In this document: positions 1-64,000 of the stretch, one piece after another | Numbering within the stretch: the first letter of the stretch is position 1 | Layout: every line of letters starts with the position of its first letter | Origin: Allomuricauda sp. CP2A | GTDB lineage: Bacteria > Bacteroidota > Bacteroidia > Flavobacteriales > Flavobacteriaceae | Direction of reading: 5' to 3' | NCBI RefSeq assembly: GCF_001683915.1 | Contig: NZ_LXTT01000070.1 | Coordinates: 1-64,000, forward strand | DNA: 64,000 nt | The notes under the pieces: generated by a model | What the model was told of the DNA's origin: nothing | Seen by the model: the letters and a program-made list of their open reading frames with translations, nothing else | Databases searched by the model: none | Translations under genes and position numbers: made by a program

Positions 1-14
1 AATCAATAGAAAAT

Positions 15-48
15 ATAAGGTTTCTAAATATGCATTTAGAAACCTTAT
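15..48. repeat. Perfect 15-bp inverted repeat upstream of the first gene
   Basis: Two perfect 15-bp arms (15-29 and 34-48, beginning ATAAGGTTTC) flank a 4-nt spacer. The repeat ends 13 nt before the ATG of the dehydrogenase gene. It could be the terminator of a gene outside the window, although the downstream tract is TTATTAATT rather than a clean T-run. It could also be an operator or 5'UTR hairpin controlling the sugar operon. The sequence alone does not decide between these. Confidence 0.6.
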
Positions 49-61
49 TAATTAATGCTTT

Positions 62-1534
62 ATGGAAATACTAAAAAATTATGTAGGAGGATCTTGGGTG
101 GAAAGTGCGGAAAAAAGCACCACGGATGTAATTAACCCCGCATCTCAAGAAGTGCTTGGTAGAGTGCCATACGGAGCTGCAACTGCCAAAGATGTGCATA
201 CCGCTGTGGAGATTGCTGAAAAAGCCTATAAAGAGTGGCGCAATGTTCCCGTGATGACCAGGGTTCAGCCCCTGTACAAGCTTAAGACCCTGTTGGAGGA
301 GCATCGGGAAGAGTTGGCCCAGACCATTACCAAGGAATGCGGTAAGACCATTGGCGAATCCCGGGGAGAATTGCAACGCGCCATTGAAAATGTAGAGGTG
401 GCCTGCGGGCTCCCAACGCTCGGTCAAAGTGAATTTTCCGAAAATATTGCTAGGGGCATCGATGAATTTATGATCCGTCAACCCTTGGGGGTTTGCGCTT
501 GCATTTCACCATTTAATTTTCCAGGGATGATTCCATTCTGGTTTCTCCCCTATGCCATTGCCTGTGGAAATACCTTCATTTTAAAGCCTTCAGAAAAAGT
601 GCCATTGACCATGATGAAGGTCTTTGAACTCATTGATCAGTTGGATTTGCCCGAAGGCGTTATCAACCTCGTTCATGGCGGGAAGGAAACCGTGGATGGA
701 CTTTTGGAACACCCCAAGGTAAAAGCCATCAGTTTTGTGGGGTCTACCCATATTGCCAAATACATTTATTCCAAGGGAGCTGCCAATGGAAAACGGGTTC
801 AGGCCCAAGGTGGTGCCAAGAATCCAGTTATCATTCTTCCTGATGCCGATTTGGACATGTCTGTCAAAATTATTGCCGATAGCGTCTACGGCTGTGCGGG
901 TCAACGCTGTTTGGCCGCCTCAAACATCATCACCGTGGGGGATAACGGAAAAGTAAAAGAAGCGCTTTACGAAGCCTCTAAATCACGGTCAACCGGATAT
1001 GGATTGGATGAGAGCGTGGAAATGGGTCCAGTGATCACTGCCGAAAGCAAGGCCCGTATCTCTGGATTGATTGATCAAGGCGTTAAGGAAGGTGCCAAAC
1101 TTTTATTGGATGGCCGTGATGCAAAAATTTCCGGCTTTGAAAAAGGTAACTTCATAAAACCCACTATCTTAGAGAATGTTCCCTTGGGCGGAGAAGTGAT
1201 CAAGACCGAAATCTTTGGACCTGTTATGAGCCTTGTTGAAGTAGGGTCAGTGGATGATGCACTGGACTTCATCAATAGTGGAAGATACGGCAACATGGCC
1301 TGTATTTTCACCAGTAGTGGTGCCAATGCCCGTAAGTTCAGAAATCAGGCCAATGCAGGTAACATTGGGATCAACATTGGGGTGGCGGCACCCATGGCCC
1401 CTTTTCCTTTTAGTGGATGGAATGAAAGTTTCTTCGGAGACCTTCACGGTCAGGGTAGACATGCCATTGAATTTTTCACCCAGACCAAGATTGTCATTGA
1501 AAGATGGCCGAAAGAGTGGTCAAGAAAATTTTAG
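62..1534 (+). CDS. mmsA: CoA-acylating methylmalonate-semialdehyde dehydrogenase
   Basis: This is an aldehyde dehydrogenase superfamily protein of 490 aa, the usual length of the methylmalonate/malonate-semialdehyde dehydrogenase (MmsA/IolA) group. Visible features are the FNFP segment (151-154), the NAD-site region [10 protein letters not shown] (about 226-235), the conserved AKNP segment (252-255) and the catalytic cysteine Cys283 in GQRCLAAS. The family oxidises malonate or methylmalonate semialdehyde to acetyl- or propionyl-CoA in valine and inositol breakdown. Here it heads an operon of sugar-type dehydrogenases and a transketolase, so the in vivo substrate may be another semialdehyde. 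The start is the first in-frame ATG and fits the family N-terminus (NYVGGSW); no clear Shine-Dalgarno is seen. Confidence 0.85.
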
Positions 1535-1557
1535 AAAGGAAAGAAAACATAGACTAC

Positions 1558-2589
1558 ATGGCTAAATTCAAGGAAAACCCCATTCACGATTTTGAATTAT
1601 CAAAATCAGATATAAAAACCATAGGAAAGGATCTGCAAAGGCCAGAATGCATTTTGGCGGAGCCTGATGGATTCTTATGGGCAGCTGATGCAAGAGGTGG
1701 AGTAATGAAAATATCACCGGATGGGTCACAAGAATTGATTACCCAAACGGGCTCCGATTTTTTTGAAGCCGCAGACAGTGAAGCAACAAGATATTTGGAA
1801 GGAACCTTGCCCAATGGTCTGGCATTTGCTGATAACGGGGATATTCTAATTTCTAATTTCGGCACGGACCGCCTGGAACGCATGACGCGAACGGGGGAAA
1901 CCATCGTTTTGGCCGATACCATTGAAGGCGAAGAAATAGGCAAGGTGAATTTTGTGTTACGGGATTCAAAAAACAGAATTTGGATAACCATTTCCACCAA
2001 AACAAAGAATTGGATGCATGCGCTAAAGCACGACCTAAAAGATGGCTACGTGGCCCGATATGAGGATGGTGCTTTCCGAATAATGGCAGATGGGTTTGGC
2101 TTTACCAATGAAATCCGGTTTGATAAAAATGAGGAATACCTGTACATCGTTGAAACCACTGGGGGCTGTATCACCAGAATGCGTCTTACCGAAAATGGGG
2201 ATTTGGTCGATAGGGAAATTTTTGGACCCACCAAATTGGGGAAAGGGGCCTGGCCCGATGGAGTTGCGTTTGATGCCTATGGTAATTTGTGGGGAACCAC
2301 GGTCTATTCGGACAAGCTGTTTGTGCTGACGCCGGAAGGGGATATGAAAACCCTCCTCGATGAAGGTGACCCAGCAAAAGTTGATGCCCTTGAAAAGGCA
2401 TTTTTTAACAATAACGTCACGGAAGATGTTCTGTTTGCCACGGGTCAAGGTATAGCGCCATGGATGGCCAGTGTTACATTTGGAGGGCCAGATTTAAGCA
2501 CGGTTTATATTGGTTCCCTTAAAGGCAAGAACATTCCCTATTTTAAATCTCCAGTGCCCGGTCTGCCCATGGTGCATTGGAAACAATAA
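1558..2589 (+). CDS. SMP-30/gluconolactonase family beta-propeller protein
   Basis: A 343-aa cytoplasmic-type protein of the SMP-30/gluconolactonase/LRE-like family: no signal peptide, and six-bladed propeller repeats such as CILAEPDGFLWAAD, LPNGLAFADNGDILISNF and WPDGVAFDAYGNLWGT. Members hydrolyse sugar lactones using a bound divalent metal. The ATG at 1558 is preferred over an in-frame one at 1504 because it is preceded by the purine-rich AGAAAGGAAAG and does not overlap the upstream gene by 31 nt. In context it probably opens a lactone made by the neighbouring sugar dehydrogenase. The substrate is unknown. Confidence 0.8.
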   Translation: MAKFKENPIHDFELSKSDIKTIGKDLQRPECILAEPDGFLWAADARGGVMKISPDGSQELITQTGSDFFEAADSEATRYLEGTLPNGLAFADNGDILISNFGTDRLERMTRTGETIVLADTIEGEEIGKVNFVLRDSKNRIWITISTKTKNWMHALKHDLKDGYVARYEDGAFRIMADGFGFTNEIRFDKNEEYLYIVETTGGCITRMRLTENGDLVDREIFGPTKLGKGAWPDGVAFDAYGNLWGTTVYSDKLFVLTPEGDMKTLLDEGDPAKVDALEKAFFNNNVTEDVLFATGQGIAPWMASVTFGGPDLSTVYIGSLKGKNIPYFKSPVPGLPMVHWKQ

Positions 2590-2607
2590 AAAAACAAAAG
2601 AAGATTT

Positions 2608-3678
2608 ATGCAACTACCAAAAGAAATGAACGCTCTTGTCCTAAAAGGTGTAAGAGATTTTTCAATAGAGACTGTTCCGGTACCTTCACCCGATGCTGAT
2701 GAGGTCATCTGCAAGGTGGACACTACTTTCATCTGCGGAACCGACCCCCACATCATTAATGGGGATTTTCCAGGTTTTTGGCCCACCGGATTTCCATTTA
2801 TTCCTGGTCATGAATGGTCTGGAACCATTGTACAGACTGGGAAAAAATCCGCTGAGCTGGGTTGGAAAGAAGGGGATAGGGTCTGTGGCATCTCACACTG
2901 TGGATGCGGATATTGCGAAATGTGTCAAAAAGGAAGGTACAACATCTGCCTTAATTATGGTCACGAAGAAAAAGGACATCGCCAGTACGGCCACTACACC
3001 CCCGGAGCCTATGCCCAGTTTATGCGGACTTCGGTAAAGAGCATCTTTAAAGTGCCCGATGGTATGGACCTGGAATATGCCGCCTGTGTGGACCCTTTGA
3101 GTATTGCACTCTATACTGTTGAAAGATCAAGGCTGAAACCAGGTGACGACATCCTCATTTTGGGAACCGGACCGCAAGGATTAATGGCCATTCTCTGCGC
3201 CAAGGCCATGGGTGCTGGTAGAATTATAGCCGCGGGAAGTGGTGAACGATTAAAAAAAGCCGAGGAATTGGGTGCTATTCCCATCGATTATCGAACCGAA
3301 GATGTAGTTTCCAAAGTGAAGGATATGACCCATGGAAGAGGAGTCCCCGCCGTTTTAGAATGCGCAGGAACCGCAAAGTCCATCAACACAGCCTGTTTGG
3401 CGGCAAGTAAAGGAGGTGTGGTCTCCATGATCGGAATTCCCCATTCCGATCCTTCGCTTCCCATAAAGCGGATGGTGTTGGAAGAAGTGGAACTGGTCGG
3501 GAATAGGGCAAATCCAAATACGGCCCAACCCACCATTGAAATGCTGATGAACAATCGAATTGACCTGACTCCTTTGATGACGCATCGATTCGATTTAAAG
3601 GATTTTGCAACCGCATTGGACACCTTTGAAAATAGAAAGGATGGCGCAATCAAGATTGCCACAAAACCAAACGGATAA
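2608..3678 (+). CDS. Zinc-dependent MDR alcohol/polyol dehydrogenase
   Basis: A 356-aa medium-chain dehydrogenase/reductase. Cys43 and the GHE motif (67-69) are catalytic zinc ligands. The cluster Cys100, Cys103, Cys106 and Cys114 is the structural zinc site. The Rossmann motif GTGPQG lies near 185. Relatives include sorbitol, threonine and butanediol dehydrogenases, which interconvert secondary alcohols and ketones with NAD(P). It lies 18 nt after the lactonase gene and 23 nt before an SDR gene in the same operon, pointing to stepwise oxidation of a sugar or polyol. The precise substrate cannot be read from the sequence. Confidence 0.85.
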   Translation: MQLPKEMNALVLKGVRDFSIETVPVPSPDADEVICKVDTTFICGTDPHIINGDFPGFWPTGFPFIPGHEWSGTIVQTGKKSAELGWKEGDRVCGISHCGCGYCEMCQKGRYNICLNYGHEEKGHRQYGHYTPGAYAQFMRTSVKSIFKVPDGMDLEYAACVDPLSIALYTVERSRLKPGDDILILGTGPQGLMAILCAKAMGAGRIIAAGSGERLKKAEELGAIPIDYRTEDVVSKVKDMTHGRGVPAVLECAGTAKSINTACLAASKGGVVSMIGIPHSDPSLPIKRMVLEEVELVGNRANPNTAQPTIEMLMNNRIDLTPLMTHRFDLKDFATALDTFENRKDGAIKIATKPNG

Positions 3679-3701
3679 ATAGTAATACTAAAAAAGAACA
3701 C

Positions 3702-4457
3702 ATGGATAGTAAAGTAATGATTGTAAGTGGTGGTGCATCCGGACTCGGATTGGCCGCTGCCGAGAAATTTGCAGAAAACGGATACAATATTGTCATTATT
3801 GATATTGATCAAGAAAAAGGAAAGACCGCAGTTGAAAAAATAAAAGCCTTGGGCAAAGAGGCCATCTTTTGTTACTGCGATATCTCCAACAAAGAACAAG
3901 TACAGGATGCTGCCAAAAAGACCAAGGAGAAATTTGGAAGGGCAGATGTGCTGATCAACAATGCCGGATTGGAAGTTCGCGGAAGCATTTTACAATGCAC
4001 CGAAGATGATTGGGTAAAACTGTACAACATCAACCTAAAGGGAATTTATTATATGTCCAATGCCTTTGTTCCCATGATGGTGGAGCAGGGTGGAGGCGCT
4101 ATTGTAAATACAGGTTCCATTTTGGGATATCGGGCTGTTGGGGAAAGAGCGGCCTATTCATCATCAAAAGGTGCCATTGATACGCTTACCCGTAGCATGG
4201 CCTTGGACTTGGCCGAAAACAATATTCGGGTCAATTGTGTGGCTCCGGGCGCCATTGATACGCCTTTGTTGAGAGGTTCCATTAACGATTCCCCTGATCC
4301 AGAGGAAACCGAAAAAGTATTGGGTGCCAAGAGTGTGTTCCAAAGATTGGGTACTTCAAGAGAGGTTGCAAATGTGATGTATTTCTTGGCGTCTGATGAG
4401 GCTTCCTTTGTAACTGGAGCAACCTATTTTGTGGACGGTGGATGGTCCATGCTCTAG
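3702..4457 (+). CDS. SDR family NAD(P)-dependent oxidoreductase
   Basis: A classical 251-aa short-chain dehydrogenase. It has the glycine-rich cofactor motif GGASGLGLA (about 9-17), the NNAG motif (about 87-90), the catalytic Ser in GSILGY, YxxxK in AYSSSKGA, and the C-terminal VTGATYFVDGGWSML typical of the family. Asp residues after beta-2 (IIDID) favour NAD over NADP, as an inference. It follows the zinc dehydrogenase by 23 nt in the operon and probably catalyses another oxidation/reduction of the same carbohydrate. Substrate unknown. Confidence 0.88.
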   Translation: MDSKVMIVSGGASGLGLAAAEKFAENGYNIVIIDIDQEKGKTAVEKIKALGKEAIFCYCDISNKEQVQDAAKKTKEKFGRADVLINNAGLEVRGSILQCTEDDWVKLYNINLKGIYYMSNAFVPMMVEQGGGAIVNTGSILGYRAVGERAAYSSSKGAIDTLTRSMALDLAENNIRVNCVAPGAIDTPLLRGSINDSPDPEETEKVLGAKSVFQRLGTSREVANVMYFLASDEASFVTGATYFVDGGWSML

Positions 4458-4514
4458 AAAGTATAGACCAAACCCTGAAAAGGATAAACTAAAGATCTAA
4501 AGAAGAAGAAACGC

Positions 4515-6596
4515 GTGGTGTATTTAGAAGATAAAGATTCCCTTGTTAAAAAGGGCATTACACAATTACTGGAAATCAAAGATGCCGATATCAGGATGCT
4601 CAGTTTGCATCAATGCAGGCATGCCATAGACAATGCCATTCATATTGGAGGGGCTTTTTCGGCCACCATTCCCATGGTGAGCCTATTTTATGGTGGAATC
4701 ATCGATATTGATGTGGAGAACCCAACCTCAATCCAACAAGATCAGTTTGTATTGAGCAAGGGGCATGCGGTGGCCACTTTGGCTTCCATCTATTCCGATT
4801 TGGGGTATTTCGACAAAAAGATATTGGAGAATTCCCGATCTATTGAAAGCATCTTAAATGGGCATCCTGGACCTTTATTGCCAGGGGTACATTTGGCTAC
4901 GGGCCCTATGGGTCAAGGAATGGGGGTTGCGCAAGGAATGGCCATTGCAGGTCAAAATTCCCAGAAATTTGATGTATTTGCCATCACCGGTGACGGTGAA
5001 CTACAAGAAGGTCCTATTTGGGAAGCGGTAATGTATGCCGGTGCACAAAAGTTGGAGAATTTATGTGTGATGGTCGATAACAACGGCGGACAATTGGATT
5101 CCGTATCCCGACTGCACTATCCCTACCATGGCCTTGGGGCAAGCTTTGCAAGTTTTGGCTGGAGGGTCGTTGAGGTGGATGCAACTCGGTACCATGCCGT
5201 TTATGATGCACTGCATTCCTTCAAATATGGTGCAAGGGATGGACGCCCCACTGCGATTATCTGTAAATCAACCAAGGGACATGGCGGTTTTTCAGACCAA
5301 ATGAACAACCACAAGGCCAAAATAGATGATGCTATCCTTGATCAAGAAACTGCCCTACATAAAAAGGCCAGAAAAGAGCGAGAGGCTTACTTCTGTGACT
5401 TTTTCAATGCATTGGGACAAGAGGACGGTTATGATGAAATACAGACCACAATACAGAAACATGCGGCTTCCATGGGACTGGAGTTGACCGGAGGCAAGAA
5501 GATCAAAGAAGTGAAGTCCAAACCTTCTAAAGTTAAGACCAAAAAGGCGCCAAAACGGGATAAGAAAATTACATATGATTCCAGTGCACTACCTGCGTTG
5601 GAAAAGGGAAGTTCCCATGCCGCCCACAAGGTCATTGAAAGTGCCATGAAGGTTTTTGCCAAGGATTCCAGGGTTTTCTCCGTGGATTCTGATTTGGCCT
5701 CCACCAGTGGACTTCAGGCCGGGATTGGGTTTGTGGACAAGGCAAGGGCCCATAATGCGGGTGTTGCTGAAGCCAATATGATGTTGATTGGGGAGGCCTT
5801 GGGTATTTTGGGCTCCAATGTTTGGGTGAGTACTTTCTGTCCGTTTTTTGATTGGAAAGTACTGAGAAGAATAGCCGTTGGCCATCAAGAACGATTGGAA
5901 ATTATTGAAGAAAAAGGCTGGCTTTCCGAAGGACATGGCCTTGACTATACCATGTTGGCCACTGCCGCCGATCTGGAAACGCAATCCAATGGGGCTACAC
6001 ACATGGGCAATGACGATGTGCTTGTGATGAATGAAACAGCCCATGTTAAGATCATCAATGTGTCCTGTCCACAGCAATTATTGGGCATTATGAAATGGAT
6101 TATGGAAGGAAATAAGGGAATCATCTACCTGCGTATTCTTCGGGCTCCATCCGATGTATTGTATGATACGGATTTTATGTTCGAGTTTGGAAAATCCTAT
6201 ACCATTGAACAAAAAAAGAAGATTGATGCCTATATTGTGAGCAGTGGAAGAGGCGTTTCAGAAGCTGTGGAGGCTAGCAAACTTTTGGAAAAGGAAGGGT
6301 TGGGTGTAGAGGTTATCGATATGCCTTCAATAGACTCGGATGCTATCCAAACGCTGTATGAATCGGGAAAACCGGTGTTCATTGCAGAACAGAACAATGG
6401 GTTTATCTGGACGCATTTTAGAAGAGTGCTTTTTTCAACAAGGGTAACCATTGATACTGCCAATCTGTACCCCATCAATCTGTCCAAAAACGGTGAGATA
6501 AACTATGTCCATTCCGGTACATACCCACAATTGGCAGCCCATTTTGGTTTGGATGCGGCAAGTCTCAGCAAAACGATTTCAAAAACTTTAAAATAA
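4515..6596 (+). CDS. Single-chain transketolase
   Basis: A 693-aa transketolase containing both halves. The N-terminal thiamine-diphosphate domain has the GDGEL motif (159-163) and Asn189. A lysine-rich linker (about 325-352) joins it to the pyrimidine-binding and C-terminal domains. It transfers a two-carbon ketol unit between sugar phosphates. The second chain half resembles the split N/C transketolases often found in sugar islands, here fused. The start is the tandem GTG at 4515/4518 after AGAAGAAGAA; no earlier ATG is available and the next ATG would cut the conserved N-terminus. Its presence beside dehydrogenases points to feeding a pentose or tetrose phosphate into central metabolism. 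Confidence 0.85.
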   Translation: MVYLEDKDSLVKKGITQLLEIKDADIRMLSLHQCRHAIDNAIHIGGAFSATIPMVSLFYGGIIDIDVENPTSIQQDQFVLSKGHAVATLASIYSDLGYFDKKILENSRSIESILNGHPGPLLPGVHLATGPMGQGMGVAQGMAIAGQNSQKFDVFAITGDGELQEGPIWEAVMYAGAQKLENLCVMVDNNGGQLDSVSRLHYPYHGLGASFASFGWRVVEVDATRYHAVYDALHSFKYGARDGRPTAIICKSTKGHGGFSDQMNNHKAKIDDAILDQETALHKKARKEREAYFCDFFNALGQEDGYDEIQTTIQKHAASMGLELTGGKKIKEVKSKPSKVKTKKAPKRDKKITYDSSALPALEKGSSHAAHKVIESAMKVFAKDSRVFSVDSDLASTSGLQAGIGFVDKARAHNAGVAEANMMLIGEALGILGSNVWVSTFCPFFDWKVLRRIAVGHQERLEIIEEKGWLSEGHGLDYTMLATAADLETQSNGATHMGNDDVLVMNETAHVKIINVSCPQQLLGIMKWIMEGNKGIIYLRILRAPSDVLYDTDFMFEFGKSYTIEQKKKIDAYIVSSGRGVSEAVEASKLLEKEGLGVEVIDMPSIDSDAIQTLYESGKPVFIAEQNNGFIWTHFRRVLFSTRVTIDTANLYPINLSKNGEINYVHSGTYPQLAAHFGLDAASLSKTISKTLK

Positions 6597-6601
6597 ATAC
6601 C

Positions 6602-6982
6602 ATGACCATATTGCATGAAAGTGACGTAGAAGAGGTAAAACACCCGGGAAGGTTTATGCGCTGGCTCGCCAATGAGGACTCTTTGCAGGCAAATAATCTT
6701 TCGGTGTGTGTGATTCGGGTAATGCCGGGAGAAGCTGTTAGACCGGCCCATTCCCATCCCAAGAGCGAGGAATTGATATATATTATAACCGGTTCTGGAA
6801 AAGTGATGATTGAAAACGAAGTAGGGGATGTACGGGCAGGCTCGGCCATTCTTTTTGAACAGGGAAAGGTGCATATGCTCAAGAATACAGGGGATGTTGA
6901 AATGAAGGTGATTTGTTTCTTTGCGCCTGCTACCTCCATCGATAACTACAAGATGTTTGAGGATATTGAGTTTCCAGAATAA
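6602..6982 (+). CDS. Small cupin-domain protein
   Basis: A 126-aa single cupin barrel. The metal-binding motif 1 reads HSHPKSEELIYI (two His and a Glu in conserved spacing) and motif 2 includes ILFEQGKVHMLKN. Such proteins are sugar isomerases/epimerases or small-molecule dioxygenases or sensors. It starts 5 nt after the transketolase stop and ends the operon before the terminator at 7010, so it belongs to the same pathway, perhaps as a sugar isomerase. That role is inferred from position only. Confidence 0.75.
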   Translation: MTILHESDVEEVKHPGRFMRWLANEDSLQANNLSVCVIRVMPGEAVRPAHSHPKSEELIYIITGSGKVMIENEVGDVRAGSAILFEQGKVHMLKNTGDVEMKVICFFAPATSIDNYKMFEDIEFPE

Positions 6983-7009
6983 GAAATCTGGCATTAAAAT
7001 ACTTCATTA

Positions 7010-7039
7010 AAAAAGAGAGGCATTTGCCTCTCTTTTTTT
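7010..7039. terminator. Bidirectional rho-independent terminator
   Basis: An A-run, the stem AGAGAGG/CCTCTCT with loop CATTTG, then a T-run. The A- and T-tracts make it usable in both directions. It separates the plus-strand sugar operon from the convergent minus-strand SusCD/PQQ operon. Confidence 0.85.
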
Positions 7040-7097
7040 CACTTGAACTAAAAAAACTACTAACACAACTAACTCCTACTACAACAGGGGTTATTTT

Positions 7098-9014
7098 TTA
7101 TTTCTTATTCCAATAGATGAACGTTCCAGTATTGGTGGAGGTGAGAATGTCCATGGTTCCGTTGTTGTCCAAATCAACGGCATCCACTTCAGATCCAACC
7201 CCAGAACGGTTGTGGATCAATTCGGGAACAAATTTTGCCCCTCCAGGTGCATTGGTATCTCGTACCGTTTTGTACCAATACAAAACGGGTGCACCATAGG
7301 TGTCTGGATCAAAATAATTGTCCAAATGGGTGAACAAACGTTTCCCTACAATAAAATCCAGTAGACCATCATTGTCCACATCGGCCGAGGTGGCCCCATG
7401 AAGTTGGGAAAATGAGACATCTCCTGCATTTTCAAAGCCATAGTCGTCCATAATCATATGGCGGACAAAGCTTATTTCCCCATTTTTTCTTTTTTGCTCG
7501 TACCAAGCAAGGCCAAAGCCGTGTGAATTCAAATTGGTGACCACATCAAGAAGTCCGTTCCCATTTACATCGAATACGGCCATATGGCTGCTTCCAATGT
7601 TGGTGCTTCGTTTGCCATATCTTCCAAAGGCTACAGGGTGATATTTCCAGGTTTTGGTACTGTCCAATACTTGTGGCTGTTCCCACCATCCCAATGCATT
7701 GAGAATGTCCACTCGGCCATCGCCATTAATATCCCCGGTACCAATTCCGTGGGCAAGGGCATGTCCGGCTTCGGACACATTATAGACCGCCCAAGGTTTT
7801 GTGGGGTCTTTTTCATCAGGTTTGGCAAAACGCACAAAACCTTTGGCGCCATACACCAATTCTGGTTTGCCATCTTTATCGATATCAGTGAACTCCGTAA
7901 TCTCACTTTGCCCCCCATCAGGAAGAACGATATAACTTTTCCAACGTTTGTGGGCTCCTTTTGGGTTGATGTAAAGGGTGGTGGAGAAGGCACTGGATAA
8001 CACATCCGGCCATCCATCGCCATTAAAATCATAGGCATCCTGAACCCGGTTGTAGGCAAATTCTTTGGAAGGTCCTGCGGCAATCGCTGGAAAGATTTCA
8101 ATGCGATTGGTAAAGTCCGGGCCATGATAAATGTAGGGCCCTGCCACGATATCCACTTCACCATCTTTGTTGAAATCTGCCGTATCCGTTCCCCACGAAT
8201 AATACATATCGCTTATGGGCTGTATTTTAAATCGGTCTGAAACTTTTTCCAGAGGGGTGTTTTTGATGTAGGCATCCTTGATCATAATGTTTTTGAATTG
8301 CACTTTGCCCTTGCCGCCAATGTATAGGGCAACTGGCCCGTAGCCATCTTCATTGGTTTCTTCGCCTGTGGTTCCGCCCACTTCACCACCATCGTTCAAA
8401 AAGGAACGGATGACGTTCACATCCATATAACCTTCCAATTGGTTCCATTCTCCTTCCACAAAGTCGGTATTGGGACGGGTAACCGGAAGGTCTTTAGGGG
8501 GTTCAGGTCGCTTGTATCCCGAAAAAGAGTTGCCCTCATCTTCTTTGATGGGAGGGGCTATCCTATACCAAATACCACCTGCTCGTGCAAGCTTGGTACG
8601 GCTTGTTTCATTTCCCTGAAGGTCAAAACTGATATTGAATGGGGTTACGGAACCATCTGCCGCAATACTGACCAGAACCGCATCGATTTTGTCCCCTTTG
8701 TTTTCAAAACGATACAGAAAACCGGTTTCCACGGTACTTTCACGCTTTATTGAAGCTTGGAACGCCACATCCTGAAAGGATTGGTCAAAGCGTAAAATAC
8801 CGGGTTTGTTGCCGTTCACAGTACCTGTTATGACCCCGTTGTTGGCTGTCCATTGGTTTTCCCCAAAAGGTTTCCATCGCTCCAGTTGAGAACCAGAAAA
8901 CAAATAATCCGGAACAAAGGTGATGGCCTTTACATCCTGTAGTTTATCCAAATCCTGTGCTTGTACCAGCGTAATCAGAAAAAGGAGCAGTCCAAGGGTA
9001 CTATATTTTTTCAT
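7098..9014 (-). CDS. Secreted DUF1080-like plus FG-GAP/VCBS repeat protein
   Basis: A 638-aa exported protein with a signal peptide ending near LVQAQD. Residues of about 35-250 resemble the concanavalin-like 3-keto-disaccharide hydrolase (DUF1080) fold. Residues of about 260-638 carry repeated FG-GAP/VCBS blades with calcium-loop motifs such as DFNKDGEVD, DFNGDGWPD, DIDKDGKPE and DINGDGRVD, forming a beta-propeller. It is the last gene of the sigma/FecR/SusCD operon, 27 nt after the PQQ dehydrogenase. It may bind or process an oxidised (3-keto) sugar in the periplasm or at the surface; this function is inferred. Confidence 0.75.
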   Translation of the reverse strand: MKKYSTLGLLLFLITLVQAQDLDKLQDVKAITFVPDYLFSGSQLERWKPFGENQWTANNGVITGTVNGNKPGILRFDQSFQDVAFQASIKRESTVETGFLYRFENKGDKIDAVLVSIAADGSVTPFNISFDLQGNETSRTKLARAGGIWYRIAPPIKEDEGNSFSGYKRPEPPKDLPVTRPNTDFVEGEWNQLEGYMDVNVIRSFLNDGGEVGGTTGEETNEDGYGPVALYIGGKGKVQFKNIMIKDAYIKNTPLEKVSDRFKIQPISDMYYSWGTDTADFNKDGEVDIVAGPYIYHGPDFTNRIEIFPAIAAGPSKEFAYNRVQDAYDFNGDGWPDVLSSAFSTTLYINPKGAHKRWKSYIVLPDGGQSEITEFTDIDKDGKPELVYGAKGFVRFAKPDEKDPTKPWAVYNVSEAGHALAHGIGTGDINGDGRVDILNALGWWEQPQVLDSTKTWKYHPVAFGRYGKRSTNIGSSHMAVFDVNGNGLLDVVTNLNSHGFGLAWYEQKRKNGEISFVRHMIMDDYGFENAGDVSFSQLHGATSADVDNDGLLDFIVGKRLFTHLDNYFDPDTYGAPVLYWYKTVRDTNAPGGAKFVPELIHNRSGVGSEVDAVDLDNNGTMDILTSTNTGTFIYWNKK

Positions 9015-9041
9015 CTTAATTGTTTTTAATGCCTAATAAAG

Positions 9042-11372
9042 TTAATCAGGTAAAGCGTATATTACATAACCTCCCTGTGCATCTGGGTCTTCCCCGTTTT
9101 CAGGAATTCCGTCACGACCAAACTTGATGGGAGTTGCTGCGGTCACGACCAAGTATTGCTTTCCATCCACTTCATACATGGCGGGTAAGCCTTCGCTGCC
9201 TTTTGGAAGTTTGGATTTCCATAATTCTTCGCCATTTTCTGCATCAAAGGCATAGACTCTTCCATCTTTTGAGGTTGAGAAGACCAGACCCGTTGAGGTA
9301 ATGATCATTCCATTTCTTTGTGCCCTAAGCACACCGGTATTATCGTAGCCTTTTTTTAATGCTTCCAAATCCTGACCCAAGGGTCGTTTCCATTTTACAG
9401 TACCGTTATTGAGGTCGTAAGCCATTATTTGGGACCAGGGCGGGTTAATGATATAAGGGAAATTTAAACCCCATTGGTATAGGTAAAGTCGTTCGTGCTC
9501 CACTTCAACTCCTTCAGGATATGGCCCACCATATCTACCAGGATTACCTTCCAATATACGGTCTTCAAGACCACCGGGAGCACCCCCTGAAGCCACTACG
9601 GGACCTTCGGGAAGTCCATCATCACCACCTCCAAACTGAGAACTGTACCTGCTTGCGCCATCTTCGTCTAAAAACTCATACAAATCTTCTATTTGTTTAG
9701 CTGTTAAATCTGTAAAAGCGGGCATATCTCCAAGACCAGAAACAATAATGTTGGCAAAGTCTTTCATACTCATCCTTTCGCTGATGGTGTTGAGAGCAGG
9801 GCCTACAAGTCCCTCGCCCTGTTGTCCATGGCAGGCAGCACAATTTTGCATGTAGATTCTCGCATTTCCATAAAAGCCGCCAGTATTGGCTGTTCTTGCC
9901 TCGATTTGCTCCAAGGTCAAGAGTTTTTCATAGACTGATGGGTAATCAAGGGCTATAACATAAAGGATGCCTTTATCTGGATTTGCAGCAGTATTTCCCC
10001 AATTTACCCCTCCAACGGCCCCTGGTATGGCCAAAGTTTCAAATTTATCGGAAAGGGGGGTAAAAAATCCTGTTTGGAGACTGTCCTTTAACTTACGGGC
10101 CCAGTCGGCTCGCTCTTCCTCGGTAAGGAAAATTTCACTAAGATCATCTTCTGTAAACGTTGTCCGGGTAGCTGGGGGCAATACACTGGGAATAGGCTGT
10201 GTGGGCCAGGCTTCTTCTCCTTCTACATGGCTTGGGGGCATAGGTTTTTCTTCTATGGGGAACAATGGCTCGCCGGTATGCCTGTTGAATACATAGACCA
10301 ATCCATTTTTGCCAACAACCGCAACGGCTTCAATTTTTTGACCGTCATGGTTTACAGTGAGCAGCTGCGGAGCAGAGGTCAAATCGTAATCCCATATATC
10401 ATGGTGAACAGTTTGAAAATGCCATAGGCGCTCACCAGTTCTGGCATCCAGTGCCAATAGTGAATTTCCATAAAGGTTACTGCCAATTCGGTCTGCGCCA
10501 TAATAATCAAAAGTTGGGGAACCCAAAGGATAAAATGCTATTCCATTTTTTGGATCAACAGTAATTTCTCCCCACACATTTACGCCCCCCACATATTTAT
10601 AGGCATCTTTTGGCCAAGTGTCGTACCCGTATTCTCCCGGTCTTGGAATGGTGTGGAAAGTCCAGACCAACTCGCCGGTTACAACATTGTAGGCACGCAA
10701 AAAACCTGGAGTGGAAAGATAGGATTCTCCAGTACCCGTACCCAATAGGATCAAATCTTCAAAAATCTGACCTGGCGTGCCCGACTGTGCCCTGTTGAGG
10801 GTTTTGGGATCTCTATCCAGCCCTTGTCTCAAGTCCACCAAACCGTTGTCTCCAAAAGTGAGAATGGATTTTCCTGTGGTGGCATCAATGGCCTGCAGGT
10901 AATTATTAATTTGGAAAAGTAATCTTTTGTCTTTTCCATCTTCGCTTTCCCAATAGTTGATTCCCCTTCGTGCCATTCTGGATAAATTGGCATGAATCCA
11001 TATTTCTTCCCCGGTCTTGGCATTGAGGGCCACCAAGGAATTATTTTTTGCATAGACATACATGACCGTATCAACCACAATGGGGTTGAACTGATAGATT
11101 TTGTTATCTCCGGTGGGATAGAACCAAGCCACTTCCAAATCTTTTACATTGGATTTATTTATTTGACTCAGCTCTGTATATTTTGATTGGTCATTTCCAC
11201 CGCCGTAATTTCTCCATGTTTTATGCTGGTCGATTGTAGTTGTACCTTTTTCGTGATTGGTGCATGCCGAAGTAAGGCTCATAAGAACCAAGAGAGCTAG
11301 GGATCCTATGAACGAGGAGGAGATTGGCAAATCTCCCAATGAAAATGGAATGAATTTGATTTTTTTCTTCAT
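9042..11372 (-). CDS. PQQ-dependent dehydrogenase with fused cytochrome c domain (lipoprotein)
   Basis: A 776-aa quinoprotein-like enzyme. The N-terminus carries a lipobox (LTSAC, Cys37), placing it in a membrane of the periplasmic side. An eight-bladed PQQ propeller of the glucose/alcohol dehydrogenase type follows (tryptophan-docking motifs such as LVALNAKTGEEIW and YAFDAENGEELW). It is interrupted by a cytochrome c module with heme motif CAACH (Cys511, Cys514, His515). The enzyme would oxidise a sugar or alcohol in the periplasm and pass electrons through its own heme. It lies between SusD and the DUF1080 protein, so the SusCD substrate or its product is probably what it oxidises. Substrate unknown. 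Confidence 0.85.
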   Translation of the reverse strand: MKKKIKFIPFSLGDLPISSSFIGSLALLVLMSLTSACTNHEKGTTTIDQHKTWRNYGGGNDQSKYTELSQINKSNVKDLEVAWFYPTGDNKIYQFNPIVVDTVMYVYAKNNSLVALNAKTGEEIWIHANLSRMARRGINYWESEDGKDKRLLFQINNYLQAIDATTGKSILTFGDNGLVDLRQGLDRDPKTLNRAQSGTPGQIFEDLILLGTGTGESYLSTPGFLRAYNVVTGELVWTFHTIPRPGEYGYDTWPKDAYKYVGGVNVWGEITVDPKNGIAFYPLGSPTFDYYGADRIGSNLYGNSLLALDARTGERLWHFQTVHHDIWDYDLTSAPQLLTVNHDGQKIEAVAVVGKNGLVYVFNRHTGEPLFPIEEKPMPPSHVEGEEAWPTQPIPSVLPPATRTTFTEDDLSEIFLTEEERADWARKLKDSLQTGFFTPLSDKFETLAIPGAVGGVNWGNTAANPDKGILYVIALDYPSVYEKLLTLEQIEARTANTGGFYGNARIYMQNCAACHGQQGEGLVGPALNTISERMSMKDFANIIVSGLGDMPAFTDLTAKQIEDLYEFLDEDGASRYSSQFGGGDDGLPEGPVVASGGAPGGLEDRILEGNPGRYGGPYPEGVEVEHERLYLYQWGLNFPYIINPPWSQIMAYDLNNGTVKWKRPLGQDLEALKKGYDNTGVLRAQRNGMIITSTGLVFSTSKDGRVYAFDAENGEELWKSKLPKGSEGLPAMYEVDGKQYLVVTAATPIKFGRDGIPENGEDPDAQGGYVIYALPD

Positions 11373-11571
11373 GGTTACGGTCCGGTTAAGGAATGACTCT
11401 TTGTTTTGCCTTGTGCAATAATTGTATTGGTTTCAAGGGATTTAGGTGGAAGGAATTTCACCTACATCGGTCTTAAACATAAAAGTTGAAAATTATACAC
11501 TTTAATTGTAATTGCTCCATTGGTGAAAAAAGGGTATGAAAATTGGATTTCCATACCCTTTTAATTGGTTT

Positions 11572-13074
11572 TTAGTAACCTGGATTTTGGGTTATCTTCC
11601 CATCGCTCAGGTCAATCTCTGTTTGTGGAACAGGAAATATCTCATTTACGCCATCTCGGAAGCCTGCTCCCTTGGCCGTATCATAAGTCTCGGCATAATT
11701 TCGCATGACTTCTCCTGCACGGCCTTGACGTACAAGTTCAAAGAAACGTTCAAATTCCTGCCCAAACTCAACACGTTGTTCGTGCCAGATAATTTCCCTA
11801 AGGGCATCTTTATTGGTTTCGGTAATTTCAGGAAGTACCGCTTCACCACCTCTTGCCCGAGCCCGTACTTCCTCTAAAGCCCACAAAGCTTCGGCAGTAT
11901 GGTTGTTTTCGTTGGCAGCTTCTGCATACCAAAGCAATACCTTTCCAAGACGCATATAGATGTCGTCCCTTCCAATTTGAATGGAACCACCCACACGCTC
12001 ATAGTCTGGGACATAGTATTTTTTGTTCAAATATCCTGTTGTACTGTTTCCAACATTGGCTATTTCCCCATCGGGCATAAGATCACCATTCTGATAGACG
12101 GTGTGGCCAAGTCTTGGGTCGCCGTCTTCAAAGCTATCCACAAAATCCTGTGTTGGCAGGTTAAAGCCCCAACCGTTTCTTGCCCTACTTCCAAAAACCG
12201 TGGTTAAAATATTTCTCACTGGAGCGGCCCCTTGATCGTGAAGGAACTGTGTCTGGAAAATGTGCTCAACACTATTCTCTCCATCTCTTAGGAACATGCC
12301 CAAATAATCTGGATCCAGGGAATATTCTCCCGAGTCTATGACCTGTTTAAAATAAAGTTCAGCATTCACAAAATCATCCAAATAAAGGTACACTTTGCCC
12401 AAATAGGCAAGGGCAGCTCCTTTGGTAGCTCTACCACGATCGGCATCACCATAAGCACTTTTTTCTGGAAGTACTTCACTGGCTTCTTTTAAATCTTTGA
12501 TTATTTGATCATAAACCTGTGCTTTTGGTGTTCTCTCCATATCATAAGACTCTAGTTCTGCATCCAAAACCAGGGGAACATCTCCAAACACCTTTACCAA
12601 GTTAAAATAGTACCAAGCTCTTAAAAACTTGGCTTCGGCCAAGTACCTGTTTTTTAGGGATTCGTCCATCTCTATGTCCAAAATTTTGTCTAACACGAGA
12701 TTGGCCCTGTGTACGCCTATATATTGATTTGCCCATGCAAAACGGGTAGCATCATTATCGGCCGGGATATTGAACAGGGAAACTTGTTGCGCATACAATT
12801 GGTCCGATCCAGATTCACCTCCCTTTTCGGTGTCATCTGAAGCCACATTGCCAAGTACCCAATGCATGAATCCGCCATTTCCATAATTACCACAGCACCA
12901 ATTGTTACCCGTTAAAGGGTGGTATGCTGCCGTCATGGCTTTTTCGGCATCATCAGCAGTTATGTATGCATTGCTTTCCGAAATGGAAGCCAAGGGTTCT
13001 TTTTCAAGTATATCTGAACAACTTACCAATAAGGAAGTCAACAAAATTGTCAGTAAATAAAATCTATTTTTCAT
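11572..13074 (-). CDS. SusD/RagB family nutrient-binding outer-membrane lipoprotein
   Basis: A 500-aa SusD-like protein with signal peptide and lipobox LLVSC (Cys19). The tetratricopeptide-like helical core (for example RYLAEAKFLRAWYYFNLVKVFGDVPLV) and the typical C-terminus ending in NPGY are visible. It forms the lid of the SusC transporter at the cell surface and binds the glycan or other ligand. It lies 30 nt downstream of the SusC gene in the same operon. Confidence 0.93.
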   Translation of the reverse strand: MKNRFYLLTILLTSLLVSCSDILEKEPLASISESNAYITADDAEKAMTAAYHPLTGNNWCCGNYGNGGFMHWVLGNVASDDTEKGGESGSDQLYAQQVSLFNIPADNDATRFAWANQYIGVHRANLVLDKILDIEMDESLKNRYLAEAKFLRAWYYFNLVKVFGDVPLVLDAELESYDMERTPKAQVYDQIIKDLKEASEVLPEKSAYGDADRGRATKGAALAYLGKVYLYLDDFVNAELYFKQVIDSGEYSLDPDYLGMFLRDGENSVEHIFQTQFLHDQGAAPVRNILTTVFGSRARNGWGFNLPTQDFVDSFEDGDPRLGHTVYQNGDLMPDGEIANVGNSTTGYLNKKYYVPDYERVGGSIQIGRDDIYMRLGKVLLWYAEAANENNHTAEALWALEEVRARARGGEAVLPEITETNKDALREIIWHEQRVEFGQEFERFFELVRQGRAGEVMRNYAETYDTAKGAGFRDGVNEIFPVPQTEIDLSDGKITQNPGY

Positions 13075-13104
13075 GATTATCTTTTTCTTTGCTAATTCAA
13101 TTAA

Positions 13105-16100
13105 CTATAATCCTACTTTTAAACCTATGGTATAAATCCTTGGAACCGGATAAATGGTCTCATCAATACCTACATACAATGGGTTACTGCTATTGTTTGT
13201 ACCCAATTCTGGATCAAAACCAGGATAGTTGGTGAATGTAAAAGCATTTTGAACCGAAGCATAAATGCTCACTGTTGCTGCATCATTGAAAACATTTTCA
13301 GGGAATTTGTAAGACATTTGAATGTTTCTTACCCTTAAATAGGATCCATTCTCCAAATAGTATTCGGATGATCTCATATTGTTATTGGGGTCATCTGTAT
13401 TGACCCTTGGGACCGTGTTACTGGTTCCGGGCCCTGTCCAACGATTTTCCCATACGTTCCTAGTGTAGTTGAAAAAGTTGGAGCCTTCTGTCCTAAATTT
13501 ATATCCAGCAAAAATTTCATTGCCTGCAACGCCATTCAACTGCACCCTAAAATCAAAGTTTTTGTAGGAAAGCGAACCATTGAAACCATAGATGAATTTG
13601 GGCCAAGGATTACCAATTATGGTTTGATCCTCCGCATTTACAACACCATCTCCGTTCAAATCCTTAAAGCGGATATCCCCAGGGGCCGTTCCGGAACTTT
13701 GAAATGCATGGTTGTCCACTTCTTGCTGGGTTTGGAAAAGGCCATCGGTTTCCCATCCATAGAATGAGGCTATTGGACTTCCTTCTTGGGTTACGTTGAC
13801 CAAACCTACAAATGAAATACGTTGAAAAAGGGAGGAACCAGCGTTGCTCAAGTCAACCACCTCATTTTTGTTACGGGCAATGTTACCTGAGATACTATAG
13901 TTGAGTCCACCGGGTGTGGTGTTTTCATATCCCAACAAAAATTCAAAACCTTTGTTCACTACCTCACCCCCGTTAACAAACGGGAAACTTTGTAGACCGG
14001 AATATCCGGCAAGAGGCACTTGCAAAAGCATATCTGTGGTTTGCTTATGGTAATAATCAAAAGAAGCATTAACCTTTCCATCGAAACCATTGAAATCAAA
14101 ACCAAAATTGGTCTCGTCCGTGGATTCCCATTTCAAATTGGGGTTGCCTTGGCCTATTGGGGCCTGACCTCTGTAAACCTCCTGTTGTGAGCCAAAGACA
14201 TAATTGATGTTAGGTGTGACCAAACTTGCAAAAGCGTAGTTCGGTAAAGAACTTTGGTTCCCCAAGGATCCCCATCCACCTCTTAGCATCAAATTGTCTA
14301 TCCATTCCGTATCCTCAAGAAATTTTTCTTCAGACAGTTTCCATCCAAGGGAAAAGGAAGGAAAGTACCCCCACTTGTTATTTTCACCAAATCTGGAAGA
14401 ACCGTCTGCCCGAAAGTTTACCGTTGTAAAGTATTTTCCGGCATAGTTATAGTTCACTCGGCCCAAATAGGAAAGAATACCGTAAGAACCTCCACTACCT
14501 TCAACTCGATTTGACTGGGTGTTCAGGTCTAGGTATCTTAGGTTTTCATTGAACGTGGCATTGGCGGGCAAACCTGCACCCTCGGCCAAGACACGTTTGG
14601 TTGTGGACTCCTGCGTGGTGAAACCTACCAAAGCATCAATATTATGTTTGCCTGTATTGGCAGTATAGTTTAATGTATTGGCCCAACTGTTTTCATCAAA
14701 ACGGTTGGTTGTTTCTGTAAGCGAGGCAATATTATTGAAGATTCTGGATGAAATCTCATATTGCGGTGAAAAATTGACATTTTCAGTATCGCCAATGTTG
14801 AAGTTGTATTGCGACCTAAAAACAAAGTTTTTTAGGAAGGTTATATCGACATAAACGTTCCCGTTCACTACTTTTCTTTTGGTATCATTATTTGTATAAT
14901 GAATTGACGCCGCAGGGTTTGTAGAGTTCAATGAAGTTTCAGAATAGCCCCATGAACCATCGGGAAATTTTACTGGAATCTCTGGGTTTGCTGTCAAGGT
15001 ATTTCCTAAAATGGAACCAAAACTAAATTCTGAGATGTTTTCGTAACTGGAAACACTCGCAGACAAGTTTTGTCCTATGGAAATGCCAGGCGTAATGTCA
15101 TGTGACGAGTTGATCCTTAGGTTAACCCTGTTAAAGGAAGTACCTTTAACAATACCTTCTTGGTCTGTATACCCCCCTGAGAAGAAATATCTGCTGGATT
15201 CACTTCCTCCATTGGCAGAGACCGTTATATTGGTCATTGGGGCCATTTGGAAAACCGCTTTTTGCCAGTCTGTACCCACACCCAGTGCTTCTGGATTATC
15301 ATAAAGTGGTTCGCCACCTGCATTTACAAGTCCTTCATTGTAAAGGGTTGCGTATTCCGTGGCGTTGGTCACAGGAACATTCCTTTGAATTTGTTGAAAC
15401 CCTTGGGAAAAGTTGATATCCAATCTAGATTTGCCCGGTCTTCCTTGCTTGGTGGTGATCAAAATTACCCCATTTGCCCCTTGGGCTCCATAAATTGCAG
15501 AGGCACTGGCACTCTTAAGCACCTGAATACTCTCAATTTGTTCTGGAATAAGATCTATTGGATCTGCATTGGGATTTCCATCCACTACGTACAGGGGTTC
15601 TGCATTGTTTACAGTTCCTGCCCCACGAACCCTGATCAAAAGACCGGAACCTGGGGAACCTGAGTTTTGTGTAACCTGGAGTCCCGCTACTTTTCCTTGA
15701 AGCGCCTGTCCTACTTGTACTACGGGTTCGTCCTCAAATTCTTCAGAGCCTACTACACCTATTGCACCGGTAATATCGCTCCTTTTTTGACTACCGTAAC
15801 CTACAACAATAACCTCGTTCAATGCTGCAACATCTTCTTCCATTACCACATTGATCACGGTCTGATCAGCTACAGGAACGTATTGCGTTCTCATCCCAAT
15901 GAATGAGAATACCAACACAGAACCTTCAGGAACGGTGAGGGTATAATTTCCGTCAAAATTGGTAACCGTACCAATATCGCCTCCTTGAACCACTACGGAA
16001 ACTCCCAACAGCGGTATACCATCGGTTCCGGATACCTGCCCTGTGATAACCACATCTGCTTGGGCCTCATCCAAAGTGGATGTTGATGAAGTGGGTTCGG

Positions 16101-16473
16101 CAAGTCTAACGTTTATATTGTCGTTGACCTTTTTGAACCGCAATCTGGATTGTTCAGAGACTTTGTTCAACAATTCATTAAAAGAGATTCCCTTTTCTTT
16201 AATGGTGAAGCGTTTTTTGTAATCAAGAATTGATTTGTCAAAAACAAACTTGTAGCCGGAAATGGCTTCCAATTTTTCCATGAGCTCTTTCGTGTCGATG
16301 TTTTTCTGGCTAATATTCAGCCTCTGGTCATCGTTTTGGATGTTCACATCGGTTTCATTGAGCGCTGTAAGATCGTCTTGCCCAGATACCATTTGTGTTA
16401 CTGACACAAAGGCCATGAGCAAAAGTAACCACCTACGCATGCTAGATTGGCGCAGTACTGATTTTTTTTTCAT
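13105..16473 (-). CDS. SusC/RagA TonB-dependent receptor with N-terminal STN signalling domain
   Basis: A 1122-aa outer-membrane transporter. Order of parts: signal peptide ending near MVSGQ; STN (secretin/TonB N-terminal) domain at about 45-120; carboxypeptidase-D-like domain (about 140-220) with GTVTNFDGNYTL; TonB box region near NEVIVVGYGSQKR; plug (about 235-350) with ADPIDLIPEQIESIQVLK; then the barrel, ending in an aromatic-rich strand (IYTIGLKVGL). The STN domain marks it as a transducer that signals through FecR to the ECF sigma factor encoded upstream. It imports the ligand captured by SusD. Confidence 0.95.
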   Translation of the reverse strand: MKKKSVLRQSSMRRWLLLLMAFVSVTQMVSGQDDLTALNETDVNIQNDDQRLNISQKNIDTKELMEKLEAISGYKFVFDKSILDYKKRFTIKEKGISFNELLNKVSEQSRLRFKKVNDNINVRLAEPTSSTSTLDEAQADVVITGQVSGTDGIPLLGVSVVVQGGDIGTVTNFDGNYTLTVPEGSVLVFSFIGMRTQYVPVADQTVINVVMEEDVAALNEVIVVGYGSQKRSDITGAIGVVGSEEFEDEPVVQVGQALQGKVAGLQVTQNSGSPGSGLLIRVRGAGTVNNAEPLYVVDGNPNADPIDLIPEQIESIQVLKSASASAIYGAQGANGVILITTKQGRPGKSRLDINFSQGFQQIQRNVPVTNATEYATLYNEGLVNAGGEPLYDNPEALGVGTDWQKAVFQMAPMTNITVSANGGSESSRYFFSGGYTDQEGIVKGTSFNRVNLRINSSHDITPGISIGQNLSASVSSYENISEFSFGSILGNTLTANPEIPVKFPDGSWGYSETSLNSTNPAASIHYTNNDTKRKVVNGNVYVDITFLKNFVFRSQYNFNIGDTENVNFSPQYEISSRIFNNIASLTETTNRFDENSWANTLNYTANTGKHNIDALVGFTTQESTTKRVLAEGAGLPANATFNENLRYLDLNTQSNRVEGSGGSYGILSYLGRVNYNYAGKYFTTVNFRADGSSRFGENNKWGYFPSFSLGWKLSEEKFLEDTEWIDNLMLRGGWGSLGNQSSLPNYAFASLVTPNINYVFGSQQEVYRGQAPIGQGNPNLKWESTDETNFGFDFNGFDGKVNASFDYYHKQTTDMLLQVPLAGYSGLQSFPFVNGGEVVNKGFEFLLGYENTTPGGLNYSISGNIARNKNEVVDLSNAGSSLFQRISFVGLVNVTQEGSPIASFYGWETDGLFQTQQEVDNHAFQSSGTAPGDIRFKDLNGDGVVNAEDQTIIGNPWPKFIYGFNGSLSYKNFDFRVQLNGVAGNEIFAGYKFRTEGSNFFNYTRNVWENRWTGPGTSNTVPRVNTDDPNNNMRSSEYYLENGSYLRVRNIQMSYKFPENVFNDAATVSIYASVQNAFTFTNYPGFDPELGTNNSSNPLYVGIDETIYPVPRIYTIGLKVGL

Positions 16474-16596
16474 AATTTTGAGTTGATTTTGATTAATACT
16501 AAATCTGGATATTGACCGTCACATCAAATATTCAGAAATTTGGTTTTGATTTAACTAAAGCGGCTGGCAATTCTATTGCTGGCCGTTTTTCTTTGA

Positions 16597-17670
16597 TCAA
16601 AAGGTTATTGATATGTTTTTACCTTGGTGATCGTAATTGTATTTCATTCCATATATAAATCTTATACCTCTTAAAATATCCTCTATTTTTTCGTTTTGGT
16701 AGGTGGCGTTGAGCTTCCAATTTTTAGGAGGTGTTCCCTTTATGTGAAAGTTTACGCCATACCACCTTTCCAACTTATCAATGAAATCGGTAAACCCAAC
16801 TTCTTTAAAGATCAAGGTTCCATTTTTCCATGCAATCGCACTTTCTATATCAAATTCGTTCTTGACCATTTCGTGGGAGATCTTGTTGAACTGGACTTGT
16901 TCGCCCGGATTAAGAAAAAGACTGTCCGTAGCCTCTGTGTCATCAATGGTCTTTCTGACCTTTACCTTTCCTGTGACCAATGAAATGTCCAACTCGTCAA
17001 GATAAGCGAAGGAATTTATATTAAAGGAGGTTCCGTACACTTCTGTTTCCAGTACTCCGGTTTTAACCACAAAGGGATGGTCATCCTTATGGACCACATC
17101 AAAAAAAGCCTCCCCGTGCAGTTCCACCAATCTGGTTTTAGAGTCGAACTGCTTTGGGTACTTTAATGTACTTTCATGGTTCAGATCTACCAAGGTGCCA
17201 TCGGGCAAGGTAACTTTAGATCTTTTTCCCTTGGGGTTTGAAATGATTTCCCATTCAACCACTTCAGCGACTTCAGTTGTGGTCTCTTGAATGGTAAGGG
17301 TATCGTACAGCAAAACCGTGGTGATCACTATAACGAAAACCGCAGCGTAATTGGTGAATTTTTTCAGGGCAGGGGTGACTTTGGCACTAAAAATTTTTCG
17401 TGAACTGTGTCTTTTTGCATCTGATGTGTCCTCCTTTTGTATGATTTTGCCCAACAAATCGTCCAACTCATCATTGGAGAGCCTATCATCTTCATGCCAT
17501 ATTTTTTCAACAAACGCTTTGGCCCTGTAAAATTCTTGGGTGTGGGCTGGTTTTTCCTTTAGCCACTTTTCCCAAAAGAAATCACTGGCCTCATTGGGGT
17601 TTCTTACCCACTCAATAAAGCCCTTATTGAGAATTAGATGGTTAAAAATATTTTCTTGTTGCTGTGCCAC
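16597..17670 (-). CDS. FecR-family anti-sigma factor
   Basis: A 357-aa inner-membrane sigma regulator. The cytoplasmic N-terminal part is about 110 aa, a single transmembrane helix (YAAVFVIVITTVLLYDTL) follows, then the periplasmic FecR domain (about 145-270, with SKVTLPDGTLVDLNHES) and a C-terminal DUF4974 domain (from about 285). It holds the ECF sigma factor inactive until the STN domain of the SusC partner signals. The gene sits between the sigma gene and the SusC gene, the standard order for this system. Confidence 0.93.
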   Translation of the reverse strand: MAQQQENIFNHLILNKGFIEWVRNPNEASDFFWEKWLKEKPAHTQEFYRAKAFVEKIWHEDDRLSNDELDDLLGKIIQKEDTSDAKRHSSRKIFSAKVTPALKKFTNYAAVFVIVITTVLLYDTLTIQETTTEVAEVVEWEIISNPKGKRSKVTLPDGTLVDLNHESTLKYPKQFDSKTRLVELHGEAFFDVVHKDDHPFVVKTGVLETEVYGTSFNINSFAYLDELDISLVTGKVKVRKTIDDTEATDSLFLNPGEQVQFNKISHEMVKNEFDIESAIAWKNGTLIFKEVGFTDFIDKLERWYGVNFHIKGTPPKNWKLNATYQNEKIEDILRGIRFIYGMKYNYDHQGKNISITF

Positions 17671-17890
17671 TTAAAGCCTTTTATATATAAATAGGGGAAA
17701 ATTTCGCAAATGATACCGACAATGTTATTTTTTAACAGAAAAAATTATTGATTTCTCAAAATGCCCACTTTTAAAAGGTTTGTGATGGGTATGGGATGAA
17801 TAAAAAAAACTAACCAATGCACCAATAATGCATGGAAAACGATTCTGTCCTAAATAATGGAAGCGAAGAAATAAAAGGGTAGGCTGATCT

Positions 17891-18499
17891 TTACAGGATG
17901 GCCTTCATCTTTTTTAGAGATCTGTAGATAAGTCTACGCGCAGAAGAAATATAGGAAAAGTCCAAAATCTCAGCAATCTGTTCATAGGACAGATTTTGGT
18001 AGTAGAAATAATAAATGGCTTCCCTTTCTTTTGTGTTTAGGGATTTTAGAGCCTTCTCTAGATTAAGGAGTTTGGTTTCATCTTGTTGCTGAATAAACAC
18101 CGTTTCATGCATTCTGTTGCTATAAAAACCGTCCCTGATTACTTCTTGGCTTTTCTCCTTTTCTTTTTTGCCTTTTCGCAAGTAATCCAGAACCCTTCGT
18201 TTGAAAGCTTTGAGCAGATAAAACTTTACGGAAGCGGGATCGCCCAAACCTTCTCTCTTTTCCCGGAGATATACAAAAAAGTCCTGAAGACAGTCCTTGA
18301 CCAACTCGTTGTCCGCGGTAAATCGGCAGCCATATCCGTAGAGCATATTGGCGTGCTGCTCATATAAAAGGATGAATGCTTTTTCATCACCGGCCTTGAA
18401 GTCTTTCCAGATGGCTTGGTTATCTTCTTTGGAAAGACTTGCCAAAGCATCGCTGCCTAGGATTTCAGACTGATTCTTGTTTTGAGGTTTTAACTGCAC
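17891..18499 (-). CDS. ECF RNA polymerase sigma-70 factor (FecI-like, Bacteroidetes type)
   Basis: A 202-aa ECF sigma factor with region 2 (about 38-105, including LLYEQHANMLYGYGCRF and VKDCLQDFFVYL) and region 4 (about 140-195, with HTH around NLSYEQIAEILDFSYISSARR). It is released by the FecR protein encoded 220 nt downstream and should activate the SusC operon. The start is the ATG at 18499, downstream of a good Bacteroidetes promoter. Confidence 0.92.
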   Translation of the reverse strand: MQLKPQNKNQSEILGSDALASLSKEDNQAIWKDFKAGDEKAFILLYEQHANMLYGYGCRFTADNELVKDCLQDFFVYLREKREGLGDPASVKFYLLKAFKRRVLDYLRKGKKEKEKSQEVIRDGFYSNRMHETVFIQQQDETKLLNLEKALKSLNTKEREAIYYFYYQNLSYEQIAEILDFSYISSARRLIYRSLKKMKAIL

Positions 18500-18532
18500 A
18501 AATATTACGGGGTTTTTTTAGCAAATCATCAC

Positions 18533-18563
18533 CAATGATACAATATTTTGATGATTATGCAAA
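18533..18563 (-). promoter_or_regulatory. Likely housekeeping promoter of the sigma-factor gene
   Basis: On the minus strand a TTTG -33 box (18563-18560) is followed after 19 nt by the -7 box TATCATTG (18540-18533), close to the Bacteroidetes consensus TTTG/TAnnTTTG. It lies 34 nt before the sigma-factor ATG. Confidence 0.6.
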
Positions 18564-18974
18564 ACAAGCCCATTTGATTGAGATTTTTTCAAAGGCAGAA
18601 TTACATTCGATTTGTTGAAGGAATTTTCATTACAATGAAATTTCATGCATTTTGATCATGTGGCAGTATCCCGTTTGTAATAGTAGAGGCATGCGATACT
18701 TTTCGGGCAGCTTTTAAAAAGTATAAATTAGGGTCAACAAGCTGTTATTTAGGATGTTGCTGTGTATTCAGCAAATAGGAAAGTTCATTTGGAGCAGAAG
18801 GAGGGGCTTGGAAAACACCGCATGCCCTAAATTGGTATGTTGTGTATAAAAATGACCTTACTATAACGTTTGAGTAACCTGAAATACCCCAATAAAATCA
18901 CAAAAAATTCACATTATGTTGCAAAATTGTTGTAAATAACCAGTGGATTTTCGGTTTACTTTACATGGATGAGA
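18564..18974. other. Non-coding gap, no gene seen
   Basis: About 410 nt between the sigma-factor promoter and the stop of the outer-membrane efflux gene. It is AT-rich and I see no credible coding frame, RNA gene, operator palindrome of the kind found later in the window, or clear terminator. Confidence 0.5.
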
Positions 18975-20285
18975 TTAGAGTTCTAGACTCCCAGCCAGTT
19001 GTTTTAAGATAATCTCGGAGAGTTTGGCTTGAAATTTTGCATTGCTGAGACGGACCTTGGCATTAATATAGTTCAATTGGGCAGTCCTGAACTCAATGGT
19101 GGGGATGATACCGATTCTATATTTTTCAACCGTAATGTCCAAGTTTTCCTTGGCAATGGCTTCGTTCCTTTCTTCCAATTCAATTAAACTCATATTGGTC
19201 AAATAGGTCTGATACGTAGTGTTTACCAACGAATTCAAGGCCTGTTCTTGCTGGGCAATGGCTATTTCCGCATTCTCCAAGGCTACTTTTCCCATTTTCT
19301 CCCTCCTGTTCTGGTTAAAACCGTCAAATAGGTTGAGCGTGGCACCAAATCCATAGTTGAAACCTCTTGATTCCGAGCTTATGGCAAAGCCCAACTCGGA
19401 TTTGGAACTACCAATGTTGTACCCAGAAGTCACAAACACGGAGGGGTAACGTGCCGCCTTTATTTGTTTGAGCTCCAGTTCATTGATGCGCTTGCTGATT
19501 TTTTCGGCCTGTAGCTGGGGGTTTTCCGCAGCTACCCTGGTTTCCAGCTCATCCAATGCCAGTTCATGGTCCACAAAGATTTCAGGAATCACACTAAAGT
19601 CAATCTTCAGGTCTCGTGCCAATTGTTCGTTCAACTGGATTTTGGTGTTCTTATAAAGTTCTTGCTGCCGTTGCATCTGGGTCTGATCCGTGTTCAGGTC
19701 CACTTGTGCATTCAGTACCTCCAGTTTGGAAGCTTTTCCAATCGTAAATCGGTTCTGTGCAAGTTCCACGCGCTGTTCCGAAATGATGAGGGTACTGTCC
19801 AGTGCCGATAGTTGCTGTTGCTGTTGAACCAGGTCGTAGTAGGTGATCATTACATCGCCCACTGTGGTCAATATGGCCTGTTTTAGTTCAGCTTCTCCCA
19901 ATTTCTTGGTTTCCTTCAACTGCTCAAGGTTGGCAAACATGCGTAGACCGTCAAACACTGTCCACTCAAGTGCGACGCCATAATTTAAGCTACTGTTCTT
20001 TACATTATCGCGTTCCTGAAGGGTACCATCGTTTCGTAGCTGGGATAAATTCTGAACGCTGTTATTGTCCGATAGATTGGCACCTAACCTTGGAAGCATC
20101 CCTGCTTGCCCTGGGGTAGCTCCCAACTCATCTATCTTCAGTTCGTTTTGTGTGGTTTTTATCTGATAATTGTTCTCAAGGGCTATTTTTACGGCTTCCT
20201 GTACAGTAAGGATTTCCTGTGCATCTGCCCAAAAAATACTTCCCATTATACCTAAAAAAACACATATTCTTTTCTTAATGGCCAT
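18975..20285 (-). CDS. TolC-family outer-membrane efflux protein
   Basis: A 436-aa TolC-like channel: signal peptide (start MAIKKRICVF, cleavage near WADAQ), then two repeated helical-hairpin units rich in Gln/Glu/Asn. The start at 20285 is chosen over an upstream in-frame ATG because it begins a signal peptide and overlaps the RND gene by only 11 nt (ATGGCCATTAA), a coupled arrangement. It provides the outer-membrane exit for the RND pump. It is the last gene of the three-gene operon. Confidence 0.92.
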   Translation of the reverse strand: MAIKKRICVFLGIMGSIFWADAQEILTVQEAVKIALENNYQIKTTQNELKIDELGATPGQAGMLPRLGANLSDNNSVQNLSQLRNDGTLQERDNVKNSSLNYGVALEWTVFDGLRMFANLEQLKETKKLGEAELKQAILTTVGDVMITYYDLVQQQQQLSALDSTLIISEQRVELAQNRFTIGKASKLEVLNAQVDLNTDQTQMQRQQELYKNTKIQLNEQLARDLKIDFSVIPEIFVDHELALDELETRVAAENPQLQAEKISKRINELELKQIKAARYPSVFVTSGYNIGSSKSELGFAISSESRGFNYGFGATLNLFDGFNQNRREKMGKVALENAEIAIAQQEQALNSLVNTTYQTYLTNMSLIELEERNEAIAKENLDITVEKYRIGIIPTIEFRTAQLNYINAKVRLSNAKFQAKLSEIILKQLAGSLEL

Positions 20286-23200
20286 GTGAGGAAAGTTCAA
20301 GATTTTTGAATTCTGGTCTTTGTACTTTTTTTCTTGACCACATGAAATATAAGGCCGGGATAACGAACAATGTAAGGGCCAAGGAGAATAGGGTTCCACC
20401 AATGATCACAACCCCCATTCCAGTTCTACTGGCTGATGCTGCTCCCAAGGACAGTGCAATGGGCAATGCGCCCAAGGCAACGGTAAGGCTGGTCATAAGA
20501 ATGGGACGGAGCCTTGAAACCGAGGCCTTCATTATTGCATCCATTTTTGAGATACTTTCATCCTCTTCTTGCAGTTGATTGGCAAATTCAACGATCAAAA
20601 TTCCATTTTTGGTCACCAGACCTATCAGCATAATGGTACCAATCTGACTGAAGATATTCCAAGTTTCGCCAAAGAGCCATAAAGAGAACATGGCGCCTGC
20701 CACGGCCATGGGCACTGTTAAAATGATAATGAAAGGATCAATGAAACTTTCAAACTGGGCGGCCAAAATGAGGAAAATCAACAAAAATGCCAAGGCAAAT
20801 GCAAATGCGGTGTTGGAGCTGCTTTCCACAAAATCGCGGGATTCACCCCCAAGATCGGTGGTAAAGGTGTCGTCCAGAACCCTATCTTTTATGGCATTCA
20901 TGGCGTCTATTCCATCCCCAATACTTTTCCCGGGAGCCAAATTGGCTGAAACTGTGGCAGACATATAACGGTTATTGTGGAACAATTGGGGAGGGCTGCT
21001 GTGCTCGCTGGTGGTGACCAAATTATCCAATTGGATGAGTTGGCCCTCTTTATTTTTTACAAAAATGGAAGTAAGGTCTGTTGGTTCGTTCCGATCCTGT
21101 TTGTCGAACTGACCAATGACCTGGTATTGTTTTCCGTTCATGAGAAAATAGCCAAAACGTTGACCACTGAGCGACAATTGCAGGGTTTGGGCCACATCCC
21201 GTACCGAAACCCCCAAGCTTTCCGCTTTTTCCCGATCTATGGTGACATAAATTTCGGGTTTGTTGAACTTTAGGTTGACATCGGTAAAGGAAAATGTAGG
21301 GTCTTTTTCGGCCTCGGCCATGAACTCAGGAATCTTTTCTTCCAGTTTTTGGAAGTTTTTGGCCTGTATGATGAACTGGATCGGGGGGCCACCGCGTCGG
21401 TTTACCGAAATGGTGGGCCTTTCCGAAACATTGGTTCTTCCGCCCACAAAAACCTTGGCCCATCTTCCAAGGTCATCGGCTATTTCCCGTTGGGAACGTT
21501 CCCTTTCACTGGGCTCCACAAGGGCAATATTGGCCCGTCCGCTGTTTACGGATGAAGAACCAAATCCTGGAGAGGTCAATACCAAGCTCACCTTTTTTTC
21601 AGGAATGGAATCATTGATAAGTTCCGTGATACCGGTCATCAAATGGTCCATATATTCATAGGATGCCCCTTCAGGTGCCGTAACGTTGAGTCTAACAAAA
21701 CTTCTATCGTCATAAGGGGCCGTTTCTTTCTGAAGCAGGGTGTAGAACAAAACAATAAGGCCTATACAGCCAAAAAGTATGGGAAAACTCAACCATTTCT
21801 TCTGCATGAAACTTTTCAACGCACTGGAATAGGATTGGTTCATGGCGACAAAGTATTTTTCCGTCACCTGATAGAAACGGGACCTACTTTGTTTGCCTGG
21901 CTTGGTCAAATACGCATTGAGCATGGGGGTGAGGGTGAGCGATACAAAGGCAGAAACCATTACCGCAGCGCCCAAAACCACGCCAAATTCCCGGAAAAGG
22001 CGTCCCACAAATCCTTCCAAAAAGATAACGGGAAGGAACACGGCCGCCAAGGTGACGGAAATGGAGATGACCGCAAAAAAGATTTCTTTGGAACCTTTTA
22101 TGGCCGCTTCAATGGGGTTCATCCCTTCTTCTATTTTTTTATAGATGTTCTCCGTAACCACAATACCATCATCCACCACAAGCCCAGTGGCCAAAACGAT
22201 GGCCAATAGGGTAAGCACATTTATGGAGAAACCGAACAGCCACATAAAAAAGAAAGTGGCAATCAAGGAGACGGGAATATCCAACAATGGCCTAAGGGCC
22301 AAGGACCAATTCCTAAAGAACAGGTAAATGACCAAGATGACCAGTATGATGGATATTAAAATGGTCTCGGCCACTTCGGTAACTGCTCTTTTTACAAAAA
22401 CGGTATCGTCAATGACCACGTTCAATTTAAAATCTTCGGGAAGGTCTCTCTGGAGATTCTCATATTCTTTGTAGAAGGCATCAGCTATTTCAAGATAATT
22501 GGTGCCCGGTTGGGGAACTACGGCCACAGCGATCATGGGTTGACCGGAATCACTCATTTTGGTTTCCATGTTCTCGCCTTCAAGAGTGGCTTTGCCTATA
22601 TCGCGGAGCTGTACGAGTTTTTCGCCATCAGCCAATATAATGATGTTGTTGAATTCCTCCTCAGTATTCAGGTTTCCAATGGTCTTTACGGTCAATTCGG
22701 TATTGTCCCCGGTCAACTTACCGGAGGGAAGCTCCACATTCTGGGCCAGAAGGGCGGCACGTACATCAGCAACGGTGAGTCCATAAGAAGCCAGTTTCAA
22801 GGGGTCTATCCATAATCGCATGGCATACCTGCGTTGTCCCCATATTTGAACCCCGCTTACTCCCGGAATGGTCTCAATTCGCTGGGCGATAACATTCTCG
22901 GCATAATCGGAAAGCTCCAAGATATTTTTGTTGTCGCTCTGCACGGTCATGGAGATGATCCGTTGGGCATCGGCATCGGCCTTGGACACTACGGGTGGTG
23001 CATCCAAATCATCGGGTAAGCTCCGTACCGCTTGGGAAACCTTATCACGCACATCGTTGGCGGCATCCTCCAAATTCTTGTCCAGATTAAATTCAATGTT
23101 TATGGAACTTGATCCTTGAACACTGTTGGAAGTAATATTTCGAATACCATCTATGGAGTTGATGGCCTTCTCCAAAGGTTCAGTGATCTGCGATTCAATA

Positions 23201-23373
23201 ATATCTGCATTGGCACCCGAATAGCTGGTGCGAACGGAAACTATGGCCGGGTCAATGGAAGGAAACTCCCGAACACCCAAAAACGTATATCCAATAATCC
23301 CGAACAGGATAATGGAAATGTTCATTACAATGGTAAGAACGGGCCGTTTAATGCATATTGCCGAGAGGTTCAT
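20275..23373 (-). CDS. RND multidrug efflux transporter (AcrB/MexB-like inner-membrane pump)
   Basis: A 1032-aa hydrophobe/amphiphile efflux RND protein. There is a TM helix at the N-terminus, two large periplasmic loops, and TM4 with the paired proton-relay aspartates in GLVVDDGIVVTENI. The C-terminal TM bundle ends in IPALYFMWSRKK. It exports lipophilic compounds by proton antiport. It overlaps the adaptor gene by 4 nt and the TolC gene by 11 nt. Substrates cannot be deduced. Confidence 0.95.
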   Translation of the reverse strand: MNLSAICIKRPVLTIVMNISIILFGIIGYTFLGVREFPSIDPAIVSVRTSYSGANADIIESQITEPLEKAINSIDGIRNITSNSVQGSSSINIEFNLDKNLEDAANDVRDKVSQAVRSLPDDLDAPPVVSKADADAQRIISMTVQSDNKNILELSDYAENVIAQRIETIPGVSGVQIWGQRRYAMRLWIDPLKLASYGLTVADVRAALLAQNVELPSGKLTGDNTELTVKTIGNLNTEEEFNNIIILADGEKLVQLRDIGKATLEGENMETKMSDSGQPMIAVAVVPQPGTNYLEIADAFYKEYENLQRDLPEDFKLNVVIDDTVFVKRAVTEVAETILISIILVILVIYLFFRNWSLALRPLLDIPVSLIATFFFMWLFGFSINVLTLLAIVLATGLVVDDGIVVTENIYKKIEEGMNPIEAAIKGSKEIFFAVISISVTLAAVFLPVIFLEGFVGRLFREFGVVLGAAVMVSAFVSLTLTPMLNAYLTKPGKQSRSRFYQVTEKYFVAMNQSYSSALKSFMQKKWLSFPILFGCIGLIVLFYTLLQKETAPYDDRSFVRLNVTAPEGASYEYMDHLMTGITELINDSIPEKKVSLVLTSPGFGSSSVNSGRANIALVEPSERERSQREIADDLGRWAKVFVGGRTNVSERPTISVNRRGGPPIQFIIQAKNFQKLEEKIPEFMAEAEKDPTFSFTDVNLKFNKPEIYVTIDREKAESLGVSVRDVAQTLQLSLSGQRFGYFLMNGKQYQVIGQFDKQDRNEPTDLTSIFVKNKEGQLIQLDNLVTTSEHSSPPQLFHNNRYMSATVSANLAPGKSIGDGIDAMNAIKDRVLDDTFTTDLGGESRDFVESSSNTAFAFALAFLLIFLILAAQFESFIDPFIIILTVPMAVAGAMFSLWLFGETWNIFSQIGTIMLIGLVTKNGILIVEFANQLQEEDESISKMDAIMKASVSRLRPILMTSLTVALGALPIALSLGAASASRTGMGVVIIGGTLFSLALTLFVIPALYFMWSRKKVQRPEFKNLELSSHGH

Positions 23374-24446
23374 TGTACTGCCGTCAGAGGTTCGAGTTCT
23401 TGTAGGACAACATCAACAGGTGCCCCGTCCTTCAAAGCCATGACACCATAGGTCAGTACGGTGTCACCGGGATGGAGGTTGGTCAATACCCGGACAACGC
23501 TTCCGGTACGAGCGCCAATTTCAACATCCACTTCTTGGGCCTTGCCATTTCTGTAGACAAAGATTTTTTTACCGTTTTGCACAGGAATCAAGGATTCGGT
23601 GGGGACCAATAGGGCATCGTTTACCGTTTCCAAAGGTAAATGCACATTGGCATAGGCCCCCGGGTAAAGTCCTTTGTCCCGATTGTCCATAACGGCCCTC
23701 ATTTTAAGGGTTCGGGTAGCAATGTCCACTTCGGGGTCAATGGCATAAATGGTCGCTTCGTAGATCTCATTTGAATCTGATGTGGTAAAGGTCAGAACTG
23801 TGCCCACACGTATTTGCGAAGCATATTTTTCAGGGACGGAAAAGGTAATTTTCAGCTCATCCGTGTTCACTAATTTGGCTATGGGTGTGGAAGGGGTAAC
23901 GTAGGTCCCTTTTGAAATGGAACGCAATCCTATGGTTCCGGAAAATGGGGCACGTACCGTTGTTTTGGACAATTGTGCGTCTATCAGTTCAGATTCCGCG
24001 GAAGCAGATTGAAAGTCAGCACTGGCAATATCATATTCTTCTTGGCTTATGGCCTGCTTTTCTAAAAGTAGCTTGGCCCTCCGTTCATTTTCCGATGCCA
24101 ATTTTTTTGCCGTCAAAGCCTTCGAAAGCTGTGCCTGCAGTTCAATATCATTTACCTTGAGCAGTACCTGCCCCTGCGTTACTTTGGAGCCTTCTTTAAA
24201 GTTGATGCTTTCAACCACTCCGGAAACCTCACTGCGGATATCAATTTGTTCATCGGCTTCCAAAGTACCTGAAAGTGATATGTTGTCCTTGAATACTTGG
24301 GGTTTCAGGATTATACCAGTGACCGTGGGTGTAGTGGGATCGGTATTCCCTACCTTTCCAATTTCAGCATTGGATTTTATCCTATAAGCGATCAGCGCTA
24401 CTATTCCAATACCCAGTAGGGTGTAAACAATATGTTTTGTTTTCAT
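23370..24446 (-). CDS. RND efflux periplasmic adaptor (membrane fusion protein)
   Basis: A 358-aa HlyD/AcrA-type adaptor. It has an N-terminal membrane anchor (YTLLGIGIVALIAYRI), a lipoyl half (IDIRSEVSGVVESINFKEGSKVTQGQVLL), a helical hairpin of about 45 residues, the second lipoyl half (VRAPFSGTIGLRSISKGTYV), and beta-barrel and membrane-proximal domains. It links the RND pump to TolC and is the first gene of the operon. Confidence 0.93.
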   Translation of the reverse strand: MKTKHIVYTLLGIGIVALIAYRIKSNAEIGKVGNTDPTTPTVTGIILKPQVFKDNISLSGTLEADEQIDIRSEVSGVVESINFKEGSKVTQGQVLLKVNDIELQAQLSKALTAKKLASENERRAKLLLEKQAISQEEYDIASADFQSASAESELIDAQLSKTTVRAPFSGTIGLRSISKGTYVTPSTPIAKLVNTDELKITFSVPEKYASQIRVGTVLTFTTSDSNEIYEATIYAIDPEVDIATRTLKMRAVMDNRDKGLYPGAYANVHLPLETVNDALLVPTESLIPVQNGKKIFVYRNGKAQEVDVEIGARTGSVVRVLTNLHPGDTVLTYGVMALKDGAPVDVVLQELEPLTAVQ

Positions 24447-24493
24447 GTGGATTGAAAAAAAGCAAACACCATCGGGGCCACAACGGGTTTAGG

Positions 24494-24501
24494 CAAAGAT
24501 A
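24494..24501 (-). promoter_or_regulatory. Perfect -7 box before the efflux operon
   Basis: The minus strand reads TATCTTTG, an exact match to the Bacteroidetes -7 consensus TAnnTTTG, 47 nt before the adaptor ATG. No good -33 TTTG lies at the standard distance and no TGA-N6-TCA palindrome is present here, so this operon appears to lie outside the island regulon. Confidence 0.45.
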
Positions 24502-24686
24502 ATCCGAATGCATTATTTTATTTAAAGAGCAAATGTTATTAAACTCCCAAAATCTGTCGAACGGCCAAATGTTTGGGGTCAACGACAAAAAAGGGACCTT
24601 TAACCGCCACTGTTTTGGTGTAAAAGGCCCCAAAGATCATATGCATTGGAAATAAAAAGCTTTTGCGGAAAAAACTCCTTCTCGTG

Positions 24687-25073
24687 TTACATGTATTTAG
24701 AAAGGAAACGAAAGAATTGCTTCTTCAGATCATTGTAAATGCTTCTTTCTGTTTCAATGCCCGCCCTGATTTTTTTATGATGTTCAAAATGTGACCGGTC
24801 TATGACATCTTCATGGGCTTCCAAATGTCTGGAGATATTGAGCTCGTGTGCCTGTATCTTTTCCTTGAATTCTTCAATTTTGGATTTATGGATTAAAAAC
24901 TGGTTTTGGAACTCATTTAATTCCGCCAAGACTTTTTTGTCTGTCCAGCGGTTTACCAATTCATCAAGTCTGTTTTGAAAAGATTTTAGTTCATCTTCCC
25001 AAAATTCAAGCTCCTTTTCCCATTGCTTGTGCTCAAAGTGCAAATCTGGGTTATAGACGGCTTTTGTTTCCAT
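24687..25073 (-). CDS. Coiled-coil protein, paralogue 1 of a three-member family in this window
   Basis: A 128-aa, highly charged, all-helical protein with no signal peptide and no recognised domain. By eye it is related to the products at 51447-51866 and 52411-52866. All share a W-xx-EL segment near the start (QWEKELEFWEDEL), a middle FxxQF-like segment, an I-xx-HE motif (IQAHELNISRHLEAHE), a SHFEHH/YYEKHN/YLDTHS stretch and a basic C-terminus. The gene is divergent from the Mla operon and has its own Crp/Fnr-type operator (25128-25141) at class II distance. Function unknown; it is probably a stress-related cytoplasmic protein. Confidence 0.65.
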   Translation of the reverse strand: METKAVYNPDLHFEHKQWEKELEFWEDELKSFQNRLDELVNRWTDKKVLAELNEFQNQFLIHKSKIEEFKEKIQAHELNISRHLEAHEDVIDRSHFEHHKKIRAGIETERSIYNDLKKQFFRFLSKYM

Positions 25074-25127
25074 TTTTGTTTGTTTTTATAGCATTCTTAA
25101 AGTTAGGTTTTACGCTTCTTTGCCAAA

Positions 25128-25141
25128 ATGATATTGATCAG
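25128..25141 (-). promoter_or_regulatory. Crp/Fnr-type operator driving the coiled-coil gene at 25073
   Basis: ATGATATTGATCAG (core TGA-N6-TCA). On the minus strand the -7 box TAACTTTA (25105-25098) ends 36.5 nt from the operator centre. The predicted transcript would start about 18 nt before the ATG. Confidence 0.7.
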
Positions 25142-25145
25142 TATT

Positions 25146-25159
25146 ATGATTTCGGTCAT
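25146..25159 (+). promoter_or_regulatory. Crp/Fnr-type operator driving the Mla operon
   Basis: ATGATTTCGGTCAT (TGA-N6-TCA). The consensus -7 box TATTTTTG (25182-25189) ends 36.5 nt from the operator centre, giving a predicted start near 25194. No -33 box is seen, as expected for class II activation. Confidence 0.78.
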
Positions 25160-25217
25160 TCCCATAACCTATCCCAAGTTTTATTTTTGAAAATAGCTAC
25201 CTTCAAAGGGTAAAATT

Positions 25218-25997
25218 ATGCGCACGTCACAGGCTACTTTGCGAATTCGAAAGTTCTTCATGGAAATTGGGGAGCTATCTTATTTTGCAGGACGTTTTTT
25301 TAAAGTTGGTTTTAGGCCACCTTATGAGTTCAAGGAATTTTTGAGGCAGTGCTATAATATGGGCAACCGTTCCTTGGTTTTGGTCTTGGTCACGGGATTT
25401 ATCATCGGTTTGGTGCTCACCTTGCAATCCAGGCCCACCCTTATTGAGTTTGGGGCGGTTTCGTGGATGCCCAATATGGTGGGCATTTCCATTGTAAGGG
25501 AGCTTGGTCCAGTGATCACGGCCTTGGTCTGTGCTGGGCGCATTGCATCGGGCATTGGAGCTGAGCTGGGGTCAATGCGGGTAACGGAACAGATTGATGC
25601 CATGGAGGTCTCAGGGACCAACCCCTTTAAATTTTTGGTGGTCACCCGGATCATGGCAACCACATTGATGCTGCCCCTTCTGGTTATCTTGGGTGATGCC
25701 GTTGCACTCTACGGCTCGGCACTTGTGGAGAATTTTAAGGGAAATGTTTCCTTTCAGCTGTACTTTAATACCGTATTCAGTGCGCTTTCCTACGGAGATT
25801 TGATCCCCGCTACCATAAAATCGTTCTTTTTTGGTTTTGCTATAGGTCTTGTGGGGTGTTACAAAGGATATTACAGCAAAAAAGGGACCGCTGGGGTGGG
25901 TATGGCCGCAAATACGGCGGTGGTCTTTACCTCAATGCTGTTGTTTGTGATTGATTTTATAGCCGTGTTCATATCCGATATTTTTTATGAACTATGA
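25218..25997 (+). CDS. MlaE-type ABC lipid transporter permease
   Basis: A 259-aa MlaE/YrbE-family permease with several hydrophobic helices and the family signatures ELGPVITALVCAGRIASGIGAELGSM and GCYKGYYSKKGTAGVG. Such permeases work with an MlaF ATPase and an MCE protein to move phospholipid between inner and outer membranes; both partners follow immediately. The gene overlaps the ATPase gene by 4 nt. It is first in an operon behind the operator at 25146. Confidence 0.92.
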   Translation: MRTSQATLRIRKFFMEIGELSYFAGRFFKVGFRPPYEFKEFLRQCYNMGNRSLVLVLVTGFIIGLVLTLQSRPTLIEFGAVSWMPNMVGISIVRELGPVITALVCAGRIASGIGAELGSMRVTEQIDAMEVSGTNPFKFLVVTRIMATTLMLPLLVILGDAVALYGSALVENFKGNVSFQLYFNTVFSALSYGDLIPATIKSFFFGFAIGLVGCYKGYYSKKGTAGVGMAANTAVVFTSMLLFVIDFIAVFISDIFYEL

Positions 25998-26779
25998 TGT
26001 CAAACGAAAAGAAAATAGTGACAGAAACTGTACCTGGGCAAGCACTTAAAGAGGTGATCCATATTGAGGGATTGTACAAAAGCTTTGGCGATAACCACGT
26101 GCTCAATGGTTTTAACATGAAACTGTATGAAGGGGAGAATTTGGTGGTGATGGGCAAATCGGGTTCGGGCAAATCTGTGATGATAAAATGTCTGGTAGGT
26201 TTGGTAAAGCCCGATGCCGGTAAAATTATTGTGATGGGCCAGGATATTGGTGGACTCAATCAGGAAGCACTGGATATTCTACGGGCGGATATCGGTTTTT
26301 TGTTCCAGGGGAGCGCCCTTTACGATTCCATGACCGTACGAGAAAATTTGGAATTCCCCATGAGGAGGCACCAAAAGAAAATGGGAGTGGTTACGGATAC
26401 CACACCATTTGTTCTGGAGGCCCTTAAGAGTGTTGGGTTGGAGCATACCATGGATTTGATGCCCGAAGAGCTTTCAGGCGGCATGAAAAGAAGGGTGGCC
26501 TTGGCACGGGCCATCATATTGCGACCAAAAATCATTTTATATGATGAACCCACCAGTGGACTGGACCCGATTACCTCAAAGGAAATCATTGAGCTTATGC
26601 GCAACATCCAAAAGGAATATGGTACCTCTTCATTGATCATTACACACGATGTGGACTGTGCCCGGGTAATTTCCGAACGCATGATATTACTGGTGGATGG
26701 CATCAATTATGCTGAGGGCACTTTTCAGGACCTTACCAATTCCAGTGACCCAAAAGTGCAGGCATTCTTTAAAAAATAA
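25994..26779 (+). CDS. MlaF-type ABC transporter ATPase
   Basis: A 261-aa ATP-binding subunit. Walker A is GKSGSGKS (about 52-59), the signature is LSGGMKRR, Walker B is IILYDEP, and the H-loop is in ITHDVDCA. It powers the MlaE permease whose gene overlaps by 4 nt. The C-terminal end (DPKVQAFFKK) is typical of MlaF-like ATPases. Confidence 0.94.
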   Translation: MMSNEKKIVTETVPGQALKEVIHIEGLYKSFGDNHVLNGFNMKLYEGENLVVMGKSGSGKSVMIKCLVGLVKPDAGKIIVMGQDIGGLNQEALDILRADIGFLFQGSALYDSMTVRENLEFPMRRHQKKMGVVTDTTPFVLEALKSVGLEHTMDLMPEELSGGMKRRVALARAIILRPKIILYDEPTSGLDPITSKEIIELMRNIQKEYGTSSLIITHDVDCARVISERMILLVDGINYAEGTFQDLTNSSDPKVQAFFKK

Positions 26780-26783
26780 TGAA

Positions 26784-27764
26784 ATGGATAAAACAACAAC
26801 AGAAAAAATAAGACTAGGGGTTTTTGTCACTTTGGGGACCATTTTGTTGGTGCTCGCAGCCTACTTTATCGGAAATAGGCAAAATCTGTTTGGCAACACC
26901 TTTACCATAAATGCAGTTTTTAAAAATGTGAACGGTCTTCAGAAAGGCAATAATGTTAGGTATTCCGGTATTGATATTGGCACGGTGAACACTATTGAAA
27001 TGTTCAATGACACCACTATTGTTGTTACCATGGTCATTCAGGAGAAAATGCTGCAACACATCCGAAAGAATGCCATAGCCAGTATTGGTTCAGATGGTTT
27101 GGTGGGGAGTATGATAGTGAACATTGTACCAGGGCATGGAGTTGGGGAGCCCATTGCATCCGGGGATCAAATTGTTTCGTACAGTAAGATAGGGACGGAT
27201 GATATGTTGGGCACCTTGAACGTTACCAATGAAAATGCGGCACTGTTAACGGCAGATTTATTGGAAATAACAGAAAAATTAAAACACAATAAGGGAACCT
27301 TGGGAAGGTTGCTCAATGACACGGTGATGTCAAACAGCCTTTTGCAAACCTCCATCAATCTAAAAAAAATAAGCACGGAAGCAAACCTCACACTTGAAAA
27401 ACTCAATGGCATTATAACGGACATTGATTTTAAAAACAGCGTGGCCCATGTGTTGTTAAACGACTCCGTTTCCGGTCAACAGATGAAAGGTATTTTGGAA
27501 AACCTGGAGACTTCGAGCGAAAAAATGGCTTCAATTTCCCATACTCTCGACAGTCTTTCCACAAGCATTTCCAAGGGAAAAGGAGCCATAAACTACTTGG
27601 CAACGGACACTGTCCTGGTAAACCAATTGGAACGGACCATGCAGAGCATAGAGGAAGGCACGGCACGGTTTAATGAAAATATGGAAGCCTTAAAGCATAA
27701 TTTTTTGACCCGTAGGTATTTTAGAAAACTGGAAAAAGAAGCAAGTAAGGAAAAAAAGGATTAG
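26784..27764 (+). CDS. MCE-domain protein (MlaD-like)
   Basis: A 326-aa protein with one N-terminal membrane helix (LGVFVTLGTILLVLAAYFIG) and an MCE domain at about 40-120 (VNGLQKGNNVRYSGIDIGTV; IVNIVPGHGVGEPI). A long helical periplasmic region follows, ending in a charged tail. It is the substrate-binding component that handles lipids for the MlaEF transporter. The start at 26784 lies 4 nt after the ATPase stop; an earlier in-frame ATG at 26697 would run inside the ATPase gene and hide the membrane anchor. Confidence 0.9.
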   Translation: MDKTTTEKIRLGVFVTLGTILLVLAAYFIGNRQNLFGNTFTINAVFKNVNGLQKGNNVRYSGIDIGTVNTIEMFNDTTIVVTMVIQEKMLQHIRKNAIASIGSDGLVGSMIVNIVPGHGVGEPIASGDQIVSYSKIGTDDMLGTLNVTNENAALLTADLLEITEKLKHNKGTLGRLLNDTVMSNSLLQTSINLKKISTEANLTLEKLNGIITDIDFKNSVAHVLLNDSVSGQQMKGILENLETSSEKMASISHTLDSLSTSISKGKGAINYLATDTVLVNQLERTMQSIEEGTARFNENMEALKHNFLTRRYFRKLEKEASKEKKD

Positions 27765-27824
27765 GCAATTGTTAATCATTGCTCCGTTAGGGAACCATAA
27801 TGCAATTGATGCTATTTTAGACGA

Positions 27825-28667
27825 ATGAAAGAAAAGGAATTTGATATTATTAAATCCACCGGGGAAAAGACCAAATTTTCTGTTGACAAATTACGGAACT
27901 CCCTAAAATCCAGTGGGGCCACCCATAATGTGGTCAATAAAATTCTGGATCAGGTGATGGATGAGCTTTATCCGGAAATCACTACCCGGGAAATCTATAA
28001 CCGGGCTTTCGCTTTATTGAAAAAGGCAAAATCCGTATATGCGTCCAAATACAAATTAAAAAAGGCCATTTATGAACTTGGTCCAACGGGATTTCCATTT
28101 GAACGTTTTCTTGCCGGAATTTTACATTATTCCGGGTACCGGACCAAGGTTGGTGAAGTGCTTCAGGGCGATTGTGTTTCCCATGAGATTGATGTGCTGG
28201 CCTTTAAAAATGGAACCCTGAACATCATTGAATGCAAGTTCCATGGCGAAGAAGGCCTCAATTGCAACGTTAAAGTGCCTTTGTACATCAACTCCCGGTA
28301 CAACGATGTAAAAGGGCCGCTTCATGCCCAAAAGGAAAAAGATTTTGAAAGCACATTGGGCTGGTTGGCCACCAATACCCGCTTTACGGAGGATGCCATG
28401 CAATACGGAAAATGTGTTGGATTGTATCTGTTGAGTTGGGATTATCCTGCGGGAGATGGCTTAAAAGATCGGATTGATCGCTTGGGACTTTATCCAATCA
28501 CAGTTTCCACCTTGCTCACCAATAGGGAAAAACAGTTTCTTTTGGATCGAAATGTAATTCTCTGCCGGCAATTGCGAGAAGATTTGTTCTATTTGGACCA
28601 TTTGGGCGTTTCCAACGGAAGAAAGGAAAAAATTAGTAAAGAAATGAAATCATTGTGCATAGCATAA
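27825..28667 (+). CDS. ATP-cone domain fused to a PD-(D/E)xK nuclease-like domain
   Basis: A 280-aa two-domain protein. Residues of about 4-95 form an ATP-cone, the nucleotide-sensing module of ribonucleotide reductases (IKSTGEKTKFSVDKLRNSL, then ITTREIYNRAF). From about 100 on there is an Mrr-like restriction-endonuclease fold with HEIDV (about 122) and IECKFH (the ExK step, about 137-142). No transmembrane segment is seen. It follows the MCE gene by 60 nt and precedes a beta-CASP nuclease gene by 7 nt, so it is probably part of that operon. It could be an ATP/dATP-responsive nuclease or sensor; activity is inferred only. Confidence 0.75.
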   Translation: MKEKEFDIIKSTGEKTKFSVDKLRNSLKSSGATHNVVNKILDQVMDELYPEITTREIYNRAFALLKKAKSVYASKYKLKKAIYELGPTGFPFERFLAGILHYSGYRTKVGEVLQGDCVSHEIDVLAFKNGTLNIIECKFHGEEGLNCNVKVPLYINSRYNDVKGPLHAQKEKDFESTLGWLATNTRFTEDAMQYGKCVGLYLLSWDYPAGDGLKDRIDRLGLYPITVSTLLTNREKQFLLDRNVILCRQLREDLFYLDHLGVSNGRKEKISKEMKSLCIA

Positions 28668-28674
28668 AAGCTCT

Positions 28675-30045
28675 ATGAAAAAACTTAAAGTCCATTTTTT
28701 AGGAGGGGCTGGTACCGTAACCGGTTCTAAATTTCATCTGCAATCTGAGGATATCAATATATTGGTGGACTGTGGCGTATTCCAAGGGACCAAGGAGCTT
28801 CGGCAACAAAATTGGCAGCCCCTTCCCATTGATGTTCCCAAAATTGACATGGTGTTGTTGACCCATGGACACTTGGATCATTGTGGGTACCTCCCTCTTT
28901 TGGTAAAACAGGGTTTTGAGGGGGATATTCTTGGTACGGCCCCAACTTTGGCCATTGCCGAAATTATATTGAAGGACAGTGCCAAAATTCATGAGGAAGA
29001 AGCCGAAAGGGCCAACGAGGAGGGCTACAGTAAGCATGACCCAGCTTTGCCGCTCTATGATCAAGAAGACGTAGAACGTACCCTAAACTATTTCAAGAGT
29101 ATTGAAGAAGGGGAGCAAATTGAACTTGCCCCCAATTGCAGCGCATGTTTCAAATATAATGGGCACATAATCGGATCTACGTTCATAGAACTGAACATTC
29201 AGGGGAAAGTGCTTGTCTTTTCCGGTGATGTGGGTCGATTGAAGGATGATTTGTTGGAAGCGCCCCTACAACCGGAATGGGCAGATTATCTTTTTGTGGA
29301 AAGCACCTACGGTGATAAAGACCATCCTGTTGAAAATTTGGAAACCATTTTTAAGAGTCTTGTTGAGCGAACCTTACAAAACAGGGGCACTCTGATTATC
29401 CCTTCTTTTGCCGTGGAGCGACTGCAATCCTTAATGTATATGCTCTGGAAACTGTATGACAAAAACAAGATTCCCAACATACCCATTTTTGTGGACAGTC
29501 CCATGGGCAACAATGTCTTGGATGTATTTGGAAGTTTTCCAGAGTGGCACAAGCTTTCCATGAGCGAATACCACAATATGTGCAACCATGTGAACTTGGT
29601 GAGTTCATACAGGGAAACCTGGGAAACCATTGATGACCCGCGGCCCAAGATTGTGATTGCCGGTAGTGGAATGGTCACAGGGGGTAGGGTGTTGACCTAT
29701 TTAAAGCAGCTTATGGATTTAAAGTCCACCACCGTTTTGCTTGTAGGATACCAAGCTGAGGAAACCCGGGGGAGAAAGCTATTGGAAGGTGCCCAAGAAT
29801 TGAAAATATTTGGCAAATACATTCCTGTGAAAGCCAAGATTGAACATCTGGAAAGTCTGTCCGCACATGCAGACCAAAGCGAACTGCTCCATTGGATGGG
29901 TTCCATTAAAAATATTCCTGAAAAAGTGTTTTTAATCCACGGCGAAAATGAAGCGCTACAGGCCTTCAAAGACAAGATAAAAGAAAAATATGGCTGGCAA
30001 ATCCATGTTCCTGAACTCCACGAAGTGGTGGAAATTATGTTATAA
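28675..30045 (+). CDS. MBL-fold beta-CASP RNA-processing nuclease
   Basis: A 456-aa metallo-beta-lactamase/beta-CASP protein of the YSH1/CPSF-like group. The metal motif is HGHLDHCGY (about 62-70), followed by GHIIGS and SGDVGR ligands. The beta-CASP cap includes VESTYGDKDH and IIPSFAVERLQS, and the C-terminal part has SLSAHADQ and VFLIHGE. Relatives cleave RNA endo- or exonucleolytically. It sits 7 nt after the ATP-cone gene and converges on upp. In the island it could serve RNA turnover during growth arrest. Confidence 0.88.
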   Translation: MKKLKVHFLGGAGTVTGSKFHLQSEDINILVDCGVFQGTKELRQQNWQPLPIDVPKIDMVLLTHGHLDHCGYLPLLVKQGFEGDILGTAPTLAIAEIILKDSAKIHEEEAERANEEGYSKHDPALPLYDQEDVERTLNYFKSIEEGEQIELAPNCSACFKYNGHIIGSTFIELNIQGKVLVFSGDVGRLKDDLLEAPLQPEWADYLFVESTYGDKDHPVENLETIFKSLVERTLQNRGTLIIPSFAVERLQSLMYMLWKLYDKNKIPNIPIFVDSPMGNNVLDVFGSFPEWHKLSMSEYHNMCNHVNLVSSYRETWETIDDPRPKIVIAGSGMVTGGRVLTYLKQLMDLKSTTVLLVGYQAEETRGRKLLEGAQELKIFGKYIPVKAKIEHLESLSAHADQSELLHWMGSIKNIPEKVFLIHGENEALQAFKDKIKEKYGWQIHVPELHEVVEIML

Positions 30046-30047
30046 CC

Positions 30048-30701
30048 TCATAGTTTCTCTCCGTAGGAGAGGTCCCCGGCATCACCAAGGCCAGGTACAA
30101 TATACCCTTTGCTGGTAAGCTCTTCATCAATTGAGGCAATCCACAATTGCGTTTCCTTCGGAAAAATTTCTTGCACATGGGCCACTCCTGCTTTTGAGCC
30201 TATTACAGAAATAATATGGATTTTCTTTGGTGCACCATGACCGCTGAGGGCCTTTAGCACATTTTCCAAAGTTTTTCCCGTGGCCAACATGGGGTCGGTC
30301 AAGACCAATGTTTTTCCCTGCAGGGATGGTGCGGCCAAGTATTTTACAATAACCTCAAAGTCGTCTCCGCCATCAGGATGGTGCCTGTACGCAGAGATGA
30401 ATGCATTTTCTGCTCTATCAAAATAATTTAAAATACCATGGTGCAAGGGCAATCCAGCGCGGAGTACGGAACAAAGCACCAGGGAATCTATGGTTTGTGA
30501 GCTTTTCTTTGTACCGAAAGGGGTATCGATTACAACAGTTTCATAATCCAGGGTCTTGCTCAATTCATAAGCAAGTATCTCACCAATGCGTTCAATGTTC
30601 CTTCGGAACCGCATGGGATCCTTTTGAATGGTTTTATCCCGTATTTCTGCCATAAAGGTATTGAGCAAGGAGTTTTCAGAATCAAAACGATGGATTATCA
30701 T
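30048..30701 (-). CDS. upp: Uracil phosphoribosyltransferase
   Basis: A 217-aa UPRTase with the PRPP-binding loop LVLTDPMLATGKTLENVL and the C-terminal uracil-site GYIVPGLGDAGDLSYG. It converts uracil and PRPP to UMP (pyrimidine salvage). The stop is 3 nt from the convergent nuclease gene. I see no Crp/Fnr-type palindrome directly upstream of it. Together with DeoC and DeoD further on, it suggests nucleoside salvage is part of the island. Confidence 0.95.
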   Translation of the reverse strand: MIIHRFDSENSLLNTFMAEIRDKTIQKDPMRFRRNIERIGEILAYELSKTLDYETVVIDTPFGTKKSSQTIDSLVLCSVLRAGLPLHHGILNYFDRAENAFISAYRHHPDGGDDFEVIVKYLAAPSLQGKTLVLTDPMLATGKTLENVLKALSGHGAPKKIHIISVIGSKAGVAHVQEIFPKETQLWIASIDEELTSKGYIVPGLGDAGDLSYGEKL

Positions 30702-30851
30702 GGAGCAGTGGTTTTTTTGGTCAATACCGGATTTTTGCTGTACCCCTAAAATAGTCAGAAAATTGAATAGGTAGGTTATGGATACAAAACAGCGGGAAGA
30801 TTTGAGAAAGCATATCCCCCAAATCTTCCCGGGTGAAGCATTGCAATAAAA

Positions 30852-31379
30852 TTATGCCTTGTTGGCAAAATCCAGGGCAAAAGACCGTACCGCATCCCAA
30901 TCGGTGTATTCGTGGTCTTTTGTAGTGTCCGTGGAACCCCCTTCTTTTTTAGCGATCATTCGCATAATGAGCTTTTTGAAATAGTCGTATTGGGTATACT
31001 TGAGCGCTCCAGCCATATGACTGATTTCATCGGGCTTCCAACCCGTTTTTTCCATAAACCCCAAGGCTACTTTTTTCACTTCCTCATGTTCTTCCTCAAT
31101 ATTTGAAGCTATGGCCATGGAAACAGAAAAGAAAGCAGAATGCTTTTGGTTGAGTTCATCCAAATTTTTCATGATATAATCCTTGATGGAGGAATGGTAC
31201 TTTTGGATGTGGATGGAACTCCCTATAAGCACAGCATCAAAATTTTCGGGAGATGGTGGTTCTTCGGTGGCATCGGCAATCACTACCTTATGGTTATCAG
31301 TTTGAAGGACCTCTTCCATAAAACGGGCTATTTTTCGGGTCTGCCCCTCACTTGTGGCATAAACAATTAAGATTTTCAT
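30852..31379 (-). CDS. hemG: Menaquinone-dependent protoporphyrinogen IX dehydrogenase (HemG-like flavodoxin)
   Basis: A 175-aa flavodoxin-fold protein. The FMN phosphate loop is YATSEGQTRKIA (8-19), and HemG features follow: IGSSIHIQKYHSS, SVSMAIASNIEEEH, AGALKYTQYDYF and GGSTDTTKDHEYTDW near the C-terminus. HemG oxidises protoporphyrinogen IX with quinone as acceptor, allowing heme synthesis without oxygen. It is expressed from its own operator (31447-31460) divergently from the NrdJ operon, which fits an oxygen-limited regulon. Confidence 0.85.
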   Translation of the reverse strand: MKILIVYATSEGQTRKIARFMEEVLQTDNHKVVIADATEEPPSPENFDAVLIGSSIHIQKYHSSIKDYIMKNLDELNQKHSAFFSVSMAIASNIEEEHEEVKKVALGFMEKTGWKPDEISHMAGALKYTQYDYFKKLIMRMIAKKEGGSTDTTKDHEYTDWDAVRSFALDFANKA

Positions 31380-31446
31380 CGGTTCAAGATTTTAGATTGA
31401 GTGTATTGAATGGCTGTAAATGTAAAAGATGCTGTTGGCTACTGAA

Positions 31447-31460
31447 ATGACAATCGTCAA
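31447..31460 (-). promoter_or_regulatory. Crp/Fnr-type operator driving hemG
   Basis: ATGACAATCGTCAA (TGA-N6-TCA). On the minus strand TACATTTA (31424-31417) matches the -7 box at 7 of 8 positions and ends 36.5 nt from the operator centre. Confidence 0.7.
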
Positions 31461-31481
31461 TTGAATGATTAAAGCAGTGTA

Positions 31482-31495
31482 CTGATGTAGGTCAT
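31482..31495 (+). promoter_or_regulatory. Crp/Fnr-type operator driving the bactofilin-like/NrdJ operon
   Basis: CTGATGTAGGTCAT (TGA-N6-TCA). At the standard 36.5-nt distance lies GAACTTTA (31518-31525), a weaker -7 box that resembles GAACTTTG of the yceI promoter at 59483. The start would be about 17 nt before the ATG at 31549. Confidence 0.6.
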
Positions 31496-31548
31496 TTCAT
31501 TAATTGCTCATTATCAGGAACTTTAAGGTTCTTGTAAAAAATAAGATC

Positions 31549-32733
31549 ATGAAAGCACAACTAGTCTTTTTGGCAATTTTTGCCCCGCTATTTTTGTGGG
31601 GGCAGTTTAAGGCAGATGAAACCATTACCATATCCGAAAATCAGGAGGACGACTTTTATGCAGCTGGTGAAATCATTAATATGGAATCCAAGATCAATGG
31701 TGATTTTGTGGTGGCCGGGAGTGAAATCAGGATTCGTGATAGTTTGCAACAAGACCTTTTGGTCGCCGGGGGTGATGTGTTGGTGATGGGACCCATTGGG
31801 GATGACGTGAGGGCCATGGCTGGAAAATTGACCATTTCCAATGAAGTGGCCGATGATGTCATTGTTTTTGGTGGAGAGGTATTTGTCACGGACAATGCCA
31901 AGATACATGGAAATCTGGTGAACTTTTCGGGAAAAATCACCATGGAAGGTGAAGTGGATGGTATGGTGAAAGCCTATGGCGGGGATTTGGATTTTAACGG
32001 AAAAGTTGGCCAGGGTATGGAACTCTACGGGGGAAATATCAGTATTAACGGACAAATACATGGAAAATCAAAGATAGTGGCCGATGCTATCACCATAGGG
32101 GATGGTGCCCAGTTCCATGGGGATGTGGAGTACTGGACAGAAGCTGGTGAGATTGACTTTGGCAATGCGCTGGTGGGTTCTTCGGCCCATTTTAACCAAG
32201 ACCTTATGAAAGAACGGGATGAATTTTCTTGGAAAGCCCTTGGAATTGCATCGTTGGGCTTCTGGATTTTTTATGTGCTTTCTGCATTCTTGGTGTTGTT
32301 GGTATTGGATTTGGCCTTTAGAACGTATTTTAAAAGAGCGGCGGACAGTCTGGAAGGGGATTTTTGGAGAGGATTTGGCTATGGGCTCATTTATATCTTG
32401 GGACTCCCGTTATTGATAGGAATCACTTTTGCCATGATCATTGGTATTCCCATAGGTTTGTTCTTGTTGTCCTTCTACCTGTTCAGCATCTTTTTTGGAC
32501 ATTTGGTCGCCGCATCCATAGCCTCCCACTATTGGAACTTGGTGAACAAGGGCTCCATGGGTTTTTGGGCCATTTTGTTCCTGTCCCTTGCCATTGCAAT
32601 GGTTCTACGACTGTTGACATTGGTGCCCTTCCTCGGTCTTTTGCTCTCAGTAATTGTATTGGCCGTTGCCTACGGCGGAATTATGTTGCTCTTTGTAAGA
32701 AAGAAAGGTAATGGAAAAGCGATAATGGCATAA
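31549..32733 (+). CDS. Membrane protein with bactofilin-like polymer-forming region
   Basis: A 394-aa protein with a signal peptide (ending near LWGQF). A run of short beta-helix-like repeats (about 25-200, such as INGDFVVAGSEIRI, ADDVIVFGGEVFV and GKVGQGMELYGGNISINGQI) resembles the bactofilin/polymer-forming cytoskeletal fold. Four to five transmembrane helices follow at about 225-390. ATG 31549 is chosen because it starts a clean signal peptide and lies 17 nt after the predicted transcript start; the in-frame ATG at 31504 would fall upstream of that. It precedes nrdJ by 36 nt in one operon. Function unknown; an envelope role is inferred. Confidence 0.65.
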   Translation: MKAQLVFLAIFAPLFLWGQFKADETITISENQEDDFYAAGEIINMESKINGDFVVAGSEIRIRDSLQQDLLVAGGDVLVMGPIGDDVRAMAGKLTISNEVADDVIVFGGEVFVTDNAKIHGNLVNFSGKITMEGEVDGMVKAYGGDLDFNGKVGQGMELYGGNISINGQIHGKSKIVADAITIGDGAQFHGDVEYWTEAGEIDFGNALVGSSAHFNQDLMKERDEFSWKALGIASLGFWIFYVLSAFLVLLVLDLAFRTYFKRAADSLEGDFWRGFGYGLIYILGLPLLIGITFAMIIGIPIGLFLLSFYLFSIFFGHLVAASIASHYWNLVNKGSMGFWAILFLSLAIAMVLRLLTLVPFLGLLLSVIVLAVAYGGIMLLFVRKKGNGKAIMA

Positions 32734-32769
32734 TGTCATATCGATTATTGGATTGTCACCCGAAACAAC

Positions 32770-34485
32770 ATGAAACTTACCGCAAACGCCCAACAATTAC
32801 TCAATGCACGGTATTTTTTAAAAGATGCCCAAGGAAAGGTTTTGGAAAGCCCAGAACAATTGTTCAGACGGGTGGCCAAGCACGTGGCAGGTGCAGGGAG
32901 TGGACAGAATAATGGTTGGGAAAACAAGTTTTACACGGTAATGGCGAATCTCTTCTTTATGCCCAATTCGCCTACTTTGATGAACGCAGGCTTGCCTGAA
33001 GGACAATTGAGCGCATGCTTTGTTTTGCCCGTTGAGGATAGTTTGGCCAGCATCTTCACTACACTGAAAGATACCGCCATGATTCACCAGAGTGGGGGCG
33101 GTACAGGATATAATTTTTCCAAGCTTCGCCCGCATGGGGACAGGGTTACATCATCTGGGGGAGTTTCCTCCGGCCCCATGGCATTCATCAAAGTTTATGA
33201 TACGGCAACGGAACATGTGAGACAAGGCGGAAAACGAAGAGGGGCCAACATGGGAATCTTGAATGTGGATCATCCGGATATTGAGGAGTTTGTTGTTGCA
33301 AAATCTAAAGGAGATAAGCTTCAAAACTTTAATCTTTCTGTTGGGATTACGGATGATTTTATGAAAGCTGTGGAGTCCGATAGCAATTGGGAATTGGTCA
33401 ACCCTAGAACCAAAAAAACAGCTAAAACCATCAAGGCAAAAGAATTATGGCGTCTTATTGTATCACAAGCATGGAAGACTGGTGATCCGGGGCTCATCTT
33501 TCTGGATACCATCAATACATACAACCCAACTCCAAGAAGGGGTGGAATTCAGAGCACAAACCCTTGTGGGGAGGTCCCCTTGTTTGAATATGAGAGTTGT
33601 AATCTTGGGTCTCTCAATCTATCCAAAATGTTAATTTCCACTAGTAAAGGATGGGAGGTGGACTGGGATGTGTTGGAACAGACCATTGAGGTGGCCATCC
33701 GCTTTTTGGACAATGTAATTTCTGTTAACCATTACCTGCTCCCCCAAGTGGAAAAGGAAACAAAAAGAAACAGGAAAATAGGTTTGGGCGTTATGGGCTG
33801 GGCTGAAATGCTGATCATGTTGGATATACCCTACGCTTCAGATGAGGCCATTTCGCTTGGGGAGAAAATAATGAAGTTCATACAATCAAAAAGTTATCAA
33901 ACCTCATATCATCTTGCCAAAGAAAGGGAAGTGTTTCCCAGTTGGGAGGAAAGCATTTACCATCCTGATAGACCCATGAGAAATGCCACATGCAACAGCA
34001 TTGCACCTACGGGAAGCATTTCGGTCATTGCCAACACATCGTATTCCATTGAACCCCTATATGCACTGGCCTATAAACGTGTGGGAATCTTGGAGGACCA
34101 GACCCAGTTAGAGATCAATCCTGTTTTTGTAATTAAAATGAAACAGTTTGGATTATGGAACGATAAACTGAAAGAAGAAGTGCTCAGGGCTGGAACCATC
34201 CAACATCTGGAGTACATTCCAGAAGAGATAAGGAAATTATTTGAAACCAGTTTGGAGATTCCCTGGACATATCATTTGCAACACCAAAGGGCATTTCAAA
34301 AATATACGGACAATGCCGTTTCAAAAACTGTCAATTTAAGTAAGGACACCAATGCGGAAACCATCTCGGAAATTTACAGGGCTGCTTGGGAGTGCGGACT
34401 CAAGGGCATTACCGTCTATAGAGATGGCAGTAAGGCCAATCAGGTACTACAGGCTTGCCATTTGAACAGGAGTTCCAATTGCTGA
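32770..34485 (+). CDS. nrdJ: Adenosylcobalamin-dependent (class II) ribonucleotide reductase
   Basis: A 571-aa class II RNR catalytic subunit. The radical-site motif NPCGE (Asn264, thiyl Cys266, Glu268), the reducible pair Cys83/Cys277 and the effector-loop region SGGGTGYNFSKLRPHGD are present. The C-terminal phosphate site is PTGSISVIANTSYSIEP. The Cys266-Cys277 spacing of 11 fits NrdJ rather than NrdA. Class II enzymes make deoxynucleotides with B12 and do not need oxygen. The first 60 residues show no ATP-cone. The protein ends soon after ITVYRDGSK with only two tail cysteines (CHLNRSSNC), shorter than relatives with a zinc-ribbon-like tail. It is cotranscribed behind the operator at 31482. 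Confidence 0.92.
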   Translation: MKLTANAQQLLNARYFLKDAQGKVLESPEQLFRRVAKHVAGAGSGQNNGWENKFYTVMANLFFMPNSPTLMNAGLPEGQLSACFVLPVEDSLASIFTTLKDTAMIHQSGGGTGYNFSKLRPHGDRVTSSGGVSSGPMAFIKVYDTATEHVRQGGKRRGANMGILNVDHPDIEEFVVAKSKGDKLQNFNLSVGITDDFMKAVESDSNWELVNPRTKKTAKTIKAKELWRLIVSQAWKTGDPGLIFLDTINTYNPTPRRGGIQSTNPCGEVPLFEYESCNLGSLNLSKMLISTSKGWEVDWDVLEQTIEVAIRFLDNVISVNHYLLPQVEKETKRNRKIGLGVMGWAEMLIMLDIPYASDEAISLGEKIMKFIQSKSYQTSYHLAKEREVFPSWEESIYHPDRPMRNATCNSIAPTGSISVIANTSYSIEPLYALAYKRVGILEDQTQLEINPVFVIKMKQFGLWNDKLKEEVLRAGTIQHLEYIPEEIRKLFETSLEIPWTYHLQHQRAFQKYTDNAVSKTVNLSKDTNAETISEIYRAAWECGLKGITVYRDGSKANQVLQACHLNRSSNC

Positions 34486-34528
34486 GAAATTCCATAATGA
34501 TCTGTGTTTTAATTTCCAATACATTTGC

Positions 34529-35212
34529 TCAAGGATTGCTTGGTTTGGATTGATTCAGATAACCACTATATTTCTGTAGGCCTTCATTCATCATTTTTAA
34601 TACGGCCTGACTGGTCACGGTGGCACCGGAAATTCCATCAATTGTTGTGTTCCCATCAACAAGTGTTTTTCCACTTTGATGTAGCCCAAAAGTATTTTCC
34701 GTCCAATCTATTTTGCTCCCAATGAATTGGTCTTCAAAGGAGGACAAGGTGATTCCATCTGCGCCGTACTCATCAGATTCCGCTTTATGGTCAAACGCTA
34801 CCTTTGTTATTTCAGAAGTGGTTTTGTCCACCAATACCTTTCCCCAAATTTTTCCACCAAACCCCTTTTCAGACACCATGAGCAAACTGTTTGGAGTGCC
34901 TTTAAATTCAAAAATAGGCAGTGCAGTGGACGTACCGGGTTCCATGACTGTTTTATAAAGCGATAAGGCTTCATCCATGGTTGTTTTTGCCACAATACCT
35001 GTTGTATCCACCACTTTAAAATTCATGACCTTGCTTACATCGGTTGAATCCGTTAAGCTTATGCTGGCAAATTCCGCTATTTCTTTGAGTGCTTGTGGCA
35101 ATTGGTAAGCGGGAGTGGGCTCTTGGGCCAACTCCTCAGTTTTTGAACTGTCCGTTTTTTGTTTACAGCTTAAAAATAGGGCTAAAATTAAAAGGGTGAG
35201 TTTTATTTTCAT
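34529..35212 (-). CDS. FMN-binding (NqrC/RnfG-like) lipoprotein
   Basis: A 227-aa lipoprotein (lipobox LFLSC, Cys16) with an FMN_bind domain. The motif SGATVTS (near residue 200) is where FMN is attached to Thr through phosphate in NqrC/RnfG, and the preceding GFGGKIWGKVLVD is typical of the family. Unlike NqrC it stands alone, without Nqr or Rnf partners nearby. It may be an extracytoplasmic electron carrier. An operator (35305-35318) with a -7 box at the standard distance drives it, so it belongs to the island regulon. Confidence 0.8.
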   Translation of the reverse strand: MKIKLTLLILALFLSCKQKTDSSKTEELAQEPTPAYQLPQALKEIAEFASISLTDSTDVSKVMNFKVVDTTGIVAKTTMDEALSLYKTVMEPGTSTALPIFEFKGTPNSLLMVSEKGFGGKIWGKVLVDKTTSEITKVAFDHKAESDEYGADGITLSSFEDQFIGSKIDWTENTFGLHQSGKTLVDGNTTIDGISGATVTSQAVLKMMNEGLQKYSGYLNQSKPSNP

Positions 35213-35304
35213 GACAAATGGGTTTTAAATTCGAATACTGATGATGGTTACCGTTCCAACATCCATAATTCAAACTAAGATATACGAGAAGGAATTGCCA
35301 TAAA

Positions 35305-35318
35305 ATGATGCTTGTCAG
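35305..35318 (-). promoter_or_regulatory. Crp/Fnr-type operator driving the FMN-binding lipoprotein gene
   Basis: ATGATGCTTGTCAG (TGA-N6-TCA). On the minus strand TATCTTAG (35282-35275) matches the -7 box at 7 of 8 positions and ends 36.5 nt from the centre. Confidence 0.68.
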
Positions 35319-35337
35319 ACCAACCCACTTTTCCAGA

Positions 35338-35351
35338 ATGATGAAGGTCAT
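35338..35351 (+). promoter_or_regulatory. Crp/Fnr-type operator driving the lipoprotein gene at 35427
   Basis: ATGATGAAGGTCAT (TGA-N6-TCA). At the standard distance lies TACATTGT (35374-35381), an imperfect -7 box. The centre is 33 nt from the centre of the divergent operator at 35305. Confidence 0.6.
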
Positions 35352-35426
35352 TTCCTATGCCGGGACTCTACAATACATTGTATCGATATAGGTATAACCC
35401 AAATGTATTTCCTTAAAAAAGTTGTT

Positions 35427-36056
35427 ATGAAAAAAATAGTTGTCGTGATGGTTGCGGGTTTGTTGGCTTCTTGCTCCAGCACCCGATTTGTGGATAGTTG
35501 GAAAAACAAAGAGATTATCTCCTTCAAGCCCGAAAAGCTCTTGGTGGTGGGAATGACCAGTAATTTGACGGCCCGAAAGATTTTTGAGGATGAATTGCGT
35601 TTGGCGTTCATTCAATATGGCATCAATGCGTATGTAAGCGATGGGATCATTGATCAGGAGTTTACTGATGCCCAAAGAAATATGGAAGAAATTGAGGGGA
35701 TGACCCAAAAGTTGGTTGATGAAGGGTTTGACGCTGTGGCCATTTCAGCGGTCAAGGGAGTGGATAGCGAGATGGATTATCGTTCCAGTTATTATGATGT
35801 AGGGTACAGAAGATATCATTTTGGTCGATATTGGTACACCTATCAAGGTATTTATTATACCCCTGAATATTACTCAAACTACAAAGTGTACCATGTGGAG
35901 ACCGCAATTTATAATTTGGTTGGGGGAGAGGACCGGTCTTTGGTCTGGGTAGGTTCGTTTGATATTGTAGACCCCCAACAGATCACTTCAACAGTGGATG
36001 ATTATGTCGCCAGAATAGTTGAGCAGTTAAAACGGGACAAAGTAATAGGGAATTGA
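35427..36056 (+). CDS. Uncharacterised lipoprotein
   Basis: A 209-aa lipoprotein with lipobox GLLASC (Cys15). The globular part contains EKLLVVGMTSNLTARKIFEDEL and a tyrosine-rich stretch (about 115-145, YYDVGYRRYHFGRYWYTY). The start ATG 35427 gives the signal peptide directly; an earlier in-frame ATG at 35403 only adds eight residues. I do not recognise the family with certainty, although the opening resembles small outer-membrane lipoproteins common in Bacteroidetes. It is under the operator at 35338. Confidence 0.6.
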   Translation: MKKIVVVMVAGLLASCSSTRFVDSWKNKEIISFKPEKLLVVGMTSNLTARKIFEDELRLAFIQYGINAYVSDGIIDQEFTDAQRNMEEIEGMTQKLVDEGFDAVAISAVKGVDSEMDYRSSYYDVGYRRYHFGRYWYTYQGIYYTPEYYSNYKVYHVETAIYNLVGGEDRSLVWVGSFDIVDPQQITSTVDDYVARIVEQLKRDKVIGN

Positions 36057-36084
36057 AGAACCGAACCGGTTCAAATAATTTTCT

Positions 36085-36789
36085 CTAAGGGAGGGCCGCT
36101 GCCAAGGCAATTTCCACCATATTGGTAAAGGAAGTTTCCCGCTCATGGGCGGATAGACGCTCGCCGGTGACCAAGGAATCCGAGATGGTCAAAATGGTAA
36201 GTGCGCGGATATTATACTTGGCCGCAATGGTATACAATCCAGCGGTTTCCATTTCTACACATAAAATGCCATATTGGGCCCAGAGTTTGTACTCTTCTGG
36301 ATCATCCACATAAAATTCATCGGAGGAAAGAACATTGCCCGCTTTTATGGGGATGTTGTGCTGTTGTGCGTAGTTCACTGCTTTTTGGAACAACTCAAAA
36401 TCGGCTGTGGGTGAATAGTCGGAATTGATGAACCTTGAATTATTCATGCCCGAGGTGGTGGAGGCGGCCATGGCCAGGACAACATCGTTCAGTTTTACAT
36501 CTTCTTGATAGGATCCTGCCGATCCCACCCGAATGATGTTCTTTACCCCGTAATCTTTGATGAGTTCATGAAAATAAATCATGGAAGAGGGCATTCCCAT
36601 ACCGCTTCCCTGCACAGAAATCTTCATCCCTTTGTAGGTTCCCGTGTAGCCCAACATGCCGCGAATTTTGTTATAGCAGAAGGGACTTTCAAAAAAGGTC
36701 TCCGCAATCCATTTGGCCCGTAAGGGGTCTCCCGGCATCAGCACGGTTTCCGCAACCTCTCCTTTTTTGGCTTCAATATGTATGCTCAT
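36085..36789 (-). CDS. deoD: Purine-nucleoside phosphorylase (DeoD type)
   Basis: A 234-aa hexameric-type PNP (about the 239 aa of E. coli DeoD). It shows MPGDPLRAKWIAETF (phosphate site), GSGMGMPSSMIYFHEL, IRVGSAGS, and VEMETAGLYTIAAKYNIRALTILTISDSL with the nucleoside-site Glu. It cleaves purine (deoxy)nucleosides to base and (deoxy)ribose-1-phosphate. It is the third gene of the TerB-like/deoC/deoD operon, 9 nt after deoC. Confidence 0.95.
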   Translation of the reverse strand: MSIHIEAKKGEVAETVLMPGDPLRAKWIAETFFESPFCYNKIRGMLGYTGTYKGMKISVQGSGMGMPSSMIYFHELIKDYGVKNIIRVGSAGSYQEDVKLNDVVLAMAASTTSGMNNSRFINSDYSPTADFELFQKAVNYAQQHNIPIKAGNVLSSDEFYVDDPEEYKLWAQYGILCVEMETAGLYTIAAKYNIRALTILTISDSLVTGERLSAHERETSFTNMVEIALAAALP

Positions 36790-36798
36790 GGATATGGT

Positions 36799-37437
36799 TT
36801 AGTTCAACAATGATGGCCCGGATGACGTTCCAATTCGGGTAACTCCAAGATCAATATATTTTAATGCGGCCTCCTTGTCCTTGATTCCTCCAGAGGCTTT
36901 AATCTGTGCTTTGTTGCCAACAACCTTTTTCATCAAGATTACATCTTCAAAAGTGGCCCCGCCATCACCAAATCCTGTGGAGGTCTTTACAAAATCGGCA
37001 CCGGCTTCAACGGCCAAGATACAGGCCTTTTCCTTTTCGGGCGTGGTAAGAAAACAGGTTTCAATGATCACCTTCAACAAATGGTCCCCAATGGCTTGTT
37101 TTATGGACTTGATTTCATTGCGAACAGCATCATCCCTATTGGATTTTAACCATCCCAAGTTGATGACCATGTCTATTTCATCCGCACCATTGTCCACACA
37201 ATCCTTTGCCTCAAAGACTTTGGATTTTGTAGACATGGCTCCCAAGGGAAAACCGACCACGGCAGCAATTTTCACTTTGGAGGCCTTTAACGCTTCCCTC
37301 GCCAAGGAAACATGGCACCCATTTACACAAACGGCATAAAAATTATGGGTCTTGGCTTCTTCACACAATTTTTTAATATCCGCTGGAAGTGCTGTGGGTT
37401 TTAGGTTGGTGTGATCTATGAATTCCGGTAAAAACAT
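36799..37437 (-). CDS. deoC: Deoxyribose-phosphate aldolase
   Basis: A 212-aa DeoC. The Schiff-base lysine lies in ADFVKTSTGF, with the proton-relay lysine in IKASGGIKD. It splits 2-deoxyribose-5-phosphate into glyceraldehyde-3-phosphate and acetaldehyde, feeding nucleoside carbon into glycolysis. The ATG (37437) is next to the stop of the TerB-like gene, so the two are translationally close and share the operator at 37895. Confidence 0.95.
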   Translation of the reverse strand: MFLPEFIDHTNLKPTALPADIKKLCEEAKTHNFYAVCVNGCHVSLAREALKASKVKIAAVVGFPLGAMSTKSKVFEAKDCVDNGADEIDMVINLGWLKSNRDDAVRNEIKSIKQAIGDHLLKVIIETCFLTTPEKEKACILAVEAGADFVKTSTGFGDGGATFEDVILMKKVVGNKAQIKASGGIKDKEAALKYIDLGVTRIGTSSGPSLLN

Positions 37438-37438
37438 A

Positions 37439-37843
37439 TCAATGCTTAAAGAGCTGTTTCAATTTAAAGATAATCAACATCTCCGACTTGTTTTTTCCGG
37501 CAAAGGAATAGGCAATGCTCTCTGCGGTTTCCACGATCAGGGCCTTTAATTTTGGGGTGAATTTTTCTGGATGCTCCTTGTAAAATTCCTTGAATGCATC
37601 AAAATATTCATCTCCATCCTTCTCTTCGCCTTCCAACCAATCAAAAACAATTTCTATCTGATAGGCCGCATCTGTATGGAATTCATCCTCAAACCCATCC
37701 ACATCCAACCAGTGTTGCCGAACATATTTCCGTAGCCTTTTTACTTCTACGGGTCTAACGTTTTTGTCAACCATGGCCACAGCGTAAAAGAGCATGCCGA
37801 GGTTTTGGTAGAATTCATTTCCAATTTTTTCTGAATTGAGCAT
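37439..37843 (-). CDS. TerB-like helical protein, paralogue 1
   Basis: A 134-aa all-helical acidic protein of TerB-like type. The opening NEFYQNLGMLFYAVAMVDKNV and the later IEIVFDWL and SIAYSFAGKNKSEML closely parallel the product at 40433-40840. The start at 37843 (MLNSEKIGNEF) is chosen because it aligns with the paralogue's MLDSKKKLGNEF and lies 15 nt after the promoter-predicted start; an upstream in-frame ATG at 37879 would precede it. It heads an operon with deoC and deoD. The function of the TerB-like fold here is unknown. Confidence 0.7.
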   Translation of the reverse strand: MLNSEKIGNEFYQNLGMLFYAVAMVDKNVRPVEVKRLRKYVRQHWLDVDGFEDEFHTDAAYQIEIVFDWLEGEEKDGDEYFDAFKEFYKEHPEKFTPKLKALIVETAESIAYSFAGKNKSEMLIIFKLKQLFKH

Positions 37844-37894
37844 GGCTAAATTTTTATGTTCAATTAAAAATAGCACCAATCCCCATTGTTTTTT

Positions 37895-37908
37895 ATGACA
37901 ACGATCAT
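37895..37908 (-). promoter_or_regulatory. Crp/Fnr-type operator driving the TerB-like/deoC/deoD operon
   Basis: ATGACAACGATCAT (TGA-N6-TCA). On the minus strand TATTTTTA (37872-37865) is a 7 of 8 -7 box that ends 36.5 nt from the centre. It falls upstream of the corrected start at 37843. Confidence 0.75.
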
Positions 37909-37931
37909 TGGTTGACCAAGGGATAGGTTAT

Positions 37932-38312
37932 CTAATTGTTCCTTCGTTGCACAGTTTTGTTGCTACGCCCCCTATTGGTATTGTTGTTCTGATGATATCG
38001 TTGAATATCATCATCATAGTAATTCCGTATTCGTTCGTACCGTGTGCGACTTAAATTATAGGATCGGTACCGGGGCGGCAACACGTTTCGCCTTACCCAT
38101 ACACCTCCATCCAAATAAACGTAGGTCCTTGTGGATAGGTCATAATAAATACTGATTTCTGGAAAGAACACATACCGCACCGTTTCAATCCTGTTCGGAT
38201 AAAACCAAGGTGGGGGTGGGTCGGCCAATCTGTGTGAGACAATTACGGGGCCACAGGCCTGAAATCCCAATAGGGCAAGGAAGAGAACGGGGTAAAAAAT
38301 GAACTTTTTCAT
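37932..38312 (-). CDS. Small exported basic protein, probable lipoprotein
   Basis: A 126-aa protein starting MKKFIFYPVLF with a signal peptide and lipobox LGFQAC. The mature part has a PPPPW stretch, several Tyr/Arg-rich segments and a very basic Asn/Arg-rich tail (NNNTNRGRSNK). I do not recognise the family. The start at 38312 is chosen for its signal peptide; in-frame ATGs upstream to 38387 would run through the operator. It is transcribed from the minus side of the shared operator at 38362. Confidence 0.6.
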   Translation of the reverse strand: MKKFIFYPVLFLALLGFQACGPVIVSHRLADPPPPWFYPNRIETVRYVFFPEISIYYDLSTRTYVYLDGGVWVRRNVLPPRYRSYNLSRTRYERIRNYYDDDIQRYHQNNNTNRGRSNKTVQRRNN

Positions 38313-38361
38313 CGTAAATAATTTAGTACAACAAGGTAATGGAATAGGTGGGGTCAAGTAA

Positions 38362-38375
38362 ATGATCTGTGTCAT
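38362..38375. promoter_or_regulatory. Single Crp/Fnr-type operator serving two divergent promoters
   Basis: ATGATCTGTGTCAT (TGA-N6-TCA). Plus side: TAGTTTTG (38398-38405), a perfect -7 box, ends 36.5 nt from the centre before the AhpD-like gene. Minus side: TACCTTG ends at 38332, also 36.5 nt from the centre, before the small exported protein gene. The arrangement is symmetric about one site. Confidence 0.78.
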
Positions 38376-38435
38376 TACACAGCACAATGCTTAGCGATAG
38401 TTTTGATAAGAAAACATAACCCAAAATAAGTTGCC

Positions 38436-38786
38436 ATGTTAAACGATCATCCAAAAAAATATCACGAGCTCATCGGGTTGATGGAGCAATTGGGAAGTAA
38501 AATTCCCGGAACAATGGAAGCATTTGAAAAGCTCCATATATCGGGTACCGCAGATGGAGTGCTCCACAAAAAGACCAAGGAACTGATTGCCTTGGGCATT
38601 GCCATTACCGTGCGCTGCGATGGATGCATTGCTTTCCATGTGCATGATGCGCTGAAATCCGGCGCAACCCCCAATGAGATTGTGGAAACCATTGGGGTGG
38701 CCGTTCTTATGGGAGGCGGGCCCGCAGTGGTCTATGGTTGTGAGGCTTTGGAGGCTCTTCAACAATTCTCGGCACTTTCTGACTAG
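38436..38786 (+). CDS. AhpD-like carboxymuconolactone decarboxylase family protein
   Basis: A 116-aa single-domain CMD/AhpD-like protein. The redox pair CDGC followed by IAFHVHDAL (about 68-80) matches the AhpD catalytic Cys-x-x-Cys and its His. Such proteins reduce peroxiredoxins or act as small disulfide hydroperoxidases. It is driven by a perfect -7 box at class II distance from the operator at 38362. The stop overlaps the stop of the convergent WG-repeat gene by 4 nt. Confidence 0.85.
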   Translation: MLNDHPKKYHELIGLMEQLGSKIPGTMEAFEKLHISGTADGVLHKKTKELIALGIAITVRCDGCIAFHVHDALKSGATPNEIVETIGVAVLMGGGPAVVYGCEALEALQQFSALSD

Positions 38787-39403
38787 AGTTCCAGTTTCTT
38801 GATTTCCCAGTTTTCGTCTTTTTTTACAGCAACCAATTTATCATTGAGCACTTTGGACAAAATGGGAGGTGTTTTATAACGTCTCTTGGTCATTTGAATG
38901 TTGTAACGTCTATTTAAAAAATCAAGAATGTTACCATCAACATCCATTAATACTTCATGGAACTTGTATTCATAAATATCAAGGTTGAACTCATTTTTGC
39001 CCCTAAGGACCTTTTCAAAAATGATACCTGTTGTCATTCCATTTTCAAAAGGGCGTACATTTAAGAATTGATGTTCAATGACCAACTTCCCTTCTGTATC
39101 GATAAATCCAAATACGGGGATTTCATCGACCATTTTTTGAACAATGCATCGACCATTGGAAAATTTGGGATAGTGGACCGATCTAACATCATCATAGGTT
39201 GTACCGTTATCTTTGTTCCAATAGAGGTCACCCCTAAAATTAATGACGGTATGGCCAATATCATCAATAAAGGCCCACTCATTTCCTTTTTGTACGGCGG
39301 CAAGTCCTTCATTGAAGGGGGCAACAAAATCCAAGTCATTAGGGAGTTGTGCATGTATTCCAATACACATAAAAGCTGCGAATAGGGTGAATAGTTTTTT
39401 CAT
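38783..39403 (-). CDS. Exported WG-repeat protein
   Basis: A 206-aa protein with a signal peptide (MKKLFTLFAAFMCIGIHAQ) and WG/KWG-type repeats, for example FNEGLAAVQKGNEWAFIDDIG and FSNGRCIVQKMVDEIPVFGFIDTEGKLVIEHQF. The repeats are sequence-diverged and two or three are visible. The function of such repeats is unclear; they are probably a small propeller-like binding surface. It faces the operator at 39458 on the minus side, where the -7 box is weak (GACCTTTA). Confidence 0.65.
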   Translation of the reverse strand: MKKLFTLFAAFMCIGIHAQLPNDLDFVAPFNEGLAAVQKGNEWAFIDDIGHTVINFRGDLYWNKDNGTTYDDVRSVHYPKFSNGRCIVQKMVDEIPVFGFIDTEGKLVIEHQFLNVRPFENGMTTGIIFEKVLRGKNEFNLDIYEYKFHEVLMDVDGNILDFLNRRYNIQMTKRRYKTPPILSKVLNDKLVAVKKDENWEIKKLEL

Positions 39404-39457
39404 GGCTTAAAATTTTAGATTCCTTCATAAAGGTCGTGTCCACAAAGCTGTTTTGAA

Positions 39458-39471
39458 ATGATATACGTCAT
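39458..39471. promoter_or_regulatory. Crp/Fnr-type operator before the first USP gene
   Basis: ATGATATACGTCAT (TGA-N6-TCA). The perfect -7 box TACATTTG (39494-39501) ends 36.5 nt from the centre on the plus side. On the minus side GACCTTTA (39435-39428) is weaker. An in-frame ATG lies inside the operator at 39458 and therefore cannot be the translation start. Confidence 0.8.
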
Positions 39472-39526
39472 GGGAAAAGTTGTGCATACCTTCTACATTT
39501 GGTTTCAAATCCTAAAAGAAACGATC

Positions 39527-40432
39527 ATGGCTTCCGGAGTCAACACATTGGATTCCATTTTTTCATTTCTGGGAAAAAACCAAACTCTCCTAACAGCAGA
39601 TATTACTATGATGAAGAAGATACTGGTACCGGTCGATTTTTCCGAATATTCGGGCTATGCCTTGGAGGTTGCCTCGCAAATTGCCAAGAAGCATGGTTCG
39701 GGAATCATTATTTTGCACATGCTGGGATTGTCAGAATCCGTGCTTGCCAAATCCGAAGAAGAGGAATTGAAAGAAGCAAAGTATTACATGAAACTGGCCA
39801 AGGAAAAAATAAAAGACCTTACAAAGAAGGCACACCTTCAAGACGTTCCCGTAGAGGCCATTATCCAGAATTACAAGATTTTCAGTGAAGTGAACCAGGT
39901 GGCCCAAGAGCATAATTGCGACCTCGTGGTTATGGGGTCTCACGGTACCAGTGGCCTTAGCAGATTTTTTGTGGGCTCCAACACGGAAAAAGTGGTACGG
40001 ACCTCGCAAGTCCCCGTGTTGGTGATCAAACAACCACATGAAGATTTCAATATTAAAAGAATAGCATTTGCCTGTGATCTAGACCCGGAGAACATTCCGG
40101 CATACAGCAAAGTTGTTGCATTTGCAGAACTGTTTTCGGCCAAATTGGAAACGTTTTATGTGAACACCTCTGGTGCCAATTATATGGGATACTCCGATAT
40201 TGAAAAGAAAATTAAAAACTTTACCGATAAACTGGGTGAAGAGGTGCCTGTACGTATCTATAACCACTATAGTGTTGAAAGGGGCATCTTTAATTTTTGT
40301 TTGGAGCACAATGTTGATCTTTTGGCCATCCCAACCCATGGCAGAAAGGGGATTGCCCATTTTTTGGCAGGCAGTACGGCCGAAAATGTTTCCAACCAAG
40401 CCAAGTTGCCGGTGCTTACCCTTAAACTTTGA
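39527..40432 (+). CDS. Universal stress protein, tandem two-domain (USP 1 of 9)
   Basis: About 301 aa with two UspA domains. The first carries the ATP-binding motif GSHGTSGLSRFFVGS (G-2x-G-9x-G-S). The second keeps a near-complete version (THGRKGIAHFLAGS), making this the least degenerate member here. Start: ATG 39527 is 20 nt after the predicted transcript start and follows a purine-rich AAAAGAAA; ATG 39611 (MKKILVPVDF) is the alternative and matches the usual USP N-terminus. It is adjacent to the convergent TerB-like gene and driven by the operator at 39458. Confidence 0.85.
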   Translation: MASGVNTLDSIFSFLGKNQTLLTADITMMKKILVPVDFSEYSGYALEVASQIAKKHGSGIIILHMLGLSESVLAKSEEEELKEAKYYMKLAKEKIKDLTKKAHLQDVPVEAIIQNYKIFSEVNQVAQEHNCDLVVMGSHGTSGLSRFFVGSNTEKVVRTSQVPVLVIKQPHEDFNIKRIAFACDLDPENIPAYSKVVAFAELFSAKLETFYVNTSGANYMGYSDIEKKIKNFTDKLGEEVPVRIYNHYSVERGIFNFCLEHNVDLLAIPTHGRKGIAHFLAGSTAENVSNQAKLPVLTLKL

Positions 40433-40840
40433 TCAGGTCCTGAACAGTAGCTCAATTCGCCCCAACAGTATCAACTCGGACTTGTTGCTGCCGGCAAAGG
40501 CAGAGGTAATGGCTCTGGCTGTGGACATGATGAGCTGTTTCACATGGTCTGGGAACAGGGTTTTGTATTCGGTATAAAAGGCCTCAAATTCTTCATAGAT
40601 TTCATCATTGTCCTTTCCATATTCCAACAGCCAATCAAAAACAGTCTCAATTTGAAAAGCGGCATCAGTCCCATATTCATCCTCAATGTCATCCACATTT
40701 AACCAATGATCGCGTACCACTTCCTTTAACCTGTCTATTTCCTTTACATGGATACTGTGGTCGGCCATGGCAACGGCATAGAAAAGTTTTCCCAAATTCT
40801 GATAAAATTCATTCCCAAGTTTCTTTTTTGAATCCAACAT
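40433..40840 (-). CDS. TerB-like helical protein, paralogue 2
   Basis: A 135-aa protein closely related to the product at 37439-37843. Both share NEFYQNLG.LFYAVAM, an acidic middle with FDWL, and a C-terminal A.A.AFAG.NKSE segment. All-helical, acidic, no signal. The -7 box TATATTTA lies at class II distance from the operator at 40894. The two paralogues under the same operator type suggest a shared stress role, not defined here. Confidence 0.7.
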   Translation of the reverse strand: MLDSKKKLGNEFYQNLGKLFYAVAMADHSIHVKEIDRLKEVVRDHWLNVDDIEDEYGTDAAFQIETVFDWLLEYGKDNDEIYEEFEAFYTEYKTLFPDHVKQLIMSTARAITSAFAGSNKSELILLGRIELLFRT

Positions 40841-40893
40841 TTCACTATTTTTTTATTGTTCGATAAATATATATATTGAAGGGACTTTCCCCC

Positions 40894-40907
40894 ATGATGT
40901 AAATCAG
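40894..40907. promoter_or_regulatory. Crp/Fnr-type operator between TerB-like 2 and the sensor kinase
   Basis: ATGATGTAAATCAG (TGA-N6-TCA). Minus side: TATATTTA (40871-40864), a 7 of 8 -7 box, ends 36.5 nt from the centre. Plus side: the likely -7 box of the kinase gene, TATATTTA (40915-40922), ends only 21.5 nt from the centre, so the site would overlap the kinase promoter. Activation leftward with repression of the kinase gene is possible. Confidence 0.68.
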
Positions 40908-40926
40908 TTATACGTATATTTAGTGT

Positions 40927-42456
40927 GTGAAACTCTTAGAGAAAAATGAGGTACTAAAGATTTTAACGGAAGTTATTTCGGAGGGGATCCTCATTGTTGA
41001 TGATCAGCAGAACATTGTGGCCAGTAATGCTGTGGCCGACCGCATGTTCGGTTATTTGGATGGAGAGTTGGGCGGAAAGCCCTTGGAAATTTTGATTCCC
41101 AAAAATATAAGGGGCCAACATAGGGGCGATGCAGGGGGCTTCATACAAAAAGGACGTAGAAGAAAGATGGGGCAAGGCTTAGACCTTGTAGGCCTTCAGA
41201 AGGATGGTGGAGAGTTTCCCCTTGAGATCAGTCTCAATCCATTTACACTGTTGCAAAGGAGGTATGTAATGGCCATTATCGTGGACATTTCAGAGCGGAA
41301 AAAATCAGAGCAGACCATAGACCATTGGTTCGAGGTCTTTAACGAATCCCTCAACGAAATCTATATTTTTGATGTGGAATCCTTTGTGTTCATCAATGTA
41401 AACCGAGGGGCACAGCTTAATTTGGGGTATACCATGGAAGAGTTGAACCAGATGTCCGTTCTCGACATCAAAACCGACCTCTCCCAAGAAAGCTTTCAAA
41501 AATTAATATCACCACTGGTCGATAAAACCAGGGAAAAGGTTGATTTTGAGACCATACACCGAAGAAAGGACGGCTCCGCATATCCCGTTGAAGTGCACTT
41601 GCAATTGTCTTCAATAGGCAAAAAACAAGTATTTCTTGCCATTGTGTTGGACATAACGGAACGGAAAAATTATACCCAGCATTTGGAGAATACGGTAGAG
41701 GAACGCACCGAACAGCTCAGGGAAGCGCTGAAAGCGGAGAAACAGTTGAATGAACTCAAAACAAAGTTCCTGTCCTTGGTCTCGCACGAATTTAAAACGC
41801 CCTTGTCCAGTATTTTGACCTCCAACTCTTTGCTCTCAAAATATACCAAGACCGATCAACAGGAAAAACGGGACAAACACATCAATACCATTAAGGAAAA
41901 GGTAAAATATTTGGACAACATCCTTACCGATTTCCTGTCCATAGAGCGTCTGGATACGGGCAAGGTAAAATACAATATCAGCACTTTTCCTTTGAGCAAG
42001 ATCATCAATGAAGTGATCTATAATTCCAACACACTTTTAAAGGAGGGCCAGCGAATCCAATATCCGAAGGATATTGACGGCATAACCGTGTCCTTTGAGG
42101 AAAAGATCATGGAATTGTCCCTGTCCAATTTGTTGCACAACGCCATAAAATATTCCCACGAGGATACCAACATAGAGCTTCGGGTCACGGAGAACAATGA
42201 TAGCCTCCACATAGACATTATAGATGAGGGGCTTGGCATCCCAGAGGAAGACCAACCCTTTATTTTTGACCGTTATTATAGGGCAAGCAATGTGCTCACC
42301 AGCCAAGGAACGGGAATTGGACTTAATATTGTAAAACAGCATATGTTAAATCTTGGAGCGGACATCAGTTTTAAAAGTAAACCTGGTGCAGGCTCAACAT
42401 TTACGTTGACCATACCTAAAAACAAAAGTGAAGATGAAAAAAATTCTACTGGTTGA
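40927..42456 (+). CDS. Soluble PAS-PAS sensor histidine kinase
   Basis: A 509-aa cytoplasmic kinase with no membrane helix. PAS1 (about 10-125) contains IRGQHRGDAGGF and MGQGLDLVGLQKDGGEFP. PAS2 spans about 135-245, then a coiled coil (250-280), HisKA with phosphoacceptor His287 in SLVSHEFKTPLSS, and a HATPase domain (N box LLHNAIKYS; G boxes DEGLGIPEED and GTGIGLNIV). His65 of PAS1 aligns by eye with the heme-ligand His of FixL, while the distal Arg is replaced (Leu85); heme binding is a hypothesis. The start is GTG 40927, close to a promoter and nearly leaderless. It overlaps the regulator gene by 23 nt. Confidence 0.9.
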   Translation: MKLLEKNEVLKILTEVISEGILIVDDQQNIVASNAVADRMFGYLDGELGGKPLEILIPKNIRGQHRGDAGGFIQKGRRRKMGQGLDLVGLQKDGGEFPLEISLNPFTLLQRRYVMAIIVDISERKKSEQTIDHWFEVFNESLNEIYIFDVESFVFINVNRGAQLNLGYTMEELNQMSVLDIKTDLSQESFQKLISPLVDKTREKVDFETIHRRKDGSAYPVEVHLQLSSIGKKQVFLAIVLDITERKNYTQHLENTVEERTEQLREALKAEKQLNELKTKFLSLVSHEFKTPLSSILTSNSLLSKYTKTDQQEKRDKHINTIKEKVKYLDNILTDFLSIERLDTGKVKYNISTFPLSKIINEVIYNSNTLLKEGQRIQYPKDIDGITVSFEEKIMELSLSNLLHNAIKYSHEDTNIELRVTENNDSLHIDIIDEGLGIPEEDQPFIFDRYYRASNVLTSQGTGIGLNIVKQHMLNLGADISFKSKPGAGSTFTLTIPKNKSEDEKNSTG

Positions 42457-43480
42457 GGATGATACCTCTTTACGGGAAAATATAGAGGAACTCTTAGATC
42501 TATCGGGATTTCAGGTATTTTCTACCCCTAATGGCAAAATGGCCCATGAAATTGCCAAAAGGGAAACCCCGGATATTGTTCTGTGCGATATTATGATGCC
42601 AGAGGTCGATGGTTACGAGGTGCTTGAACAATTTTCTTCCTTTGATGCCACCAGGCACATCCCCTTCATTTTTGTTTCGGCAAAGACAGAGCGCAATGAC
42701 GTAAGAAAGGGTATGGATCTTGGCGCCGATGACTATTTGACCAAACCTTTTGAAGAAGCGGAGCTTTTAAACGCCATACACACTCGTTTGGAGAAAGCAA
42801 CACAGCTTGAGAGTATTTTTTCAAAGCGAAATGAGCAAGACAAACAACACGACATACGATCATTGAACGAATTGAAGAATTTTTTTGATGACCATGGGCA
42901 ACAGTTTTCCTTTAAGAAAGATGAGACCATCTATACAATGGGGGAACACTCCAACATGGTGTACCTTATTTTAAAAGGAGTGGCCAAGTGCTGTGGCTTG
43001 GATGAAGAGGGCAAGGAACTCATCACTTCTGTGTATTCTGAAGACGATTTTTTGGGATTTACCTCCCTGACGGAAAATCTTCCGTATCGCGAATATGCCA
43101 TTGCCATTGAAGATGTGGAACTTGCGGGAATCTCCAAGACCCATGTAAAGTCAATACTTGAAGAAAACCAAAGTGTTTCCTTGGAATTGCTCAATGTTAT
43201 GGCCGAAGATTTGGCACACATAAAAAAGCAATTGTTGCAAATGGCCTATAGTTCTGTCCGAAAAAAAACGGCCCAGACCCTGTTACTGTATTCCCAAACA
43301 ATGAACAAGGGCAAGGAAGGTCCCTTAAGAATAGCAAGAAGCGATTTGGCAGGCGTAGCGGGCATTGCAACGGAAAGCTTGATCAGAACCTTGTCCGATT
43401 TCAAGAATGAAGGCCTAATCGCCATTGAAAACCGAAATATTAGGGTCTTGGACAAAGAGGCCCTCAGCCAAGTCCACTAG
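42434..43480 (+). CDS. Response regulator with cNMP-fold and Crp/Fnr-type HTH
   Basis: A 348-aa regulator with a receiver domain (1-120; Asp9/Asp10, phosphoacceptor Asp52, Lys104), a linker, a cNMP-binding-like domain (about 150-260), a dimerisation helix and a Crp-type HTH (about 300-330). Glu314 and Arg318 align with CRP Glu181 and Arg185, which read the TGA half-site. The cAMP-pocket residues (GEL...RA/RS) are replaced (GFT...REY), and FNR-like Fe-S cysteines are absent from the N-terminus, so phosphorylation is the likely signal. The start is ATG 42434 (MKKILLVEDD); a GTG six nt earlier is in frame. It is the best candidate to bind the operators of the island. Confidence 0.92.
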   Translation: MKKILLVEDDTSLRENIEELLDLSGFQVFSTPNGKMAHEIAKRETPDIVLCDIMMPEVDGYEVLEQFSSFDATRHIPFIFVSAKTERNDVRKGMDLGADDYLTKPFEEAELLNAIHTRLEKATQLESIFSKRNEQDKQHDIRSLNELKNFFDDHGQQFSFKKDETIYTMGEHSNMVYLILKGVAKCCGLDEEGKELITSVYSEDDFLGFTSLTENLPYREYAIAIEDVELAGISKTHVKSILEENQSVSLELLNVMAEDLAHIKKQLLQMAYSSVRKKTAQTLLLYSQTMNKGKEGPLRIARSDLAGVAGIATESLIRTLSDFKNEGLIAIENRNIRVLDKEALSQVH

Positions 43481-43486
43481 CCGTAA

Positions 43487-43500
43487 ATGATATTTATCAT
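43487..43500 (+). promoter_or_regulatory. Crp/Fnr-type operator driving USP 2
   Basis: ATGATATTTATCAT, a near-perfect palindrome with TGA-N6-TCA core. The -7 box TAAACTTG (43522-43529) ends 35.5 nt from the centre, one base short of the usual distance. It is placed 7 nt after the regulator stop. Confidence 0.72.
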
Positions 43501-43548
43501 TCCATCTTTTTTGGGGAATGATAAACTTGCACCGTCATTTAGTGGAAT

Positions 43549-44391
43549 ATGAAAAACATTTTGATCCCCACCGATTTTTCAGAAAACTCTAAGAGAGCTT
43601 TGCGGTATGCCCAAATATTGTTCAGTTCTGTGGAGTGCAACTTCTATGTGCTGTATGTTGGCACCCTTTTGGATACACAAACGGATTCTGTCAAAACTTC
43701 AAAAAAAACGGGCAAGGACATCTCCACTGGGAACACCAAGGAAAAGTTGGTGGATTTGGTGGAAGAATGTAAAAGGCACAGCACGGAGGCAAACCATTAT
43801 TTCTATGCCCTGCACGAGTATGGATTTTTCATCCAGAGCATTAAAAAGAATTTGGAGGAACATCAAATAGACCTAATTGTAATGGGGACCAACGGTGCTT
43901 CAGGAATTAAGGAAAAAGTGGTGGGGAGCAATGCTGGGGACGTCATCACAAAAGTGCAGTGCAATACGTTGGTAATCCCTGAAAAGGTCATTTTTTCCAG
44001 ACCCAAGGAGATAGCTTTCCCTACGGATTTCAATATTTTCTACTCACACGGAATTATAAGTTCCATGGCAGAAATGTTGCAATTGGGCCCGGGCAAGCTT
44101 AGGGTAATGAATGTCATAAAAAATGGGGACGAACTCAATATGGACCAAAAAAAGAACAGGGAATACCTGTTTGATTATTTGGAAGAGACATTTCCAAACC
44201 GGTACAGTTTTCATACCATTACCAATAAAAACGTAAAATCCGCCATTCAATGTTTTGTGGAGAGCAGGGATATTGAAATGATCATAATGGTGGCCAAAAA
44301 CCTGAATTTTATTCAGCAGATCTTGTTTGACTCCATTGTGGAAAAAATCAGTTTTCATACCAAAATCCCATTTTATGTGATCCACGAATAG
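43549..44391 (+). CDS. Universal stress protein, tandem two-domain (USP 2 of 9)
   Basis: 280 aa. The N-terminal UspA domain starts MKNILIPTDFSENS and has the ATP motif GTNGASGIKEKVVGS. The C-terminal domain lacks this motif and ends KISFHTKIPFYVIHE. It lies directly after the kinase/regulator pair under its own operator, with a short predicted leader of about 14 nt. Confidence 0.9.
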   Translation: MKNILIPTDFSENSKRALRYAQILFSSVECNFYVLYVGTLLDTQTDSVKTSKKTGKDISTGNTKEKLVDLVEECKRHSTEANHYFYALHEYGFFIQSIKKNLEEHQIDLIVMGTNGASGIKEKVVGSNAGDVITKVQCNTLVIPEKVIFSRPKEIAFPTDFNIFYSHGIISSMAEMLQLGPGKLRVMNVIKNGDELNMDQKKNREYLFDYLEETFPNRYSFHTITNKNVKSAIQCFVESRDIEMIIMVAKNLNFIQQILFDSIVEKISFHTKIPFYVIHE

Positions 44392-44408
44392 GAGTTGCCA
44401 CCGAAGTA

Positions 44409-44422
44409 GTGACCAATATCAT
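44409..44422 (+). promoter_or_regulatory. Crp/Fnr-type operator driving the USP 3-6 operon
   Basis: GTGACCAATATCAT (TGA-N6-TCA). The perfect -7 box TATCTTTG (44445-44452) ends 36.5 nt from the centre, and the ATG at 44468 lies about 11 nt beyond the predicted start. Confidence 0.8.
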
Positions 44423-44467
44423 TTTTTACCGATTTGTGCACTGCTATCTTTGGAAAAAGAGGTCAAC

Positions 44468-45313
44468 ATGAGAACAATACTCATTCCCACAGATTTTTCA
44501 AAGAATGCACTGCATGCATTGAAGTATGCCCAGGAACTCTACAAATGTGAGCGCGCTTGCTTTTTTGTTCTGCACACGTATATGGATGAGGTTTACGGTG
44601 CCTACAAAACGGCTTCCGTAGAAGATATGGAAGCGCAAAAAGAAGCAAAGAAAAAGGAATCGGAGAAAAAACTGGACAACTTGCTACAGTCCGTGATAGG
44701 GACACCCCCAAACCCATTGCACAATTTTGAGACAATCGCTTCCTTTGATAGCCTTGTGGACGGCATCAACGATTTTGTCAATGAGATGAACATTGACTTG
44801 GTCATTATGGGAACAAAAGGGGAGACCAGTGACCATAAAACCACCTTTGGCAGCTATACCATAGAGGTTTTTAAGTATGTAAAATGCCCCGTGTTGGCCA
44901 TTCCGGAGGACTTTGAATACAAACAGCCCAAGGCCATTCTTTTTCCAACAGATTACATGTTGCCCTATAAGCGCAGGGAGTTAAAACTCTTGGGCGATTT
45001 GGCGGGGAAGTTCAAATCTGAGGTGCATTGCCTGTATTTTACAGATTTTGATGAACTGAGCTCCAGACAGGAAGACAACAAGCGATTTCTTCAGGATTCT
45101 CTTTCAAAGGCTTACCTCTCCTTTGGGACCTCATCGGTAAAAAACAAAGCCGATGCCATTATGGAATACATAGAAAAACGGGAAGTGGGCATGTTGGTCA
45201 TGGTAAATTCCAGGCACTCCTTTTTTGAGGATATGCTCTACCGTTCCACTGTTGATTTGCTTGGACTTAAAGTGAAAATTCCATTTTTGGTCATGCAAAA
45301 TCTCAATCGATAA
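44468..45313 (+). CDS. Universal stress protein, tandem two-domain (USP 3 of 9)
   Basis: 281 aa starting MRTILIPTDFSKNALHALKYA. The N-domain ATP motif is GTKGETSDHKTTFGS. The C-domain carries the island-type signature VNSRHSFFEDMLYRSTV instead of a second ATP motif. The start at 44468 is chosen because the promoter -7 box ends at 44452, excluding an in-frame start near 44450. First gene of a four-USP run (USP 3-6). Confidence 0.88.
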   Translation: MRTILIPTDFSKNALHALKYAQELYKCERACFFVLHTYMDEVYGAYKTASVEDMEAQKEAKKKESEKKLDNLLQSVIGTPPNPLHNFETIASFDSLVDGINDFVNEMNIDLVIMGTKGETSDHKTTFGSYTIEVFKYVKCPVLAIPEDFEYKQPKAILFPTDYMLPYKRRELKLLGDLAGKFKSEVHCLYFTDFDELSSRQEDNKRFLQDSLSKAYLSFGTSSVKNKADAIMEYIEKREVGMLVMVNSRHSFFEDMLYRSTVDLLGLKVKIPFLVMQNLNR

Positions 45314-45333
45314 ACCTTATATGCCATAAAAAG

Positions 45334-46197
45334 ATGAAAAAGATATTGTTGCCCACCGATTTTTCCAAGAACGCTTGGAATGCCATTGATTATGCGCTCA
45401 ACTTTTTTAAAAATGAAAAGTGCACTTTTTATCTGTTGAATGCCTACACGCCATCCTTTTATAGGGTAGATTATATGTTTGGCGGGCCGGCACAAAGTGC
45501 CATACCGGACATTGGCATCGATCTTTCCCTCGAGGGGCTGGAACATGTCATGAAGCGCATCAAAAAAGAACACAAAAACCCCAACCATCAATTCAAGGCC
45601 TTGTCCGCTTTCAATACATTGACAGATGAAGTACAGGAAGTCTGTGAGGATAAAAAAATAGATATGGTGGTCATGGGAACCCAAGGGGCTTCCGGGGCCA
45701 AAGAGTTTTTCCTTGGTTCAAATACCGTTCATGTCATTAGAAAAGCCACAGTGCCCGTCTTGACGGTCCCTACAAAATATGCTTTCAAGGAAATAAAAAA
45801 AGTGCTTTTACCCACTGGATATTGGTCCAAGTACAAATCAAATGAAATAAAACCTTTGATAGATCTTGTTAAAACATTTGGAGCCGACCTGCATGTGGCA
45901 CATGTTGTGGAAGAACATGATTTGACGAGCGTACAGATGGAAAATAAAAAGCATTTGGAGCAATTACTGGAAGGAATCCCAACGGTTTTTAAAGATATTA
46001 CAGATGAATATATGCCCAATGGCCTGCACACCTATATTGAAAAGAACGCTATAGGGCTCATTGCCATGATGAACCGTAAACATTCATTTTTGGAGCGGCT
46101 TGTGCTCAAACAAAATGTAGATGCTGTGGGATACCATAGTGCGGTGCCCTTTTTGGTGCTGCCCGACACGGCTGACATATCAAAAAACCGGAAATGA
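45334..46197 (+). CDS. Universal stress protein, tandem two-domain (USP 4 of 9)
   Basis: 287 aa. The N-domain ATP motif GTQGASGAKEFFLGS lies at 115-129. The C-domain signature is MNRKHSFLERLVLKQNV and it ends VPFLVLPD. It is most like USP 7 (shared AYTP-x-x-YRVDY segment at about 38-47). A 39-bp stretch near its start is identical to one in USP 5. It overlaps the USP 5 start (stop and start share bases 46194-46197). Confidence 0.9.
   Translation: MKKILLPTDFSKNAWNAIDYALNFFKNEKCTFYLLNAYTPSFYRVDYMFGGPAQSAIPDIGIDLSLEGLEHVMKRIKKEHKNPNHQFKALSAFNTLTDEVQEVCEDKKIDMVVMGTQGASGAKEFFLGSNTVHVIRKATVPVLTVPTKYAFKEIKKVLLPTGYWSKYKSNEIKPLIDLVKTFGADLHVAHVVEEHDLTSVQMENKKHLEQLLEGIPTVFKDITDEYMPNGLHTYIEKNAIGLIAMMNRKHSFLERLVLKQNVDAVGYHSAVPFLVLPDTADISKNRK
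45349..45387 (+). repeat. 39-bp exact repeat, copy 1 (USP 4)
   Basis: The 39 bases encoding LPTDFSKNAWNAI are identical to 46212-46250 in USP 5. USP 6 is similar but has several synonymous differences. Identity at synonymous sites suggests recent duplication or gene conversion. Confidence 0.85.
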
Positions 46198-47048
46198 TGA
46201 AAAATATACTCTTGCCCACCGATTTTTCCAAGAACGCTTGGAATGCCATTTTCATGGCCGTAAAACTTTACGCCGATATGGAATGCAAATTTTATGTGTT
46301 GCACACCTTCGAGCCCAAAAAAGAAAACATTGCTGGGTTTAAAAGCAGCACCCGGGCCGGAGTGGTATACCAATCCTTGGCTGAAGCATCGGAAGGGCAG
46401 CTTGGGGAGATTATGGAATATTTAGAGAAAAACCACAAGAATCCAAAGCATAGCTTTGGGAAGTTGTCCATTTCGGGAGGGCTGGTGGAAACCATCCGGG
46501 ACCTCGTGCCAAAGTACGACATTGACACCATTGTCATGGGAACCAAAGGTGCAACCGGGGCCAAATCGGTCTTTATGGGCAGTAATGCGGTAAACGTCTT
46601 AAAAGGCATTAAGAACTGTGTTACGGTGGTAGTTCCCGAATCTTATGATTTCCAAAAACTGGAATCGTTGGTCTTTCCTACGGAGTATGTCCATTTTTTT
46701 CCAAAAAATGTACTTCAACCGCTATTGAAATTGATCACATTGTGGAATTCCAAAGTCAAAGTGTTCCATGTGGCACAGACCTTTGGCTTATCGGAGACAC
46801 AAAAATCGAACAAGGAAATCTTGAAAAAGCGGTTTGCAGGTCATCCAACCTCCTTCCATAAGGTGGTCATAAAAACCACTGTGGCAGAGGCCATACGGCA
46901 ATTTGCGGAAGAAGAAAGGACCGACATGATCGTACTGACCAACTATTCCCATGATTTTTTTGATAAATTGACACAGGAACCTGTGGTAAAAAAAGTAACT
47001 TTTAGAACCGAAATCCCTTTGATGGTCCTACCAGATTTTCAGGGATAG
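46194..47048 (+). CDS. Universal stress protein, tandem two-domain (USP 5 of 9)
   Basis: 284 aa (ATGATG at 46194/46197; either codon may start). The N-domain ATP motif is GTKGATGAKSVFMGS. The C-domain has TNYSHDFFDKLTQEPVV, a variant of the island signature, and ends IPLMVLPDF. Its start overlaps the USP 4 stop, indicating coupled translation. Confidence 0.9.
   Translation: MMKNILLPTDFSKNAWNAIFMAVKLYADMECKFYVLHTFEPKKENIAGFKSSTRAGVVYQSLAEASEGQLGEIMEYLEKNHKNPKHSFGKLSISGGLVETIRDLVPKYDIDTIVMGTKGATGAKSVFMGSNAVNVLKGIKNCVTVVVPESYDFQKLESLVFPTEYVHFFPKNVLQPLLKLITLWNSKVKVFHVAQTFGLSETQKSNKEILKKRFAGHPTSFHKVVIKTTVAEAIRQFAEEERTDMIVLTNYSHDFFDKLTQEPVVKKVTFRTEIPLMVLPDFQG
46212..46250 (+). repeat. 39-bp exact repeat, copy 2 (USP 5)
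   Basis: Identical to 45349-45387; same part of the first USP domain. See copy 1. Confidence 0.85.
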
Positions 47049-47066
47049 CATAGAAACAACAAAGAC

Positions 47067-47921
47067 ATGAAACGAATTGTACTGCCCACCGATTTTTCCA
47101 AAAATGCATGGAATGCCATTAACTATGCGCTATCCATCTTCAAAGGTGTGGAGTGCGAGTTCTTCATTGTGAACGCCTACCAAGTGGGTTCCTCTGGCCT
47201 GGCCACCAAAAGGGGAAGGGCCAATGATACCCGTTTGTTCCGGTTGATGAAAGAACAATCAGAGCGGGAGCTCAAAAGGCTTATGGAAAAAATCAAGGAA
47301 ATTGGTGACAACCCCAAACACAGTTTTACCACATTTTCCATTGCGGACAACCTTGTTAATGCCATTGGAAAGACCGTCTACAATAAGGAAGTCGATTATA
47401 TAGTGATGGGGACCAAAGGGGCGTCTGGACTTAAAGAAGTTTTTATGGGCAGCAATACCTATAAAATCATCAATGAAATAGATTTTTGCCCCATTATTGC
47501 CGTTCCCGATGAGTATACAATCAAGGATTCCATCAATACCATTGTGTTGGCAACCGGGTATGAGCATCTTTTTGAAACCTACGAGCTACATCCTCTTTTG
47601 AAGCTTGCAAAACTTTTTGACGCTGAAATATGGGTAACCCACGCTGGAAACCCAAATGAATTGACTCCCCAACAGCTTGCATCGAAAAAAGTCATGGAAA
47701 AGAAGCTGAAAAGCGTAAAGCATAAATTTGTTGAAGTGGAAAAAGGGAGTTCAATACACAGTGCCATTCAAAAAACTGTTGAAGAGAACAAGGATGTGGA
47801 CATGGTGGCCATGATAAACTACGGCCATGGATTTTTTGAAAAGCTTACCCATGAGGCCGTTATCAAGAAAGTTTCCTTCAATACCCAAGTGCCGTTTTTG
47901 GTGATGCACCTGTTTGAGTAA
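47067..47921 (+). CDS. Universal stress protein, tandem two-domain (USP 6 of 9)
   Basis: 284 aa starting MKRIVLPTDFSKNAWNAINYA. The N-domain ATP motif is GTKGASGLKEVFMGS. The C-domain has INYGHGFFEKLTHEAVI and ends VPFLVMHLF. Last of the USP 3-6 run, 18 nt after USP 5, convergent with the thioredoxin gene. Confidence 0.9.
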   Translation: MKRIVLPTDFSKNAWNAINYALSIFKGVECEFFIVNAYQVGSSGLATKRGRANDTRLFRLMKEQSERELKRLMEKIKEIGDNPKHSFTTFSIADNLVNAIGKTVYNKEVDYIVMGTKGASGLKEVFMGSNTYKIINEIDFCPIIAVPDEYTIKDSINTIVLATGYEHLFETYELHPLLKLAKLFDAEIWVTHAGNPNELTPQQLASKKVMEKKLKSVKHKFVEVEKGSSIHSAIQKTVEENKDVDMVAMINYGHGFFEKLTHEAVIKKVSFNTQVPFLVMHLFE

Positions 47922-47940
47922 ACGGAGATTCGGAATTGGT

Positions 47941-48240
47941 TTACATAAAGGATTTTACTACTTGGACAATCTCGGATTTTTGCAGTACACCAGATTGCCG
48001 CCATAGTTGTTGCCCTTTTTTGAAGAGCAGCATGGTGGGAACACCCCGCACTTGGTATTTGTTGGCCAAGGGTTGGTTTTTGTCCACATCAATCTTTACA
48101 ATTTTCACCGAATTTCCCAATTCTTCCTTCACTTCTTTGAGGATGGGCGCCAACATTTTGCACGGTCCGCACCATTCTGCGGAAAAATCGATCAGCACCA
48201 ATTGGTCAGCGTCTATCAGGTCATTAAAATTTCCTTTCAT
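47941..48240 (-). CDS. Thioredoxin
   Basis: A 99-aa thioredoxin with the redox motif WCGPCK (24-29) and the cis-Pro segment VRGVPTMLLF. No signal peptide, so cytoplasmic disulfide reduction. It shares the operator at 48291 with USP 7 on the other strand; on its side the -7 box is TAAATTGC (48268-48261) at the same 36.5-nt distance. It may supply electrons to the class II RNR, whose family uses thioredoxin; that pairing is inferred. Confidence 0.95.
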   Translation of the reverse strand: MKGNFNDLIDADQLVLIDFSAEWCGPCKMLAPILKEVKEELGNSVKIVKIDVDKNQPLANKYQVRGVPTMLLFKKGQQLWRQSGVLQKSEIVQVVKSFM

Positions 48241-48290
48241 CAGTACAACAATTTATGGATGCAATTTATGAGATCCGATTTTTTCGGGAA

Positions 48291-48304
48291 TTGATGAAAA
48301 TCAT
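48291..48304. promoter_or_regulatory. Crp/Fnr-type operator shared by thioredoxin and USP 7
   Basis: TTGATGAAAATCAT (TGA-N6-TCA). Plus side: perfect -7 box TAGTTTTG (48327-48334) ends 36.5 nt from the centre. Minus side: TAAATTGC (48268-48261), a weaker box, at the same distance. Confidence 0.78.
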
Positions 48305-48350
48305 GGTATAAGACTTGGGTCAGATGTAGTTTTGTTAAAATTAGTATGTC

Positions 48351-49193
48351 ATGATGAGGATTGTATTGCCCACGGATTTTTCAGAGAATGCATTCAATGC
48401 CATTGCATATGCAGCCAAATTAGTAAAGGATACTACCTGTATTTTTTATCTCTTGCATGCCTACACGCCACCTATTTATCGGGTGGATTATACTTTGGGC
48501 AGTCCTGGCCAACTTGGGCTCCCTGATGACCATAGATACAGTGCCGAGGTCGCTTTGGAAAAAACCAAGAAAAGAATCAAAGCCAAGTTTGACAATCCCA
48601 GGCATGAATTTGTGACCCATGCGGCCTTCAATACTTTGGAAGATGAGATCAAGACCATGGTAATCAAGGAGAACATAGATTTGATCATCATGGGAACCCA
48701 AGGTGCAACCGGGGCCAGAGAAATATTGTTTGGATCCAACACCGTTCATGTCCTTAAAAAAGCCATTGTTCCCGTTTTGGCCGTCCCATCCAATTTTGAC
48801 TTCACCCCACCTAAAAGAATAGTGTTCCCCACAGATTATGAAGTGGATTATGCGCATACGGACCTGGATTTCTTGTTGCACTTGTCAAAATTATGGGGTG
48901 CCAAACTGCATGTAATGCATGTTTCCACTCCTGATGGACTCACGCCACTACAAAAAACAAACAAGGCAAATCTCCAGAAAATGATGCACCAACACGCCCA
49001 TGAGATCCATGATCTTCCAGACCAAGAACTCGTAGAGGCCATAAATACCTTCCAAGAAGAAGTCCCTGTTGATATGTTGGCCATGGTAAAAAACAAACAC
49101 TCCTTTTTGGAGCGTCTTTTTGTGGAGCCCATAATCAAAAATATTGGGTTGCATAGCAAAGTTCCCTTTTTGGTGCTTTCGTATAACCCCTAA
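48351..49193 (+). CDS. Universal stress protein, tandem two-domain (USP 7 of 9)
   Basis: 280 aa from ATG 48351 (or 48354, giving MRIVLPTDF). The N-domain ATP motif is GTQGATGAREILFGS. The C-domain signature is KNKHSFLERLFVEPII, ending VPFLVLSYNP. It resembles USP 4 in the AYTPPIYRVDY segment. First of a USP 7-8 pair. Confidence 0.9.
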   Translation: MMRIVLPTDFSENAFNAIAYAAKLVKDTTCIFYLLHAYTPPIYRVDYTLGSPGQLGLPDDHRYSAEVALEKTKKRIKAKFDNPRHEFVTHAAFNTLEDEIKTMVIKENIDLIIMGTQGATGAREILFGSNTVHVLKKAIVPVLAVPSNFDFTPPKRIVFPTDYEVDYAHTDLDFLLHLSKLWGAKLHVMHVSTPDGLTPLQKTNKANLQKMMHQHAHEIHDLPDQELVEAINTFQEEVPVDMLAMVKNKHSFLERLFVEPIIKNIGLHSKVPFLVLSYNP

Positions 49194-49205
49194 AAACCTT
49201 GCATT

Positions 49206-50021
49206 ATGTTACAGATAGTAGTGCCCACCGATTTTTCCAATAACTCGTACAATGCGCTGTTTTATGCTGCCCAACTTCTAAAAGATAAGAAATGTACTTT
49301 TCATGTGGTGAATGTTTGCGGCAATGAAGGCGAATCAAAAATTGAGGAAGCCAAAATTGAATCTGCCCAAGGTCTAGATGCCATTTGCCATAGGTTGGTA
49401 AGGGATGTTGGCAAAAATAAAGAGCACCAACTCAAAAAAGTTTCGCTATGTGCAGATGTTAACAAAGGCATTTCCAATTATGTGGAAGAACAAAAGGCCG
49501 ACCTCATGGTCATCGGGAACAAGGCCAAAGAGGAGGTAAAGCACATTTTGTTCGGTACAAACGCCATGCAATTGGTACGGGAGGTCACTATCTGTCCCAT
49601 TCTTATTGTTCCCTTGGAGATAGATTTTAGGAACGTGGAAAAAATTGGATTTATCTCCAATTACGCCAACCCCATTTCAGAAGAGAACATCCGCGCCCTG
49701 CAATTTTTTCAAACAGTGACGGACAGTGCTCTGGTGCCGATGAGCATTGATGATGGTAAAGGCGAAAAAAGGGTCTTGGAGCACAAGAAAAGTTTTTTTT
49801 CGGCTCTTTCAGAAAAGATGTCCAAAGAGGTGGTACTGCCCGTTTTTGGGGATAAGACAAAGACCATTATGGAGTTTGTGGATTTATGGAACATAGATTT
49901 GCTCTGCATGGTGTATTATCCGCATCATTTTTTCTTGGAGTTTATTGGGAATGGAATAATTAAGGAACTGAACACCAAATTAACCGTCCCATTTTTGATT
50001 TTGTCCCATCAGGCAAATTGA
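49206..50021 (+). CDS. Universal stress protein, tandem two-domain, degenerate ATP motif (USP 8 of 9)
   Basis: 271 aa starting MLQIVVPTDFSNNS. The ATP-motif region reads GNKAKEEVKHILFGT: the second Gly is Ala and the final Ser is Thr, so ATP binding may be reduced. The C-domain has VYYPHHFFLEFIGNGII, a diverged island signature. It is 13 nt after USP 7. Its stop codon lies inside the next operator. Confidence 0.85.
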   Translation: MLQIVVPTDFSNNSYNALFYAAQLLKDKKCTFHVVNVCGNEGESKIEEAKIESAQGLDAICHRLVRDVGKNKEHQLKKVSLCADVNKGISNYVEEQKADLMVIGNKAKEEVKHILFGTNAMQLVREVTICPILIVPLEIDFRNVEKIGFISNYANPISEENIRALQFFQTVTDSALVPMSIDDGKGEKRVLEHKKSFFSALSEKMSKEVVLPVFGDKTKTIMEFVDLWNIDLLCMVYYPHHFFLEFIGNGIIKELNTKLTVPFLILSHQAN

Positions 50022-50031
50022 CTTAAATCAT
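50018..50031 (+). promoter_or_regulatory. Crp/Fnr-type operator driving USP 9
   Basis: TTGACTTAAATCAT (TGA-N6-TCA). The left TGA is also the stop codon of USP 8. The -7 box TAGCTTTA (50054-50061), 7 of 8, ends 36.5 nt from the centre. Confidence 0.7.
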
Positions 50032-50079
50032 GGCACAGGATGACAGCTTAGTGTAGCTTTAATGAAAAACCAAGTGGTC

Positions 50080-50931
50080 ATGGACAAAAGAGTGTTGTTG
50101 CCTACGGATTATTCTAAAAATGCATTGAATGCCATTAGATATGCATTAGATCTCTACAAAGATATTCAGTGTGATTTTTATATTTTGAATGCGTTTCATG
50201 TTTCGGGCTATACTTTGGACAGTATGATGGTTCCTGAACCGGGAGAGCGTTTCTACGATTTGGCCAAAAAAGAATCTGAGGAAGGGATGGAGCGGCTCAT
50301 GGAAATGATTAAACTCCACCCAGAAAACCCAAAACATCGATTCCATACCATTTGCACGTTCAACAGTTTGGTGGAAGCCATTAAGAACGTGATTGCAAAA
50401 AAGGATATTGATCTCATCGTTATGGGAACCAAAGGTTTGACCGAATCGAAGGCACGGATTTTTGGCACCAACACGGTATCGGTAATGGAAGCTATAAAAA
50501 AATGCCCTGTCATTGCCGTTCCCAGTGATTATTTATATGCTCCGCCCAAAGAAATTGTTTTTCCAACGGATTACAAAACAGACTTTAAGAAGACCGAGAT
50601 GGCCCAATTGGTGGAGATCGCAAAATTGCACGACTCAAAAATCAATGTGGTGCATATTGATAAGAACAAGGACGGAAAGTTGAACAAGCAGGAAGAAACC
50701 AATAAACGGTTATTGCAAGATATTTTGGATGGTACCGATTATGAGATCCATTTTTTGTCGGCCGTTAAAATCAGCAAGGGCATCAACCTTTTTATTGAAA
50801 GCAAGGATTGCGATATGGTTGCATTTATGAACAGAAAACATTTGTTTTTTGGCAGCATACTTTCCAATCCGTTGGTAAAGGAAATTGGGTATGAGCCCAC
50901 AATACCCATTTTAGAACTGAATGATAATTGA
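50080..50931 (+). CDS. Universal stress protein, tandem two-domain (USP 9 of 9)
   Basis: 283 aa from ATG 50080 (MDKRVLLPTDYSKN). An in-frame ATG at 50062 directly abuts the -7 box and would precede the predicted transcript start, so 50080 is preferred. The N-domain ATP motif is GTKGLTESKARIFGT. The C-domain has MNRKHLFFGSILSNPLV. Followed 13 nt later by the eRF1-like gene. Confidence 0.88.
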   Translation: MDKRVLLPTDYSKNALNAIRYALDLYKDIQCDFYILNAFHVSGYTLDSMMVPEPGERFYDLAKKESEEGMERLMEMIKLHPENPKHRFHTICTFNSLVEAIKNVIAKKDIDLIVMGTKGLTESKARIFGTNTVSVMEAIKKCPVIAVPSDYLYAPPKEIVFPTDYKTDFKKTEMAQLVEIAKLHDSKINVVHIDKNKDGKLNKQEETNKRLLQDILDGTDYEIHFLSAVKISKGINLFIESKDCDMVAFMNRKHLFFGSILSNPLVKEIGYEPTIPILELNDN

Positions 50932-50944
50932 AAAATAGGAAAGA

Positions 50945-51361
50945 ATGAAACAGGTAGGAATTTGGATGGATAAACTGGAGGCCAAGGGAGTGGTCTTTGA
51001 GGATGGGAAGGAAAGTGGTTTTCACATTCCTTCGGAAATGGACTTTTTTAACCCCAGGGGCGGTGCACGCTCCAAAACCAAATGGGGGCCCCAGGATGTG
51101 GTCCAAGACAGTAAATATTTGGAAACGGAAAAACACCAGATGAAACGCTATTTTCAAAAGATCGTGGATGCGGTCCAAGATGTAGATCAACTGGCACTTT
51201 ATGGTCCTGCGGAGGCTTCGGAAAAATTTGTAAAGGAACTTAGGGAGAACCATCCCCAATTGGCCGATAAGGTAAAAATCAAGGAGAAGGCTGATAGTAT
51301 GACCGACAACCAATTCAAGGCCATGGCCAAGCGCTTTTTTAAAATTGATGATCAGTTGTGA
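50945..51361 (+). CDS. Small eRF1-like (baeRF-type) protein
   Basis: 138 aa, no signal peptide. It starts with a short beta region (KQVGIWMDKLEAKGVVF), then a linker and a domain reading DQLALYGPAEASEKFVKELRENHP and KADSMTDNQFKAMAKRFF. This resembles small bacterial proteins annotated as translational machinery or eRF1 domain 3-like. Those relatives are proposed to act near the ribosome, but function is not established. It is cotranscribed with USP 9. Family assignment is by pattern only. Confidence 0.55.
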   Translation: MKQVGIWMDKLEAKGVVFEDGKESGFHIPSEMDFFNPRGGARSKTKWGPQDVVQDSKYLETEKHQMKRYFQKIVDAVQDVDQLALYGPAEASEKFVKELRENHPQLADKVKIKEKADSMTDNQFKAMAKRFFKIDDQL

Positions 51362-51385
51362 TGGATCTCTGATCAACCTACCAAA

Positions 51386-51399
51386 TTGATTTATATCAT
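51386..51399 (+). promoter_or_regulatory. Crp/Fnr-type operator driving the coiled-coil/Hsp20 operon
   Basis: TTGATTTATATCAT (TGA-N6-TCA). TACTTTCA (51422-51429), a weaker -7 box, lies at the standard 36.5-nt distance. Confidence 0.62.
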
Positions 51400-51446
51400 T
51401 TCACAGGAACCAACCAAACCTTACTTTCATGTTCAACTTCAAATCA

Positions 51447-51866
51447 ATGAAGGATTGGGTCATGGTTGTACAGAACAAAATAGAAAATCTTCACAATGAG
51501 CTGCAAAAATGGAAATCGCATTTGCAGTTCATAGAGGGTGAAATGTCCTTCATACAAAAGTTGTTGAACTCTTATGTCTTTGAACCCAGGACCCCCAATT
51601 TGTTTGAGCGGTTGGAACAATTCAAACAAGAATTTCTGGAATCAAAAAAAGAAAAGGAGCTGCTTAAAAAGCAGATTCGCCGTCACGAGAGCCATTTAGG
51701 AGGCATTTTTGAGTGCACCTCGGAGATTTGTGATGTCAGCTACTACGAAAAGCACAATAAATTACAGAATAGGATCCTGAACTATTTGGATGATTACCTG
51801 AACCTCAAAAACAAGGTGTACAGCTACGCAGGGTCTGTATTGAAAAGAAGGAAGCCCGTGGATTGA
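51447..51866 (+). CDS. Coiled-coil protein, paralogue 2
   Basis: About 139 aa, helical and charged, related to the products at 24687-25073 and 52411-52866 (shared ELQKWKSHLQFIEGE, FKQEFL, IRRHESHL, YYEKHNKLQ and a basic RRK tail). The start at 51447 is chosen because an in-frame ATG at 51429 overlaps the -7 box; a later ATG at 51462 is also possible. It precedes the Hsp20 gene by 63 nt. Function unknown. Confidence 0.62.
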   Translation: MKDWVMVVQNKIENLHNELQKWKSHLQFIEGEMSFIQKLLNSYVFEPRTPNLFERLEQFKQEFLESKKEKELLKKQIRRHESHLGGIFECTSEICDVSYYEKHNKLQNRILNYLDDYLNLKNKVYSYAGSVLKRRKPVD

Positions 51867-51929
51867 TGTTTGCCATACCACGGTGAATGTTTTTAAACTA
51901 AAGTTCATTAATCTTAAAACCTAATTATT

Positions 51930-52370
51930 ATGTCACTTGTAAAATTTAATGGAAAACGATTTCCATGGAACGAAAGCTTGGTCGATTTTTTTAATCGCGA
52001 TGCATTTATTGACGATGATTTCTTCAATTTGGAAAAATCCCACCCCTCAATGAATGTAAAGGAGCATGATGATGATTTTGAAATTGAGATTGCGGCCCCA
52101 GGGTTCGATAAAAAAGATTTTCAGGTCACCATGAAGGATGACGTCTTGGAAGTTTCCGCCAAAAAAAGCAAAGAGGAAACCAAAAAAGATGAGGAATACA
52201 CCCGAAGGGAGTTCAACTACAGTGCGTTTACCAGAAGTATGCAATTGCCCAATTCGGTGGACCGTTCAAAAGATGTAAAGGCAACCTATAAAAATGGCAT
52301 TCTAAAGCTGAACCTTCATAAAATGGAGGAAGCCAAGAAAAACCAAAAAAAGGTCATTGAGGTTGTTTAA
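51930..52370 (+). CDS. Small heat-shock protein, Hsp20/alpha-crystallin
   Basis: 146 aa with the alpha-crystallin domain from about 40 to the end (IEIAAPGFDKKDFQVTMKDDVLEVSAKK) and the C-terminal NGILKLNLHKMEE. An ATP-independent holdase that binds unfolding proteins. It sits between two members of the coiled-coil family, probably in the operon driven from 51386; I see no operator directly before it. Confidence 0.95.
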   Translation: MSLVKFNGKRFPWNESLVDFFNRDAFIDDDFFNLEKSHPSMNVKEHDDDFEIEIAAPGFDKKDFQVTMKDDVLEVSAKKSKEETKKDEEYTRREFNYSAFTRSMQLPNSVDRSKDVKATYKNGILKLNLHKMEEAKKNQKKVIEVV

Positions 52371-52410
52371 GTGAGAACACGCGGCAAATGGATTTCCATT
52401 TGCCGCAACA

Positions 52411-52866
52411 ATGCCAAAAGCTATGAAACCAAAAAACAAAAAAGGAACGTTCAGGGAGTGGTTCAGTGCAGCGGAACTGCACGAAGAATCCAGAAAATGG
52501 TGCTCCGAACTGAAATTTGCCAAGGACGAGCAAAAGTTCTTGAACAGTATGGTCAAGGATTATACCTTGGACATATTGGATGCTGATATGTTCAACACCG
52601 TGCAACCCGTGGTTGAGTCGTTGAAAAAGTTGGAATCCGATCTGGTCCATATCTTCAAAAAAGTCCAATTGCATGAGAACCAACTGGAGATCATGGTCGA
52701 TGAGGTGGACCAAAACAAGATGGAGAATGCCTATTTGGACACCCATTCAGAATTGGCCAAGGAAATGGAGGCCTACTTTATACAATACCGTGAGGCCAAA
52801 ACCAAGATTTTTGATGTAGTCTCCAAGGCCATCAAAAGAAAAAAGCAAAAAAAACTTCTCAATTAG
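52411..52866 (+). CDS. Coiled-coil protein, paralogue 3
   Basis: 151 aa, helical and charged, with basic ends. Shared family features: SRKWCSELKFAKDEQKFL near the start, the central LKKLESDL, QLHENQLEIM, YLDTHSELAKEME and a lysine-rich tail (KRKKQKKLLN). It starts 41 nt after the Hsp20 stop. The family's link with Hsp20 and USP genes suggests a stress role; no function is known to me. Confidence 0.65.
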   Translation: MPKAMKPKNKKGTFREWFSAAELHEESRKWCSELKFAKDEQKFLNSMVKDYTLDILDADMFNTVQPVVESLKKLESDLVHIFKKVQLHENQLEIMVDEVDQNKMENAYLDTHSELAKEMEAYFIQYREAKTKIFDVVSKAIKRKKQKKLLN

Positions 52867-52959
52867 GATGTTGGGAATCCCATTTGTTTTATTTTAATGG
52901 ATGCAGTAGAATCATTTTGAACTCTGCCCAAGCCCATTTATTATACTAATACGCCAACG

Positions 52960-53967
52960 ATGAAAGTACTAGTTTACAGTGCCAAAGATTTTGAGATTGA
53001 CAATATAAAAAAGGTGAATGGAAACAAGCACAAAATCACCTTTGTGCCGGATAAATTGGATTCCAATACGGCAGTTATGGCCGCCGGATATGAGGCCATT
53101 TCCATTTTCTCCAATGATGATGCCTCTTTGGTGGTGCTCGAGATTTTGAAGGACCTGGGGGTGAAGTACATCACTTTAAGGGCAACAGGCTACAACAATG
53201 TCAGCATTAAATCTGCAAAACGTATAGGTCTTAGAGTGGCTTATGCACCGGAATATTCCCCACATGCCATTGCTGAGCATACCATAGCACTACTTTTGGC
53301 GTTGAACCGAAAATTGATTCAGGCCCATGAACAGGTACATCAATACAACTTTCTGTTGGATAATCTGGTGGGTTTTGATTTAAACGGAAAAACTGTGGGC
53401 GTGTTCGGAACTGGCCGGATAGGGTCCATTGTGGTGAGAATCCTCCATGCATTTGGATGCAAGGTATTGGCCAATGATGTTCAAAAGAACCAATATTTGG
53501 AGAACCACTACGGTTTGGAGTACGTAACCCTGGAAGAGCTTTGCAAAAGATCCGATATTGTCAGCATCAATGCTCCGCTTACTTACGATACCCATCACAT
53601 TTTTAGGGCATCATTGTTCAAACTAATGAAGAAGGATGCGATTCTCATCAATACCGCTAGGGGAGCCATTGTAAAGACCAAAGATGTTATAAACGCACTC
53701 AAAAAAGGCAATTTGGCAGGCTATGCCACAGATGTATATGAGGCGGAAGAAGGCATTTTTTTCAAGGACAACAGCAGAACGGGGATTAAGGACGAGCAGC
53801 TTTTGGAACTCCTTTCGTTGCCCAATGTATTGCTGACCCCGCACCAAGCTTTTGCCACCAATGAAGCCCTGGACCGGATTGCTGAGACCACCATCTACAA
53901 CATTGACTGCTGGCAAGAGGGGAGGGGCTGCAAAAACGAGTTGGGTTATGAAACCTTTGTCTCATAA
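52960..53967 (+). CDS. D-2-hydroxyacid dehydrogenase (D-lactate dehydrogenase type)
   Basis: 335 aa of the D-isomer 2-hydroxyacid dehydrogenase family. Features: LRATGYNNVSI with the substrate Arg region, GTGRIGSIVVRI (NAD site), INTARGAIVKTKD, and the catalytic His in LLTPHQAF; YAPEYSPHAIAEH is typical of D-lactate dehydrogenases (LdhA). It would reduce pyruvate to D-lactate and regenerate NAD under low oxygen. No Crp/Fnr-type site is seen just upstream. It ends in a 6-nt overlap with the convergent cardiolipin synthase gene. Confidence 0.85.
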   Translation: MKVLVYSAKDFEIDNIKKVNGNKHKITFVPDKLDSNTAVMAAGYEAISIFSNDDASLVVLEILKDLGVKYITLRATGYNNVSIKSAKRIGLRVAYAPEYSPHAIAEHTIALLLALNRKLIQAHEQVHQYNFLLDNLVGFDLNGKTVGVFGTGRIGSIVVRILHAFGCKVLANDVQKNQYLENHYGLEYVTLEELCKRSDIVSINAPLTYDTHHIFRASLFKLMKKDAILINTARGAIVKTKDVINALKKGNLAGYATDVYEAEEGIFFKDNSRTGIKDEQLLELLSLPNVLLTPHQAFATNEALDRIAETTIYNIDCWQEGRGCKNELGYETFVS

Positions 53968-55395
53968 AAGGGGGCTCAACAATTTGGCAAAGCCTTCAAT
54001 CAACTTTTTAAACCAATGCCTTTGTTTGTGTTTTTCATAATCCGATAGAATGACGGATTTTTCGCAATCCTTCAAAAAATCGGATTTCATTTGTTGGCAA
54101 AGGGTTTCGTTGTAAACAAAAACCTGGGCCTCATAATTTTGTTGCAGGCTTCTATTGTCCAAGTTTGCAGTTCCAATGCTGGCTATCTCATCATCGCACA
54201 GCATCACCTTGCTATGCAAAAAACCATCAGCGTATAAGTAAATTTTGATGCCGGCCTTTAGGTAGGACTCAAAATAAGCCCTAACACACCAATCCACCAG
54301 TTTGCTATCTGTTGTGGTAGACATGAGAATCCGAACATCCACCCCGCTCAATGCTGTGGTCATTAGGGCCTGTAAAATGGCATGGTTGGGTATAATGTAT
54401 GGGTTTACGATGTATAGATACCTTTCTGCACTATTTATGATGGAAAAATAAGCCTGCTCCATCACATCAAAATCATCATCCGGGCCACTTGGAACTATTT
54501 GCAACGAATACCCTTTTTCTGGAGTGGGGAATGTTTTAAAAGTTGAGGTATCCACATTTTTCTCACTGGCAAGGAACCAATCTTTAATGAAGGTTTTGTT
54601 CAAGAAATCAACAGCCTCGCCTTCAATTTTTAAATGGGTATCATGCCATTTTCCTAGGGCAGTGTCTCCCCTTAAATACTTGTCAGATATATTGATCCCC
54701 CCGGTGAATCCAACTTTATTGTCAATAACAATGATCTTTCTATGGTTCCTGTAATTTAGGGAACTAATAAACCTGCCAAACTTAAAGGGAAGGAACTGAG
54801 CTGTTTCCACACCTATTTCCTTAAGCTTTTTCAGATATTTTTTGCTAAGGGAGTAACTGCCAATACCATCGTACAAAAGTCGAATGGTAACATTTTCGGC
54901 TATCTTCTTTTCAAATAGTTGAAGCAGTTTATCGGCCAATTCCCCGTCCTCAAAAATGTAATATTGTAGATGAATGTATTCTTTGGCCTCCTCCAATGCC
55001 TCAAATATGCTCTCAAAGGTGTTTTTCCCGTCTTTCAGCAATTCCAGATCATTATGGCAGGTAACCGGACACCATGAGGTATTGTTGATCAGTTGGGTGA
55101 TTTTGAGTTTGTTTACTGAAACCTCGGGTGCACAATGGATGGTGTTGTTGGTATTTTCTTGATCAAACCGGTTTTTTAGAGCGAACATCTTGTTCTTTCT
55201 CCTATTTCGCCCGAATAGGACGTAAAGAAGAACACCACCAACCGGAATTGTGAAAATGGCCAAAAGCCATGCCAAGGTTTTACTTGGCCTGACCCCATTG
55301 AACAATAAGCTTACAACCATTGTCAATGCAATAAGCACATAAAGGACTAGAAGAACAGGTATCAGCATTTGATTCATAAAACAAATATAAACCAC
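53962..55395 (-). CDS. cls: Cardiolipin synthase
   Basis: 477 aa, phospholipase D superfamily. Two N-terminal membrane helices (to about 55) are followed by two HKD motifs, HRKIIVIDNKVGFTGG and HSKVMLCDDEIASIGTAN, which form the active site. It condenses two phosphatidylglycerols (or equivalent) to cardiolipin in the inner membrane. The gene lies 44 nt downstream of the cation-efflux gene on the same strand. Confidence 0.92.
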   Translation of the reverse strand: MVYICFMNQMLIPVLLVLYVLIALTMVVSLLFNGVRPSKTLAWLLAIFTIPVGGVLLYVLFGRNRRKNKMFALKNRFDQENTNNTIHCAPEVSVNKLKITQLINNTSWCPVTCHNDLELLKDGKNTFESIFEALEEAKEYIHLQYYIFEDGELADKLLQLFEKKIAENVTIRLLYDGIGSYSLSKKYLKKLKEIGVETAQFLPFKFGRFISSLNYRNHRKIIVIDNKVGFTGGINISDKYLRGDTALGKWHDTHLKIEGEAVDFLNKTFIKDWFLASEKNVDTSTFKTFPTPEKGYSLQIVPSGPDDDFDVMEQAYFSIINSAERYLYIVNPYIIPNHAILQALMTTALSGVDVRILMSTTTDSKLVDWCVRAYFESYLKAGIKIYLYADGFLHSKVMLCDDEIASIGTANLDNRSLQQNYEAQVFVYNETLCQQMKSDFLKDCEKSVILSDYEKHKQRHWFKKLIEGFAKLLSPLL

Positions 55396-55438
55396 TTACG
55401 GTACGCATAAATTGAGCCGTGTCAGTATTTCAGATACG

Positions 55439-56323
55439 TTACTGTTTATACGTGTATTTGTTGGGTTCAATATGGATGAGTACATGACCAAGGTTGGGAA
55501 TTTCCTTTCGTAGGTAATCTTTAAGCTCATGGGCGATCCAATGGCCTTTTTCCACTGAAATCTTGCCGTCCACAATGGCATGAAGATCCACATGGTATTT
55601 CATCCCCGATTTTCGGACAAAGCATTTTTCGGTTCCCAAAATACCATTCACTTGGGCAGATTTCTTTCTTATTTCCAAAATCAAGTCATCGTATTGGTGT
55701 TCATCCATGATCTCGCCAAGAGCGGGACGAAATATCAAATAACTATTGTAAAGGATAAAGGTCGATGCCAAAAGGGCGGCCCAGTCATCCGCTGTTTCAT
55801 AGCCCTCGCCAAATAGGAGCGCAATGGAAATCCCCAAAAATGCCATTACGGAGGTTATCGCATCGCTCCTATGGTGCCAAGCATCTGCCCGCAACGAGGA
55901 ACTTTGGGTCTGTTTGCTTTTTTTGATGACCACTTGAAATGAAATTTCCTTCCAAAGGATGATGCCTCCCAAAACAATCAACGTCCAAGGTTCTGGAACT
56001 TTGTGCGGGGTTTGAATGTGTTGAATGCTTTCGTAGGCAATGATGGTTGCCGAAGTCACCAAAAAGGCCACTACAATAAATGTGACCAGGGGTTCAATTT
56101 TTCCATGCCCGTATGGATGGTTCTCATCTGGCGGTTTTTCGGCATATTTGAAGCCCAACAAGACCAAAAAGGACGAAAAAATATCGGTAGTGGATTCTAT
56201 GGCGTCAGCAATTAGCGCATAGGAATTCCCGAAAAATCCCGCCAAACCTTTTATCAAGGCCAAGCCCACATTGCCAAGTATGCTAAAATAAGTGGTTCGT
56301 ATGGCGGTTTTTTCGTTGCTCAC
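55439..56323 (-). CDS. Cation diffusion facilitator (zinc/iron efflux) transporter
   Basis: 294-aa CDF protein with six predicted membrane helices. The metal-site motifs ALIADAIESTTD (TM2) and DAWHHRSDAIT (TM5) are present, with a cytoplasmic C-terminal domain (from about 210) containing GMKYHVDLHAIVDG. It exports divalent metal such as Zn or Fe by proton antiport. No Crp/Fnr-type operator is seen upstream. Confidence 0.92.
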   Translation of the reverse strand: MSNEKTAIRTTYFSILGNVGLALIKGLAGFFGNSYALIADAIESTTDIFSSFLVLLGFKYAEKPPDENHPYGHGKIEPLVTFIVVAFLVTSATIIAYESIQHIQTPHKVPEPWTLIVLGGIILWKEISFQVVIKKSKQTQSSSLRADAWHHRSDAITSVMAFLGISIALLFGEGYETADDWAALLASTFILYNSYLIFRPALGEIMDEHQYDDLILEIRKKSAQVNGILGTEKCFVRKSGMKYHVDLHAIVDGKISVEKGHWIAHELKDYLRKEIPNLGHVLIHIEPNKYTYKQ

Positions 56324-56374
56324 TCTTTTTGATTACATGTTGCTAAGGTCGTGATTACAGAATAAAAAAGCACC

Positions 56375-56419
56375 CAAAAAAAATCCCCAGCTTTTTGAAT
56401 CATAAAAAAGCTGGGGATT
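56375..56419 (-). terminator. Terminator of the PPDK gene
   Basis: A stem of about 15 bp (AATCCCCAGC and its complement, 56382-56419) with a short loop. On the minus strand it is followed by a T-run. It lies immediately downstream of the PPDK stop. Confidence 0.85.
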
Positions 56420-56441
56420 CAACCAAGTAAAAGTCAGTTGG

Positions 56442-59168
56442 TCAATTTTCGGTCAAAGTTGCTTGTGCAGCGGCGACCCGTGCAATGGGCACCCTAAAGG
56501 GTGAGCAGCTCACATAGTTCATTCCCACTTTCTGGCAAAAGCCTACTGAGCTAGGTTCCCCGCCATGTTCCCCACAGATTCCAACTTTAAGGTTGGATCG
56601 TGTTTCACGACCTCGTTTGGTGCCTAATTCCACTAATTGGCCCACACCTTCTTGGTCCAAAACTTCAAAAGGGTCTGCTTTCAGGATACCTTTTTCAAGA
56701 TAGGTGGGCATGAATTTCCCTGAGTCATCCCTGGAATATCCAAATGTCATTTGGGTAAGGTCGTTGGTTCCAAAAGAGAAGAAGTCCGCATTTTCTGCAA
56801 TTTTATCAGCTATCAAAGCAGCCCTTGGGGTTTCTATCATGGTGCCCACGGAATATTCCACCGTATCCTTACGTTTTTTGAATACCTCTTGGGCAGTTGC
56901 ATCAATAATTGCTTTTTGTTGCACAAACTCTTCAACGGTACCTACCAATGGAACCATAATTTCAGGTTTTACATGGATACCATCTTTTTTTACACTAAGT
57001 GCAGCTTCCAAAATGGCCTGGGTCTGCATTTCGGTGATTTCAGGATAGGTGTTCCCCAATCTGCATCCACGGTGTCCCATCATGGGGTTGAACTCTTCCA
57101 GTTCGGCCACTTTACTTTTTACAGCGGCCAAAGAAATATGCAACTCTTCGGCCAACTCTTTTTGGGTCGCCAACTGATGGGGTACAAATTCATGCAATGG
57201 TGGATCGAGCAATCGTATGGTCACGGGATAGCCTTCCATGGCCCTAAAAATTCCTTCAAAATCGTCTCGTTGCATAGGGAGCAGTTCTTTTAAGGCTTGT
57301 TTACGGCCTTTTACGGTATCGGCCAGAATCATTTCCCGCATGGCTTTAATGCGGTCCACCTCAAAGAACATATGTTCGGTACGGGTCAAACCAATGCCTT
57401 TCGCACCAAAATTTCGTGCGATCAGAGCATCTTTTGGGGTATCGGCATTTGTTCTTACCTCCATGGTGGCGTAGTTATCGGATAGTTCCATCAACTCGGC
57501 AAATTCCCCGCTCAATTCTGGTTCCTTGGTGCCGACTTTTCCTTCCAAAATATTACCTGTTGAGCCATTGATTGAAATCCAATCCCCTTCGTGGTACTCA
57601 TGGCCATTAACTTTAAGGGTTCGGGTTTTATAGTTGATTTTTAACGCACCTGCCCCGGAAACACAGCATTTGCCCATACCTCTGGCCACAACCGCAGCAT
57701 GGGATGTCATTCCCCCTCTTGCAGTTACAATACCTTTGGCCACGTTCATGCCCTCTACATCTTCCGGAGAGGTTTCTACACGGACCAAAATGCTGTTCTT
57801 GAATTTGTTGGCCTCATCGGCAAAGAAAACAATCTGGCCGGTAGCTGCTCCAGGGGATGCGGGCAAACCTTGAGCAATTACTTCGGCTTCCTCCAAAGCT
57901 TTAGGGTCAAAAACGGGATGTAAAAGTTCGTTTAGTTTGTTGGGCTCTATGCGCATTAGGGCTTTTTTTTCATCTATCAGCCCTTCTTTGAGCAAGTCCA
58001 TGGCGATTTTCACCATGGCGGCACCGGTACGCTTGCCATTACGGGTCTGCAAAATCCAGAGTTTACCTTGTTGAATGGTAAATTCCATGTCCTGCATATC
58101 CTGATAATGGGTTTCCAGTTTATTTTGGTATTCAAACAGTTCCTTATAAATGTCAGGCATCAACTCTTCCAGGGAAGGGTAGTTTTCCTTACGTTCTTCC
58201 TCGTCTACTTGGGCAAGTTTGGCCCAACGTTGCGAGCCCATCAATGTAATTTGTTGCGGTGTGCGAACTCCGGAAACAACATCCTCGCCCTGTGCATTGA
58301 TGAGGTATTCGCCGTTGAACACATTTTCTCCCGTACCTGCATCTCTTGTAAAACATACTCCGGTTCCGGAATCTTCACCCATGTTGCCAAAGACCATGGC
58401 CTGCACGTTCACTGCAGTGCCCCAATCTTCGGGATAACCGTGCATTTTTCTGTAGTAAAGGGCACGGTCGCCGTTCCAGCTATTGAATACCGCGGTAATG
58501 GCACCCCAAAGCTGGTCCCATGGATTGTTGGGAAAGGGTTTTCCTGTTCTTTTTTTAACGATTTCCTTAAAATCATACACCAAATCTTGAAGGTCCTGAA
58601 CGGTAAATTGGGTGTCGTGCTCAATTCGTCTTTTATCCTTTAAATGATCGATGATTTCTTCAAAGGGATCAAGGTCGTCCTTGGACTCGGGTTTGAGCCC
58701 CATTACAACGCTACTGTACATTTGAATGAAACGGCGGTAGGAATCCCAGGCAAAGCGTTCGTTCCTTGTCATTTTAATGACACCTTTAATGGATTCATCG
58801 TTCAGACCCAGGTTGAGGACGGTATCCATCATCCCCGGCATGGAGACCCTTGCCCCGGAACGTACCGAAATCAATAGTGGGTTTTCATCATCGCCAAAAA
58901 TGGCCCCCATGGTTTCTTCGATACGGGTTATGGCCGCCCGAACCTCGGGTTCAATACGGTTTATTACGGCTTCCTTGCCTTCTTCGTTGTATTGTGTACA
59001 AACTTCTGTGGTAATTGTAAAGCCGGGGGGCACAGGGATTCCAATTCGGCTCATCTCGGCCAAGTTGGCCCCTTTGCCACCGAGCAGTTCCTTCATATCA
59101 CGACCGCCATCAGCCTTTTTATTGCCAAAGGAGTATACGCTGAGTTGGTTTGCTGTAAGTGTTTCCAT
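56442..59168 (-). CDS. ppdK: Pyruvate phosphate dikinase
   Basis: 908 aa. The N-terminal ATP-grasp domain carries GGKGANLAEM, the phosphohistidine domain has GGMTSHAAVVARGMGKCCVSG with the catalytic His, and the C-terminal PEP/pyruvate barrel ends with the conserved CGEHGGEPSS. It interconverts pyruvate + ATP + Pi and PEP + AMP + PPi, saving ATP equivalents when PPi is used in glycolysis. An operator at 59243 with a -7 box at the standard distance places it in the island regulon. Confidence 0.96.
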   Translation of the reverse strand: METLTANQLSVYSFGNKKADGGRDMKELLGGKGANLAEMSRIGIPVPPGFTITTEVCTQYNEEGKEAVINRIEPEVRAAITRIEETMGAIFGDDENPLLISVRSGARVSMPGMMDTVLNLGLNDESIKGVIKMTRNERFAWDSYRRFIQMYSSVVMGLKPESKDDLDPFEEIIDHLKDKRRIEHDTQFTVQDLQDLVYDFKEIVKKRTGKPFPNNPWDQLWGAITAVFNSWNGDRALYYRKMHGYPEDWGTAVNVQAMVFGNMGEDSGTGVCFTRDAGTGENVFNGEYLINAQGEDVVSGVRTPQQITLMGSQRWAKLAQVDEEERKENYPSLEELMPDIYKELFEYQNKLETHYQDMQDMEFTIQQGKLWILQTRNGKRTGAAMVKIAMDLLKEGLIDEKKALMRIEPNKLNELLHPVFDPKALEEAEVIAQGLPASPGAATGQIVFFADEANKFKNSILVRVETSPEDVEGMNVAKGIVTARGGMTSHAAVVARGMGKCCVSGAGALKINYKTRTLKVNGHEYHEGDWISINGSTGNILEGKVGTKEPELSGEFAELMELSDNYATMEVRTNADTPKDALIARNFGAKGIGLTRTEHMFFEVDRIKAMREMILADTVKGRKQALKELLPMQRDDFEGIFRAMEGYPVTIRLLDPPLHEFVPHQLATQKELAEELHISLAAVKSKVAELEEFNPMMGHRGCRLGNTYPEITEMQTQAILEAALSVKKDGIHVKPEIMVPLVGTVEEFVQQKAIIDATAQEVFKKRKDTVEYSVGTMIETPRAALIADKIAENADFFSFGTNDLTQMTFGYSRDDSGKFMPTYLEKGILKADPFEVLDQEGVGQLVELGTKRGRETRSNLKVGICGEHGGEPSSVGFCQKVGMNYVSCSPFRVPIARVAAAQATLTEN

Positions 59169-59242
59169 CTTTTTTATCTATTAAGAGATTGATAAATGCT
59201 AAAATCGATATGTAAAAGTAGCAGCTATCCCATCCTCAGAAC

Positions 59243-59256
59243 ATGATAAAAATCAG
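59243..59256 (-). promoter_or_regulatory. Crp/Fnr-type operator driving ppdK
   Basis: ATGATAAAAATCAG (TGA-N6-TCA). On the minus strand TACTTTTA (59220-59213), 7 of 8, ends 36.5 nt from the centre. Confidence 0.74.
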
Positions 59257-59407
59257 GGTTTTACATATGGGTCTTCCAGAGGGGCATGTTCAGGGGTTTA
59301 TTGTGCGGGCAAACCTTGCATTTATGGTATTGTATTGTTTTTTTGTCCGCCATGATGAAAAATGTCTTGATTTAAACGGTTGTAAATCAAACGAATAAAA
59401 AAATTAC

Positions 59408-59421
59408 ATGACATTGGTCAG
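59408..59421. promoter_or_regulatory. Upstream Crp/Fnr-type site of the yceI promoter
   Basis: ATGACATTGGTCAG (TGA-N6-TCA), centred 39 nt upstream of the second site at 59447. No -7 box lies at class II distance on either strand, so it may be an auxiliary site. Just upstream an 8-bp inverted repeat (TTGATTTA/TAAATCAA, 59367-59390) has wider spacing. The rest of the ppdK-yceI gap (59169-59513) shows nothing further. Confidence 0.5.
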
Positions 59422-59446
59422 TAATAATCAGTGATTTAGGAAAACA

Positions 59447-59460
59447 CTGACATTTATCAT
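59447..59460 (+). promoter_or_regulatory. Crp/Fnr-type operator driving yceI 1
   Basis: CTGACATTTATCAT (TGA-N6-TCA). GAACTTTG (59483-59490) ends 36.5 nt from the centre and fits the -7 box except for its first base. The ATG at 59514 is about 19 nt beyond the predicted start. Confidence 0.68.
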
Positions 59461-59513
59461 CTTTTAGAATGATTCGGTGTCTGAACTTTGTCACAAATTA
59501 AAACATCGACATT

Positions 59514-60116
59514 ATGCAATCACACATTAAAAATGGTCAGTTTTCACTACGAGCAGTTATCCTTGTGATAGCCTTGAGCTTACTTTCCATATCAATTTCT
59601 GCACAGCACTATACGTTGAACAACAGCGAAAGTGAGGTCACCGTGACCGGTACTTCCACACTACATGATTGGGAGGAAATCGCAGAGCAAAAATCAGGTT
59701 CAATTGCGTTGGACAATGGAGGTGAGCTTCCAAAAATCAGCACATTAAAGTTTGCCGTGGAGGCTGAGAGCCTAAAGAGCGGAAAGGGAGCCATGGACAA
59801 GAACACCTACAAAGCACTAGATACCAAAAAGTACAACCAAATTGTATTTGAAATGAAAAATGTGAAGAGTGTTTCGCCCGTAACCTCTGCATCCAACAAG
59901 TATAAGGTTGTGGCTACGGGCAACCTTACCATTTCGGGCACCACCAATACCGTAGACTTGCCCTTTAACCTAATTATTAATGGAGACAAAGTATTGCTGG
60001 AAGGAAAAAAACCTTTAAAAATGACAGATTACAACATTGAACCTCCCAAGGCCCTTTTGGGCACCATTACCACTGGTGATGAGATAGAAGTTCATTATAA
60101 CACCGTTTGGAAATAA
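59514..60116 (+). CDS. YceI family periplasmic lipid-binding protein 1
   Basis: 200 aa with a signal peptide (cleavage near ISISAQ). A YceI lipocalin-like barrel follows: LNNSESEVTVTGTSTLHDWEE, and a C-terminal KMTDYNIEPPKALLGTITTGDEIEVHYN. YceI proteins bind isoprenoid or other apolar molecules in the periplasm. It precedes an outer-membrane barrel gene by 36 nt and is under the operator at 59447. Confidence 0.9.
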   Translation: MQSHIKNGQFSLRAVILVIALSLLSISISAQHYTLNNSESEVTVTGTSTLHDWEEIAEQKSGSIALDNGGELPKISTLKFAVEAESLKSGKGAMDKNTYKALDTKKYNQIVFEMKNVKSVSPVTSASNKYKVVATGNLTISGTTNTVDLPFNLIINGDKVLLEGKKPLKMTDYNIEPPKALLGTITTGDEIEVHYNTVWK

Positions 60117-60152
60117 TTTAATCTTAATACTCAACTAAATAAATCTAGAACA

Positions 60153-61415
60153 ATGAAAAATTTTGCGAAATACGGATTATTGGCTGCTACTTTCATAGTA
60201 GGCCTATCGGGATATTCCCAAAACCGACAACTTGACAATTTCCGGTCACCGGACAAAAACGGAGTCAATGCTTTTGAAGCTCCCAAAGATACCGTCTCAA
60301 CGTTTGATGGGGTAAAAGTAAGGGTAGGCGGATCATCAACGCTACAGTTCCAGGCGTTGGATCATGAGAACTCAGGAGCCGTAGAGCTTATTCCCATTGG
60401 GGATAACTTTAACTTGGCAACGGCAAACTTAGACTTGGATGTGGCCTTGGCCAAAGGTGTGAGAATGCACTTGAGAACCTACTTGTCTTCCCGTCACCAC
60501 CCAGAGCCTTATGTAAAAGGGGGCTATTTTCAAGTGGACAATTTGGATTTCATCAGCCCCGGTTTGTTGGAAGAAGCCATGAAGTACTTGACCATTAAGG
60601 TCGGTCACATGGAAAACAACTACGGTGATGCGCACTTTAGAAGAAGTGATAACTCCCAAGCCATGCACAATCCATTTGTGGGCAACTTGATCATGGATGC
60701 CTTTACCACAGAGGTTGGGGGTGAAGTTTACTTCAGAAAAGATGGATTCATCGGTATGTTTGGGCTTTCCAATGGAAAATTGAACCAAGCAGTGGACAAT
60801 CCAGAGACCACAGGGGCATCAATATTGGCCAAGTTGGGCTATGATGGCCAAGTGAACGAAGACTTGAGACTGAGACTAACAGGTTCTGTATATAGCACAA
60901 ACAAATCCGCTAGGACCTATCTTTATAGTGCAGACCGTGCAGGATCAAGATACTATTTGGTGATGGAAGATGTTGACGCTTCAGCAACCAGTAATTTTAG
61001 ATCGGGCAGATACAACCCAGGCTTTAACAATGAGATTACTGCCTTTATGATCAATCCATTTGTAAAATGGAAAGGATTGGAGTTCTTTGGAACCTTTGAG
61101 ACTGCTTCCGGTAAGACCGATGCTGAAACCGATGATAGAAACGCTACGCAATTGGCAGGTGAGTTGATCTACAGATTCGGAAACAGTGAGAACTTTTATT
61201 TGGGTACGCGTTACAACACCGTAAATTCAGATGATCCATCCGGTTCGGAAATAACAATTGATAGGTTCCAATTGGGAGGTGGTATATTCTTGACCAAGAA
61301 CATTTTGGCCAAAATAGAATATGTAAACCAGCAATACGATGGATACGATACCACAAGTATCTTCCATGACGGTGAATTTAAAGGAGTTTTATTGGAAGCT
61401 GTGATCAGTTTCTAA
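60153..61415 (+). CDS. Predicted outer-membrane beta-barrel (porin-like) protein
   Basis: 420 aa with a signal peptide (cleavage near GYSQN). Alternating amphipathic strands rich in aromatic residues run throughout (VRVGGSSTLQFQALDHENSG; NFYLGTRYNTVN), and the C-terminal strand ends in VLLEAVISF, a typical terminal aromatic for outer-membrane insertion. I do not recognise a specific family. It probably forms one operon with yceI 1, suggesting uptake or display of a hydrophobic compound. Confidence 0.65.
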   Translation: MKNFAKYGLLAATFIVGLSGYSQNRQLDNFRSPDKNGVNAFEAPKDTVSTFDGVKVRVGGSSTLQFQALDHENSGAVELIPIGDNFNLATANLDLDVALAKGVRMHLRTYLSSRHHPEPYVKGGYFQVDNLDFISPGLLEEAMKYLTIKVGHMENNYGDAHFRRSDNSQAMHNPFVGNLIMDAFTTEVGGEVYFRKDGFIGMFGLSNGKLNQAVDNPETTGASILAKLGYDGQVNEDLRLRLTGSVYSTNKSARTYLYSADRAGSRYYLVMEDVDASATSNFRSGRYNPGFNNEITAFMINPFVKWKGLEFFGTFETASGKTDAETDDRNATQLAGELIYRFGNSENFYLGTRYNTVNSDDPSGSEITIDRFQLGGGIFLTKNILAKIEYVNQQYDGYDTTSIFHDGEFKGVLLEAVISF

Positions 61416-61434
61416 ACTCCCATGTTAGTTGATC

Positions 61435-61462
61435 AGACCTAGGACAGCAGTGTCCTAGGTCT
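61435..61462. terminator. Perfect 12-bp stem-loop after the porin-like gene
   Basis: Arms AGACCTAGGACA and TGTCCTAGGTCT around a GCAG loop. No clean T-run follows, so termination may be partial or the hairpin may protect the mRNA end before the second yceI gene. Confidence 0.5.
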
Positions 61463-61491
61463 TAAACATAAAAATTGTATATTTAAGTATC

Positions 61492-62091
61492 ATGTTGGCC
61501 TCAATACCACATATCACCAAAACAGCGCTATTAGGATTACTTGTTATATCCTGGTTCAGTTTTAACGACCCTGAAAGAGAAACAAAAGTAAGGGTTGCTC
61601 CAGAGAGTGAAGTGGTGATTTCCGGCACAACGAACGTCAATCAGTTTACCTGCAAATACAATCTGCAAGAATTGGAAATGCCCATCCGTTTGATCTATGA
61701 CGAAAAATCTGAGCAGATTCAGTTTAAAAATGCCGAATTAAAGTTGGTCAACGATTGTTTTGATTGTGGGGGAAAAGCCATCAACAAAGACTTTCAGGAG
61801 TTGCTAAAGACCGAAAGGCACCCGCAGGTGGAACTAAAGCTTCTTTATGTTGACCCTCCCTCACCAAATCAAAGTAAGGTAGACGTAGGGGTCGAGATCA
61901 AAATAGCTGGGGTTTCCCGTAAGTATCAATCCGTACTCTATTGTGAGCAAACCAGTAATATCTGTGTCAATGGCACCTTGGAGTTGAAACTCAGTGATTT
62001 TGAGTTGGAACCTCCCAAGAAGATGCTGGGGATGATCAAGGTGGACGATGAAATCAGGGTCCATTTAACCTTACAGATGAGCGAGATTTAA
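61492..62091 (+). CDS. YceI family protein 2
   Basis: 199 aa with an N-terminal hydrophobic segment (ALLGLLVISWF) that is a signal peptide or anchor. A YceI-like barrel follows (SEVVISGTTNVNQFTCKYN; C-terminal KLSDFELEPPKKMLGMIKVDDEIRVHLTL). It is more diverged than YceI 1 and has Cys pairs (CFDCGG). It lies after the stem-loop that follows the porin-like gene and no Crp/Fnr-type site is seen before it. Confidence 0.85.
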   Translation: MLASIPHITKTALLGLLVISWFSFNDPERETKVRVAPESEVVISGTTNVNQFTCKYNLQELEMPIRLIYDEKSEQIQFKNAELKLVNDCFDCGGKAINKDFQELLKTERHPQVELKLLYVDPPSPNQSKVDVGVEIKIAGVSRKYQSVLYCEQTSNICVNGTLELKLSDFELEPPKKMLGMIKVDDEIRVHLTLQMSEI

Positions 62092-62228
62092 TTTTTATCA
62101 CTTGATGCATTTAAAATCCGTTGCGATGCCCTGATCCAATGGATTTTTTATTTTTGGGCAGTTGTCAAAACCAATATTCAGTATCTTGTCCCCACACTGG
62201 AAACTGAAATTAACTACAAACAACAACT

Positions 62229-63095
62229 ATGACCAGGATTTTATCAATGAAAGGAATTCTCACCTCTTTTTTAGTACTTATGTCAATCACAATTAACGCA
62301 CAGGATAAATTTGGTGGACTCGCACTCTACACCGTAAGGGATAATATGGGCGAGGATGCCAAGGCAACTTTAAAGAAAGTGGTCGATGCAGGCTATGCCT
62401 ACATTGAAACTGCCGATTATAAGGAAGGCAAGTTTTACGGTATGGAGCCGCAAGAGTTTAAATCGTACTTGGAAACTTTGGGTCTACAACCCATAAGTGC
62501 CCATATGGGGGGAGTAACTTTGAAAAATGCAGATCAACAAATTGCGGATGCCAAAGCCGTTGGATTTGAATATTTTACCATACCGGTTCCTCCTATGGGC
62601 ATGTTTACGTTTAATGCAGAGAACCGAACCATGGGTATGAAGGGTTCTTTGGAGGATCTTGCGGAAATTTTAACAACATTGGGCAAAAAGTGTGAAGCCG
62701 CTGGTCTGAAACTCTTGTACCACAACCACGATTTTGAATTCAAAAACAATGAAAGCGGTGTGAAACCCATTGATTATTTGTTGGAAAACACAGACCCAAA
62801 ATATGTAAACTTCCAAATGGATTTATACTGGGTGACCAAGGCAGAAGCCGACCCAGTTGCTTACTTTGAGAAGTATCCGGGAAGATTTAAGTCGTGGCAC
62901 GTTAAGGATATGGATGATGAAGGTAAGTTTGCACCCGTTGGGGAAGGCCATATCGATTTTAAAAGAATCCTACAGGAAAAGGAAACCTCTGGAATGGTAA
63001 AATATTTTGTGGAGCAGGATATGACGTGGGACAAAAAACCATTGGAAGTTATTGAGATAAGTCACGAGGGCATTAAAGAAATAGGGTTTGACTAG
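62229..63095 (+). CDS. Exported sugar phosphate isomerase/epimerase-like TIM-barrel protein
   Basis: 288 aa (start 62229; ATG 62250 is an alternative). An N-terminal signal peptide ends near NAQDK. A xylose-isomerase-like TIM barrel follows (FGGLALYTVRDNMGEDAKATLKKVVDAGYAYIE; metal-ligand region LLYHNHDFEF; WHVKDMD). Exported members of this superfamily are common in Bacteroidetes sugar pathways; the substrate is not evident. It lies just before the tRNA. Confidence 0.8.
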   Translation: MTRILSMKGILTSFLVLMSITINAQDKFGGLALYTVRDNMGEDAKATLKKVVDAGYAYIETADYKEGKFYGMEPQEFKSYLETLGLQPISAHMGGVTLKNADQQIADAKAVGFEYFTIPVPPMGMFTFNAENRTMGMKGSLEDLAEILTTLGKKCEAAGLKLLYHNHDFEFKNNESGVKPIDYLLENTDPKYVNFQMDLYWVTKAEADPVAYFEKYPGRFKSWHVKDMDDEGKFAPVGEGHIDFKRILQEKETSGMVKYFVEQDMTWDKKPLEVIEISHEGIKEIGFD

Positions 63096-63196
63096 CTAAA
63101 TTCCTGACAAAGAGGAGCATGTTTTAAAAAGGGTAAGAAATAAAAAAAATATTTTTTACAACCATTGACATTAGTATCTTTGCACCCGCAAACTTG

Positions 63197-63270
63197 GGTC
63201 GCGTAGCTCAGCTGGATAGAGCATCTGCCTTCTAAGCAGACGGTCGAAGGTTCGAATCCTTCCGCGATCA
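63197..63270 (+). tRNA. tRNA-Arg (UCU anticodon)
   Basis: A 74-nt cloverleaf. The acceptor stem is GGTCGCG/CGCGATC with discriminator A, the D-arm is GCTCAGCTGGATAGAGC, and the anticodon stem TCTGC/GCAGA holds the loop CTTCTAA with anticodon TCT. The T-arm is GAAGGTTCGAATCCTTC. No CCA is encoded. It decodes AGA. Confidence 0.93.
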
Positions 63271-63277
63271 CTACCCG

Positions 63278-63305
63278 AAACCCCCAGTATTTATGGGGGT
63301 TTTTC
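63278..63305 (+). terminator. Terminator after tRNA-Arg
   Basis: Stem AACCCCC/GGGGGTT with loop AGTATTTAT followed by a T-run, 8 nt beyond the tRNA end. Confidence 0.8.
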
Positions 63306-63373
63306 ATTTTACACACTTTTTTTGTTAGACAATTATAGGATGAAATTCCGTCTAAATAGGTAACTTAACGGAA

Positions 63374-63395
63374 CTATTTCCGACCTATTTCCGAC
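63374..63395 (+). repeat. Tandem 11-bp repeat before the integrase gene
   Basis: Two exact tandem copies of CTATTTCCGAC (63374-63384, 63385-63395), six bases before the integrase ATG. The position fits possible integrase arm-binding sites or a regulatory repeat of the element; not proven. Confidence 0.45.
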
Positions 63396-63400
63396 CCATT

Positions 63401-64000
63401 ATGAATCTGTCAATTACTGTCAACAAAAGAAAATCAAAGAAAACAAAGAAAGGTTATCCCATAATTGTCTATGCATCGCAGAATTATCAAGACAAAGAAT
63501 GGAGAACAGGATACTATACTGAACTTTCTGACTGGAATTCGCAACGCTCTGTACCAAAGGCAAAGCATCCCCAATACTATTTTCTACTTGATTACCTTAA
63601 TGCATTAAAAGTAAGATTGAATGAAATCAGCTTAGAGTCCACTAAAAGACCTTTGTCCTTTGAAGAGGCAAAAACTTGGGTTTTTAATGAGAATCGGGAT
63701 TCCTTCTATCATTCAGCAATTAAGTTATTCGAGGATGATTATAGAGGTACAGACTGGAGTGCCATAAGGAGATTTAATAAATTTTATCCATATTCGTCAT
63801 TTACTAATGTTTCGCATGAGATAGCTATTGGATTTAGGGATGAATTATTAAAGCAAGGAAACAAACCATCTGGTGTTGACAGCTATATACGATCTTTAAA
63901 AGCTCTATGGAACAGATTGTCAAATAAACCAAACCCTTTTAAAGGCGTGGTAACAGAGATTCCGGACACTGTGAAAAGGGTAGCCTCTCACCAAGACTTA
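63401..64000 (+). CDS. Site-specific tyrosine recombinase (integrase), N-terminal part
   Basis: An open frame of 200 codons from ATG 63401 runs off the window end. The translation (MNLSITVNKRKSKKTKKGYP, then an Arm-DNA-binding-like region and a SAM-like core-binding domain around DELLKQGNKPSGVDSYIRSL) matches the start of Bacteroidetes phage/ICE integrases of about 400 aa. The catalytic half lies outside the window. It begins 130 nt after tRNA-Arg, the usual attachment site type for such elements. Confidence 0.75.
   Translation, partial: MNLSITVNKRKSKKTKKGYPIIVYASQNYQDKEWRTGYYTELSDWNSQRSVPKAKHPQYYFLLDYLNALKVRLNEISLESTKRPLSFEEAKTWVFNENRDSFYHSAIKLFEDDYRGTDWSAIRRFNKFYPYSSFTNVSHEIAIGFRDELLKQGNKPSGVDSYIRSLKALWNRLSNKPNPFKGVVTEIPDTVKRVASHQDL

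Follow-up and report, generated by a model that had tools for sequence, protein, structure and literature searches.

A receiver-Crp/Fnr fusion protein and a FixL-like kinase as a probable oxygen-response system in Bacteroidota

Results

We analyzed a 64,000-nucleotide stretch of the genome of Allomuricauda sp. CP2A (hereafter the window) and found two overlapping genes that likely form a two-protein oxygen-response system, in which a FixL-like kinase would act on an FNR-like, phosphorylation-controlled activator that would turn on Usp, Hsp20 and cbb3 genes. In Bacteroidota, this regulator probably activates genes for stress proteins and for respiration at low oxygen, with predicted roles for oxygen, heme, phosphorylation and DNA binding. 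The two genes are:

40927..42456, plus strand: partner histidine kinase of 509 aa with a FixL-like PAS, a second PAS, HisKA and HATPase_c (Pfam, PDB matches, conservation)
42434..43480, plus strand: REC-cNMP-HTH_Crp response regulator (P0001) of 348 aa, with phospho-acceptor D52 and recognition-helix residues E314/R318

The 3' end of the kinase gene overlaps the start of the regulator gene. The kinase was found beside the regulator in the window, in all 20 family loci and, by script, in 12 of the 14 named loci.

Domains and conserved residues of the regulator

Three Pfam domains were detected in the regulator, all above cut-off: Response_reg at 4-115 (1.1e-29), cNMP_binding at 159-245 (1.7e-15) and HTH_Crp_2 at 280-346 (3.6e-12). 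These matches bear out the original prediction of a receiver (Asp52) fused to a cNMP fold and a Crp-type HTH. The receiver contains the acid pair, phospho-Asp, Ser/Thr and Lys of response regulators (D9, D10, D52, S82 and K104), and the remainder presents the cNMP fold and the HTH_Crp with an E-x3-R recognition pair (E314, R318) that define the Crp/Fnr superfamily. Six residues (E8, D9, D52, K104, E314 and R318) show no variation, either across the 30 aligned rows of the window sequence and 29 orthologues or in a 15-row alignment with more divergent members, so that the Glu314/Arg318 pair is indeed kept, as first claimed. The VIA-align rows for the regulator span the REC part only.

The best Foldseek matches of the regulator were CAP/CRP-type chains. 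FixJ has a LuxR-type HTH as output; no such LuxR/NarL-type HTH was found in the regulator, whose output is HTH_Crp_2. It also differs from the stand-alone Crp/Fnr form of FixK by its REC domain at 4-115. The expected lack of Fe-S cysteines was observed as well: the only cysteines are C51, C186 and C187, and the FNR-like N-terminal cluster is absent. AlphaFold2 predicted three domains with a mean pLDDT of 82.5; the domain arrangement is not given by this model (pTM 0.41) and we therefore make no claim on interdomain contacts.

The partner kinase resembles FixL

The first PAS domain of the kinase has a FixL as its best PDB match (1d06, 6e-11), and its 14 matches below 0.01 are FixL, DosP and heme-PAS entries together with the 'multi-sensor' kinase 10jx, whose heme status was unchecked. 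A candidate heme His lies within LIPKNIRGQH. The kinase thus appears to combine a FixL-related PAS with a putative heme-ligating His, HisKA and HATPase_c. These features suggest a heme oxygen sensor, probably cytosolic. The FixL-like PAS, which the original prediction did not mention, suggests oxygen as the input.

Alternatively, another signal (light, redox, NO or nutrient) could lead to phosphorylation of the regulator, with a kinase PAS that has degenerated or carries another ligand. We regard this as unlikely, since the FixL heme His is conserved in all 20 subfamily-1 kinases examined and since low-oxygen genes (cbb3, HemN, FixI) lie near the regulator in several loci and carry the operator described below. 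However, the Arg220-like residue present in 17/20 subfamily-1 kinases is a Leu in the window kinase, the His was found in 9 of the 12 histidine kinases of the named loci and is missing from the other 3, and 6/12 subfamily-2 kinases contain a LOV-like NCRFLQ motif.

A promoter element around the regulator

The regulator is followed by a cluster of universal stress protein (Usp) genes interspersed with candidate operator sites:

39459..40432, plus strand: Usp gene (Pfam), with site TGATATACGTCA at 39459-39470; coding start probably near 39608, from translation
40433..40840, minus strand: 135-aa protein lacking any Pfam match; a relative adjoins the kinase in 14/20 loci
40895..40906, unstranded: site TGATGTAAATCA, separating the kinase gene from the divergent gene at 40433-40840 (motif scan)
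43488..43499, unstranded: site TGATATTTATCA, after the regulator gene and ahead of Usp gene 1 (motif scan)
43549..44391, plus strand: Usp gene 1 (Pfam PF00582)
44410..44421, unstranded: site TGACCAATATCA, with -7 box TATCTTTG at class II distance (motif and box scan)
44468..45313, plus strand: Usp gene 2 (Pfam)
45334..47921, plus strand: three further Usp genes (45334-46197, 46194-47048, 47067-47921; Pfam)
47941..48240, minus strand: thioredoxin (Pfam)
48292..48303, unstranded: site TGATGAAAATCA, with -7 box TAGTTTTG at class II distance (motif and box scan)
48351..50931, plus strand: three more Usp-type genes (48351-49193, 49206-50021, 50062-50931; translations, with Pfam for 50062-50931 only)
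50019..50030, unstranded: site TGACTTAAATCA, with -7 box TAGCTTTA (1 mismatch; motif and box scan)
51387..51398, unstranded: site TGATTTATATCA ahead of 51429-51866 and Hsp20, with -7 box TACTTTCA (2 mismatches)
51930..52370, plus strand: Hsp20 small heat-shock protein (Pfam)
56442-59168, minus strand: pyruvate phosphate dikinase
59244..59459, unstranded: sites 59244, 59409 and 59448 between pyruvate phosphate dikinase and the YceI protein
59514-60116, plus strand: YceI protein
25129..37907, unstranded: outlying intergenic sites 25129, 25147, 31448, 31483, 35306, 35339 and 37896, in a stretch whose genes include the RNR large subunit (32770-34485)

The pattern TGANNNNNNTCA has 44 matches in the window compared to 24.35 +/- 4.71 in shuffled sequences, and none of the 100 shuffles reached as many. 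The motif around the regulator gene is thus more frequent than expected by chance. TGAYN4RTCA is a genuine promoter element, over-represented in intergenic DNA at that spacing only: 16 of its 22 window sites fall inside the 6.0 kb of intergenic DNA and, under a different ORF cut-off, the window has 14 sites between genes, whereas seven other spacings give 0-1 each. The stricter pattern TTGAN6TCAA, considered as the operator, was not enriched in the window (2 found, 3.54 expected).

Across the whole host genome, TGAYN4RTCA showed no excess (361 matches relative to 439 for the control spacing), and the signal is therefore confined to intergenic, clustered sites. A comparison with the N7 spacing in 80 genomes, 40 with the regulator and 40 without, likewise revealed no consistent excess in either group. 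Such genome-wide counts are unusable because the coding background dominates. A reversed-pattern control in the host genome (361 vs 78) was set aside because its composition differs.

The sites fit a class II position. When considering the window and 20 regulator loci, 98/113 oriented sites have a Bacteroidota -7 box (at most 1 mismatch) 29.5 bp from the motif centre, and 100 -7-box matches accumulate at this one offset relative to a mean of 2.2 per offset. In Flavobacterium psychrophilum, the -7 box extends from -12 to -5 (PMC9723704), which places the motif centre at a predicted position of about -41.5. The site between the regulator and Usp1 is present in the window and in 20/20 family loci; among the latter, the -7 box at 29.5 bp is exact in 19 and has 1 mismatch in the other. 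By eye, the window box at the 43488 site is about 28.5 bp away, one base nearer than the 29.5 of its relatives, with a mismatch, and the Usp1 box of the nearest named relative (L080) is likewise one base nearer with a mismatch. The site at 40895..40906 has a -7 box at class II distance (1 mismatch) directed to the divergent gene. Autoregulation of the kinase operon is unsupported, as this adjoining site is without class II geometry towards the kinase.

Dispersed Usp genes do not appear to be general targets. Among sets drawn from 30 + 30 loci with the best-scoring Usp matches, which do not constitute a random set, the site was found in 2/31 upstream regions of regulator-bearing genomes and 3/30 of FNR-only genomes (other spacings: 0-1 and 0-2, respectively), compared to 48/86 upstream regions of the regulator loci (0-1 at other spacings). 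The site is therefore no rule for all Usp genes.

An operator shared with FNR

The original prediction considered the regulator the likely reader of the motif, and this part stands; sole ownership does not. The host genome encodes a second Crp/Fnr protein (L057:4538-5227) with the same E...IR recognition helix. The helix of this host FNR (G000:C28) reads ATESAIRI, against ATESLIRT in the regulator. Among its structural matches, a solved FNR (5e-26) is surpassed only by the Crp/Fnr structure 2gau. Its gene has FixI on one side and a Usp on the other, and is flanked by sites in both directions. In addition, the FNR loci of 20 genomes without the regulator contain 45 intergenic motif sites relative to 1-4 at other spacings. 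Taken literally, both outcomes named as refuting in the original prediction are observed. Given this near-identical helix and the motif in regulator-less genomes, the motif is shared; sharing does not show that the regulator leaves it unused. Single sites are unassignable, since the host FNR is expected to read the same site.

These observations could mean that FNR alone reads the host sites, that other Glu-bearing Crp proteins do so in FNR-less genomes, and that the regulator acts elsewhere and only happens to sit among the targets. We judge this to be quite unlikely. The FNR orthologue is absent from 27/54 regulator-bearing genomes, yet 14 loci of genomes with the regulator but without FNR present 72 intergenic sites compared to 0-3 per other spacing, and the ccoN promoter of the cbb3 oxidase keeps its site in 24/26 regulator-bearing FNR-less genomes (other spacings: 0-2). 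Because the motif persists without FNR, including at ccoN, the regulator very probably reads TGAYN4RTCA too.

The regulator is not the only Glu-bearing Crp protein in every FNR-less genome: 24 further Crp-type stretches were examined in these genomes, of which 16 lack the recognition-helix Glu and 8, from 8 genomes, possess it, so that at least 8/27 FNR-less genomes have another such protein. The sole-Glu claim therefore rests on six FNR-less genomes (G040, G069, G090, G101, G105 and G114), where no other HTH_Crp_2 protein above cut-off has this Glu; all but G040 keep the ccoN site.

We also considered operator flanks as marks of two specificities. An A at the -2 base was found in 3/24 and 1/33 FNR-core sites relative to 55/91 other sites in regulator loci, and the -1 base of the ccoN operator is A in 16/18 FNR-only genomes and C in 18/24 regulator-bearing FNR-less genomes. 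We rejected this idea since the flank base follows clade on the CcoN tree and not the regulator: across six supported independent pairs, the -1 base goes with FNR in 1.1 and against FNR in 1.1 on average.

The cyclic-nucleotide pocket

HMMER aligns F209 and Y218 of the regulator with, respectively, the Glu of Gly-Glu and the Arg of PRTSS in M. tuberculosis CRP (3h3u), which we take to be cAMP contacts. This Glu and Arg are absent from the regulator, in agreement with the predicted replacement of the pocket. Taken alone, this loss is unsurprising, because it is the usual state in FNR/DNR/FixK-type members. That a novel small molecule occupies the cNMP fold, REC and ligand forming an AND gate, seems highly doubtful: the pocket is not random, since across the 30 aligned rows Y218 hardly varies and E220 does not vary at all, but E220 varies in the more divergent 15-row alignment, the conservation of both may be structural, and FNR/FixK-type members function without ligand.

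Proposed mechanism and exchange with FNR

Under the two-protein system that we favor, the kinase would sense O2 (or redox/NO) through its FixL-type heme PAS and, at low O2, would autophosphorylate and then phosphorylate the regulator at D52. The phosphorylated REC may stabilize an active dimer of the FNR-like, ligand-free cNMP/HTH module, which would occupy TGAYN4RTCA at about -41.5, the position deduced above, and act as a class II activator at sigma-A promoters whose -7 box reads TAnnTTTG. Its targets would be the Usp/Hsp20 cluster, the cbb3 oxidase and probably pyruvate phosphate dikinase and others. On this reading, the Usp/Hsp20 cluster is a candidate regulon for survival at low oxygen, for which the DosR and Anr regulons offer a comparison.

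The regulator would overlap with FNR in the host genome, and it seems to replace FNR, taking over the cbb3 promoter, in species without FNR. On a CcoN tree of 60 rows, FNR presence changes 11 times, with at least 6 changes forced by well-supported branches. We tentatively propose that Bacteroidia possess a one-protein equivalent of FixJ and FixK, in effect a FixJ input fused to a FixK output, such that a heme-PAS kinase would directly phosphorylate an FNR-like activator sharing the FNR operator; species could then repeatedly drop the Fe-S sensor FNR, the cbb3-oxidase promoter passing to two-component control with its operator unchanged. The outcome is a natural experiment: a one-component FNR and two-component control seem able to stand in for each other at a single operator.

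Distribution and comparison with known systems

The REC-cNMP-HTH_Crp architecture was detected in 56 of the 98 genomes sampled from the class of the host and in 0/297 genomes from other classes of the phylum. Named species among the hits include Salinimicrobium nanhaiense, Mucilaginibacter psychrotolerans and Jiulongibacter sediminis. It can therefore not be called uncommon within the class, contrary to the initial description. No receiver-Crp fusion in Bacteroidota was found in the parts of the literature searched, and the Galperin response-regulator output censuses lay outside that scope; we do not claim the architecture as unreported, since these are the likeliest sources. Oxygen control in Bacteroidota, a major group of sea, soil and gut, seems little described, and the literature searched gave no such regulator there. 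The present system supplies candidates for the sensor, the regulator, the operator and the promoter geometry, all open to direct testing.

E. coli and M. tuberculosis CRP share the cNMP fold and Crp HTH and are among the closest folds in the PDB, but the regulator has the cAMP-contacting residues replaced and a REC domain added. It resembles FNR/Anr in fold, E...R recognition pair, TGAY...RTCA-type half-sites, class II geometry and a shared operator at cco; it differs in lacking N-terminal Fe-S cysteines and in its presumed input, REC phosphorylation. DosS/DosT-DosR of Mycobacterium is similar in that a heme kinase acts through a response regulator on a dormancy regulon rich in Usp, Hsp20 and RNR, although its kinase is of GAF-heme type and its output of NarL/LuxR type.

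FixJ activates fixK transcription, whereas here receiver and Crp output reside in one protein with no FixJ/FixK relay. The alphaproteobacterial FixL-FixJ-FixK system (PMC4999443) is alike in its heme kinase (here predicted), receiver and Crp/Fnr-type output, in the control of cco, hemN and related genes, and in co-occurring with FnrN. NmpRSTU of Myxococcus xanthus (PMC11841059) also couples a heme-dependent kinase (again predicted here) and a response regulator to an oxygen-utilisation regulon with cbb3 and HemN, but it has a protoglobin sensor, a multi-step relay and an NtrC-like regulator. That study discusses universal stress proteins as well.

The regulator is a class-wide receiver-Crp fusion

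The regulator and the two genes beside it are:

40927-42456, kinase gene encoding PAS-PAS-HisKA-HATPase_c, overlapping the regulator start
42434-43480 (+), regulator ORF, 348 aa; Pfam domains Response_reg, cNMP_binding and HTH_Crp_2
43549-44391 (+), Usp1, the first Usp gene after the regulator

These three domains, together with a complete set of phosphorylation residues (D9, D10, D52, S82 and K104), confirm the receiver-cNMP-Crp HTH fusion with Asp52 of the original prediction. AlphaFold2 (alignment of 15) predicted all three folds (mean pLDDT 82.5) but not how they are arranged (pTM 0.41), and the best 50 Foldseek matches shown are CAP/CRP-type chains with 19-27% identity. The expected Glu/Arg recognition pair is present (E314/R318), and the proposed loss of the cAMP pocket residues was borne out: F209 and Y218 align with the pocket Glu and Arg of M. 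tuberculosis CRP, which we take to be its cAMP contacts. The only cysteines are at positions 51, 186 and 187. Among 29 regulator orthologues (53-61% identity), conservation is high in the recognition helix AGIATESLIRT and in the linker LNELKNFFDD.

The arrangement had been thought uncommon, which the distribution contradicts. Full-length relatives of either subfamily were found in 54 of 120 genomes of the family sample. Using a profile search (full-length match: 280 bits or more), we detected the full-length fusion in 56 of the 98 genomes sampled from its class; the 297 genomes from elsewhere in the phylum had none, their best match (184.5 bits) being restricted to the receiver part. Named holders include Aquimarina, Salinimicrobium, Arcticibacter, Mucilaginibacter, Chitinophaga, Jiulongibacter and Sphingobacterium, and a second REC-CRP (fusion) subfamily was found at 39-46% identity. 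The fusion is therefore a class-wide type and no oddity.

Operators lie at a class II position

The motif TGANNNNNNTCA has 44 matches in the window relative to 24.35 expected, and 16 of the 22 TGAYN4RTCA (N4) sites are intergenic, intergenic DNA making up 6.0 of the 64 kb. The regulator loci of the 20 best relatives after the window (11.7-20 kb around the regulator) contain 106 intergenic N4 sites, whereas seven other spacings gave 0-3 sites apiece. An N4 site occupies the regulator-Usp1 gap in all 20, as it does in L080, the locus of the nearest named relative.

Across 148 oriented sites from the window and these 20 loci, the Bacteroidota -7 box TAnnTTTG sits 29.5 bp from the site centre in 47 exact cases and in 100 with one mismatch allowed (mean per offset, 2.2); when the better orientation was chosen for each site, the box was at this distance in 98 of 113. 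Since the -7 box was mapped to -12 to -5 in F. psychrophilum (PMC9723704), the site centre would fall at -41.5, the class II position. Of the 20 relatives, 19 have an exact box at the Usp1 promoter; read by eye, the box of the window and that of L080 lie one base nearer and have a mismatch. The window sites at 44410 and 48292, among others, fit class II spacing. The site between the kinase and the divergent gene at 40433-40840 faces the latter, so nothing at this site suggests that the kinase operon is activated in class II fashion. The proteins encoded at 40433-40840 (-) and 37439-37879 (-) are related, have no Pfam match and each have an operator before their gene; 14 of 20 loci have a relative of the former beside the kinase.

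The motif is probably shared with FNR and outlasts FNR loss in fusion holders

The original prediction named the regulator as the likely owner of these sites. As sole owner it is not supported; as a very probable reader of the motif it stands, since sites persist in fusion holders without FNR, the stand-alone Crp/Fnr protein. Three proteins of the window genome exceed the HTH_Crp_2 cut-off: the regulator, an FNR on contig 28 and a contig 14 protein whose helix (TSRVVISR) lacks the recognition Glu. The recognition helix of the contig 28 FNR is GTATESAIRIIS (regulator: GIATESLIRTLS). This FNR carries a CxxC close to its N-terminus and a third Cys that aligns with the distal Cys of FNR; its gene lies between FixI and a Usp gene, next to which sites occur. 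This protein (L057:4538-5227) lacks the third N-terminal Cys of the solved FNR, and a three-Cys cluster is possible. In 20 regulator-less genomes, FNR loci carry 45 intergenic N4 sites relative to 1-4 at other spacings, at cco, FixI, hemN and others. The motif is thus not specific to the fusion, and its ownership is probably shared by fusion and FNR.

Of 54 regulator-bearing genomes, half (27) encode an FNR orthologue, scoring at least 229 bits, and the other 27 do not; the next stand-alone match anywhere reaches 133.8 bits. Fourteen of the 20 relatives' loci come from FNR-less genomes and hold 72 intergenic N4 sites in 26.8 kb (other spacings, 0-3). ccoN is present in 26 of the 27 FNR-less genomes, and its promoter has a site and -7 box (at most one mismatch) in 24 of 26 (other spacings, 0-2 of 26). 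In 40 comparison loci, three of them without ccoN, the site was found in 18/18 FNR-only genomes and 18/19 genomes with both proteins. Therefore the operator survives FNR loss where the fusion is present, all FNR-less genomes having been drawn, by design, from among the fusion holders.

This argument is partly weakened because, of 24 other Crp-type stretches read in FNR-less genomes, 16 lack the recognition Glu and eight carry it (one each in genomes G027, G031, G036, G041, G054, G075, G078 and G108). In G040, G069, G090, G101, G105 and G114, however, every other HTH_Crp_2 match over the cut-off lacks this Glu; all but G040 keep the ccoN site, and the four that fall in the 20-locus set all have the Usp1 site. 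On the CcoN tree, a single-gene tree in which many branches are weakly supported, FNR presence switches 11 times, six of them forced by supported branches. At ccoN promoters, one part of the family has A immediately before TGA and another part mostly has C; as a regulator-specific mark this base was rejected, for it tracks clade.

A FixL-like kinase as the probable oxygen input

The first PAS domain of the kinase matched 14 distinct PDB sequences at E < 0.01, led by FixL (1d06, 6e-11); the others are further FixL, DosP/YddU and heme-PAS entries, plus one 'multi-sensor histidine kinase' (10jx). The FixL-aligned His is kept in 20/20 subfamily-1 kinases examined (window plus 19 relatives, L065 being excluded for a miscalled regulator ORF), and at what we take to be FixL's distal Arg position 17 of 20 have Arg and the window kinase Leu. 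Among named loci, 9 of 12 kinases adjoining the regulator have the FixL-type His. These similarities suggest that the kinase binds heme and through it senses O2, and that the signal is probably oxygen.

The kinase would pass phosphate to D52, activating the regulator dimer, which would activate rather than repress its genes because the sites occupy the class II position; genes bearing sites would form its regulon. By analogy with FixL, whose kinase is inhibited by O2 (PMC4999443), low oxygen would be the condition that favours the active regulator. Genes behind or near sites include Usp, Hsp20, thioredoxin, PPDK, YceI and cbb3 oxidase, a set compatible with low-oxygen or energy-poor survival and resembling the regulon for oxygen utilisation that NmpRSTU controls in M. 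xanthus (PMC11841059). We consider it fairly likely that, as a whole, a FixL-like kinase phosphorylates the REC-CRP protein, which activates Usp, Hsp20 and cbb3 genes from N4 sites. The logic of FixL-FixJ-FixK and FNR would here be combined in one fused regulator; that this single protein equals FixJ plus FixK, allowing species to drop FNR as the cbb3 promoter passes to two-component control, is about an even call. The Glu-bearing Crp proteins in eight FNR-less genomes count slightly against both readings.

Usp matches, counted as domains rather than genes in hand-picked genomes, average 14.3 in regulator-bearing (n=15) and 6.9 in FNR-only genomes (n=20). In loci of the second subfamily (L043-L056), kinases are mostly large and multi-PAS (676-1109 aa in 9 of 12), with a LOV-like NCRFLQ motif in six of 12 and a variant in two. 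This subfamily may connect the same operator to light or to flavin redox state. Its neighbours include PPDK, YceI and Hsp20, and its loci have 57 intergenic N4 sites in 18.6 kb (other spacings, 0-3).
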